Below, one piece after another: positions 1-64,000 of a DNA stretch of 64,000 nucleotides. Where the stretch lies: NCBI GenBank assembly GCA_013373625.1, contig JABXHM010000070.1, positions 1 to 64,000 of the forward strand. Reading direction: 5' to 3'. The DNA comes from Alteromonadaceae bacterium. Its GTDB lineage: Bacteria; Pseudomonadota; Gammaproteobacteria; Enterobacterales; Alteromonadaceae. The translations under genes were made by a program, and so were the position numbers. The notes under the pieces were generated by a model, which searched no databases, was not told the origin of the DNA, and was given only the letters and a program-made list of their open reading frames with translations. Each line of letters opens with the position of its first letter. Positions within the stretch are counted from its first letter, which is position 1.

Positions 1-753
<753 letters not shown>

Positions 754-767
754 TACCTAGTGCAAAG

Positions 768-800
768 CAAAAAAACCGATCCTAGGATCGGTTTTTTTAT
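768..800. terminator. Bidirectional intrinsic terminator between trxB and ppa
   Basis: A-tract, inverted repeat ACCGATCC/GGATCGGT around a short TA centre, then a T-tract. It sits between the convergent trxB and ppa genes and reads as a terminator on both strands. Confidence 0.85.
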
Positions 801-822
801 ATCTATAATTCGGATTAGTGAA

Positions 823-1353
823 TTATTGAGCGTTGTATGCTTCTACGCCTTCAACGATGGCTTTTTTCGCTTCTTCAGCGTTTGCCCAGCCTTCAACTTT
901 TACCCATTTACCTTTTTCAAGGGTTTTGTAGTTTTCGAAGAAGTGTTCAATTTGATCACGAAGTAATTGTGGGATGTCGTTCACATCTTGGATATGACCG
1001 TATTCTTTGCTTAGTTTCTCGTGAGGAACAGCAACTAATTTAGCGTCCATCCCCGCTTCATCAGACATGTTTAGTACGCCAACAGGACGGCAGCGAATAA
1101 CAGAGCCTGGGACAACTGGGTATGGCGTGATAACCAATACGTCAACTGGGTCGCCGTCGTCAGCCAATGTATTGTTTACATAGCCGTAGTTCGCAGGATA
1201 AAACATAGGTGCTGTCATGAAACGATCAACAACAAGTGCGTCCATATCTTTATCGACTTCGTATTTTACTGGAGTCGCTTGTGCTGGAATTTCGATGATT
1301 ACGTTGATATCGTTTGGAGCATCTTTGCCCGCTGGGATCTTGCTATAGCTCAT
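823..1353 (-). CDS. ppa: Inorganic pyrophosphatase (family I)
   Basis: Cytoplasmic Mg-dependent hydrolase of pyrophosphate to two phosphates, pulling biosynthetic reactions forward. With the ATG at 1353 the protein is 176 aa, the usual length of the gammaproteobacterial family I enzyme. The signature DGDPVDV with its metal-binding aspartates is present, as are the conserved YPANYGY and KWVKVEGW segments. A frame extension to 1368 exists, but GGAAG lies at good spacing before the ATG at 1353, so that start is chosen. Divergent from ihfB with about 200 bp between them. Confidence 0.95.
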
Positions 1354-1561
1354 TATAGTTTCTTCCAATGTGTTGAATATTGGCGATATTATAAAAGCTA
1401 GACTGCTTCTATGCTAGTTGTGTAAGGTAGACATTCGTAATATTCTCTATTTGAATAAAATTAAATACGCAAAAACCGCTCTAAAATGCGTTAACTTATT
1501 GCTTTCTTTCTGAATTTAGCTAGTCTTACAGTATGGTCAAAATATAGTCGAGAGGACAGTA

Positions 1562-1870
1562 ATGACAAAATCTGAGCTGATAGAGCTGCTAATCGATCAG
1601 CAATCCCATTTGCCAGTGAAAGATGTTGAGCAAGCCATCAAAGCAATGCTTGAACATATGTCTGATTCATTAGCTAATGGTGAGCGTATAGAGATTCGAG
1701 GCTTTGGTAGTTTTTCTCTGCATTATCGAGCACCTAGGATAGGTCGAAACCCTAAAACAGGGGAATCGGTTGAGTTGAGTGCGAAATACGTGCCTCACTT
1801 TAAACCAGGCAAGGAATTGAGAGAATTGGTCAATTTACCTGATGGCAATGAGATCAACGAACTTAACTAA
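1562..1870 (+). CDS. ihfB: Integration host factor subunit beta
   Basis: One half of the IHF heterodimer, a sequence-specific DNA-bending protein used in recombination, sigma-54 activation and replication. The 102 aa match the HU/IHF fold over the whole length; the beta-arm with the intercalating proline is seen in GRNPKTGE, and EIRGFGSF is typical for the beta subunit. A GAGAGGA ribosome binding site precedes the ATG. In most gammaproteobacteria rpsA lies directly upstream; here the upstream gene is ppa on the other strand. lapA and lapB follow in the usual order. Confidence 0.95.
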
Positions 1871-1944
1871 TTTACATCTTATGCCTCGAAATCTAAGAGC
1901 TTACACGGCATAATATAGCCATTCTATTTTTGGTAGGTTGTCTT

Positions 1945-2268
1945 ATGCTTAAATGGCTGAAAAGAGTTATTTACACCGTCCTCGTTGTTTTCTTTCTCGC
2001 CGTGGGTGTGTTTTTTGCCATCCGAAATCCGCAGCTTATTTCTCTTGATCTTGTTTTCTGGTCCGGCCCTGAATTAAGTGTCGCTTTATACATCATTTTA
2101 TCTTTTACCTGTGGCGCACTGGCTGTTCTTTTAGTTAGTTCTGTGGCGTATTTGCGTAGTGAGCGTGAAATCAGAGTGCTAACTCGTAAATATGAAAAAG
2201 CACGCGAAGAAGTAGATGCCTTACGTAAAGCTTCTATCACTAAAGAGCTTTCTGTTGGGAAGGAGTAA
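1945..2268 (+). CDS. lapA: Lipopolysaccharide assembly protein A domain protein
   Basis: Small inner-membrane protein of the LapA (DUF1049) family that works with LapB in controlling LPS synthesis through LpxC turnover. 107 aa: two hydrophobic helices (about residues 6-25 and 42-65) and a basic C-terminal helix likely to form a coiled coil. An upstream TTG at 1930 is in frame, but the ATG at 1945 has GGTAGG before it and leaves a normal-length protein. lapB follows after 5 bp, so the two are one operon. Confidence 0.88.
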   Translation: MLKWLKRVIYTVLVVFFLAVGVFFAIRNPQLISLDLVFWSGPELSVALYIILSFTCGALAVLLVSSVAYLRSEREIRVLTRKYEKAREEVDALRKASITKELSVGKE

Positions 2269-2273
2269 TTGAG

Positions 2274-3452
2274 TTGACCGAAATAGGGTTGTTTTTGGTT
2301 CTATTTGTCGCGCTCTTTATCGGCTGGACAATGGGGCGTAAAAATACGACCAAAAAAAGTAAGCAGAGCAAAAAAAGCATCCCAACGGATTATTTCCGTG
2401 GTCTTAATCATCTACTTAATGATCAACATTCTGAGGCTATCGATGCCTTTGTCGACTCTTTAGAAGTCAATTCCGATACATTTGATATTCACTTAACCTT
2501 AGGGAATTTATTTCGTAAGAAAGGTGAAATTCAAAAAGCTATCAATATTCACCAAACTCTCCTTGCTAGACCAGAGATCTCACAACGTGAAATGCGTATG
2601 GTGCAATTGGAGTTGGCCAGTGATTTTATGTCGGCGGGATTGTTAGATCGAGCAAGCCGCCTTCTGCTCAACATGGCGTCAACGTCGAAAAAAAGCGAGT
2701 TTCAGCCGAAGATTTTGGCTTTGTTGGTGGATTTGTATGAGTTTGAACAGAGTTGGGATAAGGCCATTCAAATTGGTGCGGAATTAATTAAAGAAACGCC
2801 AACGAAAAAAGAAATTAAACGCTTAGCGCATTTTCATTGTGAAATGGCACAAGACCTTCATAAGAAAGAACAGTGGAAGCAGGCCTTTCAATATTATAAA
2901 CAAGCATTAGAAGTCGATCCTAGCTGTGTTCGAGCAAGTATTGGTGCCGCGGATGTTTTAAATAGTCAAGGGCGCTACCGTGACGCAATTAAAGAGTTAA
3001 AACATGCGGCTGAGCAAGACCCTGAATTTATTTCCATTATCATTCCCAAACTCAAAGAGTGCTATCAGAAGGTTTGGGGAAGTGGTGGTTATATTAAGTT
3101 TTTGCAAGAACAAAATCAGAAAAAGCCAACCACAGCACTGATTATGGCGCTGGTTCAGCATTATATGGAAACGGATAAAGATTATGCTGAAATGTTCTTG
3201 GTTGAACAGTTGCGTCAACATCCAACAATCAAAGGCTTTAAAGAACTCATTAGCTTACAACTGGCAGATTCTCAAGGATACAACCAGCAACACTTGGTGG
3301 TGCTTTTTGAGCTGATTGATCAGTTAGTGCAAGCAAAACATAAATATCAATGCCGCCAATGTGGTTTTCCGGGTCATCAATTACATTGGCAGTGCCCAAG
3401 TTGTAAAAATTGGGGTGTGGTTAAGCCGATTCATGGATTGGAAGGTGAGTAA
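2274..3452 (+). CDS. lapB: Lipopolysaccharide assembly protein LapB (YciM)
   Basis: Membrane-anchored tetratricopeptide protein that recruits LpxC to FtsH and so balances LPS against phospholipid synthesis. 392 aa: N-terminal hydrophobic anchor (about 4-20), TPR repeats through about residue 340, and a C-terminal rubredoxin-like metal site with CRQCG and CPSCK pairs. This anchor-TPR-rubredoxin layout is diagnostic. The start is TTG at 2274, supported by a strong GGGAAGGAG seven bases upstream. It follows lapA closely and pyrF follows after 64 bp, an order common in gammaproteobacteria. Confidence 0.93.
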   Translation: MTEIGLFLVLFVALFIGWTMGRKNTTKKSKQSKKSIPTDYFRGLNHLLNDQHSEAIDAFVDSLEVNSDTFDIHLTLGNLFRKKGEIQKAINIHQTLLARPEISQREMRMVQLELASDFMSAGLLDRASRLLLNMASTSKKSEFQPKILALLVDLYEFEQSWDKAIQIGAELIKETPTKKEIKRLAHFHCEMAQDLHKKEQWKQAFQYYKQALEVDPSCVRASIGAADVLNSQGRYRDAIKELKHAAEQDPEFISIIIPKLKECYQKVWGSGGYIKFLQEQNQKKPTTALIMALVQHYMETDKDYAEMFLVEQLRQHPTIKGFKELISLQLADSQGYNQQHLVVLFELIDQLVQAKHKYQCRQCGFPGHQLHWQCPSCKNWGVVKPIHGLEGE

Positions 3453-3516
3453 CATCACCGCGCATTGTTAGATTTATAAAACGAAACGATAGAAACTGAG
3501 AGAAAGAGGACACTGA

Positions 3517-4224
3517 ATGAGCTGCCAATCCCCTATAGTGGTTGCCCTAGATTACCCAACCATGGCGCAATCTATTGAGATGGCGAAACGACTTGACCCT
3601 AAGCAGTGTCGAGTGAAAGTCGGTAAAGAGCTATTTACTACATCGGGTCCTATCATATTAGATGAATTGCATAAGTTAGGCTTTGAAGTATTTCTAGATC
3701 TTAAATTTCATGATATTCCGAATACTGTGGCTAATGCGGTGAGTGTGGCCGCTAAAGCGGGTGTATGGATGGTAAATGTCCACGCTTCTGGTGGTCGTCG
3801 TATGATGGAAGCGTCTGCCAATGCGTTACAGCAATTGCCAGACAATAATACGTTATTGATTGCTGTAACGGTGCTGACCAGCATGGATCAAAGTGATCTT
3901 GTGGAGATTGGTATCGATGCAACGCCAGAACAGCATGTTAAGCGTCTTGCAGCCTTGGCCAAATCGTCTGGAATGGATGGTGTCGTTTGCTCCGCTCAAG
4001 AGTCCAGCATGTTATCCGCAGATTTAGGAGAAGACTTTGTTTTGGTTACGCCTGGTATTCGTCCTGTAGGTTCTGACCAGGGTGATCAGAAGCGTATCAT
4101 GACTCCGGCCCAAGCTATGGCAGCAGGCAGTCATTACTTAGTCATGGGACGACCTATTACCCAGGCTGCTGATCCTATTGCTGCACTAACCAAGGCTAAT
4201 GCTGATTTAGGCTTGATTGTCTAA
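3517..4224 (+). CDS. pyrF: Orotidine 5'-phosphate decarboxylase
   Basis: Last step of UMP synthesis, OMP to UMP plus CO2, in the cytoplasm. 235 aa, normal for the family. Key motifs: VALDYP at the N-terminus, KVGKELF, the catalytic [10 protein letters not shown] segment with its Lys/Asp charge network, and the phosphate-binding VTPGIRP near the C-terminus. AGAGGA precedes the ATG. Likely cotranscribed with lapAB and followed by a terminator. Confidence 0.95.
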
Positions 4225-4270
4225 ATTGCTCGATCAGTTCCTTGAAGTCTGATTAAAAAGCTTTTAATCT

Positions 4271-4318
4271 AAAACCACTTATTTGTATCAAATGATTTGC
4301 TGCGATAAGTGGTTTTTT
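4271..4318 (+). terminator. Terminator after pyrF
   Basis: AAAACCACTTAT pairs with ATAAGTGGTTTT across a 22-base loop and is followed by a T-run. It separates pyrF from the ComEA-like gene. Confidence 0.75.
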
Positions 4319-4365
4319 ATTGGCAAGATGCCATCTTTTTAAAAGAATATGAAAAGGATTTTTCT

Positions 4366-4674
4366 ATGATGAATATCAAGCGTATTTTACGTGTTTGCGT
4401 TTCTCGCTCACTTCTTATCGCCTCTCTGGCTTTTATGCCATTCTCACTTTTTGCTGCCATACCTTTGGATATTAATACCGCTACAGCCGCTCAATTGGCG
4501 GCGGTGATGTCCGGTGTTGGGGCGAAAAAAGCAGAAGCCATTATCGCTTATCGAGAGGCCAATGGTAACTTCAGCTCTATTGATCAATTGTCTCAAGTGA
4601 AGGGAATTGGGAATGTGCTTTTAGAGCGTAACAAGGATTTGCTACAAGTCGTGAACGACGATTTAGAAAACTAG
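4366..4674 (+). CDS. Helix-hairpin-helix protein, ComEA-like
   Basis: Small exported DNA-binding protein. With the ATG at 4366 (AAAAGGAT upstream) it has 102 aa: a signal peptide of about 30 residues ending near LFA, then a tandem helix-hairpin-helix domain with the typical INTATAAQLAAVMSGVGAKK and VKGIG turns. In competent species ComEA binds incoming DNA in the periplasm; many gammaproteobacteria carry this short soluble form. Frame extension to 4309 runs into the pyrF terminator and is unlikely. Monocistronic, with its own terminator. Confidence 0.85.
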   Translation: MMNIKRILRVCVSRSLLIASLAFMPFSLFAAIPLDINTATAAQLAAVMSGVGAKKAEAIIAYREANGNFSSIDQLSQVKGIGNVLLERNKDLLQVVNDDLEN

Positions 4675-4707
4675 TCTTCCCCCGTTTAACTTGGGTGAAT
4701 TCACTAT

Positions 4708-4736
4708 AAAAAGCGGACTAGATATCCGCTTTTTTT
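4708..4736. terminator. Bidirectional terminator shared by comEA-like and sulP genes
   Basis: AAAAAGCGGA and TCCGCTTTTT flank a 7-base loop. The stop codon of the SulP gene on the minus strand (4718-4720) lies inside the loop, so its terminator overlaps its coding end. Confidence 0.8.
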
Positions 4737-6442
4737 GTGGTTAGGGCGTTAATGGCTTGATGTTGCGTGAGGAACACTTTTCCACTCAAGTTTTCTATTA
4801 AGCTAGAGTCTGTCAGTTTATCCATTACAGGGCCTTTTATTTCAGAAAAGTGCAACATAACGTTGGCTGACTTTAATCGATCATCTATGGTTTCTAAGCT
4901 GTCTAATGCGCTGGCATCAATCATATTGACAGCATTACACATAAGAATCAGGTGTTTGATGTCTGTGTGTTCTGACACTAAGGCGAGTACATAATCTTCT
5001 AGCACCCTAGCATTGGCAAAGAACAGGTTTTCATCAATTCGTATGGTGATGATTTCAGGGTCGGTCTCGACTGCAAAACGTTTTACATTACGAAAGTGTT
5101 CTGTCCCCGGTAGGCGACCCACCACAGCAATATGAGGATGGCTGGTATGCCAGAGAAAAAACAGCAAAGATAAAGAAACCCCAACAATTATCCCCGTTTC
5201 CATGCCAACAAACAGCACGACAAAAAAGGTGGCAGATAGACCGAATGCCTCTTGTTTTGAAAAGCGGTATAACCTCAAGAAGTCTTTATAATCAATAAGC
5301 TGTAAAATCGATATGATGATGCTACTGGCTAAAACAGCGGTTGGTAGATAATAAAAAAGTGGTGTGAAAAAGAGTAATGTCACCAGCATCAACAATCCAG
5401 TGAGTATGCCAGTCATTGGGCTTTTTGCCCCTGAGCTGACATTTACCACTGATCGTGAAAAGCCACCAGTAACTGGGAAAGATGCACTGAATGCCGCACT
5501 TAAATTAGCTAAGCCTAAGCCTATGAGTTCTTGGTTAGGGTTAATATTTTGCTTACGTTTTGCGGCAAACGATTGTGCGACAGAAACGGATCCAACAAAA
5601 CCGACAATACTGATGAGGACTGCTCCTGGTATAAGGTCGAGCATCATGTTTATAGTAAATTTTTCGAAGGGAATAGTGGGCAAGTTGGTACTTATATCAC
5701 CAACGATTTTTATGCCGAAAGAGTCTAGAGAAAATAGTCCAACACAGCTTGTGGAGGCAATGACAACAATAACGGGGCCTGATTTCCCTAGCATGTTAGC
5801 GGTATTTTTCTTTAATCCTAGCTTGCTCAGAATGGGCGTTAAATAACGTTTGAATAGTATTAAAAATGTGATGGATATCGCGCTTAAAATGACCGTCGGG
5901 AAGTTAATGTCATTGATGTGCAGCATCATGCTTTGTGCGAGCTCTATGAGGTTGTTGCCATGGGCCTGAACGCCAATTAAGTGTTTGAACTGGCCCACTG
6001 CTATTAAGATGGCGGAAGCGCTAATGAAGCCAGAAATGACGGGATGACTGAGTAAGTTAGATAAAAAACCCATTTTAAACAGGCTCATTAATATTAGAAA
6101 CACCCCAGATAAAAATGCCAGCATCATGGCGATAGCGGCATAATTTTCACTACCAGGTAAAGCAAATGGCATGGCTATGGTGGCCGTCATCATAGAGGTG
6201 ACGGCAACAGGGCCAACAGCCAAGGTTCGGCTAGTGCCAAAGAATGAGTATAAAATAGCAGGAATGATGCCCGCGTAAAGGCCAGTAACAGCAGGCAGTC
6301 CTGCGAGTAATGCGTAACCCATACTTTGAGGGATCAATAAAATAGTGGCAATTAAACTGGCTACTGCATCGGTTTGCATATCTTCCCGCGAATAGCCTTT
6401 TAGCCAAGCGGCTGCAGGAAAGAACTTCTCCAATTTAGTCAT
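4718..6442 (-). CDS. SulP-family inorganic anion transporter
   Basis: Inner-membrane SLC26/SulP carrier for sulfate, bicarbonate or similar anions. 574 aa: a transmembrane core with the QSMGYALLAGLPAVTGLY sulfate-transporter signature near residue 40, 10-14 hydrophobic segments to about residue 430, and a C-terminal cytoplasmic STAS domain (about 440-560, with LILMCNAVNMIDASAL). Substrate cannot be read from sequence. Monocistronic; its 3' end overlaps a bidirectional terminator. Confidence 0.9.
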   Translation of the reverse strand: MTKLEKFFPAAAWLKGYSREDMQTDAVASLIATILLIPQSMGYALLAGLPAVTGLYAGIIPAILYSFFGTSRTLAVGPVAVTSMMTATIAMPFALPGSENYAAIAMMLAFLSGVFLILMSLFKMGFLSNLLSHPVISGFISASAILIAVGQFKHLIGVQAHGNNLIELAQSMMLHINDINFPTVILSAISITFLILFKRYLTPILSKLGLKKNTANMLGKSGPVIVVIASTSCVGLFSLDSFGIKIVGDISTNLPTIPFEKFTINMMLDLIPGAVLISIVGFVGSVSVAQSFAAKRKQNINPNQELIGLGLANLSAAFSASFPVTGGFSRSVVNVSSGAKSPMTGILTGLLMLVTLLFFTPLFYYLPTAVLASSIIISILQLIDYKDFLRLYRFSKQEAFGLSATFFVVLFVGMETGIIVGVSLSLLFFLWHTSHPHIAVVGRLPGTEHFRNVKRFAVETDPEIITIRIDENLFFANARVLEDYVLALVSEHTDIKHLILMCNAVNMIDASALDSLETIDDRLKSANVMLHFSEIKGPVMDKLTDSSLIENLSGKVFLTQHQAINALTTKKADI

Positions 6443-6712
6443 GTTACTCGCTTAAAAATCTTGATTAGGAGGTTTTTATCTAGGTTCATCATTGAGCAAA
6501 CCTAGTTTGATTGCATTTGTGTCTGTTTTGATTTTTGTTATAAGAATATCTCTTAATGTTATATGTGGTGGTGGTTTTGGTAAAGATGAAAATCAGTCTT
6601 TTGTATGATGTATTGAGCCAAATAGGGGGGTGAGGAATGATCGAAATACCAGACGTCTATGGCAAAATTTGTTAATCTAATAGGTCAATTGAAAAGCTAA
6701 GGGAAAATATCC

Positions 6713-8740
6713 GTGTCGCAAGAGTTTCAGGTTGTTTCATCTTATTCACCCGCAGGCGATCAGCCTAAAGCCATCGAAAAACTTGTTCGCGGTGTCGAAT
6801 CAGGCTTAGCTCATCAAACGCTACTCGGGGTAACGGGCTCAGGCAAAACGTATACTATTGCGAATGTGGTTTCCCAAGTGAAGCGCCCAACTATTGTTAT
6901 GGCGCATAATAAGACCTTGGCAGCCCAGCTTTACGGCGAATTTAAAGAGTTCTTTCCTCACAATGCCGTCGAATATTTTGTCTCTTATTACGATTATTAT
7001 CAGCCAGAAGCCTATGTGGCTGCGTCGGATACCTTTATTGAGAAAGACGCGTCAGTAAACGAACATATAGAGCAAATGCGTCTATCGGCAACAAAAGCCT
7101 TGTTAGAACGCGAAGACGTTATTATTGTCGCGACGGTTTCCGCCATTTATGGCTTGGGCGATCCACAATCCTATTTAAAAATGATGCTGCACCTTGATCG
7201 CGGTGATCGTATTGATCAGCGCGCTGTGCTGCGTCGTTTAGCAGAGCTGCAATACAGCCGAAATGACTTGGTGCTTGAGCGCGGTAATTTCTGTGTTCGA
7301 GGGGATGTGATTGAGGTGTTTCCTGCGGACTCTGAAGATACTGCGATTCGTATTGAGTTATTCGATGACGAAGTCGAAGCCTTGTCGATGATTGATCCCT
7401 TGACCAACAAAACCATTCGCAAAGTGCCTCGCGTTACCATTTATCCGAAAACCCACTATGTGACGCCAAAAGAAACCGTGCAAGACGCAATTGAGCGCAT
7501 TAAGGTGGAGCTGGATCAACGCCTTGAGCAGCTTAAATCCTTGAATAAGCTGGTCGAAATGCAGCGTCTTGATCAACGTACTCGATACGATTTAGAAATG
7601 ATGCAGGAGCTAGGCTACTGCAATGGTATCGAAAACTACTCGCGTTACTTATCAGGAAGAGAAGAAGGTTCGCCTCCACCGACTTTATTTGATTATCTAC
7701 CTGATAACGCACTGCTGGTTATTGATGAATCCCACGTTACCGTGTCGCAAATTGGAGCCATGTACAAAGGCGATAGGTCACGAAAAGAAAACCTTGTGGA
7801 ATATGGTTTCCGCTTGCCATCCGCATTAGATAACCGCCCAATGCGCTTTGAAGAATGGGAGCAAATCAAACCGCAGACCATCTTTGTTTCAGCGACACCG
7901 GGTAAATACGAAGAAGAGCATCAAGATTGGGTGGTCGAGCAGATTGTTCGTCCGACAGGCTTGATCGATCCGATTCTAGAAGTTCGACCTGTGGCAACTC
8001 AGGTGGACGATTTATTGTCAGAGATAAACTTACGACTACCACTTGGTGAGCGTGTATTGGTGACCACTCTGACAAAACGCATGGCAGAAGATTTAAGCGA
8101 CTACTTGAGTGATCATGGTATTCGAGTTCGCTATCTCCATTCCGACATTGATACCGTTGAGCGTGTTGAGATCATTCGAGATCTGCGACTTGGTGAGTTT
8201 GATGTTCTCGTCGGTATTAACTTACTGCGAGAAGGTTTGGATATTCCTGAAGTGAGCCTTGTTGCCATTCTTGATGCAGACAAAGAAGGCTTCCTACGCT
8301 CAGAAAAATCGTTGATTCAGACCATTGGCCGTGCCGCCCGTAACGTAAACGGTAAAGCCATTTTGTATGCCGATCGTATCACTGGCTCTATGGAGAGGGC
8401 GATTGGTGAAACGGAACGTCGTCGTGAAAAGCAACAAGCGTATAATGAAGAACATGGCATTACCCCAACAGGTATCACCAAATCCGTGGAAGACATCATG
8501 GAAGGGGCGTACAACCCAGGGGCTGGCAAACGCGGTAATAAAACGAAGAAAGTGGCTGAAACCGCCAAAGACTACCAAGTGGAAAGCATGGAAGACGTGG
8601 CTCAAGTTCGTAAAGCCATGATCCAATTGCAGAAAGAAATGATGCAAGCCTCAGAAGAGCTAAAATTCGAATTGGCGGCAGGTTATCGAGACCAGATTCG
8701 CCAATTACAGAAAAAACTCAAAGAGGTAGGCGAATCTTAA
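6713..8740 (+). CDS. uvrB: Excinuclease ABC subunit B
   Basis: Central helicase-like subunit of nucleotide excision repair; receives the lesion from UvrA and recruits UvrC. 675 aa, full length. Walker A GVTGSGKT near residue 40, the beta-hairpin [10 protein letters not shown], helicase motifs including DESH, SATPG and QTIGRAARN, and the C-terminal UvrC-binding helix pair (about 632-670). Start is GTG at 6713 with AAGGGA upstream; no better ATG exists. Upstream 270 bp separate it from the divergent sulP gene. Confidence 0.96.
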
Positions 8741-8756
8741 AAGTGGGGAAGGTGTC

Positions 8757-8945
8757 ATGGCGCTAACGTTAAGAAACTATAATATTGTGCGTGTCATCGA
8801 TAACGGTGTCATCGTAAACTGCACCGTAATCGAGATGTGCTATGACTATGCTCTGGTGCGTTTCAAAGAGAAAAAGTACAAAGTGCCTTACGCTTTAATT
8901 GATGAAGTCATCGGCCATGAATTACTGGTTCCCGTTACGGAATAA
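8757..8945 (+). CDS. Small conserved-looking protein of unknown function
   Basis: 62 aa, start supported by GGGGAAGGTG before the ATG, 16 bp after uvrB and probably cotranscribed. The sequence alternates hydrophobic and charged residues, suggesting a small beta-barrel (IVRVIDNGVIVNCTVIEM, then VRFKEKKYKVPY). No signal peptide, no membrane segment, two cysteines. I do not recognise the family. Confidence 0.6.
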   Translation: MALTLRNYNIVRVIDNGVIVNCTVIEMCYDYALVRFKEKKYKVPYALIDEVIGHELLVPVTE

Positions 8946-8985
8946 TGTTTTTAAAACAAAGGCTTTAAAAAATAACGTCGAGGGC

Positions 8986-9013
8986 TTGTCAAAAGCTAAC
9001 CTCTGCGTATAAT
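8986..9013 (+). promoter_or_regulatory. Sigma-70 promoter of the tRNA gene
   Basis: TTGTCA (8986-8991) and TATAAT (9008-9013) with a 16-bp spacer; transcription would begin near 9020, about 8 bases before the tRNA. This promoter belongs to the left half of the window. Confidence 0.8.
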
Positions 9014-9027
9014 AGCCGACACTTTTT

Positions 9028-9104
<77 letters not shown>

Positions 9105-9429
9105 TTTATCGTCTCCTATCTTTATTGTTAAAAATTAAAAGCATCTCAATTTCATCCATACCGTTTACGGTGGGGGATATGTATTGTGCCCAGAGAAACA
9201 TCGATGCATGTTTTTCCATAATGTTTGCACGATAAACAGTGTTACTCGGCGGACTCGCTAAACTATAACAGACTTGTAACGGCAGTAAGGGCTCTTCGCG
9301 GGGATGACAAAATTGTGCGCTCAGCGCCAGTTCAGGGGGGAATTTGCCCTTCAGATTCGTCGATAGCCTGATGGCTGATCGTGTCTTGTGTTACTGTGAC
9401 TACTCTGTAAAAAGATATTAGATGCAAGT
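9105..9429. other. Gene-free stretch after the tRNA
   Basis: No convincing gene. A possible 18-codon frame starts at the ATG at 9180. CTATAAC (near 9263) and GTTACTG (near 9390) could be the outer boxes of a degenerate attC-like site, but their pairing is poor. No integrase fragment and no direct repeat of the tRNA 3' end were seen here. Confidence 0.4.
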
Positions 9430-9825
9430 ATGGAAACGTTAATATCAATAGCTGTTTTAGTCTCTGTCCCCATTTTTCTTGCTTTGCGACACTATGATGC
9501 GTACGGCACATTTGAAGACTCAAATATATGGGGTAAAAGTGAGAAGCTCGCCTTAATGATCTTCATGCTTTACATCGCAATGGTTATAGTCTTGGGCAAG
9601 TCGGGTATCTACACATTTTACGAACCAATTACCGCCATTCGTGATCACCGTTTTGTATACTTCTTTTGTGCGCCAGGTCTTGGTTTTGGTATTGCTATAT
9701 TTCCTCGCGTGGCTGCAGAGTTTAGCCAACTATACTTACCAATGTTAAAAACAGGAACACTCAAATATTTTGCTATTTTTGGCTGGTTAATTATTGTAGC
9801 CTTAACACTAGTACTAGTGTTTTAA
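9430..9825 (+). CDS. Small membrane protein, unknown function
   Basis: 131 aa with four predicted hydrophobic helices (about 4-20, 36-54, 73-92 and 109-131) and a short polar N-terminal loop. I do not recognise the family. AT-rich and co-oriented with the next two small genes, each followed by an imperfect inverted repeat; that arrangement resembles integron gene cassettes. The ribosome binding site before the ATG is weak (GATGCAAGT). Confidence 0.6.
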   Translation: METLISIAVLVSVPIFLALRHYDAYGTFEDSNIWGKSEKLALMIFMLYIAMVIVLGKSGIYTFYEPITAIRDHRFVYFFCAPGLGFGIAIFPRVAAEFSQLYLPMLKTGTLKYFAIFGWLIIVALTLVLVF

Positions 9826-9871
9826 ATGCACCTTTGCAGCTATCAAATAAATGCTGTGGTTCAGTGGGTCA

Positions 9872-9955
9872 CTAAAACGCAGACTCCCTTCGCTCCGCTC
9901 AGCTTTTTAGCTTACGAATTTATGCCCCAAAGTTGGGTATTATGTGACGTTGTGT
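9872..9955 (+). repeat. Possible attC-like site after the 131-aa gene
   Basis: Outer boxes CTAAAAC (9872-9878) and GTTGTGT (9949-9955) share the obligatory AAC/GTT ends of integron attC sites, and AACG pairs with CGTT. The rest is only weakly palindromic. This is the weakest of the three main candidates. Confidence 0.3.
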
Positions 9956-9971
9956 TCATTTTGAGGTTTTC

Positions 9972-10403
9972 ATGAAAGTTAATTTTTTAGTAATGATTTT
10001 GACTATCGCTGTCAGCGGTTGCGCATCAAATAGCGTGGAGCTTGAGAAGTTGAAAAGTGAGGTTGAGAACCTCCGTACAGAGCTGGCTAACTGCAGCAAA
10101 ACAAGTTCCCCCTCACTAATTGAGGAAACTGCATTGAAGCCCGCAAAATTAAATATGCGAGGTCTATCTTATGGTGGAATCGTTCGAGCACAAGCAAGTA
10201 TGAATTCATCCAAAATAATGTCTTTGAAATACGGCGAAAAAGTCACACTCCTTGAGCGAACAGAAGCAATAAAGGACGATTATTACTGGTTTAAAATTCA
10301 ATCAGAATCAGGTCTCATTGGATATCAATGGGGAGGGCTTCTTTGCTCTTTCAGTAACAAAAGCGTTGGAGCGTTTAGGGTTTGTGAGAATTTTAAATTT
10401 TAA
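9972..10403 (+). CDS. Lipoprotein with coiled coil and SH3-like domain
   Basis: 143 aa. Signal peptide with lipobox VSGC (cysteine at about residue 17), so it is lipid-anchored; then a short coiled coil (about 20-42, heptad-like leucines) and a C-terminal bacterial SH3-like beta domain (about 62-130; pattern VRAQASMNSSKIMSLKYG then a YYWFKI strand). Such proteins often sit at the cell wall, but no partner is indicated. AT-rich; flanked by attC-like repeats. Confidence 0.7.
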   Translation: MKVNFLVMILTIAVSGCASNSVELEKLKSEVENLRTELANCSKTSSPSLIEETALKPAKLNMRGLSYGGIVRAQASMNSSKIMSLKYGEKVTLLERTEAIKDDYYWFKIQSESGLIGYQWGGLLCSFSNKSVGAFRVCENFKF

Positions 10404-10413
10404 GTAAAGCGCA

Positions 10414-10503
10414 TATAAACGCACTGACTCGCTCCCCGGGACGCCTGCAGTTGGCCGCTTCGCGATTATAGCGCCGCACCCGGTATTTCATCGGGCGTTA
10501 TAA
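10414..10503 (+). repeat. attC-like site downstream of the lipoprotein gene
   Basis: Outer boxes TATAAAC (10414-10420) and GTTATAA (10497-10503) are inverted to each other; the match continues inward (AAACGCAC against GGGCGTT) and two further internal GC-rich arms are present (CGGGACGCC, GCGCCGCACCCG). Length 90 bp and AAC/GTT ends fit integron attC sites. The consensus GTTRRRY is only partly met. Confidence 0.45.
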
Positions 10504-10538
10504 TAGCCGGATGTTAGTAGTCTATTGCATGACCATTT

Positions 10539-10600
10539 TGTTAACAACATTTGCAAGTTAAGCCAGATTACGCACCGTGCAGCTGCTTTAAGCGTTATAT
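10539..10600 (+). repeat. Second attC-like site, just before the CPBP protease gene
   Basis: TGTTAAC (10539-10545) and GTTATAT (10594-10600) end a 62-bp imperfect inverted repeat. The right end GCGTTATATGCC lies 16 bp before a start codon with a good ribosome binding site, as in integron cassettes where the gene starts right after the recombination site. Confidence 0.4.
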
Positions 10601-10616
10601 GCCAAGGAAGTATGGA

Positions 10617-11183
10617 ATGTTTCGACTGGGTTTAGGGATCATAATATACATATGCAGTAGATTGCTTGCCGACGAATTAGTAACCGATGACATAACCGCT
10701 CTAAATGCTCACGGTGTATGCTTGATACTGGCAGTTGTTATCCCATGTATTATAAAGTCTCAGGGTTTAAGGTTAGGTCGCTATTCGCTTCGCTCTATAT
10801 GGCTGGTTTTAGTGTCTTTTTGTATTTTTAAATTCTTGCAAGTAGCTGTGATTATTGAATCAAAGCCACAAAACATGACTGGCAATATCTATACTTATTA
10901 CGTTATTGGACTTGCGCTGGTTTCGATTGGTGAGGAGCTGTTTTTTAGAGGTGTTTTGTTTGAAGACCTCAAACTGAAATACAATATATATGTTGCTAGC
11001 GTTGTTTCAGTCTGTTTTTTTACCTTAATTCACTTTAGTAATTCAGTTGAATACTTAACTTTTAACTTGATTTCCGGCGTTGTTTTTGTTGTTTTGCGAA
11101 TAAAATATAAAGGTATTCTCATGCCTTTGTTAGCACATCTATTTGGTAATTGGACCGTGTTTTTCTATCTGAATGGAATTTAA
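10617..11183 (+). CDS. CPBP-family intramembrane glutamic protease
   Basis: 188 aa, polytopic inner-membrane protein of the Rce1/CAAX-like CPBP family. All three family motifs are visible: EExxxR in GEELFFRG, FxxxH in FTLIH and HxxxN in HLFGN. In bacteria these proteins are often linked to bacteriocin immunity or prenyl processing, but no such neighbour is present. The start at 10617 has AAGGAAG seven bases upstream; longer in-frame starts at 10599 and 10551 run into the attC-like repeat. AT-rich. Confidence 0.82.
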   Translation: MFRLGLGIIIYICSRLLADELVTDDITALNAHGVCLILAVVIPCIIKSQGLRLGRYSLRSIWLVLVSFCIFKFLQVAVIIESKPQNMTGNIYTYYVIGLALVSIGEELFFRGVLFEDLKLKYNIYVASVVSVCFFTLIHFSNSVEYLTFNLISGVVFVVLRIKYKGILMPLLAHLFGNWTVFFYLNGI

Positions 11184-11249
11184 CAAGCGCTAAAAACGAT
11201 ACGTTCTGGTTGGTTGTTTTCGTTGTGCTACGAAACTTGCCTGTTAAGT
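11178..11249 (+). repeat. attC-like site after the CPBP gene
   Basis: ATTTAACAAGC (from 11178) is mirrored by GCCTGTTAAGT (ending 11249), 9 of 11 positions complementary. The boxes fit RYYYAAC and GTTRRRY exactly. An internal hairpin GTTTTCG/CGAAAC lies inside. It begins on the stop codon of the gene, as in many integron cassettes. Best of the candidates. Confidence 0.5.
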
Positions 11250-11334
11250 CAGCCATTTATCATGCTATGCCAATGAATACTGAAGAACGTTTGCTCCAGT
11301 TACATAAATCAAACGGTTGAAATTAAGTACTTAA

Positions 11335-12480
11335 TTATGTCTTCTGCGCTTTTCTATACTGACCAGGGGTTAAACCTGTGTACTTCCTGAACGCATTGTA
11401 AAAAGAAGACCTCGAATTAAATCCGGTTGCCAGTGCCACATCAAGCACCGATTGATTAGTCTCTGCAAGCATGAGCTTAGCACTGTCAATTCTTGCTGTG
11501 TTAATGAGGTCAAAAAACGTGGTGCGCAAATGCTGAGATAAAGTTTGTGATATATATTGCGAGGGCTCGCTGACTATTGCTGAGAGTTTTGCCAGGGTTA
11601 AATCAGGATCAAGGTAGGCTTTTTTCTCATCTATTGCGCTGGTCAGCCGCTCTGCTATCGCTGCTAAATCGTTGTGAGTGAGAGCAGAACGTTCATAGCT
11701 TTTTGTTGATTGTTGTAGCTCGTGGGCTGTATTTTGTGTGGGCGGAGGATTGTCTTCAAAGCCGGGGCGCTGTCGTAATCCATTGGCACACATGACCCAG
11801 ACAATAGTAACAAGCAGCACCAGCACGCCGTTCTCAGACACACCGAACAATGTATAGGTATCTTCAAATATTAATACAAGCAGGGCATATACCCAGGAAA
11901 ACCCGATAAGCAGCGAAACACCGTTTAACCAGCTCAGACGCTTGCCTTGTTCATTTGAAAATACGTCTTTTAACTGATTTCTGTATTTAACTGTTCGCCT
12001 CAACAACATAACAATGTAGCAACCACTCAGCACGCACCAAAGCAGCACGGCAGCAAAGAATGCAGAGGAAAGCAGATGAATATAAAGCTCATCAGTACTT
12101 TGCCCGGAGAAAAACATGGCGGTAAAAAGTGGCTCTGGTAAATGGAATATTGCGCCTCCCAGGGCAGCCATAAAGGGGAGCGGCAAAAGGTGCTTGTACA
12201 TAGCCGGTGTCCAATGCCACTGATGTTCTGCAATCAACGCTTCGTGATAGAACCACAAACCGGGCAGCAGTAAGAAGAACAACAAAGGCAACACACTGAT
12301 ATATAACTGAGTGAGCCAGGGTAAAAAAGCAAAAATAACAGGCCCGGTCGAAAGTAACCCTAAACAGACTAACACAAGCATTAATGGCATTTTGGACGGG
12401 GAAGACGTTTGCATTGGCAGTACCATCAAAGTAAACCCTGCGACCGCCGTTGCCAGTGTTGCTAAGAAAACTTCAGACAT
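11335..12480 (-). CDS. Membrane-anchored AraC-family transcriptional regulator
   Basis: 381 aa. The N-terminal 230 residues contain about seven hydrophobic helices; residues about 280-381 form an AraC-type double helix-turn-helix with the conserved SVLDVALATGFNSRSSFYNAFRK-type recognition region and the end GLTPGQYRK. This 7TM-AraC layout belongs to a family of membrane-embedded regulators whose ligands are mostly unknown. It marks the first gene with the GC-richer composition of the right half. Divergent from the small RDD-like membrane protein gene. Confidence 0.85.
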   Translation of the reverse strand: MSEVFLATLATAVAGFTLMVLPMQTSSPSKMPLMLVLVCLGLLSTGPVIFAFLPWLTQLYISVLPLLFFLLLPGLWFYHEALIAEHQWHWTPAMYKHLLPLPFMAALGGAIFHLPEPLFTAMFFSGQSTDELYIHLLSSAFFAAVLLWCVLSGCYIVMLLRRTVKYRNQLKDVFSNEQGKRLSWLNGVSLLIGFSWVYALLVLIFEDTYTLFGVSENGVLVLLVTIVWVMCANGLRQRPGFEDNPPPTQNTAHELQQSTKSYERSALTHNDLAAIAERLTSAIDEKKAYLDPDLTLAKLSAIVSEPSQYISQTLSQHLRTTFFDLINTARIDSAKLMLAETNQSVLDVALATGFNSRSSFYNAFRKYTGLTPGQYRKAQKT

Positions 12481-12959
12481 TCAATTCATACTCATTATTA
12501 TTGTTCAGCGCCGCTAAATGACGCACTGTTGAGCCCGCGTCAAAGTATTCGAACATCCAACCTGACTTCGATTTATTGTAATGCATTAGACAATCAAAAT
12601 ACGTCTGTTAACAGCAAAAAACTGTCCGGGTTACGTAGACCGGACGAATTGAGACATTATACTCCTCAGGATAGTCACATTCGTTGGTATGAGCATGACC
12701 TGCCTGATGCCCGCGCTACCGCTTGTTGTCGGTCATGCTGTTGTGCAAACAGTATGATCAGAGTTTTTTGCTAAAAAGGATATTATGCCAACACCATTAA
12801 GACTACTTCTTGCAAAGTGCGCGTTTTAACCGGCAATGATTGTTTGGTGAAGTATAAACGCAACGAAACATGGCGCATTGTGAAAACCACATTTGTCGCT
12901 AATGTCATGCCATTGGCTGACTGGTGAAGGCAGACTCCCGCAATACAGAGAATATTGAC
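12481..12959. other. Gene-poor intergenic region with inverted repeat and a coding remnant
   Basis: Contains a perfect 9-bp inverted repeat (AGCATGACC 12692-12700, GGTCATGCT 12731-12739). A start-less open frame at 12775-12927 (51 codons) encodes a plausible peptide ending KYKRNETWRIVKTTF...; together with a good ribosome binding site before an ATG at 12785 in another frame this looks like a frameshifted small gene. An 81-codon frame at 12529 has no support. Confidence 0.3.
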
Positions 12960-13469
12960 ATGAAAAAACTAAAACTATTGCTTTCAGGCAGCGGCTTTTC
13001 GTACCTTGGGCGCCGCGCGGCTGCCTTTATGCTGACTTTTTATATCAGCTATCTGTTTTTCCACTTTGTGGTCCTCAATATTCAAAATTATGAGAGTGTG
13101 ATAGCGATTCTGTCCTATATTTTTGTGGTTCAAGTAATGCTGGATATGGTTGGTATTGCGTTCTTACACTCAACAACCGGCGCAGGCTTTGCCTTTTCCA
13201 TTAAATACGAAAACTTAAAGCAGGGCAGCGGTCAAAAGTTAAACCTGACTGTGCGAACTTTATTAACCAGCCTGATTTTTTATGTGACGATTTATGGCAT
13301 TTTTCTGACCGGTTGGCAGTTGTCTGCCTTTGCCACTGGCCTGTTGATTACCCTGGCGTTGAATCTCAATTTAAGCAGCCATAGAGATAAAAAGATGTCA
13401 GCACTGGATTGGTTAACGGGGTGTAGACCTTTGCGAGGCCGAAGCGAAGCGGTCATTGATTCACTTTGA
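12960..13469 (+). CDS. RDD-like small membrane protein
   Basis: 169 aa with four hydrophobic helices (about 17-38, 47-68, 95-113, 119-135). The start YLGRRAAAFMLTFYI and the C-terminal DKKMSALDWLTG resemble the beginning and end of RDD-family membrane proteins, of unclear role. Start chosen at the ATG at 12960; a GTG at 12924 would add 12 residues of no evident value. Confidence 0.55.
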   Translation: MKKLKLLLSGSGFSYLGRRAAAFMLTFYISYLFFHFVVLNIQNYESVIAILSYIFVVQVMLDMVGIAFLHSTTGAGFAFSIKYENLKQGSGQKLNLTVRTLLTSLIFYVTIYGIFLTGWQLSAFATGLLITLALNLNLSSHRDKKMSALDWLTGCRPLRGRSEAVIDSL

Positions 13470-13622
13470 AAATCTCAGCTAAGTAACTACATCAAAATCT
13501 GAGAGAAAATCCCCGCGAATAATGAAAAATGTGTCTGAGATACGTGGGAAAGACGAATAGACACATTTTTCTTACTATCATTGCAGCCTGTTAAATAACA
13601 TTCTTATTAAGGAAATAAAGTT

Positions 13623-14321
13623 ATGGTGCTGCAAGTTAACGTTCAGCAAGACTCTGATAATAAAAAAGATTCAGATCGATCATTACTTCGATGTGGCGCA
13701 TTCGCATACTTTGGCATGCCACTTTGTTACATCGGTATGTTCGTCATATTTGGTATTCTCTTATCGGTTCCACAGGCTGCTGACTTGAGCCAGAAAATCG
13801 CCTGCATTGCCTCGCAACAAAGTATGTTGAGTGTTGCGTATGTGCTTGGTTATCTTATTTTTGGTTGTTTATTGCTGGTTGCAGTGCAGGCCACACAGGC
13901 GCGTTTGAACGTCGCGTCTTCACATTTACTTGATTTTGCCAGTGCCTTTGGATTCATTTGGGTAGTGTTAATGATGTGCTCAGGCATGCTGGCGCTGGTT
14001 GGCCTTAACACTATGGTGACGTTGTTTTCTCAAGGAAGTACGCATGCCGAAACGCTTTTCTATGTGTATACCACTGTCGTCAATGGCCTCGGAGGAGTGA
14101 TAGAACTTGTTGGTGGTATCTGGGTGCTTGGCTTAAGCGTCTGTGGATTAAAAACAAAGCAACTGGCAAAAGGACTGAATTACTTTGGATGCCTGGTTGG
14201 CGTGCTCGGCATATGTACGCTTATTCAGACTGTACCTGGCTTTAAAGACGCTTTCGGTTTATGTCAGATCCTTTGGTTTATTTTTATGGGCGTAGCCCTG
14301 TTTAAAAGTAATACTGAGTGA
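13623..14321 (+). CDS. DUF4386-like integral membrane protein
   Basis: 232 aa with six or seven hydrophobic helices. The stretch GGVIELVGGIWVLGLSVCGL followed by LNYFGCLVGVLGI resembles the C-terminal half of DUF4386 membrane proteins; function unknown. GGAAATAAAG lies before the ATG. Stands alone, convergent with uxuA. Confidence 0.6.
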   Translation: MVLQVNVQQDSDNKKDSDRSLLRCGAFAYFGMPLCYIGMFVIFGILLSVPQAADLSQKIACIASQQSMLSVAYVLGYLIFGCLLLVAVQATQARLNVASSHLLDFASAFGFIWVVLMMCSGMLALVGLNTMVTLFSQGSTHAETLFYVYTTVVNGLGGVIELVGGIWVLGLSVCGLKTKQLAKGLNYFGCLVGVLGICTLIQTVPGFKDAFGLCQILWFIFMGVALFKSNTE

Positions 14322-14430
14322 TCTGGTGCAGGTGACGCGGATTAACCCAAATGGCAAATCCGCGCATGTTCTTAGTGTTTATTTGTAATTGTCACTAAGA
14401 GACTAAGTATGATTGCCGTTAGCAATACCG

Positions 14431-15624
14431 TTAACCTCTCGCCATAAATGAGCTTACCGCATGAATAACGCCGCGTAATTCTGCTAACCCTTTCATTCTG
14501 CCCATATAACCATAGCCGGGCTTTACGCCGGGTTGTTTGAGTTCGTCTTCGAGTAAGTGACCGTGATCCGGGCGCATCGGAATATTTCCCAGAATAGACG
14601 TTTCACCCTTGGACTTACGACGAGCTTCTTCGCTTAACAGGGCCTGCACAATGCCTACCATGTCATTATCACCGCCAAGGTGGTCAGCTTCATAAAATGA
14701 GCCATCGGCTTCTCTGGTCACGTTACGTAAGTGCACAAAGTAAACGCGCTCGGCAAATTCATTTACCATGGCGACCAAATCGTTATCGCCGCGGGCACCA
14801 AAGCTGCCGGCACACATTGTCAGGCCGTTAGCGACACTGGGGCAGGCATCCAGCACTTTACGTGCGTCTTCTGCCGTGGATACAACCCGTGGTAAGCCAA
14901 ACAATGAAAACGGTGGGTCGTCAGGGTGAATACACATTCTGGCTCCCACAGACTCCGCTACCGGAATCACTTCCTGTAAAAATTTGCGTAAGTTTTCTCT
15001 GAACCCTTCTGTACCCAACGCTATGAATTGCTCAATTGCTTCGCGTATCGTCTCACGCGTGTATGAGCCTTCGCCGCCGGGTAATCCGGCAATAATATTC
15101 TTTTCAAGTTCTAAGCGGGCAGTGTCAGACAACCCGGCAAATTTGTTTTCTGCCTTTTTTACGACTTCAGGTGAGTAAGACTCACGTGCACCGTCACGTT
15201 GCAGCATAAAGATATCGTATGCCGCAAAATCAGTCATTTCAAAGCGCAATGCATGGCTTTGATTGGGTAGCTGATACATCAGATTGGTGCGCGTCCAATC
15301 AACCACCGGCATAAAGTTGTAACAAATGGTATATACACCACATTCTGCGGCGTTCTTTACCGAAGTTTTGTAGTTTTCGATAAGTTGCTGATAGTTGCCC
15401 GTACGGGTTTTTATGTCATTGTGTACCGGTATACTTTCGATAACTTCCCAGCTTAACCCCTCTGATTCAATCAACTGCTTACGCGCCATGATATCTTCTT
15501 TTTGCCAGACATCACCGGTTGCCACTTCATGTAATGACGTCACAATACCTGTCGCACCAGCTTGCTTGATTTTCTTAAGGGTTATGGTGTCATCGGGCCC
15601 AAACCATCTCCACGTTTCTATCAC
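14431..15624 (-). CDS. uxuA: Mannonate dehydratase
   Basis: Converts D-mannonate to 2-keto-3-deoxygluconate in glucuronate breakdown (cytoplasm, Fe/Mn enzyme). 397 aa from the GTG at 15624, close to the 394 aa of E. coli UxuA; the start gives ETWRWFGPDD at the N-terminus as in the family and has AAGGTAG upstream. The longer frame to 15732 adds a non-family leader. Metal and substrate motifs CIHPDDPP, CAGSFGARGDND, DHLGGDND and MRPDHGH are present. No uxuB, kdgK or uronate isomerase gene is adjacent. Confidence 0.93.
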   Translation of the reverse strand: MIETWRWFGPDDTITLKKIKQAGATGIVTSLHEVATGDVWQKEDIMARKQLIESEGLSWEVIESIPVHNDIKTRTGNYQQLIENYKTSVKNAAECGVYTICYNFMPVVDWTRTNLMYQLPNQSHALRFEMTDFAAYDIFMLQRDGARESYSPEVVKKAENKFAGLSDTARLELEKNIIAGLPGGEGSYTRETIREAIEQFIALGTEGFRENLRKFLQEVIPVAESVGARMCIHPDDPPFSLFGLPRVVSTAEDARKVLDACPSVANGLTMCAGSFGARGDNDLVAMVNEFAERVYFVHLRNVTREADGSFYEADHLGGDNDMVGIVQALLSEEARRKSKGETSILGNIPMRPDHGHLLEDELKQPGVKPGYGYMGRMKGLAELRGVIHAVSSFMARG

Positions 15625-16196
15625 AAGATCTACCTTCTTAAAATTGTTACTTATTGCGCGTGCTTCAGCCATTGCGTGAGCGGTTAAGTCCAGGTGTCGC
15701 ATACTTTGCGGCCATAACGCGGATATAGCCAAACATCTGCATGTTTATGCTTGAGCACATCTATTCACATCAGCCTATATTTTTATCATTGCTTGTAAAT
15801 TGATTTATTTGATTGTTTGGTTACTTTAACGTGCCTTAAAGCTGGCTACAGGTCGCGTGCCACTCTCCATGAGTAGTAAAAGGAGCCAGTTTACTCCGCA
15901 GCAAAGCAGCATTATGCTGTCTTTATAAAGCTTTTCACCTTGCTTCTCATCGGATTTTGCGCTGAGCTTATAAGTATGGCGTTGTTGCTATGTACCTGTG
16001 GTGAAGTCGGCCGCTGAATGTAAGAGATAATTCGCTAACGATAGATGATGCCGTAAGACGACGTTGCAGTGCTGCGGTGTTGTAACGCAAGTCAGGTTGT
16101 TTGCCAGCAAAATGTATTTTTTGTCTGTACATACCCTGAAAGTAAACAAGGCGGAAGGAGCTTTATGGTGCATTACTTGTACTGCTATTAATGTCG
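15625..16196. other. Intergenic region upstream of uxuA
   Basis: Holds the uxuA promoter area and the region after the ankyrin lipoprotein gene. I found no convincing terminator, operator palindrome or gene; a 70-codon frame on the minus strand (15988-16200) lacks a ribosome binding site and protein-like features. Confidence 0.4.
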
Positions 16197-17321
16197 TCAT
16201 AGCTGAGCTTGTTGACTATTTTGCCAACCTTCAAAAACAGCGCTTATCGCATCAAGTTGTTGTTGCTCGGCTATCTCGACAGGTGTTTGCTGTGGCGGCA
16301 GGTAGGCTTCGGTTTTAAAGTTAGCCTCATAGCGCCATTTCAGGCTTGAGGGCTGACTGATTTGATTGGGGTTTGCGCCCCGAGCCAATAGCGCTGACAC
16401 TAATTCTGGTTGGTTTGCAATAACAGCGGCATGCAGCAACTGATACCCCTCGCGATCAAACGCTGTCAGGGTGGTATTGATTGCCCCAGGTGACATCAAT
16501 AAATCTAATTCACTGACATACCAGGTTAAAAACGCATAGTTGTGCGTATAGACGCCCAGTTGCGCCGCTGTTGTACCATCGTTTGCCGTCGCGAATACAT
16601 TTGCACCGCTGGAAATGGCAGTTTTTACCGTATCCAGGTTTTGACTTTTAATCGCAAAAAACAATGGGCTGTAACCTTGCTGGGTTTGCGCGTTAATGTC
16701 AGCCCCCGCCTCAATGAGGAAGTTAAGATTAGCCGTGTTGCCAAAATTGGCCGCCCACATTAATGCCGTTTGGCCAGCGCTGTTTGCGGCTGAAATTCTG
16801 GCGCCTTCATTAATCATTCGGGCGAGAATATCGGTAGATGCAGAGCCAGCACACAACTGGAATGCGGTGGTGCCATCGTCTATGGCACTATTGGGATTAC
16901 CACCATGATCCAGCAATGCATTGATGATGTCCGGGTTACCGTACCGACATGCCAGGATCATTGGGCTAAAGCGGTTGCCGTTGGCGATGTCTGCCGTTGC
17001 GCCTTTATCCAGTAACAGGCTGACAAGTTCAGGCGTTTGCGTTTCAACGGCCCAGGCGAGCAGACTGGAGTTGTCTGGCAGAGCGCGATTAACATCAATC
17101 GTGCTGCTCAGCTTGTCAACCTGAGACAAGTCTAAAGCCAACATGGCGTGTTTCGTTTTTAACAGCAACTGATCGTGTTGCTGGCTGGTCAATTGGGGAA
17201 CCTCTGCAACGGGTTGAGACTCACTGGTACACCCAACCACATTGATTATTAACAGGTTCAGCAAAACCGTGCTGACAAGCCTGCTTTTATTTCGCGCTTT
17301 GTTTAAGAAATTACGTAACAT
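16197..17321 (-). CDS. Ankyrin-repeat lipoprotein
   Basis: 374 aa. N-terminal signal with lipobox VVGC (about residue 31), so probably anchored in the outer or inner membrane facing the periplasm. Residues about 75-320 hold seven or so ankyrin repeats with the usual spacing (for example GQTALMWAANFGNTANLNFLIEAG shortened here to its core TALMWAA). It is the last gene of a three-gene unit with the DUF1552 and DUF1592 genes, 13 bp behind the former. An alternative GTG start lies one codon upstream. Probably a protein-protein adaptor for the exported cytochrome set; function unproven. Confidence 0.8.
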   Translation of the reverse strand: MLRNFLNKARNKSRLVSTVLLNLLIINVVGCTSESQPVAEVPQLTSQQHDQLLLKTKHAMLALDLSQVDKLSSTIDVNRALPDNSSLLAWAVETQTPELVSLLLDKGATADIANGNRFSPMILACRYGNPDIINALLDHGGNPNSAIDDGTTAFQLCAGSASTDILARMINEGARISAANSAGQTALMWAANFGNTANLNFLIEAGADINAQTQQGYSPLFFAIKSQNLDTVKTAISSGANVFATANDGTTAAQLGVYTHNYAFLTWYVSELDLLMSPGAINTTLTAFDREGYQLLHAAVIANQPELVSALLARGANPNQISQPSSLKWRYEANFKTEAYLPPQQTPVEIAEQQQLDAISAVFEGWQNSQQAQL

Positions 17322-17334
17322 CACTACTAATACC

Positions 17335-18690
17335 TTATGCTATTAAATCAGCGAGGGGTTCTGTGCTGTCACCAAAACTTGTCACCGGCACGCCCATTTG
17401 CTGTAACACAGAAAGCAGCAGATTACACATTGGAGTATGTTTTTTAGCCGCAATATGGCGGTTGCCTTTGAGCCCCCCGCCGGCAAGGATGATGGGTAAG
17501 TCCATATGATCGTGATCGTTGGATTCACCAATACAGGCACCGCGAACCACGAAGGTATTGTCGAGCAGGTTGGAGTCGCCATCGGGAATGCTGGCCATTT
17601 TTTCCAGATAGTCGGCAAACAATTTCATATGATAGGCATTGATGCGTACTAGTTTGTCAATCTTGTCGGGGACATTGGCATGGTGGCTCAGGGCATGATG
17701 ACCGTCAGGAATGCCCAGGTTGGTATAAGCGTGGTTGCTGAGTTCTCGTCCAAGCATAAAGGTGCTTACGCGGGTCATATCAGTTTGTAGCGCCAACATT
17801 TGCAGGTCGAGCATAATTTTAACGTGTTCTTCGTAGTCGGCAGGAATGTTAGCGGGCACCGATAAGTCGTCTAAATTCATTTCTATTGAAGTTTCCTGCG
17901 CCTTGCTGATACGGCGCTCTACATCGCGGATGGATTCAAGGAACTGTTCCATTTTATGACGGTCATTGCTGCCTAGCTGGCGGTTAACACGTTTAGCTTC
18001 GCTGTTGATAAAATCGAGAATACTGCTTTTATGCGCCAGTCGCATTTGCCGGGTTTTCTCGTCTATTTTGTTGCCATCGCCAAACAGGTGTTCAAACACA
18101 TCACTGGGGGTCACCATGGCCGGTAATGCCTGGGTCGGACTTTTCCAGGAAATAGTATTGGTGTAGGTGCAACTGTAGTTAATATCGCAACTACCCAGTA
18201 AACTGGGCGGCTCAATGCCTAATTCCAGCGAGGCAAGCTGGGTATCTTTAGCAAAATAGTTAGCGGCCACCTGATCAGCGGATATACCGCAATAAATGTC
18301 TGCGCCTTCGGTGGCTTTGGCATGGGCACCGGTTAAAAATGCCGGGCAACTGCGGCCATGGCCCGCCGGTGGAGCCCCAAAGGCACTGGCCTGATAATGT
18401 GCCAGCCCTGAGATCACTGAGAATTTGTCCCGCACTTTTTCCAGCGGTTCTAAAATTTCTGTCATGTCATAGTTGTTCCCGACCACGGCGGGTGTATAGC
18501 GTTGCATTCTGACCCCGTTAGGTGAATAGAATACCGTCATACGTTTGGGGCGATTCTCTAACGTTTTTGCTGCTGCCGCGGGCACTAAAGACTCCATCAT
18601 GGGCAATGCTACAGCAACACCTAAGCCTCTTAGAAAAGCGCGGCGAGACACGCCAGCGTTAGCGTTTTTGAGCGATCTGTTGTGTGTCAT
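17335..18690 (-). CDS. Tat-exported DUF1552 protein
   Basis: 451 aa. Twin-arginine signal SRRAFLRG (about residues 15-22) followed by a hydrophobic stretch and AAAAK cleavage region, so it is exported folded. The mature part carries the DUF1552 family pattern: MTVFYSPNGVRM near the N-terminus, SGLAHYQ, GHGRSCPAFLTG and the late GESNDHDHMDLPIILAGG. Biochemical function unknown; the family was first noted in Planctomycetes and always travels with DUF1592 cytochromes. Its first 32 bp overlap the end of the upstream cytochrome gene, implying translational coupling. Confidence 0.87.
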   Translation of the reverse strand: MTHNRSLKNANAGVSRRAFLRGLGVAVALPMMESLVPAAAAKTLENRPKRMTVFYSPNGVRMQRYTPAVVGNNYDMTEILEPLEKVRDKFSVISGLAHYQASAFGAPPAGHGRSCPAFLTGAHAKATEGADIYCGISADQVAANYFAKDTQLASLELGIEPPSLLGSCDINYSCTYTNTISWKSPTQALPAMVTPSDVFEHLFGDGNKIDEKTRQMRLAHKSSILDFINSEAKRVNRQLGSNDRHKMEQFLESIRDVERRISKAQETSIEMNLDDLSVPANIPADYEEHVKIMLDLQMLALQTDMTRVSTFMLGRELSNHAYTNLGIPDGHHALSHHANVPDKIDKLVRINAYHMKLFADYLEKMASIPDGDSNLLDNTFVVRGACIGESNDHDHMDLPIILAGGGLKGNRHIAAKKHTPMCNLLLSVLQQMGVPVTSFGDSTEPLADLIA

Positions 18691-21184
18691 CTGGCGCCTC
18701 GGGTGCTTTTTTAAAATTAAAAGGAATACTGGTGACTACCGCTTCGATGATGCTGTGGATACGGTAATTTTCGGTACTGGCTTGTCTGGCTATGTGTCGA
18801 ATAGTTGGCTGATCGTAGGCCTCTAATCCTCTGCCAAGGGCGTAGGTTAGCAGGCGTTCAGTAAAGGCTTCGGCAAAGCGTTCCCGCCGGTCCCATAATA
18901 TAGCGTGTAAGCCATTTAACCCTTCAAACTTTGTACCGTCCGGCATTTGCGCTGTAACGTCGATGGGTTGTTTGGCGTAGGTGGTTCGGTAGGCACCCAC
19001 CGCGTTGTATTTTTCCAGTGCCAGTCCGAGCGGATCCATGCGCACATGGCATGCGGCACATACCGGGTCGGCCCGGTGTCGTTTGAGTTGTTCTCTGGCG
19101 GTTAAGGCAATACCGTCATGCTCCGCCACTAACGCAGGTACATCCGGTGGTGGCGGAGGCGGGCTGGCTGCTAACAAATTATCTAAAATCCACTTACCCC
19201 GTTTGACCGGTGAGGTGTGATTGGGGTTTGATGTTAAGGTTAAAATACTGGCCTGACCCAACAATCCGCCACGCTGGGTTTGTGGATCCAGTTCCACTTT
19301 CCTAAACGCGTGGCCTTTAACCCCTTCAATACCATAATGAGTGGCTAACCGCTCATTCAGGTAGCTATAGTCAGCATTAAGAAAGTCAAAAATAGGCTGG
19401 TTGTCTTTTAATATGCGGGTAAAAAACAATTCTGTTTCGCGCCGTATTGACTGCTTAAGCGGCACGTTAAATTCCGGGAATTCAAAGACATCGGGAAAGT
19501 GATAAGGCAGGTTGCGCAAATACAGCCACTGGCCGGCAAAGTTATCGGTCAGGGCCCTGGCTTTGTCAGACGCCAGCATACGTTTTATTTGCTGGCGTAA
19601 TACATCTGGCTGTCTGAGCGAGCCGTTGCGGGCCAAATCAGTCAGTGTTTGATCGGGCAGGCTGCTCCACAAAAACAGCGCGAGACGGGCAGCAAATTCG
19701 ACATCATTAATTTTGTATACACTGCCCGGTGTTACCCCTTCAGGCGCAGGTTCCTGCAGATATAAAAAACCGGGTGACACCAGCAGAGCCTGGATCGTTT
19801 TAGCCATACTCGCGGTAAAATCGAGATCCATGCTGACCTGCTTAAACACATTGAGCAAGGGTTGAATATCTGTCTCGTTAGTGGGTCTGCGGTAGGCCTC
19901 TGCAGACAGCTCAGCGATAATTTGTGTTGCGCAGTCAAGTTCCGCCTGGGTGTCTTCATCCTCCGGTGACACTGAACAGGTAAAAATCTTACGCATACTG
20001 GCGGTTTGGTTGACCCGACCACTTTCAGAATCGCTTTGTTGGTCTTGGTGTGGCTGAAGTGGGCCAACGACTTCTATTTCAAGGACGTCGCGTAAAAAAG
20101 CGGCTTGAGAAAACCGCGAGGACATATAATAGGACGGCACGGTTGTTGTGTGAACACGTGCGCCATCAACAATAAAGTCTAGTTCAAGTTCGCCAGGCGC
20201 TCTGTCCGGAAGAACAACATAGCTGGTACCCTGACGGATTTTTGGAACGTGTTCCTGCAGGGCTAAATCTTTTCGAAACGCCATGCCTATTTTATGACTG
20301 CCGGCCGTCAGTGTTACGGTGTGGCTGTGACGAAGCTTGTCTAAACGGTCGACTTCGTTATTGGTGTTGGCATTAATAAAACCGGCCACTTCATACTCGC
20401 CGGTTACCGGCGCATAAAAACTAAAGCTGCCTCCACCTCTTGAGTCGAGCGGCAGGTCATCACTCATGCGTAAATCAAACGAGGGCACACCACTGTTTTT
20501 TACTGCGCCATCTTTGGGAACAACATAACTTTCTTTGCTGGCAGATTCACCAGCCAGTCCTGTTGCCAGGCGGCTGACCTTACCCGCGACAAATAGATAG
20601 CGCTCCAGTAACGTAGTGGAAACGCCTAATACATCGGCGTTATTATCGAATCCATAGCCCGAATCATCACCGGGTAACGATGCGCTAATATCGATATCCA
20701 GTGCGAGTAAGTCGCTGACTGAGTTGGCATATTCGCTACGGTTTAAACGCCTGATAGTGGCGCGGCCCGGATTGGGGTTGAGTTCGCTGTACTGATCTAA
20801 TGAATGTTCAAGCCAATACAATAGTGAGGCTTTTTCCTGCTGAGTCAGTTGTTTTTTGTCTGCTGGTGGCATATCACCCATAGCAACTGCTTTGAGAATG
20901 GACTCCCAGCGTTGCTGATGCTTGCCGCGTGCAATATCGCTGACGTCGATGTCTTCAATTGACCAGTTGCCATCAAAAATATAGTCGTTATGACAGCCTT
21001 CACATTTGTCGTAGAGAACCTCGTTTGCCCGGGCCTGAGTAAAGTGTTGCTGGCTTTGCGACTGGGCAAAAGCGCAGGCGCTTTGCCCAACAAGCATCAA
21101 CCCCAGCAGAGTGCGCCAGGATAAAGAGAAAAACTTAAGGCTAACGATTGGGAAGACCCAATTTAGGGAGGAATAAAGGACCAT
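18659..21184 (-). CDS. Planctomycete-type cytochrome c (DUF1587/1595/1592/1588/1585)
   Basis: 841 aa, exported. Order: signal peptide (to about 40, ending AFA); haem motif CEGCH (about 62); DUF1587 (RRLNRSEYANSVSDLL, about 145); a central beta-rich insert with carbohydrate-binding-like character (about 230-370); DUF1595 (AYRRPTNETD); DUF1592 (AARLALFLWSSLPDQTL); DUF1588 with the second haem motif CAACH and MDPLGLALE; DUF1585 at the end. Two CxxCH sites mean at least two c-type haems. First gene of the unit with DUF1552 and the ankyrin lipoprotein. ATG at 21184 chosen over GTG at 21190 because of AGAGAG spacing. Function unknown; likely periplasmic electron transfer to or from an unidentified substrate. 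Confidence 0.87.
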   Translation of the reverse strand: MVLYSSLNWVFPIVSLKFFSLSWRTLLGLMLVGQSACAFAQSQSQQHFTQARANEVLYDKCEGCHNDYIFDGNWSIEDIDVSDIARGKHQQRWESILKAVAMGDMPPADKKQLTQQEKASLLYWLEHSLDQYSELNPNPGRATIRRLNRSEYANSVSDLLALDIDISASLPGDDSGYGFDNNADVLGVSTTLLERYLFVAGKVSRLATGLAGESASKESYVVPKDGAVKNSGVPSFDLRMSDDLPLDSRGGGSFSFYAPVTGEYEVAGFINANTNNEVDRLDKLRHSHTVTLTAGSHKIGMAFRKDLALQEHVPKIRQGTSYVVLPDRAPGELELDFIVDGARVHTTTVPSYYMSSRFSQAAFLRDVLEIEVVGPLQPHQDQQSDSESGRVNQTASMRKIFTCSVSPEDEDTQAELDCATQIIAELSAEAYRRPTNETDIQPLLNVFKQVSMDLDFTASMAKTIQALLVSPGFLYLQEPAPEGVTPGSVYKINDVEFAARLALFLWSSLPDQTLTDLARNGSLRQPDVLRQQIKRMLASDKARALTDNFAGQWLYLRNLPYHFPDVFEFPEFNVPLKQSIRRETELFFTRILKDNQPIFDFLNADYSYLNERLATHYGIEGVKGHAFRKVELDPQTQRGGLLGQASILTLTSNPNHTSPVKRGKWILDNLLAASPPPPPPDVPALVAEHDGIALTAREQLKRHRADPVCAACHVRMDPLGLALEKYNAVGAYRTTYAKQPIDVTAQMPDGTKFEGLNGLHAILWDRRERFAEAFTERLLTYALGRGLEAYDQPTIRHIARQASTENYRIHSIIEAVVTSIPFNFKKAPEAPDDTQQIAQKR

Positions 21185-21448
21185 TTGCACTCTCTTTGCA
21201 CATTTGCAAGGTTAACAACGTGTTTCATAGTTCGATCGTCTGGATTAGCAATTCGTATGCCAATAACATTTGGGGCGCTAGGGTGGGGGGCCTTGATATT
21301 ATCTCAACAGCAACCGTCGCCTTGCTGCTGACTGCATTTAGAGCTGCTCCTTGCTTGGTTTTACACTGTTATTCCTATACCGTCGTAGTGGTCTTAACGG
21401 CTATTCACCTGCGAATAGCCATGTCTTACTTATACTGGCAGAGAGTTT

Positions 21449-22120
21449 ATGTTATTGGTTCAACAGTTAACCAAATGCTATCCCGGCGCTGATAACGCAA
21501 TTATCAACGGCTTACACCTTAACGCCGGTGCCGGCACGTCGCTCAGCATTCAGGGGGCATCAGGGTGCGGTAAGTCGACGTTATTAGCGTTGCTGGCCGG
21601 ATTCGAAAGGTGTGACAGCGGCAGCATTATCATTGCCAACCAACAACTCGATGGTCTCAGTGCGCGTGAAGCCGATGACTTTCGTAAACATCACCTGGGT
21701 GTTATTTTTCAGAACTACAACCTGCTTGAATGTTTTAACGTGTGGGATAACGTGGCCTTCACCGCGCGTTTAAAAGGTAATTACAACCATCAGCATCAAC
21801 AACAATTACTTGAGGAGCTGGGACTGTCAGCATTGAGCAGGGCGCCGGTGAGTCAGTTATCCGGGGGAGAGCAACAACGCGTGGCTATTGCCCGCGCACT
21901 CAATCATCGTCCGGCAGTAGTACTGGCTGATGAGCCCACCGGGAATCTGGATGAGAAAACCAGCAATGTGGTCAGTGATTTATTATTTAGCTACTGCCGC
22001 AAACAGGAAATAACCCTGGTGGTCGTCACGCATAGTCGTGATGTGGCGCGTCGCGCCAGTTTTCAGTATAGCCTGCATCTCGGAAAGCTTTGTGCGGACA
22101 GCTCCCGTGCACCCCAATAG
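21449..22120 (+). CDS. ABC transporter ATP-binding protein (LolD/AttE-like)
   Basis: 223 aa cytoplasmic ATPase. Walker A GASGCGKST, Q-loop FQNYNLL, signature LSGGEQQR, Walker B VVLADEP and switch His in VTHSRD are all present, so it should be active. It belongs to the MacB/LolD/FtsE group that pairs with FtsX-like permeases, and the next gene is such a permease, overlapping it by 29 bp. About 260 bp upstream separate it from the divergent cytochrome operon. Confidence 0.9.
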   Translation: MLLVQQLTKCYPGADNAIINGLHLNAGAGTSLSIQGASGCGKSTLLALLAGFERCDSGSIIIANQQLDGLSAREADDFRKHHLGVIFQNYNLLECFNVWDNVAFTARLKGNYNHQHQQQLLEELGLSALSRAPVSQLSGGEQQRVAIARALNHRPAVVLADEPTGNLDEKTSNVVSDLLFSYCRKQEITLVVVTHSRDVARRASFQYSLHLGKLCADSSRAPQ

Positions 22121-24440
22121 CTTCTGGGGTGGTTGGCATGCGTTGACCCTTGCCTTACGTGCTCAGGTTGCCTCTTACCGTCAGCGTCTGTGGGAGCCGC
22201 TGCTCATTGTGGTGGCTATTTTTATTGCCAGTGCAGGCTTAACCGCAGTGACATTAATAAATCAGGGCGCCAGTCAGCAACTTAACAGTTTCAGACTTGG
22301 ACCATGGACAGTGTCAGAGCAGGTTGCCGCGCGCCGCATCAATGAGCCAGTGACCCAGGCAGACTACGCAACACTGCGCCAACAGGGTTTTGACTTTCTT
22401 ATTGCCTTTACGTGGCAACCGTCATCAGGACAATTAGCTGTGGATACACTGGCAGCCTTAAGTCTGCCTACAAATGGTGCGCTGACTCAGGCAGATCCCG
22501 CAGATACCAGTTATAACGGCACCACCCGGTTGGCTAACTTACCTGGCGTACAGGACCTCAACGCTTTTTATCAGGGCGAGATCACATTGCAATCTCACCC
22601 TTTGCGGGGCCTTGCTATTGTAGGTCGACTGTCTGCAATCCACCGACAACAGCTCCAAAATGCCTTACCCGAACACTTGCATGTAGTGCCTGTCAGAGCG
22701 CAACCTACTGGCTCTAACCTGAGCGACAGCTTCCACCTTAACCTTTGGGCTATGGGTACGCTAATGTTAGTGGTGAGTGGCTTTATTATATTCAATGCAC
22801 TTAACTTAATGCTGGCTGCGCGTATGCCCTTACTCATTAAATTGCGGCAACTGGGTATACATCAGTCGACATTGTTGTGGGTATTAATGCTTGAGATGAT
22901 GTTACTGGCAATGGTGGGGGCCATACTCGGGGTAGTGGTGGGCACTGCGGTGATCACTACATTCACGCCTTCTTTAAACAATTTGTATCAGCTGCTATTT
23001 GACAGCTCCTTTAACAGCCCGCCGCTTTCCATTGGGGCAATGATATTACGCAGTAGTTTGCTGTCGCTTGCTGCCGTTGGTGCAATTGCAGTAGTTGCCT
23101 TGCGGCGTTTAAAGGGGGGGATGTCATGGCGCAAAGTGTTGGCAACAACCCGGCACGTTGACAACCAACCACGGTATTGGTGCGTTCTGGCAATCGCAGT
23201 TGTCGCCATGGTCGTTGGTGCAAGTTACCTGACCAGTCAGTTGGCTGCTCTGCTGTTTATTGGCCTGGTATTACTGGTTGGATGTGTCAGCGTAATGATG
23301 GCGATGCCAGTAATACTCAGGGGGCTAGCCCATTGGGTATCGGCTAAAAGGCCCGTTTTGCATTGGAGCGTGCACAATGCCATTGGTTTGTCGCGGCGAA
23401 CCAAGCTGGCGGCCAGTGCATTCTTTATTGCGCTGGCTGCAAACATTGGTATGAATGTGATGGTCGATAGTTTTCGCATTGCTACCGAAAGCTGGCTCGA
23501 GCAGCGCTTGTTTGCACCATATTATGTCTATACAAATCATGATGGTGATTTATCGACACGCGCTGACGCGCCAGCACAGTTACTGGCTCGCTATGGCAAA
23601 AATGTCCGTTTAGCCGGCCAACACACTGAATTACGCAGTTTTCCACAGTTGCCGGAATTTAAGCGCTACCTAATGTTAGACCAGCAACACAGTGATGCCT
23701 GGCCGCTATTTTATGGTCGAGAAGGGGTATTTATTAATCAACAACTGGCATACCGACAAGCCATTGAGGTAGGCGATAGCATTGAATTGTCGCTAAATGA
23801 AACACCAGATAGCATGACGGTCGTGGGAATTTACCCCGATTATGGTAACCCCCATGCACAGATCCTGTTGCCAGATGCAGCATTAGCTGAAGAGCGTGAC
23901 AACATTACGGCCTATGCGGCAATGATGATTGAGTCACAAACTGATGCCTTACAGGTATGGCTGGATGCGGTGGCTCCGGATGCTCGTTTACTTGCCCGTG
24001 AAACACTCATTAAACAGTCGATGTCAGTATTTGTCCGCACCTTTGCTACCACGGATTTGCTCAATATGGTTACCATGCTGGTGGCCGCATTATCCTTTTT
24101 TGTGTCGATCAGTTTGTTGGTGCTCGACATTACACCGCAACTGCATTTGTTACGTACTGTAGGCATAAGCCCGCATATTATTAAACTCTCTCTGTTTGGC
24201 CAGTATTGTTTTGTGGCGGTAAGTTGCGCCATTGTGGCGGTACCCTTTGCGTTGCTTCTGGCCTGGTTGCTGGTGGCAAAAGTAAACCGATACGCCTTTC
24301 ACTGGACTTACCCGTTAACTCTGGATCCAGCCATGGTAATACAAAGCCTGCTGGTTGGACTAGGAATATTATGTGTATTGTTACTGCTACCGCTGGGCAG
24401 GCTAAAAGCAAAGTTCACATCACAACAGGAAACAGTGTAA
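22092..24440 (+). CDS. FtsX-like ABC permease (AttF/AttG fusion type)
   Basis: 782 aa inner-membrane protein with one N-terminal helix, a periplasmic domain, a first FtsX/MacB core (about residues 215-320), two linking helices, and after a second periplasmic domain a further FtsX core near the C-terminus (about 660-770). This double arrangement matches large permeases of mechanotransmission-type ABC systems. GTG at 22092 with GGAAAG upstream is the likely start; the ATG at 22038 would lie deep in the ATPase gene. Forms an operon with the ATPase and the secreted AttH-like gene, which starts on its stop codon. Confidence 0.85.
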   Translation: MRTAPVHPNSFWGGWHALTLALRAQVASYRQRLWEPLLIVVAIFIASAGLTAVTLINQGASQQLNSFRLGPWTVSEQVAARRINEPVTQADYATLRQQGFDFLIAFTWQPSSGQLAVDTLAALSLPTNGALTQADPADTSYNGTTRLANLPGVQDLNAFYQGEITLQSHPLRGLAIVGRLSAIHRQQLQNALPEHLHVVPVRAQPTGSNLSDSFHLNLWAMGTLMLVVSGFIIFNALNLMLAARMPLLIKLRQLGIHQSTLLWVLMLEMMLLAMVGAILGVVVGTAVITTFTPSLNNLYQLLFDSSFNSPPLSIGAMILRSSLLSLAAVGAIAVVALRRLKGGMSWRKVLATTRHVDNQPRYWCVLAIAVVAMVVGASYLTSQLAALLFIGLVLLVGCVSVMMAMPVILRGLAHWVSAKRPVLHWSVHNAIGLSRRTKLAASAFFIALAANIGMNVMVDSFRIATESWLEQRLFAPYYVYTNHDGDLSTRADAPAQLLARYGKNVRLAGQHTELRSFPQLPEFKRYLMLDQQHSDAWPLFYGREGVFINQQLAYRQAIEVGDSIELSLNETPDSMTVVGIYPDYGNPHAQILLPDAALAEERDNITAYAAMMIESQTDALQVWLDAVAPDARLLARETLIKQSMSVFVRTFATTDLLNMVTMLVAALSFFVSISLLVLDITPQLHLLRTVGISPHIIKLSLFGQYCFVAVSCAIVAVPFALLLAWLLVAKVNRYAFHWTYPLTLDPAMVIQSLLVGLGILCVLLLLPLGRLKAKFTSQQETV

Positions 24441-25570
24441 TGCGAACAAATAAGTGGTTGTCAGTTGTGTTGCTGTCTGGGGCGCTGCTAGTCATGCTGT
24501 TGCCTGCATTCGGTTTAGCTTTGCCTTTATCTACTCAATCAGAACAACAGGTTACTGACCATGGACAAGTGGTTCCGCGGCAGTCTTTATTTGCCGGTAT
24601 GCAGGCAAAAAACAATGTTACTGTAACGCCAGAACATCCGGTCCGATTACCTGATGACCATGCGCCGCACCCAGACTTTCAGTTGGAATGGTGGTATTTA
24701 ACCTTTTTACTGGAAGACAAGAATGGCGCGCCCTTTAACTATCAGTTTACGTTATTCAGACTTGCCCGGCCTGAGCAAGCGTCCAATTGGGGGGAGGGGC
24801 ACATTTGGTTGGGTCACTCTTCTTTGCATACAGAGTCGGCGCATTGGTTCAGTGAGAAACTCGCGCAACAAGGGACCGGGGTGGCCGGGTATAGCGATCA
24901 GCCTTTCACGTTTTTTATCGACAATTGGTTGTGGCAAAGCACCGCACCGGATAAGTTGTTCCCGGCTCGTTTACACAGTACCGTAGAGGGAGTGAGTGTG
25001 AGCTTAGAGCTAACCGCAACAAAACCGTTGGTAAAACATGGCGAGCAAGGGGTAAGTTTTAAAACGGCTGACGGCGTTTATCGCTCTTACTATTACAGTC
25101 AGCCATTTATTGATACGACCGGCACAATTAACATCGACGGCGAGCGTGTTGCGGTGAACGGTATTGGCTGGTTTGATCATGAATGGACATCACAGCTGAC
25201 AGATGAAAACGCACTAGGCTGGGATTGGTTTTCACTGCACTTTGATGATGGTCGCAAGCTTATGGTGTTTACCATGCATGTGAACAACCGCCCGCCACAT
25301 ACTACCGGTACGTTAATCAGCGCCGATGGCAGAGCGACGCCTCTTGAGCGTAATGAAATTGTGCTTACACCTTTGCAAACGGAGCGTGTCGCAGGACGGA
25401 CGTTACCCCTGGCATGGCAGATACAACTACCTGAGGCAGGGATCGATATCACTACCAACCCGTTTAAAACCAAACAGTTTAACCATAGCCGGTTTCCTTA
25501 CTACGAAGGCGCAATACGTTTTAGTGGAACACACAACGGTAAGGGCTTTATGGAACTCACCGGCTACTGA
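24440..25570 (+). CDS. Secreted AttH/CrtC lipocalin-like protein
   Basis: 376 aa with a signal-anchor or signal peptide (about 6-30). The mature part has the pattern of the AttH / hydroxyneurosporene-synthase-like family (COG5621 type): DFQLEWWYLTFLL, RLARPEQ, the GIGWFDHEWTSQ motif and late RFPYYEGAI. In bacteria such proteins are encoded with AttEFG ABC transporters, exactly as here. Biochemical role unclear; carotenoid hydratase activity is unlikely without pigment genes nearby. Starts at TAATG overlapping the permease stop. Confidence 0.85.
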   Translation: MRTNKWLSVVLLSGALLVMLLPAFGLALPLSTQSEQQVTDHGQVVPRQSLFAGMQAKNNVTVTPEHPVRLPDDHAPHPDFQLEWWYLTFLLEDKNGAPFNYQFTLFRLARPEQASNWGEGHIWLGHSSLHTESAHWFSEKLAQQGTGVAGYSDQPFTFFIDNWLWQSTAPDKLFPARLHSTVEGVSVSLELTATKPLVKHGEQGVSFKTADGVYRSYYYSQPFIDTTGTINIDGERVAVNGIGWFDHEWTSQLTDENALGWDWFSLHFDDGRKLMVFTMHVNNRPPHTTGTLISADGRATPLERNEIVLTPLQTERVAGRTLPLAWQIQLPEAGIDITTNPFKTKQFNHSRFPYYEGAIRFSGTHNGKGFMELTGY

Positions 25571-25656
25571 GACAATATCTCTTTTGAGTCATCAGGACCT
25601 TTGTAACAGCGTCGGGAAGGGATTCTCTTGCCGCACACAATTTATCGATAATGGGT

Positions 25657-26559
25657 TTAGCGGCACAGCGCGTTGCCGGTAATGGGGAAGCGTTCAGCCA
25701 TTGCCTTGACCTCTTTGGCAAATGGGTGGTCATAATAATGTGCATTTGCTGTGACTAACTGATGCACATTGGCATTGTTATGCCGAATAATTGGTATGGC
25801 GTTAGTGAAGGCGGGAAGCGTTGCTAGTTTTTTGGTCCATTCACCAGAGTGAAACAACTTTAAAAGGCCAGTTTCAATGCGCTTTGCTAACTCACTATTG
25901 CCCTGATTGAGCAAAAACTTCATGGTGTTGGGGTAGGTTAGCAAGTGTCCGGGAAATATGGTTAATTCGGGGCGTAATTTGAGTTCTTCACATACTTCAA
26001 CCGCGGCCCGGGGGAAATAATCAACATACCCTGAAATTAACAGTTTGAAAGCATAGGGGTAGTCACTGGGCTCCACCTTAAAGCCATTATCGCGTAGTAT
26101 AGTCAGATCCGGCCAGTCATTACCCTGTACAGCAACCATATCTTTTATGTCTTGCAGATCAAGGGGTTGTTTAAAGCGGTTGTCATTTTTACGGACCACC
26201 AATACTCGGTAGCTGAATAGATCGCCATAAAGTGGAAAATCAACGCTTATATAGTGATTTTCTCGTTCCGGAGTTGAAACAGACCACATGACATCGACCT
26301 CATTAGCGTCGAGTAAACGCATTTGTCTGGCCTGATTGGTTGGCGTATCGCCGCCGATAACTTTCATCGGACCGTATTCTTCTGCGGTCAAATCCAGTGC
26401 TGACTTTAACAGCCAGTGAAAATAATCGTACTGCGTAAAAGTGCCTGTAATTGGCATTGGAATGCGAATAACGGCAGTTGCTTTTGGCTGGCCTTCAGCG
26501 AAAGATAAAAGCGACACAAAAAAGCTACAAAGTGCAAAAAATTTCAAACAGAAAGTCAT
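25657..26559 (-). CDS. Periplasmic solute-binding-like protein
   Basis: 300 aa, signal peptide (about 1-22, ending FAEG). Fold signs of the family 3 substrate-binding proteins: early IRIPMPI strand, an ARQMRLLDANEVDVMWSVS segment, VLVVRK and GYVDYFPRAAVEVCEE. No membrane permease or ATPase neighbour, so it may serve as a sensor or orphan binding protein. Convergent with the AttH-like gene. Confidence 0.72.
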   Translation of the reverse strand: MTFCLKFFALCSFFVSLLSFAEGQPKATAVIRIPMPITGTFTQYDYFHWLLKSALDLTAEEYGPMKVIGGDTPTNQARQMRLLDANEVDVMWSVSTPERENHYISVDFPLYGDLFSYRVLVVRKNDNRFKQPLDLQDIKDMVAVQGNDWPDLTILRDNGFKVEPSDYPYAFKLLISGYVDYFPRAAVEVCEELKLRPELTIFPGHLLTYPNTMKFLLNQGNSELAKRIETGLLKLFHSGEWTKKLATLPAFTNAIPIIRHNNANVHQLVTANAHYYDHPFAKEVKAMAERFPITGNALCR

Positions 26560-26765
26560 GTTTTAATATTAATAGTAAACCAGCCTAACCATAGCATAAA
26601 TATTGAGCAATGATGCATAATTAGCTGATTTTAATTTTGTCTTTTAGTCGAATATGCTGTTATTTTTGCTTAATCAAACGAGCTGTTGGTGTGCTTATGT
26701 TCAACGCCAACCCGGCCTTCAGCCATGGTTGTAAGCCACTTACGATTGCCAGAGCGGCTCATTTT

Positions 26766-27197
26766 TCAATTCTCAATCTGGGTCACGTATTGATATAAAT
26801 CATGCAGTTCTAACTGCCAGCCCTTTACGTTTAGCTGTTGCTGTTTGAGCGCAGCAAACCCTGACTCTGTCATAGTCAGGCGAGTGCCTGTTTGCGTAGG
26901 TTCAAGATGCCATTCGACCAGCGTAGATGTGTCATCATCGTATGGTTGTCCGGGTTCTTGCATCCAGCGCCAGGCAAAATAGGAATAAGGCTGAATATTT
27001 TCGATTTTCATGCTGATTTTACCTACGCATTCATTCTCCCATTCAAAGTATCCTATCGCGCCTTCCTGGAGTTCATAGCTAGCATCTGAACCAAACCAGT
27101 TTGCCACCTCGGTCGGGTCAGTGATGGCTTGCCACACCCTTTCGACAGGATGAGAAAATTCCAGTATGCGGGTAATTGCGTCAATTTTCTTGTTCAT
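26766..27197 (-). CDS. AHSA1/SRPBCC-domain protein
   Basis: 143 aa cytoplasmic helix-grip protein of the Aha1-like (AHSA1) START group. Seen: ITRILEFSHPVERVWQAITDP at the start of the fold (first 20 residues give the pattern), EVANWFGSDASYEL and a final LEL-HDL helix. Encoded 17 bp overlapping an ArsR-type regulator gene; such pairs are widespread and the regulator is thought to control the pair. Ligand unknown. Confidence 0.85.
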   Translation of the reverse strand: MNKKIDAITRILEFSHPVERVWQAITDPTEVANWFGSDASYELQEGAIGYFEWENECVGKISMKIENIQPYSYFAWRWMQEPGQPYDDDTSTLVEWHLEPTQTGTRLTMTESGFAALKQQQLNVKGWQLELHDLYQYVTQIEN

Positions 27198-27504
27198 CAG
27201 GCGTTCCTAAATGAGTTTGCAGGTTATTCAGTTTCTGATCCCAACGCTGTGCGAAAGGTGCCAACCACCGCAGTAATTCATCAACAGGTTTAGCATTAAG
27301 TCGATGAACTTTCTCTTTGCCCTCAAAATCCGCCCGCACTATTTTGGCACTGATTAACCGGTTCAGGTGTTTAGTGAGTGCCTGTCTGCTCATGGGTAAA
27401 TCCAATCCCAGCTGTTTTATAGATTGAGGGCCGTGGTGGTATAGCTGCTCAATAATATGCCGGCGTGTAGGGTCAGAAAGTGCTTTAAAAATATCCATAC
27501 TCAT
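27181..27504 (-). CDS. ArsR-family transcriptional regulator
   Basis: 107 aa winged-helix repressor. KALSDPTRRHIIEQL at the N-terminus, recognition helix in MSRQALTKHLNRL and the wing ending EGKEKVHRL are the family pattern; no CxC metal site, so it is a non-metal ArsR as usually linked to AHSA1 proteins. Start at 27504 or 27498 is preferred; the frame extends to 27669 but would run through a palindrome (27510-27529) that is better explained as its operator. Confidence 0.85.
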   Translation of the reverse strand: MSMDIFKALSDPTRRHIIEQLYHHGPQSIKQLGLDLPMSRQALTKHLNRLISAKIVRADFEGKEKVHRLNAKPVDELLRWLAPFAQRWDQKLNNLQTHLGTPDEQEN

Positions 27505-27509
27505 ACCAT

Positions 27510-27529
27510 ATGCAACTAAATGGTTGCAT
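27510..27529. promoter_or_regulatory. Probable operator of the ArsR/AHSA1 pair
   Basis: Perfect inverted repeat ATGCAAC-6-GTTGCAT lying immediately upstream of the ArsR gene start. Position and symmetry fit autoregulation by the ArsR dimer; no experimental support. Confidence 0.55.
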
Positions 27530-27726
27530 GTCAATAGCGATGCAGTATCGGTTTGCATCGCGGTATTAATATTAAAGGTGTTTTGATGATTAATAATTAA
27601 CTTGAAAGTGGTAAATGGATGTAAAAATAAAGTCAGTGTGAATAGTGATGTATTAAAAACGCACTTCAATCACGTTTGTTTAATTAGTTTTTTTCACACT
27701 TTAAATAAATAAAAAGGCCATCCACT

Positions 27727-28449
27727 TTGTATAATTTAAAGCGGCAACAACGTTTTCAACATGACTTAATAGACAGTTTTTTGGCTAAGATTGTTTTAAC
27801 CTTTATCGTATTCAGTGTTTCTTTTGCGATCAAAGCGGAGCAGGTTTAACCTAATCCTAATCCAGAGAGCGGCGCTATTGCTGTTACTGGTACAAGTGAA
27901 AATACGACGACTTTCGATAATTTGGGTAAAATTAATGTGGATGGCACACTAAATAATTCTATTAATAGCGTGTTGAATAATAACAGTTCAGAGAACAGTT
28001 TTTTTGATTGCCGGGACGAACTGTTTAATGCCGGGCAAGTGGATATCAACGTTGGCGGTATAGTAAATAATGATGGTACGTTGTCTAATAATAGTTTACT
28101 GAACAACAATGAAGGTGGGACGGTTAATAATGAGCGGGTGTTTAACTCCAGCTTCAGTTTTAATAACAACACTAACGCAGTAATGAATAATAATTCTGGT
28201 GCCACGTTAGTCGATGATGGTTCCATTACCCAGATTGATCTGAATCACTTCATGGTAACTGGTTTAGCGGCGGGTTTTGATTGGTCTATCGTTTTTTTCG
28301 ATGGATTAAATCTACAAAGCAGTTATCTGTCTTTAGTGATTTCCGACACGCGTTCCGGAGTGCCGGCGGTTTCACCTGCAGTAAGCTCTACTTTGTTTAT
28401 TTTGAGCCTGACACTAATAGGATGGTTCAATTATCGTCGCCGCGGGTAA
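27727..28449 (+). pseudogene. PEP-CTERM-like Asn-rich surface protein, interrupted by one TAA
   Basis: One frame runs from a TTG at 27727 to 28449 with a single in-frame TAA at 27847-27849. Before the stop: a signal peptide (LAKIVLTFIVFSVSFAIKA then EQV). After it: PNPNPESGAIAVTG, then Asn/Gly-rich repeats (NNDGTL, NNNSGATL) of beta-helix type, and a C-terminal sorting-like tail (VPAV, hydrophobic helix, YRRRG). Signal and mature part fit together exactly across the stop, so this is one gene broken by a nonsense mutation (or a sequencing error). An intact downstream frame begins at the ATG at 27922 but lacks the export signal. A terminator follows. Confidence 0.7.
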
Positions 28450-28478
28450 AGGCTGTTTTTGACTCTATGAATTATTTT

Positions 28479-28505
28479 AAGGTGCCACAATGGGCGCCTT
28501 TTTTA
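28479..28505 (+). terminator. Terminator after the PEP-CTERM-like gene
   Basis: AAGGTGCC and GGCGCCTT pair around a 6-base loop and are followed by TTTT. Confidence 0.75.
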
Positions 28506-28945
28506 TCTTTCTTTCGAATGTGGCTGAACCCTGTTTGTATGAGGTAACACCATTATAGAAATTTAATCTATGCTTACCGCGTATCACCAGTGACAGCTTT
28601 GTGAAGCAACCCCCGCGAAAATACCTGTGTTACAGGGCTTGAGCTAAGCATTGCAAATGATGTTGCCTCACCTGTTACCAACCTTAATTATGAATAAGCA
28701 GTCGCTTATGGTAAATTTCCACCAAACAAGCCAGCGGGAACAGTGTTAAAGAAGTCGGCGGTTTGGGTCTACGCTTCGAATCTCCACTGTTATTGGTAGT
28801 CAGGCATCCCCAATTTAGCGTAAATATACATAACGCACTGCACACAGAAGCCGTAAATAGATGCTCAAAAATGGCCGATTTATCACTGTGAAGAACGCCT
28901 TCGTTCCAATGGCAAGCACTAAATAGAGAAACAGGGAAATGTAGT
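28506..28945. other. Gene-free stretch before the sulfotransferase gene
   Basis: No gene, repeat or clear promoter recognised. A 90-codon minus-strand frame (28684-28956) overlaps the next gene start and has no protein-like features. Confidence 0.4.
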
Positions 28946-30097
28946 ATGGAGCTCATCCTTCATATAGGAACTGGCAAGACAGGCAGTACTTCAATCCAAT
29001 CGGTATTGAAGGACAATTTTGATGACGTTAGCGCCCAGGGCGTCTTTTTTGTAGGTTACATGTTTGACCTGCTGAGCGAAAAACGATACGCGTGGCAACG
29101 CCATTCCGGTACCGAAAGTTTTAATAAGTTGCCGGTTCAGCAAAGAAAGAAAGAGCTAAAAGATATTCTTGCTGCAGCCCAAAAAGAAGCAATAGAAAGA
29201 GGGTGTACAAAGATTTTATGGAGCAACGAAGCGCTTTGCAATATGCCCCGTGTCGCCGAGTTTATCGACTCGATATGGCATGATAAGGTCACGGTAATCG
29301 CTTACGTCAGGCGACACGATGCCTATGCGGTATCAGCCTATAAGCAATGGGGATTAAAGCATAAAATCTATAGCGGCGAGTTACTGTCTTTCAGTGAGTT
29401 TACCAACAGGTTTCCACTAACGTTTTATGATCGCCTGATAAAGTGGCAACGCCGTAGTTGGAAGTATAGCCTTATTAATTATGACAAGTGCGGTAATGTG
29501 GTTGACCATTTTCTGTCATATACAGGTGTTTCGCTACCCGCAGAACGCGCTTCGGCGAGACAGAATACCGGTGATTCTCTCGGGTCTTTACTGTTTAAAG
29601 CTATCGTCAACACTGCGATGAATGTGCCACCGTCTGATACTAACTTCACTGTTGATAGTGACATGACGATTAGGGACGAGGATTGGTTTTTCGACAAGCT
29701 CCCCACGCCGGAAGATGTGGACGCTATTTTCGAACGTACCCGGGAAGACAGAGAAAAGCTTAATTCGTTGTTGGTTGAAGCCGATCACTTTAATGAGGAC
29801 CCTCCCAATTTTAGACCCTACACCAGAGAAGACGTTAAACAGGCTTATAAAGTTGTGTTTTCCATGCTGGTAGATAAGGTTATAAACATGGATGAACAAT
29901 GGCGAAAACAATACCGGGCAAACGCCGTTGCTATAGCAAGGGGGCAACATACTGAGCTAGCGGAGCTCAACTTACGTTTTGAGCGATTGCACAGAGAAGT
30001 GGCAGCGCATAATGCGGTTCTTACGCGCTTAAGCCAGCGTCGCAGTTTCAGAAACGTATTCGCAAGAATAAAACGTAAACTGTTGAGCCGGGAATAA
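28946..30097 (+). CDS. Sulfotransferase-like protein
   Basis: 383 aa cytoplasmic protein. The N-terminus LILHIGTGKTGSTSIQ is the PAPS 5'-phosphosulfate loop (P-loop-like) of sulfotransferases, and IAYVRRHDAYAVSAYKQW around residue 118 is the 3'-phosphate-binding region. A C-terminal coiled-coil (about 315-350) and a basic tail follow. It would move sulfate from PAPS to a glycan or other acceptor; the acceptor cannot be read. GGGAAATG precedes the ATG. Stands alone. Confidence 0.75.
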   Translation: MELILHIGTGKTGSTSIQSVLKDNFDDVSAQGVFFVGYMFDLLSEKRYAWQRHSGTESFNKLPVQQRKKELKDILAAAQKEAIERGCTKILWSNEALCNMPRVAEFIDSIWHDKVTVIAYVRRHDAYAVSAYKQWGLKHKIYSGELLSFSEFTNRFPLTFYDRLIKWQRRSWKYSLINYDKCGNVVDHFLSYTGVSLPAERASARQNTGDSLGSLLFKAIVNTAMNVPPSDTNFTVDSDMTIRDEDWFFDKLPTPEDVDAIFERTREDREKLNSLLVEADHFNEDPPNFRPYTREDVKQAYKVVFSMLVDKVINMDEQWRKQYRANAVAIARGQHTELAELNLRFERLHREVAAHNAVLTRLSQRRSFRNVFARIKRKLLSRE

Positions 30098-30234
30098 CCT
30101 TTGCAATGTAAAACATGGAAGTGAGATTGTCGCACTGCACGCTTTTGACAATTTCTGTGCGCCGCGTTGAGGGCTTATCTTTGTGGTCGGCTAGCGCAAA
30201 AGGTTACAGCGGCCAGTCTGTCTAATCACAGGTA

Positions 30235-31518
30235 TTAGCCAACTTTACTGACAACGCGTTGCGCTAATTCTGCAATGCGTATGTTTTGTTCCATGGCGGC
30301 AGACTGGAGCTTTTTATAAGCCTGTTGTTCACTAATTTTAGCTTGTTGCATGAGCAACAACTTGGCGCGATCGATAACTTTTTGTTCATTTAAGGCTTGT
30401 TTGGCGGCGGCGAGTTCACTGGCCATTTCCTGAATGTTTTTTGCCTGGCCACGAATTAAGTCATAAAACGATTTATGCGCTGATATCGTTGAGCTTTCGA
30501 CTAATTCTTCCTCATGAACGTCAGCACCACGAAGACCCTGTAACGTAGAATCATAAAGCATGGTTATTGGCGCATCGGCATGCGGTGGACTGTTATTTAA
30601 CGATGCAACTAACAACTCATGGTTGCGTTGTTCTTCTTCAGCCTGCTTTATGCGTAACGCGGCCTGCTCGGTTAAGCGCTGGGTAAGATGTTCTTCTATG
30701 TCCTGCATGGCATCTATACGCAGGGTAGCAATGTCGTACCAGACTTCACTGAGTTCAGCCGCGCATTCATCGCCGTCGGCGAGGCTGCAAATCATTGAAC
30801 GTAAGCGTTCAATCTGAACGGTATGTTCGCTCTTTTGCAACTGCTGCCACATGTGCAATTCCTCAGCATCTGCAAAGTTACTGAAGGTTTCAAAGCACTG
30901 ATTTTGTGCTTCGGTAAGTGCAGAGATACGCTCACACAGTGAATGATCAAACTGACTTTCTGAAAAACCGATTGCGCCCCATGCACGCTCTTGTCCGGCA
31001 TACTCTTTACCCTGCATAAAATTAAACAGCGCTACCAGTAATCGTGTCATTGTCGGGTCGCTGGCCACATCCGCAGCCTCAAAGACCACGTCAAGTAAAC
31101 CTGCAACCAACCTGCAATAGGCATTGGTCGACTCAAGTGGCGTAAGCTGTTGAGCATTTATTTTAGTACGCAGGTTTGGTAAATGATCCATACCCTGAAG
31201 GGCAAAAGTAATGCTGCTAAGCAAGCGCATTGACTGACCATTGTCATGTTTACCAAGATAAAGAGACTTTAGTAAACTACGCAAGTTCTGTTCACTTTTT
31301 TCGCTGGCTTTTAATTGTTTTAAACGTGTATCTGCAAAGCGCTCGCCCCTGGAGCCAAGGTATACGTTACTCACTCCCCGTTCACGCTGGAGCTGATGAA
31401 TGAGATCCTTGAGTGCTTTTACTGTTCGGCAGTTTGACGACAAGTGATGCAGTGCCTGGATTTCCTGATGCTTTGCCGACAGTAAAAATCGTTTGGTGAT
31501 GTCGCTATGCTTGGCCAT
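30235..31518 (-). CDS. nasR: NIT-ANTAR transcription antiterminator (NasR-like)
   Basis: 427 aa cytoplasmic regulator. Residues about 25-300 form a nitrate- and nitrite-sensing NIT domain (conserved LIHQLQRERGVSNVYLGS, shortened: QRERGVSNVYLG), and the last 60 residues an ANTAR RNA-binding domain (three helices, KVIDRAKLLLMQQAKISEQQ shortened to DRAKLLLMQQ). In Klebsiella the homologue NasR binds leader RNA and prevents termination when nitrate is present. Divergent from the nirC-like gene, whose leader and two others in this window carry matching RNA elements. ATG at 31518 is preferred over TTG at 31578. Confidence 0.88.
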   Translation of the reverse strand: MAKHSDITKRFLLSAKHQEIQALHHLSSNCRTVKALKDLIHQLQRERGVSNVYLGSRGERFADTRLKQLKASEKSEQNLRSLLKSLYLGKHDNGQSMRLLSSITFALQGMDHLPNLRTKINAQQLTPLESTNAYCRLVAGLLDVVFEAADVASDPTMTRLLVALFNFMQGKEYAGQERAWGAIGFSESQFDHSLCERISALTEAQNQCFETFSNFADAEELHMWQQLQKSEHTVQIERLRSMICSLADGDECAAELSEVWYDIATLRIDAMQDIEEHLTQRLTEQAALRIKQAEEEQRNHELLVASLNNSPPHADAPITMLYDSTLQGLRGADVHEEELVESSTISAHKSFYDLIRGQAKNIQEMASELAAAKQALNEQKVIDRAKLLLMQQAKISEQQAYKKLQSAAMEQNIRIAELAQRVVSKVG

Positions 31519-31830
31519 GTCTTCGCTCGTATTAGGCGTTAATATGCATGCAAGCAAGAGCCATTCCCGAGAAGACAAATAACGTCTAAAAAGTGACTAA
31601 ACAGCCTCGATGGCTGGTTTATTGTACAACTGTTGCTGTTAAACGGGTTTTATTGCTTGATTATTGCGTGTAAAAACCAGTTCTGTCCTCAGATGAGTGC
31701 CCCTAATTGGGGAATTTGCTCCACTTTAGCGCATAGCATGCGGTTTTTTGAGGGCTGTCGCTGCACTATAAAAGCTGTAACTTTCATCTAACTATAAGAA
31801 AATTAATGTAAAAGTTGTTTTTTTAAATTA
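31519..31830. other. Intergenic control region between nasR and the nirC-like gene
   Basis: No gene. Holds the upstream region of nasR and, about 70 bp before the sigma-54-like element, a TGCACTATA sequence (31762-31770) that also occurs 80 bp before the nrtA element at 42486; these may be NtrC half-sites. An inverted repeat CCCCTAATTGGGG lies near 31703. Confidence 0.35.
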
Positions 31831-31846
31831 TGGCATTAGTTTTGTA
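31831..31846 (+). promoter_or_regulatory. Sigma-54-like promoter before the nirC-like gene
   Basis: TGGCATTAGTTTTGTA: GG of the -24 element and TTGT at the -12 position with the five-base spacing TGGCAT-N5-TTGT; the -12 GC is GT here. A start near 31857 would place the 5' end just before the first leader hairpin. Two more copies of this arrangement precede nirB and nrtA. Confidence 0.65.
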
Positions 31847-31860
31847 TCTGTATTAGCAGC

Positions 31861-31906
31861 AAACCTTGACTGGTTTTTACAAACGATATTCGGATAAAGA
31901 CGTCCG
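31861..31906 (+). promoter_or_regulatory. ANTAR-type two-hairpin leader element of the nirC-like operon
   Basis: Hairpin 1: AAACC, hexaloop TTGACT, GGTTT (31861-31876). Hairpin 2: CGGAT, hexaloop AAAGAC, GTCCG (31891-31906). The second loop has A at position 1 and G at position 4, the hallmark of ANTAR RNA targets, and its 3' arm lies inside the 5' arm of the following terminator, so the two structures exclude each other. Confidence 0.75.
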
Positions 31907-31945
31907 CAACTCATTTCCATTGGAAATGGGGGCGGGCGTTTTTTT
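31900..31945 (+). terminator. Leader terminator before the nirC-like gene
   Basis: ACGTCCGC pairs with GCGGGCGT, enclosing CATTTCC/GGAAATG, followed by seven T. It lies about 65 bp before the start codon in the untranslated leader, hence an attenuator. Confidence 0.85.
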
Positions 31946-32010
31946 GTGCCTGAAATAAAGTTTGCAAAGTGTTTGTGGGTTTTTTTGATTAAACAATTAG
32001 GTGACTAAAT

Positions 32011-32874
32011 ATGGCGTATTTACTTCCTTCTGAATTTGCAACCAAAATGGTTGATGCTGGCGAGTCCAAGATTTACATGTCGACCCGGGATACATTAATT
32101 CGTGCTTTTATGGCAGGTGCAATTCTGGCACTGGCTGCTGTGTTCGCAATAACGATTGCGGTACAAACTGGGGTGTTTTTGATTGGTGCAATACTATTTC
32201 CTGTTGGTTTTTGTATGTTGTACCTGATGGGGTTTGACCTTCTCACCGGTGTTTTCGTGCTTACACCATTGGCGTGGTTAGCCAAGCGACCTGGTGTTAC
32301 CTGGCCACAGATACTGCGTAACTGGGGATTGGTGTTCCTGGGCAATTTTGCCGGTGCACTCACGGTTGCATTTATGATGTCGTTTATTTTTACCATGGGT
32401 TACAACATTGACGGCGGCGCAATTGCCACGAAAGTTGCGGGTATTGGTGAAGCGCGTACCTTAGGTTATGCAGAACATGGCGTAGGTGGCTGGTTCACCA
32501 TATTTGTGCGCGGTATGCTGTGTAACTGGATGGTGTCACTGGGCGTTGTCGGTGCAATGATTTCTACTCACGTGAGCGGCAAGGTACTGGCAATGTGGAT
32601 GCCAATCATGCTGTTCTTCTTTATGGGTTTTGAGCACTCAGTGGTTAATATGTTCCTGTTCCCATTTGGTTTAATTATGGGCGGTGAGTTTTCAGTTATG
32701 GATTATTTCATCTGGAATGAAATTCCAACTGCATTAGGTAACTTAGTAGGTGGTTTAGCGTTTACCGGTTTAACCATTTATTCAACCCATGCGCGCACGG
32801 CTCCGAAGCGTGTTATCGCAACGGGTGGCAGTAATAAAGCGGTACCCGCGGCAAAAGTGAATGATAAAGTTTAA
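32011..32874 (+). CDS. nirC: Formate/nitrite transporter (NirC/FocA family)
   Basis: 287 aa inner-membrane channel, six transmembrane helices of the FNT family. Family marks: LPSEFATKMVDAGESK at the N-terminus, GMLCNWMVSLGV in the re-entrant region, FFMGFEHSVVNMF in the last third. In a nitrate assimilation cluster it most likely moves nitrite in or out. First gene behind an ANTAR/terminator leader; the kinase-phosphatase gene follows after three bases. Confidence 0.9.
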   Translation: MAYLLPSEFATKMVDAGESKIYMSTRDTLIRAFMAGAILALAAVFAITIAVQTGVFLIGAILFPVGFCMLYLMGFDLLTGVFVLTPLAWLAKRPGVTWPQILRNWGLVFLGNFAGALTVAFMMSFIFTMGYNIDGGAIATKVAGIGEARTLGYAEHGVGGWFTIFVRGMLCNWMVSLGVVGAMISTHVSGKVLAMWMPIMLFFFMGFEHSVVNMFLFPFGLIMGGEFSVMDYFIWNEIPTALGNLVGGLAFTGLTIYSTHARTAPKRVIATGGSNKAVPAAKVNDKV

Positions 32875-32877
32875 TTT

Positions 32878-34587
32878 ATGCTAACGGTTCGCCGGGGGGC
32901 TTTCTCCGGTAAGGGAACAAAAACCATTAATCAGGACTGCCACGATGTGGCAGTGCCTGATTTTTCACGTTTAGCCACACGAGGTATGGTTGCCGCCGTA
33001 GCCGATGGCATAAGCAGCAGTCAGGTAAGTCAGTACGCCAGCGAACTGGCTGTTAGTAAGTTTGTTCGCGACTACCTGTTAACCAGTAATGTATGGTCAC
33101 CGGCAAGAGCCGCCGAGTTGGTGCTGCGCACCTTAAATACCGAATTGTATGTAAAAACCCAACACAGTCCCTATCATGAAAATCCGGATAAAGGGTATGT
33201 ATGCACCTTCAGCGCGGTGATTCTGCACCAACAGCATGCCGTGCTTTTGCACTGTGGTGACAGCAGTATTTACCGCGTTCGCGATGGTGAGGTGACCTTG
33301 TGTACCAGCGAGCACCGCCAGGCAGGCGAGGATGGGCAGTCTTATCTGAGTAACGCTTTGGGAGTTCGACCGAACCTGTCTGTCGATGTCAGTACGTGTG
33401 AGGTGAATCCTGGCGATACCTTTGTGTTAATGACCGATGGTATTGCCGAAACCGTTGCGCCGGACAGCTGGCAGGAAATACTTAACACCCATCAGGATGA
33501 TTTAGACCAATGCGCCGGGCAAATTGCTGAAGCAGCGCTGCAGGCTGGTTGTAATGATAATCTCACCGTAGTGTTGCTGAATGTGCTGGCGACCACAGAT
33601 ACACCGGCAGTCACCTATTCTGAGAACGGTTTTTTACCGCTTGTTGAAATCCCCAAACCTGGCGATGTAATCGATGACTGGTTGATACAGCGACAGCTTC
33701 ACAGCAGTGAACGAAGTCATGTTTTTCTGGCAGTGCACCAACAGCATAACAAGCAGGCCGTGTTAAAAATGCCAGCCTCTTCAATGCTTGATAATGTTGG
33801 CTTTTTAGATGAAATGGTTAAAGAAGAATGGATTGGCGCCCGTATAGAGCATGAGAATGTGCTTAGTCACTACCCCCAACCTTATTTACGCCGCACGTTT
33901 TATATTGCAATGGCTTACGTACCCGGTACGAGTTTACGCCAGTGTCGGGATGATCTTGGCGTGGTGACTGTTGCGCAAATTCGTGACTGGACCACGCAAA
34001 TTGTTAACGGCCTCACAGCGTTACACAGAAAGGGAGTGTTGCATCAGGATATCCGGCCTGACAACATTTTACTGGATGATGCTGGCCGCATTACACTGGT
34101 TGATCTTGGTGCGGCCTGTGTGTCTGGTCATAATTTTTTGCAACGCGATGAGCAGTTATTTATTCCGGGTGATTTGTTGTTTAGCGCGCCAGAGTACTTC
34201 GTGGGTGTGTGGCCAGACGAAAGCGCAGAGCAATTTTCACTGGCTGTTCTGGTGTATTTTCTGGTTAGCGGCGAGTACCCCTATAATAGTGATGTGGCAA
34301 AACAAACCAATTACGCGGGGTTACTTAAGTTGCGCTATATCACCTTGTTGCAGCGAAATGTCAATGTACCGGTATGGTTTGATGCAACGCTTAAACGGGC
34401 TTGTCATCCGCAGGCATCAAAACGCTATCCGAGTTTGTCAGAGTTTCTTTATGATTTACACCATCCTAATCCGGCGTATCGGGGAGGTGTGCCGTTGATT
34501 GAACGTAATCCGGTGCGTGTATGGCAAAGTGTGTCGGCTATATTACTGGTGTTATTGCTTTCTCTGGTAATCCTGCATTATGGATAA
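32878..34587 (+). CDS. PP2C-type phosphatase fused to Ser/Thr protein kinase
   Basis: 569 aa. Residues about 5-240: PP2C-type phosphatase with NQDC, AVADG, HCGDSS, LMTDG and GCNDN metal-binding motifs intact. Residues about 262-540: Hanks-type kinase with VLKM lysine, catalytic loop HQDIRPDN (HQD instead of HRD), DLG instead of DFG, and SAPEYF. A C-terminal transmembrane helix (about 548-566) anchors it in the inner membrane. Such fusions recur in nitrate assimilation operons of Pseudomonas- and Alteromonas-type bacteria, but the target is unknown. Starts three bases after nirC; the ATG/stop spacing implies coupling. Confidence 0.88.
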   Translation: MLTVRRGAFSGKGTKTINQDCHDVAVPDFSRLATRGMVAAVADGISSSQVSQYASELAVSKFVRDYLLTSNVWSPARAAELVLRTLNTELYVKTQHSPYHENPDKGYVCTFSAVILHQQHAVLLHCGDSSIYRVRDGEVTLCTSEHRQAGEDGQSYLSNALGVRPNLSVDVSTCEVNPGDTFVLMTDGIAETVAPDSWQEILNTHQDDLDQCAGQIAEAALQAGCNDNLTVVLLNVLATTDTPAVTYSENGFLPLVEIPKPGDVIDDWLIQRQLHSSERSHVFLAVHQQHNKQAVLKMPASSMLDNVGFLDEMVKEEWIGARIEHENVLSHYPQPYLRRTFYIAMAYVPGTSLRQCRDDLGVVTVAQIRDWTTQIVNGLTALHRKGVLHQDIRPDNILLDDAGRITLVDLGAACVSGHNFLQRDEQLFIPGDLLFSAPEYFVGVWPDESAEQFSLAVLVYFLVSGEYPYNSDVAKQTNYAGLLKLRYITLLQRNVNVPVWFDATLKRACHPQASKRYPSLSEFLYDLHHPNPAYRGGVPLIERNPVRVWQSVSAILLVLLLSLVILHYG

Positions 34588-34692
34588 ATCCATGCACCAC
34601 AAACATGCTTCTTGCTTATTTTTGGTGCGACCAATTTAAAATCAAGCGTAAATGTTAAGGCTAAGTCATTGTATTTTATAGACCGAAATCTT

Positions 34693-34708
34693 TGGCATTA
34701 TAATTGTA
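34693..34708 (+). promoter_or_regulatory. Sigma-54-like promoter before nirB
   Basis: TGGCATTATAATTGTA, same TGGCAT-N5-TTGTA form as before the nirC-like gene. About 70 and 100 bp upstream lie GGTGC (34624-34628) and GCACC (34594-34598), inverted to each other, possible activator half-sites. Confidence 0.65.
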
Positions 34709-34785
34709 TTGATGTACACATCGTCTTGATTTATACACCAGGTGTATCGGTCAGGTAACAATTTAATTAGCAATGTGCTTAAACA

Positions 34786-34797
34786 GGCAACGAAGCC
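34786..34797 (+). promoter_or_regulatory. ANTAR-type hairpin in the nirB leader
   Basis: GGC, hexaloop AACGAA (A1, G4), GCC. The 15-base string GGCAACGAAGCCCAC is identical in the nrtA leader. The 3' arm overlaps the 5' arm of the terminator that follows. A possible first hairpin (AGC-AATGT-GCT, 34769-34779) lies just upstream but is less certain. Confidence 0.7.
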
Positions 34798-34828
34798 CAC
34801 AACCATGAATGGTTGTGGGTTTTTTTTT
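34796..34828 (+). terminator. Leader terminator before nirB
   Basis: CCCACAACCAT pairs with ATGGTTGTGGG across two bases, then nine T. It lies in the leader, 23 bp before the nirB start codon, and contains an unrelated ATG that is not used. Confidence 0.88.
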
Positions 34829-34850
34829 GCCTCAAATACAGGTGAACGAA

Positions 34851-37409
34851 ATGAATCTTTCCTCACAGCAACAACGCATCGTTATTATCGGTAACGGTAT
34901 GGTTGGTCATCACTTTGTTGAGCAACTGATCAATACGAAAGCTGATTGCGATATCACAGTATTAAGTGGTGAGAGCCGCCTGGCGTATGATCGGGTGTAT
35001 TTATCGTCGTATTTTGCAGGTAAAACTGCTGAAGACTTAGCGCTTACTAACGAACAAACGTACCAGGAATGGGGCGTAAAAGCCGTCACCAATGCCTGGG
35101 TAACGAATATCGATCGTACTAACAAGGTCGTTACTACCAAAGAGGGGACGACTTACCCCTACGACAAGCTGGTGCTCGCTACTGGCTCCTATCCGTTTGT
35201 GCCGCCTATTCCGGGCAATGATCAGGAACACTGTCTGGTGTATCGCACCATTGAGGATCTCGAGGCAATCAGTGCCAGCGCCGCGCAAAGTAAAGTTGGC
35301 GTAGTGGTGGGAGGCGGTTTGTTGGGGCTGGAAGCTGCTAACGCGCTGAAACAAGCCGGTCTGGAAACGCATGTTGTCGAATTTGCGCCACAATTAATGG
35401 CGGTGCAACTCGACCCTATGGGCGGCGCACTGCTGAAAGACAAAATAGAAGCACTGGGTGTGCAGGTACATACCCAGAAAGCCACTGAGGTCATTGAGGC
35501 GGGCGAGAGCTGCCGCTATCGTATGAAGTTTGGCGATGGCTCGGTGCTTGAAACCGACTTAGTGTTGTTTTCTGCCGGCATCAGACCGAGTGATCAACTG
35601 GGCCGGGAGTTTGGTCTGGTTGTCGGTGAGCGTGGCGGTATCGTGATTGATAATCAGTGTAAAACTTCTGATCCGGATATCTACGCGATTGGCGAATGCG
35701 CACTGTGGGATAAACGCATCTATGGTTTAGTGGCGCCCGGGTATGCCATGGCACGCGCAGCGGTGGCTGATGTCACTGGGGAAGAAGGCGAGTTTGCGGG
35801 TGCCGACATGAGTACCAAACTGAAGCTCATGGGCGTTGAAGTGGGCTCAATTGGTGATGCTCACGGGCGCACGCCTGGCGCACTGGTGTATACCTACCAT
35901 AACCAACCAGAAGGCGTATATAAAAAGCTCGTTGTGGATGCCAATAAATCGCTGGTACTAGGCGCTGTACTCATTGGCGATACCAGCGATTACGATACCT
36001 TATTGCAATATGCCCTGAACAGCATTGAATTACCTGCAACCCCGGAAGCCCTGATTTTGCCGTCATCCGGTGATAAACCATTACTGGGCGCTGATGCGCT
36101 GGGCGATAGCGCTACCATTTGCTCGTGTCACAACGTGTCGAAAGGCGACATCGTCGGGGCGATTGATGCTGGCTGTTGCTCGCTGGGCGATGTGAAATCG
36201 TCTACCAAAGCCAGTACGGGGTGCGGTGGTTGTACTGCGCTGCTGAAAAACGTGGTCGACAGTGAATTGGAAAAACGCGGTGTTGAAGTATCCAAAGCCA
36301 TTTGTGAGCACTTTAACTATACCCGTCAGGAGCTCTATCATCTTATTCAGGTAGAAAAAATAGCAACCTTTGACGAGTTGCTAACCAAGCATGGTAAAGG
36401 CCTGGGCTGTGATATTTGTAAGCCGGCTGCAGCATCGATTTTTGCCTCAGTATGGAATGACTACATTCTGAACAAGCCACATCAGCCTTTGCAGGATACC
36501 AACGATACCTATTTAGGCAATATGCAAAAAGATGGTACTTATTCCATTGTGCCTCGGGTGGCCGGTGGCGAGATCACGCCCGATAAACTGATTTTGTTAG
36601 GTGAAATCGCTAACGAATATAAGTTGTATACCAAAATTACCGGCGGACAACGAATTGACCTTTTCGGTGCGCGTGTTGATCAACTTCCCGCTATTTGGCA
36701 AAAACTGGTTGCCGGTGGCTTTGAAACCGGTCATGCCTATGCCAAGTCACTGCGTACCGTGAAGTCCTGTGTGGGCAGTACCTGGTGCCGCTACGGCGTG
36801 CAGGACTCTGTAGGCCAGGCGATTGATTTGGAAAATCGGTATAAGGGATTACGGGCGCCTCATAAAATCAAGTTTGCCGTATCTGGTTGTACCCGTGAAT
36901 GTGCCGAGGCTCAGGGCAAGGATATTGGCATTATTGCGACTGAAAACGGCTGGAACTTGTATGTGTGTGGAAACGGTGGCATGAAGCCACGCCATGCAGA
37001 TTTATTTGCCACTGATCTCGATGACGTAACACTTGTGAAGTACATCGATCGGGTATTGATGTTTTATGCAAAAACGGCCGATCGGTTGCAGCGTACGTCT
37101 GTGTGGATGGAGAACCTCGAAGGCGGGCTGGACTACCTGAAATCCGTGGTCATTGACGACTCGCTGGGTATTTGTGATGAGCTTGAAGCGCAAATGCAGC
37201 ATATCGCAGACAGTTACCAGTGTGAATGGAAAACCACCATTGAGTCGCCTGAAGCGCTCAAACGCTTCCGTCAGTTTGTGAATAGTGACGAAACTGATTC
37301 GAACATTCAGTTTGTGGCAGAACGCGAGCAAATTCGTCCGGCGACCTATGCCGAAAAGAATGCTGAAAAATACGCCGCAGATAAAGCAATTCCAGTAGAA
37401 ATAGTTTAG
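34851..37409 (+). CDS. nirB: Assimilatory nitrite reductase, large subunit
   Basis: 852 aa cytoplasmic NADH-dependent enzyme reducing nitrite to ammonium. N-terminal FAD/NAD domains (IVIIGNGMVGHHF at residue 10, VGVVVGGGLLGLEAA near 148), a BFD-like [2Fe-2S] segment (CSCHNVSKGD and later CGGC, about 420-460), and the sirohaem/[4Fe-4S] domain with CVGSTWC and GCTRECAEA (about 640-690). ATG at 34851 has AGGTGAA upstream; the frame before it is the leader terminator. Followed by nirD after 10 bp. Confidence 0.96.
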   Translation: MNLSSQQQRIVIIGNGMVGHHFVEQLINTKADCDITVLSGESRLAYDRVYLSSYFAGKTAEDLALTNEQTYQEWGVKAVTNAWVTNIDRTNKVVTTKEGTTYPYDKLVLATGSYPFVPPIPGNDQEHCLVYRTIEDLEAISASAAQSKVGVVVGGGLLGLEAANALKQAGLETHVVEFAPQLMAVQLDPMGGALLKDKIEALGVQVHTQKATEVIEAGESCRYRMKFGDGSVLETDLVLFSAGIRPSDQLGREFGLVVGERGGIVIDNQCKTSDPDIYAIGECALWDKRIYGLVAPGYAMARAAVADVTGEEGEFAGADMSTKLKLMGVEVGSIGDAHGRTPGALVYTYHNQPEGVYKKLVVDANKSLVLGAVLIGDTSDYDTLLQYALNSIELPATPEALILPSSGDKPLLGADALGDSATICSCHNVSKGDIVGAIDAGCCSLGDVKSSTKASTGCGGCTALLKNVVDSELEKRGVEVSKAICEHFNYTRQELYHLIQVEKIATFDELLTKHGKGLGCDICKPAAASIFASVWNDYILNKPHQPLQDTNDTYLGNMQKDGTYSIVPRVAGGEITPDKLILLGEIANEYKLYTKITGGQRIDLFGARVDQLPAIWQKLVAGGFETGHAYAKSLRTVKSCVGSTWCRYGVQDSVGQAIDLENRYKGLRAPHKIKFAVSGCTRECAEAQGKDIGIIATENGWNLYVCGNGGMKPRHADLFATDLDDVTLVKYIDRVLMFYAKTADRLQRTSVWMENLEGGLDYLKSVVIDDSLGICDELEAQMQHIADSYQCEWKTTIESPEALKRFRQFVNSDETDSNIQFVAEREQIRPATYAEKNAEKYAADKAIPVEIV

Positions 37410-37419
37410 GAGAACTCTT

Positions 37420-37785
37420 ATGTCGACTCATATGCAGGCTCAGGCAATGCCTTCTGCCCAATGGCACGATGTGTGTCATATCGACGATTTGGTCACAAAC
37501 AGCGGCGTATGTGCGTTGGTTGAAGGGCAGCAAATCGCTATTTTCAACATTGTACAAGGTGGCGATAAGCAATACTTTGCCATTAGCAACTGGGATCCGG
37601 TAGGGCACGCGAATGTGTTGTATCGCGGTATCGTCGGCACGTTGCAGGACAAGGTGGTGGTAGCATCACCGCTGTATAAAGAGCATTACGAACTGGCGAC
37701 GGGTAAATGCCTGGAACGGGAAGACGTTAGTGTGCAGCCCTTTGCGGTGCGCATTGAGCAGGACCGAGTACTCATTGAACTGTAA
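37420..37785 (+). CDS. nirD: Nitrite reductase small subunit
   Basis: 121 aa Rieske-like partner of NirB, but as usual for NirD without the Cys/His cluster ligands. Residues about 14-118 carry the fold (DDLVTNSGVCALVEGQQIA shortened; SNWDPVGHANVLYRGIVG at the centre). TAGGAGAA precedes the ATG. Between nirB and nasA in one operon; nasA starts directly on its stop. Confidence 0.93.
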   Translation: MSTHMQAQAMPSAQWHDVCHIDDLVTNSGVCALVEGQQIAIFNIVQGGDKQYFAISNWDPVGHANVLYRGIVGTLQDKVVVASPLYKEHYELATGKCLEREDVSVQPFAVRIEQDRVLIEL

Positions 37786-40587
37786 GTGACAATACTGACT
37801 ATGACTTTACATCCGCCAGCCACTTCGCCCGATACCGCGCAAACCCGCCAGCGTTTGCTTCAGACCACGTGCCCATATTGTGGGGTCGGTTGTGGAGTGG
37901 ACGTGCTGCAAAGCGGCGGCTCGCAAGGTCGTCTGAGTCAGCTGAAAGGCAGTCCTGAACACCCGGCGAATTATGGCCGTTTGTGTATTAAAGGGACGCA
38001 CTTACTGGAAACGCTGGACCGCAACAAACGGCTGACCACACCGGTGGTATTTGGTCAGACTGCGAGTTGGGAGTCGGCCACGAATATTATTGCGGCAAGA
38101 TTAAGCAGTATCGTTGAGCAATATGGGCCGGATGCCATTGGTTTATATGGTTCAGGCCAGTTACTCACCGAAGACTATTATGTTGCCAATAAGCTCATGA
38201 AAGGCTTTATTGGTACGGCCAATATCGATACCAATTCGCGCTTGTGTATGTCATCGGCCGTGGTGGCGCATAAGCGTGCGTTTGGCGAGGATATTGTTGC
38301 TTGTGACTACGAAGATTTAGAGCATACCGACTTATTGATATTGGTTGGCAGTAACGCTGCCTGGACCCATCCGGTACTCTATCAGCGCATTGAACGGGCG
38401 AAACTGCGTAATCCAGCCCTGAAAGTCGCCGTCGTTGATCCACGTTCCACCGACAGCTGTAGTATCGCCGATTTACATATTGCTTTACGGCCCGGCTCTG
38501 ACAGTGCCCTGTATTGCGGGTTACTGCACTATCTTGCAGGCAACGGTGGGATAGACGAAGCCTTTATCAAGGCGAATACCCAGGGCTTCGAAGCGGCGCT
38601 GAACAAGGCCAGAGACTGGACGCTGCCGGCAGTGGCCGAGGCCTGCGATGTCCCCCGGACGCAGTTACAAACCTTCTATGACTGGTTTGCCCGGTTGCCC
38701 CGCGTGATCAGCTTTTTTTCGATGGGTATCAATCAGTCCACATCAGGCGTAGATAAAGGCAATGCTATTATTAACTGCCATCTGGCGAGTGGTAAAATAG
38801 GCCGGGAGGGGTGCGGGCCATTTTCAATTACCGGTCAGCCTAATGCGATGGGCGGCAGAGAAGTCGGTGGCTTATCCAATATGCTCGCGGCGCATATGGA
38901 CATCGACAACCCGGATCATCATGATACCGTTAAAAAATTCTGGCGGGCACCCAACCTGGTGACAACACCCGGATTACGGGCTGTTGATATGTTTCAGGCT
39001 GCGGCCGATGGTCAACTCAAATGCCTGTGGATTATGGCGACTAACCCGGTAGCCAGCATGCCTGACCGGGCGCTGATCGAAAAAGCCCTGACCCGCTGCG
39101 AGCTGGTCATTGTGTCTGAAACAGCGGCCAGCAACGATACGCTTAACTATGCTGATATTGTGTTGCCAGCCACAGGCTGGTCGGAAAAAAATGGTACGGT
39201 TACCAACTCTGAACGGCGAATTTCTCGTCAGCGCGGCTTACTCAACCCTGCAGGTGAAGCCAAACATGACTGGCAAATTATCAGTATGGTGGCACGCGCA
39301 ATGGGGTTTGAGGAAGCCTTTGATTATCAACACCCCTGGCAGATATTTAGTGAGCACTGTGCGTTAACCGCCGCCGATAACAACGGTAGTCGGGCGCTGG
39401 ATTTAGGCGCCTTAGCCGCGTTATCGCAAGCACAGTATGACAATCTCAGACCACAGCAATGGCCGCTGGCATCAGCACACCGGCCAGGGCGCGAGCGACT
39501 GTTTGCCGACGGAACATTTTATACTGACGATGGTAAAGCTCGCTTTATCGCTATAACGCCGCGGCAACCCGAGCAGCAAACCAGCGCAGACTATCCTTAT
39601 GTGCTCAACACCGGCAGGGTGCGCGATCAGTGGCACACGATGACCCGCACCGGCAACGCACCGCGATTACTTAAGCATATTGACCGCCCCTGGTTGAGCG
39701 TGCATCCCGAAGACGCCCTGGCACTGGAAATTGGCGAAGGTGCCTTGGTTAAATTGACCGCCGCCTGTAGTGGTGATATTGATGTCATCCTGCCTGCGCG
39801 GTTGGACAATAATCAGCGTCGTGGTGAATTATTTGCGCCGTTTCACTGGTCTGCTTCCTGGGGCTCGCATTGTAAAGTGGGGGCATTGCTCAATGGGGCG
39901 AATGATGCCTTGTCTGGTCAACCTGAATTGAAACACGGTGCGGTGCGAGCAGCGCCCTATAACGGCGCTGCCTACGGCTTGATTTTTGGTCATGCCGAAG
40001 CCGTTGATGGTTTGAAAACGGTATGCCACTACTGGCTTGATACACCTACCGAACAGGCAATGTGCGCCCAGGTGGCTGACACGGCAAGTCCCGTGCAACT
40101 GCTCAATATGTTATTACCTAAGCTGCCGGTAGATACGCAGTGGAGTTCATTCCAAAGTGACCAACAGTGCACACTGGTGGTAACCCGTAGCGAGCAGTTG
40201 GTATTGACTATCATGCTGACCACTGTACCGGTGACCGTGCCAGTTGAATGGCTTGATAGCCTGTATAACAGCAGCACCGGGCTGACTGAAGCGCAAATGA
40301 ATGGCTTGCTTAGTCAGCAACCCGATGAAGCCTTTTTGTTAGGCAACGTTGTTTGTAGCTGTTTTGGTGTGCGTGAAAATACCATTAAGCAAGCGATAAA
40401 AGAGGGTGTTCACAGCGTTACCGGGTTGGGAGAAAAGCTGCAATGTGGCACCAACTGCGGTTCCTGCAAAACAGAGTTAGCGAGTTTAATGTCTGCCTGT
40501 GCAAAGGCGGATACACCAGTGACGTCGTTGGCGAATAATATTGCTGATAAAACAACCGGTAATTCACCGGTGACAGAGGAAATTTAA
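37786..40587 (+). CDS. nasA: Assimilatory nitrate reductase, catalytic subunit
   Basis: 933 aa cytoplasmic molybdoenzyme reducing nitrate to nitrite. N-terminal [4Fe-4S] motif CPYCGVGCGV (about 30-39) then a further Cys at GRLCIKG; bis-MGD domains (SMGINQSTSG, GREVGGLSNMLAAH, ATNPVASMPD); C-terminal BFD-like [2Fe-2S] with CSCFGV and CGTNCGSC (about 855-895), which replaces a separate electron-transfer subunit. Start is GTG at 37786 or ATG at 37801. Needs MobA (encoded at 47358) for its cofactor. Confidence 0.95.
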   Translation: MTILTMTLHPPATSPDTAQTRQRLLQTTCPYCGVGCGVDVLQSGGSQGRLSQLKGSPEHPANYGRLCIKGTHLLETLDRNKRLTTPVVFGQTASWESATNIIAARLSSIVEQYGPDAIGLYGSGQLLTEDYYVANKLMKGFIGTANIDTNSRLCMSSAVVAHKRAFGEDIVACDYEDLEHTDLLILVGSNAAWTHPVLYQRIERAKLRNPALKVAVVDPRSTDSCSIADLHIALRPGSDSALYCGLLHYLAGNGGIDEAFIKANTQGFEAALNKARDWTLPAVAEACDVPRTQLQTFYDWFARLPRVISFFSMGINQSTSGVDKGNAIINCHLASGKIGREGCGPFSITGQPNAMGGREVGGLSNMLAAHMDIDNPDHHDTVKKFWRAPNLVTTPGLRAVDMFQAAADGQLKCLWIMATNPVASMPDRALIEKALTRCELVIVSETAASNDTLNYADIVLPATGWSEKNGTVTNSERRISRQRGLLNPAGEAKHDWQIISMVARAMGFEEAFDYQHPWQIFSEHCALTAADNNGSRALDLGALAALSQAQYDNLRPQQWPLASAHRPGRERLFADGTFYTDDGKARFIAITPRQPEQQTSADYPYVLNTGRVRDQWHTMTRTGNAPRLLKHIDRPWLSVHPEDALALEIGEGALVKLTAACSGDIDVILPARLDNNQRRGELFAPFHWSASWGSHCKVGALLNGANDALSGQPELKHGAVRAAPYNGAAYGLIFGHAEAVDGLKTVCHYWLDTPTEQAMCAQVADTASPVQLLNMLLPKLPVDTQWSSFQSDQQCTLVVTRSEQLVLTIMLTTVPVTVPVEWLDSLYNSSTGLTEAQMNGLLSQQPDEAFLLGNVVCSCFGVRENTIKQAIKEGVHSVTGLGEKLQCGTNCGSCKTELASLMSACAKADTPVTSLANNIADKTTGNSPVTEEI

Positions 40588-40589
40588 CC

Positions 40590-41495
40590 ATGAACATGCG
40601 ACTAAACGTTTTATCCGATGCGTTACTGCAAGGTCTGTTTCGCATTCAAAGTGCTTTTTTACGTGGTGATAAGTCTGGCAGCAGTGTTGCAGAGCCTTTG
40701 ACTAATGGTCGGGCAGGTCTTCCTGTTGGCGAAGTATTCATTGTTGGTGCGGGTCCGGGGGATGCAGAATTACTCACTGTGAAAGCTTATCGTTTGCTAC
40801 AAAGCGCTGACATAGTGTTGTTTGACTGGTTGGTGGATCAGTCTGTCCTCGATTGCATTCCTCGCCATGTCAGTAAAGAGTTTGTTGGTAAGCGTTGCGG
40901 TAAGCACAGCATGCCACAGGAGATGATTTGTCAGCGCCTGGTGGAGTTGGGGCTGAGTGGTAAGCGGGTGGTGCGCCTAAAAGGGGGTGATCCGGCGATT
41001 TTTGCCCGCACCAGCGAAGAAACCGCCGCATTGCATGCGGCGGGTATTCCCTTCGCGATCGTCCCGGGGATTACTGCAGCGTCGGGGGCGTCTGCCTATA
41101 CAGGTATCCCGCTTACCGACCGACGTTTTGCCCAGTCAGTAAAATTTATGACTGCGCAATTTAAAAACCCGCAAAAAGAAGCCGACTGGGCTTCGATTGC
41201 CAGCAGTGTGCAACGCGAAACCACGGTGGTGTATATGGGCTTGAAGCGCTTGCAGCAGTTGTCTGAGCGCTTGTTGGCAGAAGGTGTGGATACGCAGCTT
41301 CCCGTTGCAGTGATTGAGAACGCGTGTTGTAATCAGCAAAAAGTCGTTGCTGGTACAGTCAGCAATATTTATCAACACGTGGCTGACGCCGCGATTACTG
41401 GCCCTGCTTTGGTGATTATTGGCCAGGTAGTGACGGCTCGTCAGCCTATATCGGTGGATTTGTTACATCAATCCTATGCAAAAAACGCCCTTTAG
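40590..41495 (+). CDS. cobA: Uroporphyrinogen-III C-methyltransferase
   Basis: 301 aa. Makes precorrin-2, the first step to the sirohaem of NirB. SAM-binding GAGPGDAELLTVKA near residue 50, VGKRCGKH, VRLKGGDPAIF and VPGITAASGA are the family motifs; the CysG dehydrogenase/chelatase domain is absent. Residues 1-45 are an unusual extension of no known role. GAGGAAAT precedes the ATG. Overlaps the next gene by 20 bp. Confidence 0.93.
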   Translation: MNMRLNVLSDALLQGLFRIQSAFLRGDKSGSSVAEPLTNGRAGLPVGEVFIVGAGPGDAELLTVKAYRLLQSADIVLFDWLVDQSVLDCIPRHVSKEFVGKRCGKHSMPQEMICQRLVELGLSGKRVVRLKGGDPAIFARTSEETAALHAAGIPFAIVPGITAASGASAYTGIPLTDRRFAQSVKFMTAQFKNPQKEADWASIASSVQRETTVVYMGLKRLQQLSERLLAEGVDTQLPVAVIENACCNQQKVVAGTVSNIYQHVADAAITGPALVIIGQVVTARQPISVDLLHQSYAKNAL

Positions 41496-42495
41496 TGATT
41501 ACATAAAAGCCCTCGGCAAAGGTCAGCGTGGTGCCCGCCATTTAACCTTTGATGAGGCCTACGATGCCATGTCTCAGGTGCTCGACCAACATATTGCCCC
41601 TGAACAAGCCGGCGCGTTTTTAATGCTCCTGCGCATGCAGGAAGAGTCTGTAGATGAGCTATGTGGCTTTATTAAAGCGTGTCGAGAGCGTTTACCCGAA
41701 GCGCTAAATAAACTCAATGCTACCCTTGATATTGGTTGTTACGCTGGCAAACGTCGCCAGCTTCCGTGGTACTTATTCAGCGTTTCCTTGTTGGTCAGTC
41801 AGGGCTATCGGATTTTTTTGCATGGCGCTTCTGAACCTGGCTCGCAACGCTTTTATGCCAGCCATGCATTGGCCGATTTAGGTTTACCCTTAGCCTCATC
41901 TACAACGGATGCGACCAGACATATGGACGCTTACGGTACGTGTTATCTGGATTTGGGGGTTGCGCTGGCGCCGCTGGACCGCATTATCAAACTGCGTGAA
42001 TTATTTGGCCTGCGTTCATGTGCTAACACCTTAGCCCGACTGCTCAACCCGAGCGCGGCACCCTATGCGGTGCAAGGGGTATATCATACGCACCTTGATG
42101 AACGTCATGCCAGGGTGAATCAAACCTTTGCTCAGCAGTCATTGGTATTTCGGGGAGATGGCGGCGATCCGGAAGTTAATCGCGATCGTGATACCGATTT
42201 GTATGTCACCCGTGGAGGGACAACAGAGCATATCATTATGCCCGAGGCTGAAGGCTGGGCCATGAAGGAAAGAGACTTCAGCACGGCAACGATGCTGGCA
42301 GTATGGCAGGGTGAGCAACACCATGGCTATGCCGAACAGGCGGTTATTGCCACGTTGGCAGGCTATCTGATGTTGTTGGAAGGATTCAGCCAGGCAACCG
42401 CGTTGAAGCAGGCCGGGGTATGGTGGCAAATGCGCGATAAACAGGCACTACCGTTTAAACCAAAGCGCTCTGATTGTGCAGTAAATGCACTATAG
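41476..42495 (+). CDS. TrpD2/YbiB-like glycosyl transferase family protein
   Basis: 339 aa homologue of anthranilate phosphoribosyltransferase without tryptophan neighbours (YbiB/TrpD2 group, known in E. coli to bind nucleic acid). Visible: YIKALGKGQRGARHLTFDEA at the N-terminus (shown to its first 20), GAFLMLLRMQEES, and FGLRSCANTLARLLNP. The phosphoribosyl-binding glycine motif is changed (DIGCYAGKRR). It is regularly found in nitrate assimilation operons, so a role in that regulon, perhaps RNA-related, can be suspected only. Confidence 0.8.
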   Translation: MQKTPFSDYIKALGKGQRGARHLTFDEAYDAMSQVLDQHIAPEQAGAFLMLLRMQEESVDELCGFIKACRERLPEALNKLNATLDIGCYAGKRRQLPWYLFSVSLLVSQGYRIFLHGASEPGSQRFYASHALADLGLPLASSTTDATRHMDAYGTCYLDLGVALAPLDRIIKLRELFGLRSCANTLARLLNPSAAPYAVQGVYHTHLDERHARVNQTFAQQSLVFRGDGGDPEVNRDRDTDLYVTRGGTTEHIIMPEAEGWAMKERDFSTATMLAVWQGEQHHGYAEQAVIATLAGYLMLLEGFSQATALKQAGVWWQMRDKQALPFKPKRSDCAVNAL

Positions 42496-42564
42496 TGAGT
42501 CACGATTTAATGTGATCTTTTGCTGGTTAGAATTAAGTGTATGAAAAACATTAGTTTTTATTTC

Positions 42565-42580
42565 TGGCATTAAAAATGTA
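42565..42580 (+). promoter_or_regulatory. Sigma-54-like promoter before nrtA
   Basis: TGGCATTAAAAATGTA, third copy of the TGGCATTA...TGTA arrangement (TGGCAT-N5-ATGTA). The palindrome CACTATAGTG within TGCACTATAGTG (42486-42497) lies about 80 bp upstream. Confidence 0.6.
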
Positions 42581-42684
42581 TATATAAAACTGTATACACA
42601 GTATGTGTAGGGTTCGTTTAGCAATACTAACGGATCTTCAAAAATTTGTAGTTTTGCCCTTTTCATTGTTTCGGCAGAACATAC

Positions 42685-42696
42685 GGCAACGAAGCC
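42685..42696 (+). promoter_or_regulatory. ANTAR-type hairpin in the nrtA leader
   Basis: GGC, hexaloop AACGAA, GCC; the surrounding GGCAACGAAGCCCAC is identical to that in the nirB leader. It competes with the following terminator for the CCCAC strand. A candidate first hairpin is TGTT/AACA (42667-42681) around TCGGCAG. Confidence 0.7.
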
Positions 42697-42744
42697 CACT
42701 AGTTACTGATGACATCGTCATCATCAACTGGTGGGTTTTTTTTT
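42695..42744 (+). terminator. Leader terminator before nrtA
   Basis: CCCACTAGTT pairs with AACTGGTGGG, with an inner GATGAC/GTCATC stem, then nine T, 17 bp before the nrtA start codon. Confidence 0.87.
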
Positions 42745-42760
42745 GGCTAAAGGAAAGTAA

Positions 42761-44149
42761 ATGTTATCAACTAATTTAAACAGAAAGCTCAAACAAGCGG
42801 CCGGCTCTCTCACCTTTGTCGCAGCGTTGTTGACAGCATCAGTGACAGCGAATGCTCAGGACCTTGGCTGGCCAGAAAAAGAAGAGCTTAAATTCGGCTT
42901 TATTAAATTAACTGACATGGCACCACTGGCTGTCGCTTACGAGAAAGGTTACTTCGAAGATGAAGGTCTCTACGTGACGTTAGAGGCCCAGGCTAACTGG
43001 AAAGTTTTGTTAGACCGGGTGATTGACGGACAGCTGGATGGCGCGCATATGCTCGCTGGTCAGCCGCTTGGCGCCACCATAGGTTTCGGGACACAGTCTC
43101 ACATTATTACCGCGTTCAGTATGGATTTAAACGGCAACGGCATTACCGTATCGAATGATGTCTGGGCTGAAATGAAAAAGCATATTCCTCATGAAAATGG
43201 CCAACCCGTGCATCCCATTAAAGCTGATTACTTAAAGCCTGTCGTGGACAGTTACAAAAATGCCGGTAAGCCATTTAAGATGGGGATGGTTTTCCCCGTT
43301 TCGACGCATAACTATGAATTACGCTATTGGTTAGCTGCCGGCGGAATTCATCCTGGTTACTACGCGCCGCACAAAGGCGATACCTCTGGCCAGATTGATG
43401 CCCAGGCCCTGCTATCGGTTACACCGCCACCGCAAATGCCAGCGACCATGGAAGCGGGCACTATCTACGGTTATTGCGTCGGTGAACCCTGGAACCAGCA
43501 AGCGGTATTTAAAGGTATAGGTGTACCGGTTATTACCGATTACGAAATTTGGAAAAACAATCCGGAAAAAGTATTTGGTGTAAGCAAGCGCTGGGCAGAA
43601 GAAAATCCCAATACCCATATTCGCGTGGTGAAAGCGATGATCCGCGCCGCCATGTGGCTTGATGCCAATAACAATGCGAACCGTCCGGAAGCGGTGAAAA
43701 TCCTTGCGAAAAGCAGTTACGTTGGTGCTGATGAAGACGTCATCGCTAATAGTATGACAGGCACCTTTGAATACGAAAAAGGTGACAAGCGAGACGTTCC
43801 TGATTTTAACGTTTTCTTCCGTCACAACGCGACATACCCCTATTACAGCGATGCTATCTGGTATCTCACACAAATGCGTCGCTGGGGGCAAATTGCTGAG
43901 CCCAAGTCTGACGACTGGTTTATGCAAACCGCAAAGAATGTATATCGTCCTGATATTTATACCCAAGCAGCGAAAGCGTTGATTGCTGAAGGTTTAGCGG
44001 ATCCGAAAGATTTCCCTGATTTTGATTCAGAGACGGGCTTTAAACCCCCGCAAACAGAGTTTATTGATGATGTGACATTTGATGGTACTAAGCCAAATGC
44101 CTATCTCGAGCAATTTTCAATTGGCCTAAAAGGCGACACGGTTCTTTAA
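42761..44149 (+). CDS. nrtA: Nitrate ABC transporter, substrate-binding protein
   Basis: 462 aa, exported with a signal peptide (about 1-33, ending ANAQ). CmpA/NrtA family: [20 protein letters not shown] just after the signal (20 residues), [21 protein letters not shown], and [11 protein letters not shown] in the second lobe. Binds nitrate (or nitrite) in the periplasm for NrtB/NrtC. First gene behind the third ANTAR leader. Confidence 0.93.
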
Positions 44150-44178
44150 CCGTGCGCATCAAACGATGAGTAAAGACG

Positions 44179-45171
44179 ATGAGTAAATCGGTACAAGTGG
44201 TCAGCCAGATTGGCCAGCTACGCGGAAAAAACATGCTTACAAACGTTGCTTCAAGCTTACCAAAACTACTCATGCCACTGGTTGGGATCCTGTTATTTTT
44301 AGCGGTCTGGAATGGCGTCGCAAAATCGATTGATACCTCGCTGGGACAGTTTCCCGGGCCGGTGCAGGTGTGGGAGCAGAGTATTACGCTGCTGGATGAA
44401 CATAATCAGCAGCGTGAAAAGGCTGGCGCATTTTATGAACGTCAGGAAGAGCGCAATGCTAAACGTGTTGCGCAGGATCCGGGGTATGTTCCAAAAATCC
44501 GCGAATTTACGGGCGCGCCAACGTTTTTCGATCAAATCTGGACCAGTCTTTATACGGTAATGGTGGGCTTTTTAATCGCCAGTGTAATTGCGGTGCCTGT
44601 GGGGATTTTATGCGGCTTAAGCAAATCAGCGTACGCGGCGATGAATCCTCTGATCCAGATATTTAAACCCGTTTCTCCGTTGGCCTGGCTTCCATTGGTA
44701 ACAATGGTCGTCAGTGCCCTTTATGTCAGTGACGACCCAATGTTTTCTAAGTCATTCATTACCTCTGCCGTAACAGTGTCATTGTGCTGCCTGTGGCCAA
44801 CCCTGATTAATACGGCGGTGGGTGTATCCAACATTGATTCTGACCTGGTAAATGTAAGTAAAGTATTGCGGTTAAAGCCCTTGAGCCATGTGCAAAAAAT
44901 TGTATTGCCAGCGTCAATCCCCATGATTTTTACCGGCTTGCGTTTGTCGCTGGGTATTGGCTGGATGGTACTTATCGCGGCTGAAATGCTGGCGCAAAAT
45001 CCGGGCTTGGGCAAATTTGTGTGGGATGAGTTTCAAAACGGTAGTTCAGAATCGCTGGCCAGAATCATGGTCGCAGTGATCACCATTGGTATTATTGGTT
45101 TTATGCTTGATCGTCTGATGCTTGCGCTTCAGCGTTTCGCAAGTTGGGATAAAAATTCGGTGCTGCGCTAG
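44179..45171 (+). CDS. nrtB: Nitrate ABC transporter, permease
   Basis: 330 aa inner-membrane permease of the SsuC/NrtB type. Six hydrophobic segments; the EAA-like cytoplasmic loop near residue 225-245 (SKVLRLKPLSHVQKIVLPAS, 20 residues). A polar insert of about 60 residues follows the first helix (EQREKAGAFYERQEE region), usual for NtrB proteins. A duplicated ACGATGAGTAAA lies at its start (44164 and 44177); the second ATG is in frame, the first opens only a 6-codon frame. Confidence 0.92.
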   Translation: MSKSVQVVSQIGQLRGKNMLTNVASSLPKLLMPLVGILLFLAVWNGVAKSIDTSLGQFPGPVQVWEQSITLLDEHNQQREKAGAFYERQEERNAKRVAQDPGYVPKIREFTGAPTFFDQIWTSLYTVMVGFLIASVIAVPVGILCGLSKSAYAAMNPLIQIFKPVSPLAWLPLVTMVVSALYVSDDPMFSKSFITSAVTVSLCCLWPTLINTAVGVSNIDSDLVNVSKVLRLKPLSHVQKIVLPASIPMIFTGLRLSLGIGWMVLIAAEMLAQNPGLGKFVWDEFQNGSSESLARIMVAVITIGIIGFMLDRLMLALQRFASWDKNSVLR

Positions 45172-45198
45172 CAGTGTTGCTGAAACGAGGAATCTATT

Positions 45199-46047
45199 AT
45201 GCAAAGCAAACATTTAGAAATATCTCAGGTGGGCATTGATTTTCCAACACCGAAAGGGCCTTTTACGGCACTGACAGATGTGAACCTGAAGATAAAAAAA
45301 GGTGAGTTTATCTCCCTGATAGGGCACTCCGGATGCGGTAAATCTACCGTACTTAATATCGTGGCAGGTCTTTATCAGGCTACAACAGGTGGCGTTATAC
45401 TGGATGACAGTGAAGTCACCGAGCCAGGACCGGAAAGGGCGGTGGTATTTCAGAATCATTCACTGTTACCCTGGCTGACGGTCTACAAAAACGTAGAGCT
45501 GGCGGTTAAACAAACCCAGAAAAGTAAATCCAAAAAAGAAATGCGTGATTGGATTTTGCACAATCTGGAGCTGGTTCACATGACGCATGCACTGGACAAA
45601 CTGCCATCGGAAATATCCGGCGGTATGAAGCAACGCGTGGGCATTGCACGCGCGTTGGCGATGGAGCCAAAGGTGTTACTCATGGATGAACCTTTTGGTG
45701 CCCTCGACGCCTTAACACGCGCCCATTTGCAAGACTCACTTATGGACATTCATGCCGAATTGGGCAATACGGTGATCATGATTACCCATGATGTTGATGA
45801 AGCCGTATTGTTATCCGATCGTATCGTTATGATGACAAATGGTCCGGCTGCCACCATTGGTGAGATACTGGATGTGAAACTCGCGCGGCCTCGTGACCGT
45901 TTGGTACTGGCAGATAACCCGGAATATAACCATTACCGACACGAAGTACTGACCTTTTTGTACGAAAAGCAGAAAAAAGTGGAACCGGTATCAAGCTACA
46001 AAAAAGCGCAACAAAGTAAAACGTCTAAAAAATCTGACGTTGCTTAG
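45199..46047 (+). CDS. nrtC: Nitrate ABC transporter, ATP-binding protein
   Basis: 282 aa cytoplasmic ATPase. Walker A GHSGCGKST, Q-loop FQNHSLLPW, signature ISGGMKQRVGIARA and Walker B VLLMDEPFGALDA. It has the ATPase part only, so it corresponds to NrtD or the N-terminal half of cyanobacterial NrtC. Lysine-rich C-terminal tail. CGAGGAAT precedes the ATG. Confidence 0.92.
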   Translation: MQSKHLEISQVGIDFPTPKGPFTALTDVNLKIKKGEFISLIGHSGCGKSTVLNIVAGLYQATTGGVILDDSEVTEPGPERAVVFQNHSLLPWLTVYKNVELAVKQTQKSKSKKEMRDWILHNLELVHMTHALDKLPSEISGGMKQRVGIARALAMEPKVLLMDEPFGALDALTRAHLQDSLMDIHAELGNTVIMITHDVDEAVLLSDRIVMMTNGPAATIGEILDVKLARPRDRLVLADNPEYNHYRHEVLTFLYEKQKKVEPVSSYKKAQQSKTSKKSDVA

Positions 46048-46127
46048 TTAAATATTACTAAACAAATAGTTAGCTCGACCTTATGAGGTTGGGCCAGGAT
46101 ATCTCACGCTCAATTTAGGAATTTATC

Positions 46128-47342
46128 ATGAAAACACAATGTTCTTTTTTCAAACGAGGCTTGCTGGCTACGGTTGTTTCTGCTGCCTTATTACCTGCTG
46201 CTCAGGCCGCGACCCAGTGGCATGATGCGCTGTCTGACTCCAAGGCATCAGCCAGTTTTAACCTGCGCTACGAAGGTGCGAATCAGGATAATGCGGTAAA
46301 GGATGCCAGTGCGCTAACGCTGCGTACCTTACTGAGCTTCGAATCCGGTGAGTACAAGGGCTTTTCATTTAAAGCCGATTTGGAAGATGTCACTATCGTA
46401 ATGGGGCAGGGCGATTACACGGTTGGGCCGACTGGCTATAACCCCGGACAGTATTCCGTCATTGCTGATCCGGAAACCACAGAATTGAATCAGGGCTATG
46501 TGCAGTTTAAAAATAACGGCCTGACCGTTAAAGCCGGACGGCAGATCATTACGCTGGACGGCCATCGGTTTGTTGGCCACGTTGGCTGGCGTCAGGATTG
46601 GCAAACCTATGATGCGGTGTCGGTAAACTACAAGGCGAGTGATAAGCTGAACGCGTTTTATGCTTATTTGACCAAACGTAACCGTATTTTTGCTGAAGCG
46701 GCGGATATCGACTCAAAAGATCATTTACTCAACATCAGTTACAAAAACGATTTTGGCAAGTTAACCGCTTATGCGTACCAGCTTGAAGTCGATAATAACA
46801 TCGATAACAGCCTGGATACCTACGGTGTAAGTTATGCCGGCGCCTATACAACGGATGCCGTTAAGTGGCTTTACAGTGCAGAATTTGCCACTCAGTCAAG
46901 CGAAGCGGCAGCGACTGATTATTCTGCCACTTACGCGATGCTGGAAGCAGGCGCAGTGATTTCGGGTGTCACCGCAAAGCTGGGTTATGAGCTACTGGGC
47001 TCTGATGATGGGATGTACGGCTTTGCCACGCCACTGGCGACCCTGCATAAATTTAATGGCTGGTCAGATCAATGGTTAGGCACGCCAGCGCAGGGGTTAC
47101 AGGATGTCTATGTAAGTGCGGCAACGAAGTTGGCCGGTGGCAACTGGTTGTTTGTGTACCACGACTTCAGTGCCGATGAAGCGAGTACCACGGTTGACGA
47201 TCTCGGTAGTGAGATCAATATCCAGTACACCACCAAAATTGCTGAAAAATTTACCTTTGGTGCCAAGTATGCCAATTATTCAGCCGGTGATATAAAAGTC
47301 GACACCGACAAATTATGGGTTTGGGTTTCAACCAAATTTTAA
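46128..47342 (+). CDS. Outer-membrane porin, alginate-export family
   Basis: 404 aa beta-barrel. Signal peptide (about 1-27, ending QAA), then alternating strands to a C-terminal aromatic end (VWVSTKF). Pattern NLRYEGANQDNAVKDASALT shortened to NLRYEGANQD; GRQIITLDGHRFVGHVGWRQ (20 residues) typical of the alginate-export porin group. Within the nrt operon it probably lets nitrate cross the outer membrane; this is inference from position. An imperfect hairpin CGACCT/AGGTTG (46077-46094) precedes it. Confidence 0.78.
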   Translation: MKTQCSFFKRGLLATVVSAALLPAAQAATQWHDALSDSKASASFNLRYEGANQDNAVKDASALTLRTLLSFESGEYKGFSFKADLEDVTIVMGQGDYTVGPTGYNPGQYSVIADPETTELNQGYVQFKNNGLTVKAGRQIITLDGHRFVGHVGWRQDWQTYDAVSVNYKASDKLNAFYAYLTKRNRIFAEAADIDSKDHLLNISYKNDFGKLTAYAYQLEVDNNIDNSLDTYGVSYAGAYTTDAVKWLYSAEFATQSSEAAATDYSATYAMLEAGAVISGVTAKLGYELLGSDDGMYGFATPLATLHKFNGWSDQWLGTPAQGLQDVYVSAATKLAGGNWLFVYHDFSADEASTTVDDLGSEINIQYTTKIAEKFTFGAKYANYSAGDIKVDTDKLWVWVSTKF

Positions 47343-47357
47343 GGAAGCAAGCTGATC

Positions 47358-47954
47358 ATGTGTGCAGTATCCGGTATTCAGGACCTTATCGAACAGCCTC
47401 CTCACCATTGCCTGGGTGTTATTCTGGCAGGAGGACGTTCATCACGAATGGGTAAAGACAAAGCAACCGTGCAAATTGGACAACGCACGATGCTGGATAT
47501 TACCCGTTCCTTACTGGATGCTGTACCCCTCAATGGTCACATAGTGGTTGGTGGTGATTTTGCTGACTGGACTGAACAATACCGCGGCAACGGACCGGGC
47601 CGGGCTATTTGTGAAGTCATAGCAAACATCGCTATACCTGCCTCATCCGCAACAGCATATGTGGTGTTTGTGCCTGTGGATATGCCGTTACTGACGCCAG
47701 AGAGACTACAACAACTCATTCAGTTAGCCAAGATTACCCGGCGCGCCGTGTATTTTAACGAACACTTCCTGCCGCTTGTCGTGCCTGTTACTCCGGTAAT
47801 CTGTGATAGTCTGGGAAAGCTAACTCAGCACTATGCATCGCCCTCAGTACGCCGACTGCTGTCGATAATAAATGCTTTTGCAGTGACATTTACCGGCGCT
47901 AAACAAGAGCTGTCGAACATTAACAGCCCTGCCGATCTGGCCTTATTAACCTGA
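47358..47954 (+). CDS. mobA: Molybdenum cofactor guanylyltransferase
   Basis: 198 aa cytoplasmic enzyme making Mo-bis-MGD, the cofactor of NasA. GVILAGGRSSRMGKDKA is the nucleotide-binding signature, and FVPVDMPLLTPE holds the metal-binding Asp. Position at the end of the nitrate cluster supports service to NasA. Confidence 0.92.
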   Translation: MCAVSGIQDLIEQPPHHCLGVILAGGRSSRMGKDKATVQIGQRTMLDITRSLLDAVPLNGHIVVGGDFADWTEQYRGNGPGRAICEVIANIAIPASSATAYVVFVPVDMPLLTPERLQQLIQLAKITRRAVYFNEHFLPLVVPVTPVICDSLGKLTQHYASPSVRRLLSIINAFAVTFTGAKQELSNINSPADLALLT

Positions 47955-48234
47955 GAGTGCTCTCTGATTGCGACATACATCAGGCGCAGGCCAGTTTAGG
48001 CTTCCCGTTCACTCCTTTTCAATAACGCGGTCTCAGGGGATGAACGTGGTAAGCGAGAATCCGGGCAAGCTCTTATTAAGCGCGATATATGCAAAATATA
48101 GTTGAATTTTTCTAGACTCGAATTTATTACGGTCTAAACTTGTATTGAGTACCCATGCAAATACAAAGGGGTGCTTAGTAATTCAGTAATACAGGATGTA
48201 AGTCACCATATTTTTTGGACAACAGGTGGACGGG
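47955..48234. other. Intergenic region before the diguanylate cyclase gene
   Basis: No gene and no clear terminator after mobA beyond a small AGAGTGCTCTCT palindrome (47954-47965). Probably holds the GGDEF gene promoter. Confidence 0.35.
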
Positions 48235-49512
48235 ATGACTACTGAAACAACTTTTGCGTCAACGTTTGAACAGTGCGGTGTGGGATTGGCACATGTTCAT
48301 CCGGATGGAAGCTTCATTCGCGTCAATCAGGCATTAAGTGATTTTTTAGGCTATTCCAGGGCTGAACTTGTAGCGCTTAACTTTCAACAAATTACCCATC
48401 CGGACCACCTTGATAAAGATCTGCTTCACGTGGCCAATGTGCTTGAAGGTATTTATGATTCCTATCAAATGGAAAAGTTGTATATCCATAAAAAGGGCCA
48501 CCTGGTCTGGGGCAACCTCACCGTTACGCTGGTTCGCAATGCGGATGGCTCACCTGCATTTTTTGTCTCGGTCATTGAAGATATCGATGAGAAAAAACGC
48601 ATAGAGCAAAATTATTTTGAATCGCAGGAAACGTTACGTTCTATTATAAGTTCGTTGTCGGACCGAATGGCAGTGTGGGTTGTCTCACCTGATCTGTCAT
48701 CACTGGTCTTTGTCAATGAAGGCTACCAACGTATATGGGGGCGCAGTGGCAAAGAACTGTATGAAAACCCTCGAAGTTTTATCGATCATGTTCACGTTGC
48801 TGACCGTCAGCGGATACTCAACTTTTATCGTCAGCGCATCACCCAGCCATGGCAATTTGAATATCGGGTCATGCGCGATGATGGGGAACTGCGCTATATT
48901 CGGGAACGGGGTGAGGTGATCCACGATCATTATGGCGAAGTGATTAGTCTGGTGACCACGGCTGACGACATTACCCATGATAAACAATTAAATGAAGCAC
49001 TGAAGTCGGCCAATCATAAGCTTGAGTTGCTGTCGCGCATTGATGGCCTTACCGGAATTGATAACCGCCGCGAGTGCATACGGTCTATTGGGGTGGAATG
49101 CAAACGGTTGGATCGGATCAGCGATCGTACTACCTCGACCCTGGCGTTTCTGGATTTAGATAAATTTAAATATATTAATGATCATTACGGCCATCATGTT
49201 GGTGACAAAGCATTGCTGGCTTTCACCAATCGGATAAAGTCTGAAATGCGTGATAACGACCTGGTCGGGCGTTATGGCGGCGACGAGTTTTTACTGTTAT
49301 TGCGAGACACAACAGTGGAAGATGCCGAACTTGTGATTGAACGTATTTTCAGGAAACCACTAACGGTGAGCAACGAGGAAGGCAAACAGGTACCCATATA
49401 TTGTTCTGTAGGGCTGGCCCAATGGCAACCCGGGCTGGGCAGCGTGCAAGAGTGGATTGAGCACGCTGACCGTCAAATGTACACTGCCAAGAACAGTAAA
49501 AAGTCGAACTAA
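48235..49512 (+). CDS. PAS-domain diguanylate cyclase
   Basis: 425 aa, no membrane segment. Two PAS domains (about 5-120 and 135-255) each with a PAC-like end (FFVSVIEDIDEKKR and LVTTADDITHD), then a GGDEF domain (about 285-425). The active site RYGGDEF is intact, and RDND five residues before it is a canonical RxxD inhibitory site, so it should make cyclic di-GMP with feedback control. ATG at 48235 has AGGTGG upstream; GTG at 48226 is a poorer start. Confidence 0.9.
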   Translation: MTTETTFASTFEQCGVGLAHVHPDGSFIRVNQALSDFLGYSRAELVALNFQQITHPDHLDKDLLHVANVLEGIYDSYQMEKLYIHKKGHLVWGNLTVTLVRNADGSPAFFVSVIEDIDEKKRIEQNYFESQETLRSIISSLSDRMAVWVVSPDLSSLVFVNEGYQRIWGRSGKELYENPRSFIDHVHVADRQRILNFYRQRITQPWQFEYRVMRDDGELRYIRERGEVIHDHYGEVISLVTTADDITHDKQLNEALKSANHKLELLSRIDGLTGIDNRRECIRSIGVECKRLDRISDRTTSTLAFLDLDKFKYINDHYGHHVGDKALLAFTNRIKSEMRDNDLVGRYGGDEFLLLLRDTTVEDAELVIERIFRKPLTVSNEEGKQVPIYCSVGLAQWQPGLGSVQEWIEHADRQMYTAKNSKKSN

Positions 49513-49518
49513 TACTGG

Positions 49519-50751
49519 TTACTGTTGCCGGCCCCATTGCGCAATCGTGTCCCGCTCAGCATCGGTCATGTTTGTTTTGTTTAGAAACGGCATGTCACGA
49601 GTGACGGTGGTGCGATGCACTAACTGTGGTGCCTGACGTTGAATTTGCTGCCAGTTATCAAACTTAACACCCAATGGCGCGACTTTAAATATTTGGTCAG
49701 TAGGGTTACTGGCATGACAACCCTGGCAATGTGTGGTCACGATGGTTAACACCTGTTTGTCGAGCTCAGACATTGAATCGTCTGTCTGCGCGGTGTTTAT
49801 GGTGCTGGCTGCTGGTTTTGAGCTGATTGTACTTGTTTCAGCAGTACGCAGCTGTGGCCAGGACACCCATAAAGCCACCAGTAATAAACCGACCGCACCG
49901 CTAATAAGCACGCCCGGACTGAATTTACCTACATGACGCAAGTTGAAGAAATGTCTTATCCACGCTGACAGCGCCATGATAGCAACTAACACTAACCAGT
50001 TTTGCGGGTGTTGATAGGTCATCGGATAATGATTGCTGATCATAATAAACAAAATTGGCAGGGTCAGATAATTATTGTGCACTGAGCGTAACTTTGCACC
50101 CGCGCCCCAGGCAGGATTTACTGGTTTCTTAGCCGCTACCGCGTCGACCATTTTACGTTGTGCTGGCATGATATTAAGCCACACATTGGCTACCATTATC
50201 GAGCCGATGAGGGCGCCAATATGGATATATGCCCCGCGACCACTGAACCACTGTGTTGCCAGATAGCTGGCAACGACCAGCAACGCAATAAACGCTACTG
50301 CAAACAATTTTGGGTAATTTGCTAAGGGTGTCCGACAGGCCAGTTCATACAGCAACACGCCCCCCGCCAGTAATGATAATCCGCGGGTAATGGCTTCAGC
50401 TTCGCTCATTGCCATAACCGAGGGGTCAATGAGATAAGCAGACGCAGCAAAATAATACACAATGATCAACAGCGCAAAACCGCTCAGCCAGGTGGAGTAA
50501 GCTTCCCATTTAAACCAGTGCAAGTTTTTAGGCATGGCTTCAGGACCGTAGGCGTATTTCGCGACTTCATAAAACCCGCCGCCATGCACTGCCCATAGAT
50601 CACCTTTAATGCCTTTTTGCTTTTTCCACTCCGGGGGCGACTCCAGGCTGTTATCCAGCCATACAAAATAAAACGATGCCCCAATCCAGGCGATACCGGC
50701 AATAACATGAAACCATCGTACAAATAATGAAAGCCAATCAAGCCACGGCAT
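49519..50751 (-). CDS. puuD: Urate hydroxylase PuuD (membrane cytochrome form)
   Basis: 410 aa inner-membrane protein oxidising urate to 5-hydroxyisourate. About eight transmembrane helices (DUF989 part; WFHVIAGIAWIGASFYFVWL near the N-terminus) then a C-terminal cytochrome c domain with CQGCH (about residue 345) and methionine-rich end. Last gene of the xdh operon; it overlaps guaD by 14 bp. Confidence 0.9.
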   Translation of the reverse strand: MPWLDWLSLFVRWFHVIAGIAWIGASFYFVWLDNSLESPPEWKKQKGIKGDLWAVHGGGFYEVAKYAYGPEAMPKNLHWFKWEAYSTWLSGFALLIIVYYFAASAYLIDPSVMAMSEAEAITRGLSLLAGGVLLYELACRTPLANYPKLFAVAFIALLVVASYLATQWFSGRGAYIHIGALIGSIMVANVWLNIMPAQRKMVDAVAAKKPVNPAWGAGAKLRSVHNNYLTLPILFIMISNHYPMTYQHPQNWLVLVAIMALSAWIRHFFNLRHVGKFSPGVLISGAVGLLLVALWVSWPQLRTAETSTISSKPAASTINTAQTDDSMSELDKQVLTIVTTHCQGCHASNPTDQIFKVAPLGVKFDNWQQIQRQAPQLVHRTTVTRDMPFLNKTNMTDAERDTIAQWGRQQ

Positions 50752-52054
50752 CGGCGTGCTCCTGTTGTTGATACTGAGGGTGTCCGGCTACCCAGGTAGC
50801 CACAGTGGCGCGGTCGTCACCCAGCATAGTGAGGGCGAATAATGCGTCTTCACAACTGCTGTCGTCTTTTACGCGCAGTTTGGTTAATGGGTCAAAGCGA
50901 GGGTTTAACACCACAAAGTCGGCGTCGCTGCCAACATTGAAATTACCAATTTTATCGCTTAAACCAAGGCTATGGGCGGCGCCTTGGGTGAGCATATAAA
51001 AGCCTTGTAATGCCGACAGTTTATATTGCCTTAACTGACAAATTTTATAAGCTTCGCCAAGTGTTTTAAGCAAATTGAAACTGGTACCGCCGCCGACATC
51101 GGTAGCCAGTGTAACTGGTACGTTAAACTGATCTGCCTTGGCCATTTCAAACAAGCCGCTACCTAAAAATAAGTTTGAGGTGGGGCAAAAGGCAGCGACT
51201 GCGCCGCGGTCGGCCATGCGTTGCCATTCATCGTCTGACAAATGAATACAATGGCCATACACGGCACGTGGACGTACCATGTGATACTTCTCATACACGG
51301 CAAGGTAGTCTTCACATTCCGGATAAAGCGTTTTTACCCAGGCAATTTCATCGTGGTTTTCTGACAGGTGAGTTTGAATAAACACGTCGTCATATTGCTG
51401 GGCCAGTTCGCCCAACGCTGCCATTTGTGCACTGCTGCTGGTGGGGGCAAAACGTGGAGTGAGCGCATAGTAGTTTCGCCCTTTGCCATGGTAGCGATCG
51501 ATAAGGTCAGCGCTATCGCGTTGAGCCGATGATGGCGTGTCCTGCAGCCAGTCAGGGCAGTGCCTGTCCATGCATACCTTACCTGCAACGGTGAGCATGT
51601 TCCGCGCTGCTGCGGCCTCAAACAGTGCCTCGGCACTGGCTTTATGTACGCTGGAAAATACCAACCCTGTCGTGGTGCCGTTCTTAAGGCACTCATTCAA
51701 AAAGATATCAGCCATGCGGGCACACAGCGCCGGATCAGAAAATTGCCCCTCGGCCGGAAAAGTGAAGTTGTCCAGCCACGTAAGCAGTTGCTCGCCGTAT
51801 TTAGCAATAATTTCGGTCTGCGGAAAATGTAAATGGGTATCAATGAGCCCCGGCAAAACAAGATAGCCACGATAGTCTTTTATTGTGGCAGCCGGATATT
51901 GTGCGTTCAGTTCGCTGAAATGACCAACGGCAACAATTTTGCCGTTTTCTATCACCAGGGCGCCATCGTTAAAGCTTTGCAGATCGCGTGCAAAATGCCG
52001 GGTTGCTTTGGGAAAATGATGAATCGCCCCACGAATTAATTGCTGCTTAACCAC
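50738..52054 (-). CDS. guaD: Guanine deaminase
   Basis: 438 aa cytoplasmic zinc amidohydrolase converting guanine to xanthine. Metal site GLIDTHLHFPQTEI, then QTHLSEN, YGHCIHLSD and ATDVGGGTSFN carry the expected His/Asp residues. Feeds xanthine to the XdhAB enzyme of the same operon. Starts one base from the end of uraH (shared base), so coupled. Confidence 0.95.
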   Translation of the reverse strand: MVKQQLIRGAIHHFPKATRHFARDLQSFNDGALVIENGKIVAVGHFSELNAQYPAATIKDYRGYLVLPGLIDTHLHFPQTEIIAKYGEQLLTWLDNFTFPAEGQFSDPALCARMADIFLNECLKNGTTTGLVFSSVHKASAEALFEAAAARNMLTVAGKVCMDRHCPDWLQDTPSSAQRDSADLIDRYHGKGRNYYALTPRFAPTSSSAQMAALGELAQQYDDVFIQTHLSENHDEIAWVKTLYPECEDYLAVYEKYHMVRPRAVYGHCIHLSDDEWQRMADRGAVAAFCPTSNLFLGSGLFEMAKADQFNVPVTLATDVGGGTSFNLLKTLGEAYKICQLRQYKLSALQGFYMLTQGAAHSLGLSDKIGNFNVGSDADFVVLNPRFDPLTKLRVKDDSSCEDALFALTMLGDDRATVATWVAGHPQYQQQEHADAVA

Positions 52055-52377
52055 TAGCTACCCCGATAACTACTAAAACCAAATGGCGAAATCAGTAGCG
52101 GCACATGGTAATGGCCACCGGCTTCTGTCATTTCAAAATGAATGTCTACAAACGGGTAGAAAGACTCACCATGTGTGCTGCGTAAATAGCTATCACATTC
52201 AAAACGTAAATGATAAATACCTGCATCAAATGACATGTCAGCCCAGTCTTTACAGCGGCCATCTTCATTTGTGCTGGCGCTGACTGAGGTACCGTCAGGG
52301 GCGGTAAGAGTAATAGGTAGGCCGGCCACGGGTTTACCTGAAGTGGTATCGAGCACGTGACTTGATAAACTGATCAT
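52054..52377 (-). CDS. uraH: 5-hydroxyisourate hydrolase
   Basis: 107 aa transthyretin-like enzyme that opens 5-hydroxyisourate to OHCU. LSSHVLDTTSGKPVAG at the start and the diagnostic YRGS C-terminus are both present. No signal peptide, so cytoplasmic. Overlaps uraD by four bases. Confidence 0.95.
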   Translation of the reverse strand: MISLSSHVLDTTSGKPVAGLPITLTAPDGTSVSASTNEDGRCKDWADMSFDAGIYHLRFECDSYLRSTHGESFYPFVDIHFEMTEAGGHYHVPLLISPFGFSSYRGS

Positions 52378-52910
52378 GATGTAGGTTCTCCTGCTGACTG
52401 CGCATCGGCGTTCAGTGCTTTGCCAAGACGCAATAAGGTAATTTGAATTTGTTGCTCGGCTGCGTTTTTAAGTTCGGTTGCAGTATCGTTCGGCAGACGC
52501 TGGCGAAGTTCATCGAGCATGGCCTCGGCGCTAAGACCCGTGGCACAAATGATAAAAATAAAGCCGTGTTTGGCTAAGTATTCGTGATTAAGCTGGTGTA
52601 GTTGGCTTAATGTGGCTTCACTGGCTGCAGCTGTGCCTTTTTGTTCAACTGAAGCCGTTGCTTTGGTGCTGGCAAACCTGGCCCGTAAACTATTAACGTC
52701 ACCAATCATCGGGTGGGCTTCAAAGGCTTCACGGGCGTCATCTTCGTTCATGGTTTGCCAGCTTTCCCTGGCTGCTTTATATAACGCTTGTGGTTCGTGG
52801 TAAGGGCGCGCAGCAACCATTAAGCTAACCCAGCGCGAAGCGGCACAGGTTTGTTCAAACCATGCGCTGGCAGCGCTATCGTCTAACCTGTTTAATTGGT
52901 CTAATGTCAT
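52374..52910 (-). CDS. uraD: OHCU decarboxylase
   Basis: 178 aa, 2-oxo-4-hydroxy-4-carboxy-5-ureidoimidazoline decarboxylase yielding S-allantoin. The catalytic histidine lies in AHPMIGDVNSLRARF, and FIFIICATGLSAEAML is the family core. ATGA overlap with xdhC. Confidence 0.93.
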   Translation of the reverse strand: MTLDQLNRLDDSAASAWFEQTCAASRWVSLMVAARPYHEPQALYKAARESWQTMNEDDAREAFEAHPMIGDVNSLRARFASTKATASVEQKGTAAASEATLSQLHQLNHEYLAKHGFIFIICATGLSAEAMLDELRQRLPNDTATELKNAAEQQIQITLLRLGKALNADAQSAGEPTS

Positions 52911-53767
52911 GTGATATTGGCCTGTGAAGAAGCAACAGGCTCGGTCTGTTGCGAGGTATGATTAACGCCATGTAAGCGCTGGATAATTTGTGCACTCACC
53001 GAAACCGCTACCTCTATGGGCTGCTTGCCCGGAATATCCGTCAGCCCGATGGGACTGTAGAAATCTTCCAGGCGTCGATTGTTGATACCTTTTGCGGCCA
53101 GACGATGGACAAAACGTTTGGCTTTGGTGTGCGAACCGATCATGCCAACATAAGGCAGATGTTCTTGTTTCAGCGCTTTCTCGGCCAGTTCAAAATCGAG
53201 TTGGTGGTCATGAGTCATGATGACTACCCAACTACCACTGGGCAGCAATGGTATTTCGCCGGCTGGCGTATCATCGGCGATAAATTCTACGTTCGACGCC
53301 AGAGGCTGAGCCGGGGTCAACGACTCCCGATTATCAATCCAGCGAATGGTGAGCGGCAGCTGCGCTAAGATAGGCACCAGTGCCTGGGCAACATGACCGG
53401 CGCCAAATAAGGCCAGGACCTGACGGTGACTGACGTGAGTTTCAATGAGTATTTTAATGGCGCCACCACAGCACTGCCCCAGTGTGCTGGCGAGTGGAAA
53501 ATGATGCAGCGCTTGTTGGTTGTGGTTGCCCTGAATGCTTTGTGCCAGCGCCTCACGAGCCAGTTCAATGGCTTTAAACTCTAGATGACCACCACCGATA
53601 GTATCGTACTGACGACCAGCGGTGACCACCATTTTTGTGCCTTGTTCGCGTGGTGTTGAGCCTGCTGTAGTGACCACCGTAATCAATGCATAACCCTCAG
53701 CCTGGCGTTCACAGTGGTGAATGGCTTCGTACCAGCGTCGGATTTGCCAGTTTTCAGTTTGCATCAT
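52907..53767 (-). CDS. xdhC: Xanthine dehydrogenase accessory protein
   Basis: 286 aa molybdenum-cofactor insertase for XdhB. N-terminal ITVVTTAGSTPREQGTKMVV (20 residues) and a Rossmann-like ALFGAGHVAQALVPIL segment are typical. The start near 53767 has AGGAAGG upstream; the frame runs to 53806 inside xdhB but without ribosome binding site. Confidence 0.92.
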   Translation of the reverse strand: MMQTENWQIRRWYEAIHHCERQAEGYALITVVTTAGSTPREQGTKMVVTAGRQYDTIGGGHLEFKAIELAREALAQSIQGNHNQQALHHFPLASTLGQCCGGAIKILIETHVSHRQVLALFGAGHVAQALVPILAQLPLTIRWIDNRESLTPAQPLASNVEFIADDTPAGEIPLLPSGSWVVIMTHDHQLDFELAEKALKQEHLPYVGMIGSHTKAKRFVHRLAAKGINNRRLEDFYSPIGLTDIPGKQPIEVAVSVSAQIIQRLHGVNHTSQQTEPVASSQANIT

Positions 53768-56093
53768 GGTTGCCTTCCTGCAGGGCAGTAATCGCCGCGA
53801 GTACATGTTCCGGTGTGGCGGGGGCGGGTATCGGCGGGTCTACACGATAGTCAGCCAGACTTGAAACCGCATCCTTAATGGCACACCACACCGACATAGC
53901 CAGCATCAGCGGCGGTTCACCGACGGCCTTAGAGTGATAAATACTGTCTTCGGCATTGGGACGGTCGAACAATTGCACATTAAAATGCGCAGGTGTGTCG
54001 CCAATGGCCGGAATTTTATAGGTGGCTAAATTGTTACTGATGAGCTTGCCGTCATCATCCCAGCGCAAATCTTCGGTGGTCAGCCAACCCATTCCCTGAA
54101 TAAAGCCACCTTCAATTTGACCCCGGTCAATCGCCGGATTCAAACTGGTGCCCACATCGTGGAGAATGTCTACCTTATCAACGGTGTATTCACCGGTGAG
54201 GGTATCCACACTCACTTCTGACACCGCAGCGCCGTTGGCAAAGTAGAAAAACGGCCGCCCTGAGCCGGTGTCGCGATCGTAATGTATTTTGGGTGTACGG
54301 TAATAGCCGGTGGAAGATAACGAAATGCGTGCCATGTAGGCATTTTGTACCAGTTGGGTAAAGGGCAAAGCATGTTCGCCTGAAGAGACCTTACCATCGG
54401 CAAAGTTCACCGTGTCAGCCGCAACGCCAAACTCTTCGGCAAACAGTTCCGCGAGGCGTTGTTTTAGCGTTATACAGGCGTTTTGAGCGGCCTTACCGTT
54501 CAGATCTGTACCACTGGATGCCGCGGTGGGTGAAGTATTCGGTACTTTGTCGGTGCGGGTAGCGGTCACTTCAATATTATCCAGTGAAATACCAAACTCA
54601 TGCGCAACGATCTGACCAACCTTGGTGTGCAGACCCTGGCCCATTTCGGTACCACCGTGATTAACCTGAACACTGCCATCAGTGTAAATGTGGATAAGCG
54701 CGCCAGCCTGATTTAAGTGTTTGGCGGTAAAAGAAATACCAAATTTTACCGGCGTCAGGGACAGACCTTTCTTAATAATCGGGCTGTGCTGATTAAACTT
54801 GTTAGTATCTTCGCGACGTTGCCAGTACTGTGTATCGTTTTCCAACTGTTCAATCAGCGAGGGCAGAATATCCTGTTCCAGTTCCATACCATAGGGAGTC
54901 ACCATGCCATTTTGAGGGCTGTACAGGTTGCGCTTGCGCACTGTGAGCGGGTCGAGCCCGGTTTTACGGGCGACCACATCCATCATCAGTTCGGCCATAA
55001 TTAAACCCTGCGGGCCGCCAAAACCACGAAACGCGGTATGCGAAACGATATGCGTTTTAAGGCGATGACCGGTGATTTTGCTGGCACCAAGCTGATAGGC
55101 GTTGTCGGCATGGAACATCGCGCGGTCGACAATCGCATCGGACAAGTCCGGAGAGTGTCCGCAGTTACCCGCGACGGTCACTTTAGCGCCGTGCATTTTG
55201 CCGCTTTCATCAAAGCCAATTTCGTAGTCATTTTCAAACGGGTGGCGCTTGCCGGTAGCCTGCATATCGAGCATGCGTGGCAGGCGCATTTTTACCGCGC
55301 GCCGAGTGCGCAATGCAAAGACAGCTGCCAGGCAGGCCCATTGAGCCGCTTGTGACTCTTTACCACCAAAACCACCGCCCATGCGCCGCATATCAACGGC
55401 AACGCGGTGTAGTTTCACGCCCAGTACTTCTGCAACCAGCTTTTGAACTTCGCTGGGGTGCTGACTGGAGGTGTAGATATTCATCCGGTCTTCTTCTTCC
55501 GGAATAGCCAGGCTGACCTGACCTTCCAGGTAAAGGTGTTCCTGTCCACCTACCGATAAGTGTCCACTGGCGGTCATCGGTGCAGCTTGCAACGCCGCGT
55601 CAATATCACCACGGCCGAACTCGTGGCTCGGACGTACTTTACTGTCTACTGCGAGTGCGGCATCGGTGGTTAATATTGCGTTGCCATCACTAAACGCCAT
55701 ATTGGCTTTTGTGGCAGCAATACGTGCGTGTTCTTCGGTTTCTGCCAGGACTGCAAATACCGGCTGGCCGTGAAATTTAACCTCGTTGTCCAACAAAATC
55801 GGATCGCCGCCAAAGACCGGCCCAATATCAGTATGGCCGGGAATATCAGCAATCGTGATGACATCAATGACGCCGGGCGATTGCCATACGGCGTCTAATT
55901 CCAGTAACTGTAACGTACCGCTGGCCACGTTTGTGGTACCGACACTCACATAACACAGTGAGTCTGGTGTCGGGATATCGTCAACGTAGCGGGCTGTTCC
56001 GGACACCTGTCGGATAGCACTCTCATGACGCGTAGGTTTCAGTAGTGGCGAGTGTTCAGTGACGGCTGTGGGTTGTTCAATCAGTTTACGCAT
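53754..56093 (-). CDS. xdhB: Xanthine dehydrogenase, molybdenum-binding subunit
   Basis: 779 aa catalytic subunit oxidising hypoxanthine and xanthine to urate. GRGD-rich entry, MGGGFGGKESQAA, HTAFRGFGGPQG, GGTEMGQGLHTKVGQ and the late KAVGEPPLMLAMSV with the catalytic glutamate are present. Overlaps xdhA by 8 bp and xdhC by about 14 bp. Confidence 0.95.
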   Translation of the reverse strand: MRKLIEQPTAVTEHSPLLKPTRHESAIRQVSGTARYVDDIPTPDSLCYVSVGTTNVASGTLQLLELDAVWQSPGVIDVITIADIPGHTDIGPVFGGDPILLDNEVKFHGQPVFAVLAETEEHARIAATKANMAFSDGNAILTTDAALAVDSKVRPSHEFGRGDIDAALQAAPMTASGHLSVGGQEHLYLEGQVSLAIPEEEDRMNIYTSSQHPSEVQKLVAEVLGVKLHRVAVDMRRMGGGFGGKESQAAQWACLAAVFALRTRRAVKMRLPRMLDMQATGKRHPFENDYEIGFDESGKMHGAKVTVAGNCGHSPDLSDAIVDRAMFHADNAYQLGASKITGHRLKTHIVSHTAFRGFGGPQGLIMAELMMDVVARKTGLDPLTVRKRNLYSPQNGMVTPYGMELEQDILPSLIEQLENDTQYWQRREDTNKFNQHSPIIKKGLSLTPVKFGISFTAKHLNQAGALIHIYTDGSVQVNHGGTEMGQGLHTKVGQIVAHEFGISLDNIEVTATRTDKVPNTSPTAASSGTDLNGKAAQNACITLKQRLAELFAEEFGVAADTVNFADGKVSSGEHALPFTQLVQNAYMARISLSSTGYYRTPKIHYDRDTGSGRPFFYFANGAAVSEVSVDTLTGEYTVDKVDILHDVGTSLNPAIDRGQIEGGFIQGMGWLTTEDLRWDDDGKLISNNLATYKIPAIGDTPAHFNVQLFDRPNAEDSIYHSKAVGEPPLMLAMSVWCAIKDAVSSLADYRVDPPIPAPATPEHVLAAITALQEGNHDAN

Positions 56094-57543
56094 GTTGGGC
56101 CACCCGGGTTGAGACTAATAATTCTGATTGGGTTTCGAACCAGAAACGCTGCCATAAATTAGCCAGTAACTGTTTGCGGTAGGCGGCGCTGGCGCGCACG
56201 TCATCAATGGGGGTAAAGGCCTGGCTGAGGATCTGCATACCCTCAGTACGCAATGTGGCATTTTGCCAGTCCTTTCCTGTCATTTGTGCTTCAAGTTCGG
56301 CGCAACTGACCGGCGTAGCAGCTACACCACCAAAGCCAGTACGCAGCGATTTCACCGTTGTGCCATCAAGTTCAAGTTTAAATACAGCACAGACTGCAGA
56401 AATATCATCTTCGTGACGCTTGGACACTTTATACGCCTTGAGCTGCATTGCCGTGCTGAGACGCGGAAATTCAATTGCGCTTATCCATTCTTTGCTGGTT
56501 AAAACGGTTTGACGATAACCGGTAAAAAAGTCACTGGCGGGCACTGTGCGGTAATCACTACCATTATCAATAACGATTGATGCATTAAGCGCCAACAGTA
56601 CCGGTGGCATATCACCAATGGGCGATGCATTGGCGACGTTACCGCCAAGCGTGGCCTGGTTACGCACTGGTACCGAGGCAAACCGGTCAATGAGTTCATG
56701 GAGCGTGGGAAAATGAGTTGTTAAAACCGGGGTAATGTCATTTAACGGTAGCGCCGCCCCGACAGTGATATGCTCGTCGGTAATTGTCAGCGCCCGGCAT
56801 TCTTTTACCCGTGTGGTGCTAATCAGTGTCGGCAGAGATTTAAGTTGCTGAGTGTACTCCAGCGCCAGATCGGTGCTGCCGGCCACAAAGCGTGCATCAG
56901 GATACTGCGCAAGTAACGCAGATACAGCCGTACGGCTTTGGGGTAAAAACACATTGTTCACAGACGCTTGTTCTGCAATGTCGTCCTGTAATGCTTTGAG
57001 CGTCGCCAGTGTGTGTGGCTCCCGGCTGGTGAACTGGTCTGGTTCACGTCCACCATCAGGTATTCCACAGCTTTCCTGAGTGGCCTCAATAATGGGCCGG
57101 TAGCCGGTACATCGGCACAGGTTGCCTGACAAGGCAGTATTAATCGTGGTGCGGTCTACTGTTGTCTTGGCGTGATAAAGGGCAAACATAGACATGACAA
57201 TGCCTGGCGTACAAAAGCCACATTGGCTGCCATGGTGTTCCACCAATGACTGTTGAACCGGATGCAACACGCCGCCCTGACTTAAATGCTCTATGCTAAT
57301 GAGCTGTTTACCGTGCAAGGAAGCCAGTAGCGTAATACAGCTGTTGATACTGCGGTAGTGAATGCTTTGTTGATCTGGCGCGATTTCACCAAGAACGACC
57401 GTGCATGCACCACAATCGCCCGAAGCACAGCCTTCTTTGCTGCCTTTTAGCGCCTTGTTATCGCGCAAATATTGCAGAACGGTGACCTCCGCTAACTTTT
57501 TGTCTAGCGTAACCAGTTCATTATTAAGTAAAAATTTTATCAT
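56086..57543 (-). CDS. xdhA: Xanthine dehydrogenase, FeS/FAD subunit
   Basis: 485 aa. Two [2Fe-2S] clusters (GCASGDCGACTVVLG and CGFCTPG with NLCRCTGYRPI) in the first 165 residues, then an FAD domain (about 200-470; RFVAGSTDLAL, NQATLGGNVANASPIGD). First gene of the seven-gene purine operon xdhABC-uraDH-guaD-puuD. A RutR-type palindrome lies about 70 bp upstream. Confidence 0.95.
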   Translation of the reverse strand: MIKFLLNNELVTLDKKLAEVTVLQYLRDNKALKGSKEGCASGDCGACTVVLGEIAPDQQSIHYRSINSCITLLASLHGKQLISIEHLSQGGVLHPVQQSLVEHHGSQCGFCTPGIVMSMFALYHAKTTVDRTTINTALSGNLCRCTGYRPIIEATQESCGIPDGGREPDQFTSREPHTLATLKALQDDIAEQASVNNVFLPQSRTAVSALLAQYPDARFVAGSTDLALEYTQQLKSLPTLISTTRVKECRALTITDEHITVGAALPLNDITPVLTTHFPTLHELIDRFASVPVRNQATLGGNVANASPIGDMPPVLLALNASIVIDNGSDYRTVPASDFFTGYRQTVLTSKEWISAIEFPRLSTAMQLKAYKVSKRHEDDISAVCAVFKLELDGTTVKSLRTGFGGVAATPVSCAELEAQMTGKDWQNATLRTEGMQILSQAFTPIDDVRASAAYRKQLLANLWQRFWFETQSELLVSTRVAQHA

Positions 57544-57611
57544 TCTGTGCTCCGGGCCTGCCTGGCGGGCGATTAAGCGGATACCTTACCGGAATATCTA
57601 TTCAAAAAGTA

Positions 57612-57623
57612 GACCATATGGTC
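57612..57623. promoter_or_regulatory. RutR/TetR-type operator upstream of xdhA
   Basis: GACCATATGGTC, a perfect 12-bp palindrome, close to the known RutR consensus TTGACCANNTGGTCAA, about 70 bp before the xdhA start codon. Confidence 0.7.
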
Positions 57624-57747
57624 AGTTTTTTGTTGGAAAAGCCAAAGTTTTTCTTCACTATGGGGGCATTTAGTTCAGTTGTCCAAATTTCAGTATGGGT
57701 AGAAATGCACTCAGCCTGACAGGACAGACCAGAAATTGGCAAAAAAA

Positions 57748-57761
57748 TGACTACTTGGTCA
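57748..57761. promoter_or_regulatory. Second TetR-type operator, upstream of the regulator gene
   Basis: TGACTACTTGGTCA: same half-sites as the xdhA palindrome with one mismatch, 103 bp before the TetR gene start. Suggests autoregulation and shared control of the divergent operons. Confidence 0.6.
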
Positions 57762-57863
57762 GGAAATTGCTGCAGAATGTGGCAAGTATCATTGCAAGCA
57801 TAGTAAGAAAACGTCACGCACGGTTTGCGTGAATAGCTGGATAACAAGGACACATCAGTATCA

Positions 57864-58508
57864 ATGGCGAATAAATCAAAAATGGACGGCAGTATTGGCG
57901 CCAAGAATAAACAAATTATTCTTGCGGCCGCAGAAAAGGCTTTTGCATCGTTTGGATTTAAGGGCACTTCAGTGCAGCAAATTGCCGATGAAGCGCAATT
58001 ACCTAAAACCAATATCCTGTATTATTTTAAATCCAAACAGGGCCTTTATGTTGCGTTGTTGCAGGACATTATGTCGTTATGGAATTCGCGATTTGATCGC
58101 GTGACAGCTGCCGACGATCCGGCAGAGTCACTGGCCGATTACGTCGCCGAGAAAATGACTATGTCGCGAACGCATCCTCAGGCATCAAAGATATTCGCAA
58201 TGGAAGTACTCAACGGTGCTCCCTATCTGAATAAGTATTTTAATACTGAGCATGTTGCCTGGATGAATGGACGTGTTGCAATTATTCAAAGTTGGATAGA
58301 GCAGGGCAAAATGGCCGCCATTGATCCCACTTACTTGTTGTTTCACATATGGGCATGTACTCAGCATTATGCCGACTTTTCAGCGCAAATAACCAGTTTA
58401 TTAGGCAAGAGTATGAAACGGGCTGATTTTGAAGAAGCCACCCGCCAGGTAATCAAGCTGGTGTTGTCTGGTTGTGAGCTGGACATACCCCGTAAGTATC
58501 AGGAGTAA
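57864..58508 (+). CDS. RutR-like TetR-family regulator of purine catabolism
   Basis: 214 aa. N-terminal TetR helix-turn-helix (about 15-62: AAAEKAFASFGFKGTSVQQI, 20 residues, then NILYYFKSKQGLY), C-terminal RutR-type ligand domain (FAMEVLNGAPYLNKYF, HIWACTQHYADFSAQI). In E. coli RutR senses pyrimidines; here the neighbourhood suggests a purine or ureide ligand. Divergent from xdhA, followed by puuE after 6 bp. Three matching palindromes lie in the window. Confidence 0.88.
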   Translation: MANKSKMDGSIGAKNKQIILAAAEKAFASFGFKGTSVQQIADEAQLPKTNILYYFKSKQGLYVALLQDIMSLWNSRFDRVTAADDPAESLADYVAEKMTMSRTHPQASKIFAMEVLNGAPYLNKYFNTEHVAWMNGRVAIIQSWIEQGKMAAIDPTYLLFHIWACTQHYADFSAQITSLLGKSMKRADFEEATRQVIKLVLSGCELDIPRKYQE

Positions 58509-58514
58509 CCCAAA

Positions 58515-59420
58515 ATGAGTAACCACTATCCTCGCGATTTAATCGGCTATGGGGCAACGCCGCCACATCCAAGGTGGCCTGACAATGCCCGCATCGCAGT
58601 GCAGTTTGTGATCAATTATGAAGAGGGTGGAGAAAACTGTACATTGCACGGCGATGACCACTCTGAAATATTCCTGTCAGAGATTATTGGCGCTCAACCT
58701 TATCCGGATCGCCATTTAAGCATGGAATCAATTTATGAATATGGCTCCAGAGCGGGTTTCTGGCGTCTTTATCGGTTGTTCACCGAAGCCGAAATTCCGG
58801 TCACCGTATTTGGTGTGACCATGGCGTTGGAACGCCACCCTGAAGTGGTAAAAGCGATGCTTGACGCCGATTGGGAAATCGCCAGCCACGCACTGCGCTG
58901 GATTCATTATCAGGACATGGCCATTGACGACGAACGCGCTCAAATAGAGGAGTCTGTTCAGCGACATAAAGCATTAACTGGTAAGGCCCCCGCAGGTTGG
59001 TATACCGGACGGACCAGCCCCAATACACTGGCGCTGATTGCCGAACGTGATGATATTGTCTATTGCGCCGACTCTTACGCCGATGATTTACCCTATTACG
59101 ATAACCATTACAGTAAACCTTTATTAATGGTGCCCTATACACTGGATACCAATGACATGCGCTTTGCGACACCGCAAGGGTTTAACAGCGGCGAGCAGTT
59201 TTATACGTATTTAAAGGATGCATTTGATGTGCTGTATGCCGAAGGCAAGCAGTCACCCAAAATGTTATCCATTGGATTACATAACCGTATTATCGGACGG
59301 CCAGGCCGGTTCGCGGCATTAAAGCGCTTTGTAGAATATGTCCAGCAGCACAAAAAGGTATGGCTGTGTACCCGTGAGCAAATTGCCCATCATTGGCAGC
59401 AACATTTCCCTGTTAAATAA
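58515..59420 (+). CDS. puuE: Allantoinase PuuE (polysaccharide-deacetylase fold)
   Basis: 301 aa metal-independent allantoinase converting allantoin to allantoate. RDLIGYGATPPHPRWPDNAR (20 residues) at the start, VQFVINYEEGGEN, GFWRLYRLF, DWEIASHALRWIHYQDM and SIGLHNRIIGRPGR are the PuuE pattern. Completes the route adenine or guanine to allantoate; no allantoate-degrading gene lies in the window. Cotranscribed with the TetR gene. Confidence 0.93.
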   Translation: MSNHYPRDLIGYGATPPHPRWPDNARIAVQFVINYEEGGENCTLHGDDHSEIFLSEIIGAQPYPDRHLSMESIYEYGSRAGFWRLYRLFTEAEIPVTVFGVTMALERHPEVVKAMLDADWEIASHALRWIHYQDMAIDDERAQIEESVQRHKALTGKAPAGWYTGRTSPNTLALIAERDDIVYCADSYADDLPYYDNHYSKPLLMVPYTLDTNDMRFATPQGFNSGEQFYTYLKDAFDVLYAEGKQSPKMLSIGLHNRIIGRPGRFAALKRFVEYVQQHKKVWLCTREQIAHHWQQHFPVK

Positions 59421-59432
59421 AGCGTCTTAAAA

Positions 59433-59465
59433 ACTAAAAAGGAGTCTGTAAGACTCCTTTTTAGT
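59433..59465. terminator. Bidirectional terminator between puuE and the NCS2 permease gene
   Basis: ACTAAAAAGGAGTC and GACTCCTTTTTAGT form a 14-bp perfect stem around TGTAA, with A- and T-tracts on both sides; serves both convergent genes. Confidence 0.88.
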
Positions 59466-59475
59466 ATTATCGCAT

Positions 59476-60804
59476 TTATAAACCGAAGATATAGCGCAGC
59501 ACAAAAACTCCCGCCAACAGGTAAGTAATAACACTGATTTCGCGGTGTTTACCGGTGCCTAGTTTAACCCCTACGTAGGTAATAAAGCCTAGTGCAATAC
59601 CTTCGCTGATGCTAAATGTCAGTGGCATGGCCATGAGGGCTACTACGGCAGTCGCAGATGCGCCTAAATCATCAAAATCCAAATGACGAATCGAGTCCAT
59701 CATCAGTATTCCTACCATCACTAGTGCCGGCGTCGTGGCCATAATAGGAATAACTTTCATCAGCGGCGTTAAAAACAGCGCCAGTAAAAAGCATACACCC
59801 ACCACAATGGCGGTTAAACCAGTGCGACCGCCAGCTGACGCGCCTGCAGCAGACTCGACATAACTGGTAACCGGCGAGGTACCTAATGCTGCGCCAACCA
59901 CACTTGCTGAGGCATCGGCTGTCATGGCAGCGCCTATTTTGGGAAGCTTGTCTTCCTTGTCGAGTAAATTAGCGCGGCGTGAAACGCCAATTAGCGTGCC
60001 AATAGTATCGAACATATTCACGAACATGAGTGCAAAAATGAGGTCCCAGGTTTCGGCAAAATGTTCAATTGGGTACCAGATATCCATAGCCAGCCAGGTA
60101 TCACTAATAGGTTCTGGCATACCGACGATGGCCTCTGGTGTGGCGGTAAGCATACCGTCCCCGCTGGGCACGATGGTTCCCACCACGGTAAGTAATATAA
60201 TTGAGATTAATATGCCGCCGGTGACGCGTTTTTTAACCAGAATAACTGTCAGTAATATACCAGCAAGCGCTAGTAAAACGGCGGGATCAGACAAGTCACC
60301 AATGGTCACAAAGGTGGCGTCACTGGCAACAACTAAACCGGCATTCTTTAAACCGATAAACGCGATGAACAAACCAATACCGCACTGCACACCTATTTTA
60401 AGTGAGGGAGGGATGGCCTCGGCAATCAGGGTTCTTACCCCGGTAAGTGTCAGGCCCAAAAATAAAATGCCGTTCCAGAATACGATTCCTAAAGCAGCTT
60501 CCCATGGAATCTCGCGGGTCATACAAATAGTAAAAGCGAAAAAAGCGTTCAACCCCATGCCAGGTGCTAACGCAATAGGATAGTTGGTCATCAGTGCCAT
60601 TAGCACAGTGCCCAGGCAGGCCGCTAAAGCAGTCACCGTTATTAAGCCCTCAGGAGGCATGCCGCTTAGCCCTAGAATACCAGGGTTAACCACCAGAATG
60701 TATGACATGGCGGCGAAAGTAGTGAGGCCGGCAATGACTTCGGTTTTTATCGTAGTGCCGTGTGCCTGCAGTTTAAATAATCGCTCTATCAGCGTCGATG
60801 ACAT
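59476..60804 (-). CDS. NCS2-family purine permease (AzgA-like)
   Basis: 442 aa inner-membrane transporter with about 12-14 helices. GMGLNAFFAF and TSPVTSYVESAAGASAGGRT (20 residues) are hallmarks of the AzgA-type guanine/hypoxanthine/adenine carriers. Located opposite puuE with a shared terminator, with a TetR-type palindrome about 85 bp upstream. Brings purine bases to GuaD, the adenine deaminase and XdhAB. Confidence 0.92.
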   Translation of the reverse strand: MSSTLIERLFKLQAHGTTIKTEVIAGLTTFAAMSYILVVNPGILGLSGMPPEGLITVTALAACLGTVLMALMTNYPIALAPGMGLNAFFAFTICMTREIPWEAALGIVFWNGILFLGLTLTGVRTLIAEAIPPSLKIGVQCGIGLFIAFIGLKNAGLVVASDATFVTIGDLSDPAVLLALAGILLTVILVKKRVTGGILISIILLTVVGTIVPSGDGMLTATPEAIVGMPEPISDTWLAMDIWYPIEHFAETWDLIFALMFVNMFDTIGTLIGVSRRANLLDKEDKLPKIGAAMTADASASVVGAALGTSPVTSYVESAAGASAGGRTGLTAIVVGVCFLLALFLTPLMKVIPIMATTPALVMVGILMMDSIRHLDFDDLGASATAVVALMAMPLTFSISEGIALGFITYVGVKLGTGKHREISVITYLLAGVFVLRYIFGL

Positions 60805-60888
60805 AGTTGTTCTCTTTATTAGAATTAAAGCTGCTGCTTGATGAATGTGTCTTATTTTGTATTGTTAAGCAAACAGTAAGCAAAAAAC

Positions 60889-60902
60889 TGACCATGTAGT
60901 CA
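60889..60902. promoter_or_regulatory. Third TetR-type operator, upstream of the NCS2 permease gene
   Basis: TGACCATGTAGTCA: half-sites TGACCA and TAGTCA, near-palindromic and closely like those at 57612 and 57748. Confidence 0.58.
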
Positions 60903-61090
60903 ATAAGTTGGTCTGGTATCTGCAAGTATCTGCAATATGTTTACGAATAACAATAAACGGGTTGGTTTTAAGCAGATTAACCTTACTAATAATTAAATCA
61001 ACGCAGGCTATTTTGGCATGGAGCCACTGATAATTGCACCGTTATGGTGAATTTGCCTGCCAACAGTGCGCGAGGGAGCGTGATAACGCG

Positions 61091-62104
61091 ATGAAACTTA
61101 TCCATTTAATTGAGCAATTACCAAAAGCAGAATTGCATTTACATATTGAGGGAACGCTGGAGCCGGCATTAATGTGGGCGTTAGCAGAGAAACACGAGGT
61201 CACCCTGCCTTATGATTCAGTCGAGGCCATTACAGCCGCTTATCAGTTTGATTCGCTACAAAGCTTTTTAGATTTGTATTATCAGGGCGCTGATGTGCTG
61301 CGCGACGAAGACGACTTTTACCAGTTAATGCGCCAGTATTTGCAACATTGTAAAGCGGACAACATTGTTCATACCGAAATCATGTTTGATCCGCAAACCC
61401 ATACATCCCGTGGTGTCGGGTTTAACGTTTTTATGCCGGGGTTTCAGCGCGCCATAGATGAAGCAAAGCAGGATTTGGGCATAAGCGTCTATTTAATTAT
61501 GTCGTTTTTACGCCACCTCTCAGAGCCTGAAGCCATTGAAACACTCAATCAGGCGCGTGACTATTATCCCATAATTAAGGCAGTAGGACTGGACAGTAGC
61601 GAACGGGGCAATCCACCGGAAAAGTTTAATAAAGTGTTTGCTGCTGCCCGGGCGCTGGGGTTTAAGTGTGTTGCTCATGCAGGAGAAGAAGGCCCGGCCG
61701 ACTATATTTGGCAGGCGTTGGATATGCTTAAAATCGACCGGCTTGATCATGGTGTCAGGGCCAGTGAAGATAAAGCATTAATGAAGCGACTGCGCGACGA
61801 TGGCATGGCGCTTACGGTGTGTCCGCAAAGTAATATCAAGTTGTGCGTGTTTGATCACATGCAACAGCATAATATTTTACAGTTACTGGAAGATGGCCTT
61901 TGTGTGACAGTGAATTCCGATGATCCCAGCTATTTCGGCGGTTATTTGAATGATAATTATCGTGCCTTAATGACTCACTTGGGCATGGACGAAAGCTCCC
62001 TGGTACAGTTGGTGAAAAATAGCTTTATGGGGTCTTTTTTGCCCGCTGAAGAGAAAAACAAGTGGTTGCGCTGTATAGATAGCATTGTTAGCGATGCCCG
62101 TTGA
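61091..62104 (+). CDS. Adenine deaminase-type member of the adenosine deaminase family
   Basis: 337 aa cytoplasmic zinc enzyme. Metal and active-site motifs: [27 protein letters not shown] and [12 protein letters not shown]. The [10 protein letters not shown] start and the [13 protein letters not shown] region resemble the bacterial adenine deaminase subgroup more than true adenosine deaminases, which fits purine base catabolism to hypoxanthine. ATG at 61091 gives the family N-terminus; the frame before it to 61034 is not conserved-looking. Confidence 0.87.
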
Positions 62105-62145
62105 GCCAGCTAAACAACGTCGTTAAACAGGACTGCTCAAAGAGT

Positions 62146-62181
62146 AAAGCCCCCACATGTGAAACATGCCGGGGGCTTTAT
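62146..62181. terminator. Terminator after the adenine deaminase gene
   Basis: AAAGCCCCC pairs with GGGGGCTTT across a loop containing a further ACATGT/ACATGC stem; lies between convergent genes. Confidence 0.82.
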
Positions 62182-62199
62182 TGTGATTAAAAACGTCGT

Positions 62200-63300
62200 T
62201 TACTGATGAGGCAGCGCCTCTTGGTATTCTGTCCAGTTAAGGACAATCTCATCTACTACTTTACTACCAACTTTATACGCAGCTTCCAATGCCGGACGCA
62301 TGCCAGCATAACCAGCGCCAGAGCTTTCTGCTTTAAGGTTTTCTGCTGCGGTCAGACTAGCAGGTTGCATGGTAAAGTTGCTGGCGGTGCGCAGCACTAA
62401 AAAGCGCTCTTTATCGACCAGTCCGGCATTGTCCAGAAATACCATTGACTGATAGCTACCGGTATCTTCCATGCCCGAGGTCATGAAGTTGCCTTTACCG
62501 TTGGTCCAGTAAGATGTCCAGTCGTTAGCCCAGTCATTCAATAACTTCCCGTGCCAAAAGGTTGAGGCAGACAGGTGGTCGCCGCGTAATACAGTGGGGG
62601 GCTGTTGAGCCGCTGGCATTTCAGTATATTTACTGCGTAATGCCTGCATGGCGTCGGTGTCCATCAGTGTCATATCTTTGGTCAGGGCATAGGCCCAATC
62701 AACCAGTTGGGTATTGAGTTGGAATGCCTCACCGTTAGTGGCGACAACCTCTTCATCAGATTCAGGGTAGGGCGCGTGAGCAAATAACGGAAAGTAACCG
62801 GTTTTCCAGTCGTTGGGGACTTCTCGTGCATCGATTTGGTGGGCAAGATCGCCGTCTACCAGATAATCGGCCCAGATAGCCGAGCCAATAGAGCCATCCT
62901 GAGGGTCAATACCGGCAATACCCGCGACCAGCCAGTAGGCCTTGGTCAAGTCAAAGCGTGGGTCCAAGCCCAGGGCCATGAAGGCAGACGATGCACGGGA
63001 TATGCCCATGCCGGTTACCATGCCTAAAACACCTTTTTCAGGATTGTAATAGATGTCATGAAAACCGTGGGGGAATTCAAATTTTTCAGTCAGGCCGTAG
63101 CGCTCCCGCCAAAACTGAAATTCCCCGGGTTTATCACCGGTGTCTTCGCCAATTTCAAACATTGCAACTACCACCGCTTTAATTGGCAATACTTTTTCTG
63201 TGCTGTTGGCGGGTGAATCGGGCGAACTTGCGGGTGTTTCTTTGGCTGGTTGGCAAGCGCTAAGGGCTAATACGCCCAGTAATATTATCAATAATTTCAT
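62200..63300 (-). CDS. Purine nucleoside permease (NUP) family lipoprotein
   Basis: 366 aa. Signal peptide with lipobox LSAC (about residue 16), so it is a lipoprotein, which does not fit a membrane-spanning permease. The mature part is the NUP-family domain (GVLGMVTGMGISRASSAF, AYWLVAGIAGIDPQDGS, TSGMEDTGSY) with resemblance to nucleoside phosphorylases. It probably binds or cleaves purine nucleosides in the periplasm or at the outer membrane. Cotranscribed region shared with the TonB receptor, separated by a terminator. Confidence 0.85.
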   Translation of the reverse strand: MKLLIILLGVLALSACQPAKETPASSPDSPANSTEKVLPIKAVVVAMFEIGEDTGDKPGEFQFWRERYGLTEKFEFPHGFHDIYYNPEKGVLGMVTGMGISRASSAFMALGLDPRFDLTKAYWLVAGIAGIDPQDGSIGSAIWADYLVDGDLAHQIDAREVPNDWKTGYFPLFAHAPYPESDEEVVATNGEAFQLNTQLVDWAYALTKDMTLMDTDAMQALRSKYTEMPAAQQPPTVLRGDHLSASTFWHGKLLNDWANDWTSYWTNGKGNFMTSGMEDTGSYQSMVFLDNAGLVDKERFLVLRTASNFTMQPASLTAAENLKAESSGAGYAGMRPALEAAYKVGSKVVDEIVLNWTEYQEALPHQ

Positions 63301-63317
63301 TGTAGTGTCCTCAATAT

Positions 63318-63346
63318 AAAAACGGCATGCCTGAGCATGCCGTTTT
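63318..63346 (-). terminator. Terminator between the TonB receptor and NUP genes
   Basis: AAAAACGGCATGC and GCATGCCGTTTTT form a 13-bp perfect stem around three bases. It would end transcription of the receptor gene, though some read-through could supply the NUP gene 18 bp on. Confidence 0.82.
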
Positions 63347-63361
63347 TCAGTTTGTTAGTGC

Positions 63362-64000
63362 TTAGAACTTGTAAGAGAACTTCACGTTAAAGTGACGTGG
63401 TAGTTCAGGTAACACGATTTGGCTACCAAACAAATCCGGGAAGTTAGCACGGAAGTAACGCTCGTCAGTCAGGTTTTTCACTGTCAGGTTAACCCCGAAG
63501 TTTTCATCCTGATAAGATAGACCCGCATTTACCAAAGTGTAGGCTGGCAGGGTAACTGCACCAGAGAAGCCTGACGATACCGAGTCAACATCAATGATAC
63601 TCATGCTGGCGGCATAGCCGTTCTGGAAGTCATAAGTACCCGTCAGCGTGTAGATATTCTCCGGCATACCAGCTTTCAGGCCTTTCGAATTAGTAGTGCC
63701 CGGGCCAACCAGGTTTAAGCCAACGACGTTGCCGCCGAAAATAACTGATGGGTCGACCAACCCTGTTAGATCATCGGCGCCAAGGAAGCCAAACTGATTG
63801 CCATTTTCTAAGGCAGTCAGGTTAACCACTTCGACATTAGAGTAACCGGCTGACAGTACCAGATTTTCGTTCACTACCCAACGCAGTTCAAATTCCAGGC
63901 CTTCGTTGTTGGTGGTGTTATTGGTCACGGTATTCTGTGTGTTGTAGTCAGTACGTTCCTGCTCGAAGATAGACAGAGCAAAATACAGAGACTCATCGAG
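63362..64000 (-). CDS. TonB-dependent receptor, C-terminal part (5' end outside window)
   Basis: The frame is open to the window end, giving about 212 residues of an outer-membrane beta-barrel. Typical receptor end: NVEVVNL, YDFQNGYAASMSI, LVNAGLSYQDENFGVNLTVK (20 residues), NLTDERYFRANFPDLFG and a terminal FKFSYKF-like strand (VKFSYKF). Next to the NUP lipoprotein gene, so it may import purines or nucleosides; the plug domain is not visible. The internal GTG at 63928 is not the start. Confidence 0.9.
   Translation of the reverse strand, partial: LDESLYFALSIFEQERTDYNTQNTVTNNTTNNEGLEFELRWVVNENLVLSAGYSNVEVVNLTALENGNQFGFLGADDLTGLVDPSVIFGGNVVGLNLVGPGTTNSKGLKAGMPENIYTLTGTYDFQNGYAASMSIIDVDSVSSGFSGAVTLPAYTLVNAGLSYQDENFGVNLTVKNLTDERYFRANFPDLFGSQIVLPELPRHFNVKFSYKF

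Follow-up and report, generated by a model that had tools for sequence, protein, structure and literature searches.

How does a marine bacterium of the Alteromonas type switch on the genes with which it uses nitrate? The window analysed here, a stretch of 64,000 nt on one contig of a genome searched over 5.09 Mb, places such genes beside a candidate regulator, and from sequence they appear to be switched by leaders that a nitrate sensor reads. We consider it probable that they belong to a NasR-type regulon of four leaders, in which transcription would begin at a sigma-54-like promoter and NasR would bring about antitermination from a single hexaloop, that of the hairpin P2.

The locus and its regulator

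The regulator gene and the three transcription units are arranged as follows.

30235..31518, minus strand: nasR-type regulator with NIT and ANTAR domains, 427 aa (Pfam, NIT 1.8e-55, ANTAR 1.4e-15)
32011..32874, plus strand: nirC, formate/nitrite transporter family (Pfam)
32878..34587, plus strand: PP2C phosphatase/Ser-Thr kinase fusion, in the nirC unit (Pfam)
34809..37409, plus strand: nirB open reading frame, counted from its first start codon
37420..37785, plus strand: nirD, Rieske-type small subunit (Pfam)
37786..40587, plus strand: nasA/nasC, assimilatory nitrate reductase-like molybdoprotein (Pfam)
40590..42495, plus strand: tetrapyrrole methylase and TrpD-like glycosyltransferase, last in the nirB unit (Pfam)
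42761..47342, plus strand: nrtA, nrtB, nrtC-type ABC transporter genes and a porin-like gene, the unit of the third leader

The start of nirB is likely the in-frame ATG at 34851, 3' of the terminator described below. The nasA/nasC molybdoprotein falls under all of the NCBIfam cut-offs shown.

The NIT-ANTAR protein that the sequence-only reading had named as effector is borne out by both Pfam domains. NIT is followed by ANTAR in one chain, the arrangement that defines NasR-type regulators. The protein has no NCBIfam match, is the only ANTAR match found in the genome, and matches Klebsiella oxytoca NasR (4AKK) with an E-value of 7.5e-41 and EutV (6WSH) with 3.4e-5.

Hexaloop hairpins, terminators and promoters

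The same module had been described before nirC, nirB and nrtA, and TGGCATTANNNNTGTA indeed occurs exactly at 31831, 34693 and 42565, each time 5' of a hexaloop hairpin and an intrinsic terminator. All of the following features lie on the plus strand.

31831..31847, plus strand: nirC sigma-54-like promoter (-24 GG at 31832-31833, -12 GT at 31844-31845; inferred start ~31857)
31891..31906, plus strand: nirC P2 hexaloop hairpin, CGGAT-AAAGAC-GTCCG (loop 31896-31901)
31899..31945, plus strand: nirC intrinsic terminator, overlapping P2
34693..34709, plus strand: nirB sigma-54-like promoter (inferred start ~34719)
34786..34797, plus strand: nirB P2 hexaloop hairpin, GGC-AACGAA-GCC (loop 34789-34794)
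34795..34828, plus strand: nirB intrinsic terminator, overlapping P2
42565..42581, plus strand: nrtA sigma-54-like promoter (inferred start ~42591)
42685..42696, plus strand: nrtA P2 hexaloop hairpin, GGC-AACGAA-GCC (loop 42688-42693)
42694..42744, plus strand: nrtA intrinsic terminator, overlapping P2

All three loops have A1 and G4, as the earlier reading had it, and those of nirB and nrtA also have the C:G closing pair of the NasR SELEX consensus (PMC7496416). The 3' arm of each P2 sits within the 5' arm of a U-tailed terminator. The P2 part of the ANTAR motif, a short stem with an A1/G4 six-base loop over a terminator, is thus present in the window. One hexaloop had been listed per leader; this was correct, and proves to be the unusual part. 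When both strands of the 64 kb are scanned for terminators that an A1/G4 hexaloop overlaps, exactly these three sites emerge, with terminator rules that were relaxed once, an earlier and stricter scan having missed the nirC leader. As a control, 1.19 Mb of sequence after shuffling in 100-base blocks gives 5 matches.

The check first suggested, a search with a model of the ANTAR RNA, could be followed in altered form. Rfam gave no ANTAR-like match in the window at either the gathering or a relaxed threshold; the relaxed search returned only weak, sub-threshold matches at chance level, two of them over the nirB leader. We used instead a model, R1, built from the leaders of the window and its relatives, so that its window matches arise by construction. 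A degenerate P2 pattern run over the whole genome returned the nirC leader and three unrelated sites, with 12 matches for the reversed control, and was discarded as uninformative.

Redundancy among the collected leaders was removed by ungapped identity only, which left 120 of 193. Alteromonadales here denotes loci of the window's GTDB family together with Alteromonas-like and Pseudoalteromonas loci, assigned by record title. P2 and the terminator are mutually exclusive helices, and across relatives' leaders both covary, as the sequence-only reading had proposed to check. Cells altered on both sides number 11 for P2 and 52 for the terminator, values that none of 500 shuffles reached, and sliding the pairing partners destroys the pairing of either helix. 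The number of pairs with two-sided change does not exceed that of shuffles (228 of 500 as high for P2, 65 of 500 for the terminator), nor do further pair types for P2 (485 of 500 as high). The P2 hairpins of nirB and nrtA are invariant, so the covariation of P2 rests on the nirC leaders and on nirC compared with the others.

These observations bear on the thought that the leaders are plain terminators, or attenuator relics without regulation, whose hexaloops arose by chance. The short stems, three pairs long in nirB and nrtA, and the simplicity of the loop rule lend it something, yet the window holds exactly three sites, each between a promoter and a gene of one pathway, and across tens of genomes they recur, with covariation, in leaders both orthologous and dispersed. 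We regard it as extremely improbable.

The promoters stood up as sigma-54-like: TGG at -24 and G at -12 are present at fixed spacing at all three window sites. The sigma-54 consensus has a C after the -12 G; none of the three window promoters has it (T instead), and most relatives are likewise without it: of the 91 Alteromonadales rows that score, 32 have GC at -12. The pattern TGGCATTA-N4-TGTA has exactly three matches in the 5.09 Mb genome, all at the window leaders, and one when read backwards; this count is no independent test, since the pattern was derived from those sites. Its TGTA suggested an element other than sigma-54, an idea that we dropped because relatives have TGGCAT-N5-TTGC at the same position. 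An element scoring at least 8.5 occurs in 91 of 97 Alteromonadales rows and in 384 of 4850 shuffles, where rows are leaders with differing upstream sequence, three (L078, L088 and L122) are counted twice, a P1 of theirs having been read as a P2 as well, and in a few (such as L038 and L041) the top-scoring match possibly lies within the leader itself. Leader lengths from the inferred starts are ~89 nt for nirC, ~110 nt for nirB and ~154 nt for nrtA, so that the claimed agreement in leader scale holds roughly.

Both rpoN and ntrC are encoded in the genome. The NtrC site consensus resembles TGCACC-N5-GGTGCA, and upstream sites matching at 9 or more of 12 positions were found at 24 of 25 nirC, 46 of 50 nirB and 8 of 16 nrtA promoters, the best match in shuffles averaging ~7 of 12. 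At the window's nrtA the best match is 8 of 12, a value reached by 30% of 50 shuffles, so that NtrC control of that promoter is no more than putative. The proposed RpoN/NtrC initiation fits the sigma-54-like element in all three leaders, and NtrC-like sites exceed chance at nirC and nirB but not at the window's nrtA.

Reach of the proposed regulon and its mechanism

Three members had been described for the regulon, but this undercounts it: a fourth leader stands before cynS (cyanase), on a different contig, and would widen nitrate control to cyanate use. In relatives, unlinked nirC and NarK-type genes are also preceded by such leaders. Although nearby bases drift, these dispersed leaders, that of cynS included, retain the A1/G4 hexaloop; its presence there is partly a matter of selection, because these leaders were located through the hexaloop or a model containing it. 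For 32 genus genomes both the NasR search and the model search have results: the 24 in which NasR was matched all yield model matches, and the other 8 yield none; loss or retention of the whole cluster could explain this simply.

Among the model's matches elsewhere in the genome, that of cynS was accepted and others were rejected. The one 5' of recC has no A1/G4 hexaloop over a terminator, and genomes in which no NasR was matched have this locus as well; five further genome matches, next in rank (E 0.005 to 0.28), are without an A1/G4 hexaloop; and L226, one of 20 fetched genus matches, is a plain terminator.

From the observed leader anatomy, conservation, covariation and NasR sequence, we infer NasR binding, a nitrate response, read-through, and dependence on sigma-54 and NtrC. 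Sigma-54 RNA polymerase would start a short leader 5' of nirC, nirB, nrtA and cynS, which the intrinsic terminator would end by default. Binding of nitrate or nitrite by the NIT domain would allow dimeric NasR to bind the A1/G4 hexaloop of P2. The 3' arm of P2 being the start of the terminator's 5' arm, a P2 held in place would keep the terminator from forming, and transcription would continue. NasR would work from this single hexaloop, with the first hairpin and an ACAAU linker serving as a spacer, a pause or a second contact.

The first-hairpin position and the contact residues of NasR

In the dual-hexaloop ANTAR motif, a first hairpin, P1, is joined to P2 by a linker of 2 to 25 nt (PMC8164766). 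The window leaders carry the following at this position.

31861..31876, plus strand: nirC first hairpin, AAACC-TTGACT-GGTTT, six-base loop without A1/G4
31879..31882, plus strand: nirC linker word ACAA, starting 13 nt 5' of the GGAT arm of P2
34725..34755, plus strand: nirB first hairpin (fold)
34758..34768, plus strand: nirB linker element ACAATTTAATT
34769..34779, plus strand: weak hairpin directly 5' of nirB P2, loop not A1/G4
42651..42680, plus strand: hairpin 5' of nrtA P2, GTTTTGCC...GGCAGAAC, 14-base loop (fold)

No canonical P1 (A1/G4 loop, stem of at least three pairs, one G-C) lies within 75 nt of P2 in any of the three window leaders. Among non-redundant leaders it occurs in 4 of 74 from Alteromonadales against 26 of 46 others, with a shuffle level of 1.5%; the others include model matches down to 17.6 bits (34 of 42 matches taken), leave out matches without a hexaloop and weak ones below ~17 bits, among them L054 with a canonical P1, and were not in every case confirmed 5' of a nitrate gene. 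By sequence, the leaders differ from the canonical motif in having one hexaloop and no canonical P1. In its place, Alteromonadales leaders have a hairpin with a degenerate loop, often with a single-stranded ACAAU word after it. Of all 6-mers 5' of P2, ACAATT shows the strongest enrichment (18 of 70, 3.5 expected), and 18 of 20 nirC leaders have ACAA at 8-18 nt from P2 (4% in shuffles); 13 of 28 nirB and 4 of 16 nrtA leaders, including the window's nrtA, are without it.

Could these still be ordinary dual-hexaloop leaders, whose first hairpin NasR also recognises by induced fit, tolerating pentaloops or larger loops, so that nothing in the mechanism is new? RNAfold predicts a hairpin 5' of P2 in most leaders (0-4 nt away in 21 of 21 for nrtA), the nirC loops mostly have four to six bases, and those of two nirC leaders (L122, L141) and one nirB leader (L052) pass the canonical test. 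The stems were picked by RNAfold, so their pairing arises by construction, and position and varied sequence alone count as evidence; shuffles of the 48 nt 5' of nirB P2 fold at least as well as the real sequence (z +1.4). Against such recognition, predicted loop sizes run from 3 to 14 bases, the loops have no common sequence in nrtA or nirB, and canonical P1 is near the shuffle level. In published work, eutP induction dropped significantly when A1 or G4 was altered in either of the two loops, and this clade's NasR no longer has the Arg with which EutV contacts G4 of P2. We therefore judge this reading unlikely. Two further candidates failed: the TACAC...GUGUA hairpins of the window's nirB and nrtA leaders, considered as a shared operator, do not keep their sequence in relatives, and no loop rule for nirC first hairpins (pentaloops such as GUAAU and UUAAU) held for all.

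The contact positions of the window's NasR are Gln340, Tyr362, Gln366 and Asn373. Aromatic 362 and Asn373 agree with K. oxytoca NasR, and 340 and 366 differ, which, as a matter of sequence, lowers the likeness of mechanism rather than membership of the family. All 69 readable Alteromonadales rows have Gln or His at position 340 and all 59 other rows have Arg, counts that include duplicates because named loci and other genomes overlap (75 distinct rows, 31 Gln/His and 44 Arg); position 366 is Gln in most Alteromonadales rows. Arg340 has been reported as near-universal and essential, and R340A and R366A each abolished RNA binding of K. oxytoca NasR; the clade's NasR could thus bind RNA weakly. 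A few Oceanospirillales NasR leaders (L055-L059, L062, L065, L068, L077) are intermediates as regards P1 loss and Arg340 loss.

The changed arginines, and the conserved but unexplained ACAAU, might mean that the terminators are gated without NasR, for example through RNA folding alone or through a different protein bound to ACAAU and the first hairpin, with the NIT-ANTAR protein acting elsewhere or failing. This seems less likely still than recognition of a degenerate first loop. E175/R176 of the nitrate site are unchanged in every row, Alteromonadales keep Met370, Lys347 (one row excepted) and Tyr/His/Phe at 362, the dispersed leaders keep their hexaloop (partly by selection), and in all 32 genus genomes NasR and leader go together, both present or both absent. 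Given the sole ANTAR match, covariation, co-occurrence and the sigma-54-like elements with rpoN and ntrC, the first proposal, that the adjacent NIT-ANTAR protein brings about antitermination behind sigma-54-like promoters, remains the best reading; it is the canonical dual-hexaloop motif and Arg340/Arg366 that do not fit.

More tentatively, and with less than even confidence, we suggest that marine gammaproteobacteria swapped the P1 hexaloop for a hairpin-ACAAU linker, one hexaloop sufficing for nitrate-dependent read-through, and that Alteromonadales NasR then lost the G4-contacting Arg340 and Arg366, the NIT-ANTAR lock being rebuilt around other pairs. The protein and RNA changes each map onto one clade, so that their association counts as one event, not many.

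Initiation at nasF of K. oxytoca is under Ntr/sigma-54 control. Like that system, the window pairs a NIT-ANTAR regulator with nitrate assimilation genes and an A1/G4 hexaloop over a terminator (PMC7496416). By the published description nasF has two hexaloops, P1 and P2, and its NasR has Arg340 and Arg366, whereas here each leader has one hexaloop, NasR has Gln at 340 and 366, and the genome has at least four leaders, that of cyanase among them. Enterococcus faecalis EutV-eut likewise has several ANTAR-gated leaders per locus and a P2 within the terminator (PMC3369931, PMC8934654); unlike the window, it needs dual hexaloops in vivo and has a response-regulator sensor and an ethanolamine signal. 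Bradyrhizobium diazoefficiens NasT, too, acts as an ANTAR antiterminator on more than one target (PMC6759348), but uses NasS-NasT two-component sensing, not a fused NIT domain. Leaders of Pseudomonas, Variovorax, Xenophilus and Azoarcus share the NIT-ANTAR family, the sigma-54-like element and a P2 over the terminator (such as GGAC-AAAGGC-GTCC); they differ in having a canonical P1 (GCATCC-AACGGC-GGATGC or CCCGA-AACGAA-TCGGG) and a NasR that keeps Arg340.

Klebsiella-type NasR antitermination behind sigma-54-like promoters is thus a known kind; the cynS leader, the single hexaloop and the loss of Arg340/Arg366 go beyond it, and the family's textbook rules may not be general. In culture, Alteromonas and diatoms compete for nitrate (PMC4899447). 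An actinobacterial search required dual stem-loops with hexanucleotide loops (PMC8164766), a rule under which single-hexaloop leaders would be passed over; a P2-plus-terminator model picks them up, that of cynS included. As to one or two hexaloops per ANTAR dimer, in vivo and SELEX work favours two (PMC3369931, PMC7496416), both being needed for EutV antitermination in vivo and NasR binding P2 alone about tenfold more weakly, so a single-hexaloop leader might work poorly. The EutV-RNA structure, by contrast, redefines the minimal ANTAR target as one hexaloop (PMC8934654), and native single-hexaloop leaders with a NasR lacking Arg340 make the question directly testable.

The nitrate assimilation cluster and its leaders

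The genome that carries the window is Alteromonas-like and 5.09 Mb in size. Its NIT-ANTAR protein, NasR, is closest, among the named loci listed (from which the window's own records are possibly absent), to those of Alteromonas lipolytica, A. oceani, A. alba and Marisediminitalea aggregata (77-78% identity). The gene lies opposite to a plus-strand nitrate assimilation cluster:

30235-31518, minus strand: NIT-ANTAR gene (nasR)
Unit 1, plus strand: nirC, kinase/phosphatase gene
Unit 2, plus strand: nirB, nirD, nitrate reductase-like molybdoprotein, tetrapyrrole methylase, TrpD-like gene
Unit 3, plus strand: nrtA, nrtB, nrtC, porin-like gene

Between nirC and nirB, within the nirC unit, lies a PP2C phosphatase/Ser-Thr kinase fusion (32878-34587); such a fusion gene adjoins nirC in many relatives. 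The nirB reading frame as listed starts at 34809, within the terminator, and an in-frame ATG at 34851, 3' of AGGTGAACGAA, is the likelier start.

The sequence-only reading had described one module recurring before nirC, nirB and nrtA, and the module is indeed present before each unit. In the 5.09 Mb genome, TGGCATTANNNNTGTA is matched exactly only at the three promoters. On both strands of the window, an A1/G4 hexaloop hairpin (P2) whose 3' arm enters a U-tailed terminator was found in the three leaders only; shuffled sequence gave 5 matches per 1.19 Mb. Folding returned the terminator as the stable fold of each window leader (z -5.7 to -6.3). This anatomy fits NasR antitermination, in which NasR would bind the leaders and allow read-through in response to nitrate, with transcription presumably under sigma-54/NtrC control.

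The comparison set comprised 80 named loci and, from 39 genomes of the window's GTDB family, 40 places. The cluster is not present at every fetched place (L123, L134 and L135, for example, show nasR only); wherever it is present the leaders are orthologous, and P2 is their best-conserved portion. Hairpin covariation in relatives, named earlier as a check, was found as compensatory change in both mutually exclusive helices, P2 and terminator. Across 26 aligned P2+terminator sequences, 83.5% of P2 cells are paired, 11 with two-sided change, and 87.6% of terminator cells, 52 with two-sided change; none of 500 shuffles was as high on these measures, and pairing fell to 19-44% when the partners were slid by 1-3 columns. 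The number of pairs with two-sided change was not above shuffles (228/500 as high for P2, 65/500 for the terminator), nor were further pair types for P2 (485/500). All three P2 pairs are invariant in nirB and nrtA; the P2 covariation is found among nirC leaders (AGAC/GTCT replacing GGAC/GTCC) and between nirC and nirB/nrtA.

Among 32 genus genomes searched for both NasR and a P2+terminator covariance model, the model matched at E 1e-3 in 24 of 24 with a NasR match versus 0 of 8 without. The same picture would arise if the cluster were lost as a whole, but the dispersed leaders follow it too.

Promoters and the extent of the proposed regulon

In line with the sigma-54-like promoters proposed earlier, a sigma-54-type element, TGG followed by ten bases and G, lies upstream of 91 of the 97 leader rows from Alteromonadales (nirC 25/26, nirB 50/50, nrtA 16/21), as against 384 of 4850 shuffles. 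The -12 dinucleotide is GC in all 31 rows from other taxa in the same comparison and in 32 of the 91 Alteromonadales rows, the rest having GT, GG or GA. Because the Alteromonadales -12 so often departs from GC, the TGTA of the window is read as a degenerate -12. The sigma-54-like promoter is weakened specifically in this clade, seen as frequent absence of the -12 C. Within the window, elements without this C lie at, for example, 31844, 34706 and 42578. Both RpoN and NtrC are encoded in the genome, and NtrC-like sites exceed shuffles 5' of nirC and nirB, not clearly so 5' of nrtA.

In its own genome, the covariance model ranked the three window leaders top (50-56 bits). The fourth match (35.2 bits) is a leader on another contig, C22:45794-45847, carrying TGGCATTGTTAATGCTG, an ACAA word, a hairpin with a tetraloop, and P2 (GGGT-AAAGGC-GCCC) over a terminator. 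The gene 3' of it is cynS, encoding cyanase (TIGR00673, 2.8e-51):

L179:1420-1558: NasR-type leader before cynS, also in five relatives (L217-L220, L224)

The regulon described earlier as three-membered therefore keeps its three window leaders and gains a fourth. Model matches at E 1e-3 occur in 48 of 59 genus genomes. Twenty places other than the standard leaders were chosen, 19 of them from relatives and one from the own genome. Five lie 5' of cynS, eight 5' of an unlinked nirC and three 5' of a NarK-family transporter; a further three are the small-RNA locus described below, and one is a plain terminator. Gene identities were taken from ORFs, with family searches for one nirC (Form_Nir_trans, 3.2e-64) and one NarK (TIGR00886, 4e-97). 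Since NasR-type leaders precede cynS, the regulon of the clade takes in cyanate use, which, judged from sequence, appears to be under nitrate control.

The fifth match (33.9 bits) is a small-RNA-like locus upstream of a recC-type gene; the next five own-genome matches have no A1/G4 hexaloop. This conserved small-RNA-like transcript lies outside the window, behind a sigma-54-like element:

Contig C32 of the own genome (G000), about 56806-56954, plus strand: small-RNA-like locus (= L234:207-355; also L180)

Allowing 3 mismatches or fewer, a single copy was found in each of 50 genus genomes out of 59, against 0 matches for the reversed pattern; genus genomes without a NasR match (G068, G278, G320, G344) carry it as well. 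In all 21 loci read, TGG-N10-G stands 123-125 nt 5' of the loop. The transcript comprises a long 5' hairpin containing GCCAGGCAAC and a terminator hairpin whose loop is UUUUCGUGUCCUGAG, invariant in 16 aligned copies, with compensatory changes in 26 of 40 predicted pairs. It had no Rfam match up to E 0.5, and one literature search yielded no paper on it. The loop looks complementary, by eye, to AGGACAC 5' of NarK-type gene starts (L231-L233); a nitrogen-regulated antisense RNA would be our guess.

One hexaloop and the ACAAT word

The published ANTAR motif (PMC3369931, PMC7496416, PMC8164766) consists of two hexaloops, each with A1 and G4. In none of the three window leaders was a second A1/G4 hexaloop (three pairs, one G-C) found 75 nt or less from P2. 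Canonical P1, the second hexaloop hairpin 5' of P2, was first counted in 3/94 Alteromonadales leaders versus 25/29 others. After removal of near-copies and addition of model-found leaders, the counts were 4/74 versus 26/46 (shuffle rates 1.5% and 4%), and 2/74 versus 20/46 with a C:G closing pair. Fisher's p for the contrast, 4e-10, ignores kinship, so no probability is to be read from it.

The hairpins predicted 5' of P2 have loops of 3 to 14 bases. That of nrtA ends 0-4 nt from P2 in 21/21, with stems of many kinds, and that of Alteromonadales nirC lies mostly 11-19 nt upstream. Mean z over all leaders is -1.0 for nirC, -1.7 for nirB and -2.5 for nrtA; the window nirB hairpin is weak (z +1.4).

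Words were counted over the 60 nt 5' of P2 in 70 leaders, with no prior choice of word. The top 5-mer was ACAAT (29 leaders, 9.3 expected) and the top 6-mer ACAATT (18 leaders, 3.5 expected). ACAA lies 8-18 nt from P2 in 18/20 nirC leaders (shuffles 4%); it is missing in the window nrtA leader, 13/28 nirB leaders and 4/16 nrtA leaders. Outside Alteromonadales, ACAA is present in 12/20 leaders without canonical P1 versus 4/26 with it, the former including Alcanivorax, Saccharospirillum, Marinobacterium and a distant genome (L168).

RNA-contact residues of NasR and known ANTAR systems

Position 340 of K. oxytoca NasR aligns with EutV Arg142. Numbering was counted from 4AKK, in which R340, W362, R366, N373 and the NIT partners E191, R193, Q194 and D201 match the expected letters. 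Goodson et al. (PMC7496416) term Arg340 near-universally conserved; the R340A variant neither bound nor antiterminated, and binding by R340K was about tenfold lower. In EutV the corresponding residue makes contact with the flipped G4 of P2 (PMC8934654). With duplicates included, none of the 69 readable Alteromonadales rows has Arg at position 340 (59 Gln, 10 His), and 59/59 readable rows from other taxa have it; position 366 is Gln in 66/69 versus 3/60. The four NIT partners are S, C, E and E in the window NasR and vary widely in other taxa too.

In a tree of 75 distinct NasR rows, the Gln/His group forms one clade (100/99), and the association of the leader and NasR changes therefore counts as one event. 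Coevolution of leader and NasR is suggested, by a single event that is not proof. Saccharospirillum and Alloalcanivorax adjoin this clade, both on long branches at an open fork. Saccharospirillum (L062) and Alcanivorax (L065) keep Arg340 with leaders that lack canonical P1 and carry ACAA; most simply, the P1 hexaloop was lost first and Arg340 later.

Among the matches listed in a blunt literature search ('antar' also matches 'Antarctic'), no paper dealt with regulation by ANTAR proteins in Alteromonas or with ANTAR-controlled cyanase, and the terms nasR and antitermination are absent from the Alteromonas nitrate papers checked. Ramesh et al. report tabulated nitrite reductase and nitrate transporter matches, and some leaders described here may already be in those tables. 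A single-hexaloop reading is in line with the ANTAR target as redefined from structure, but conflicts with in vivo data from the EutV system and with the finding that NasR binds P2 alone tenfold more weakly.
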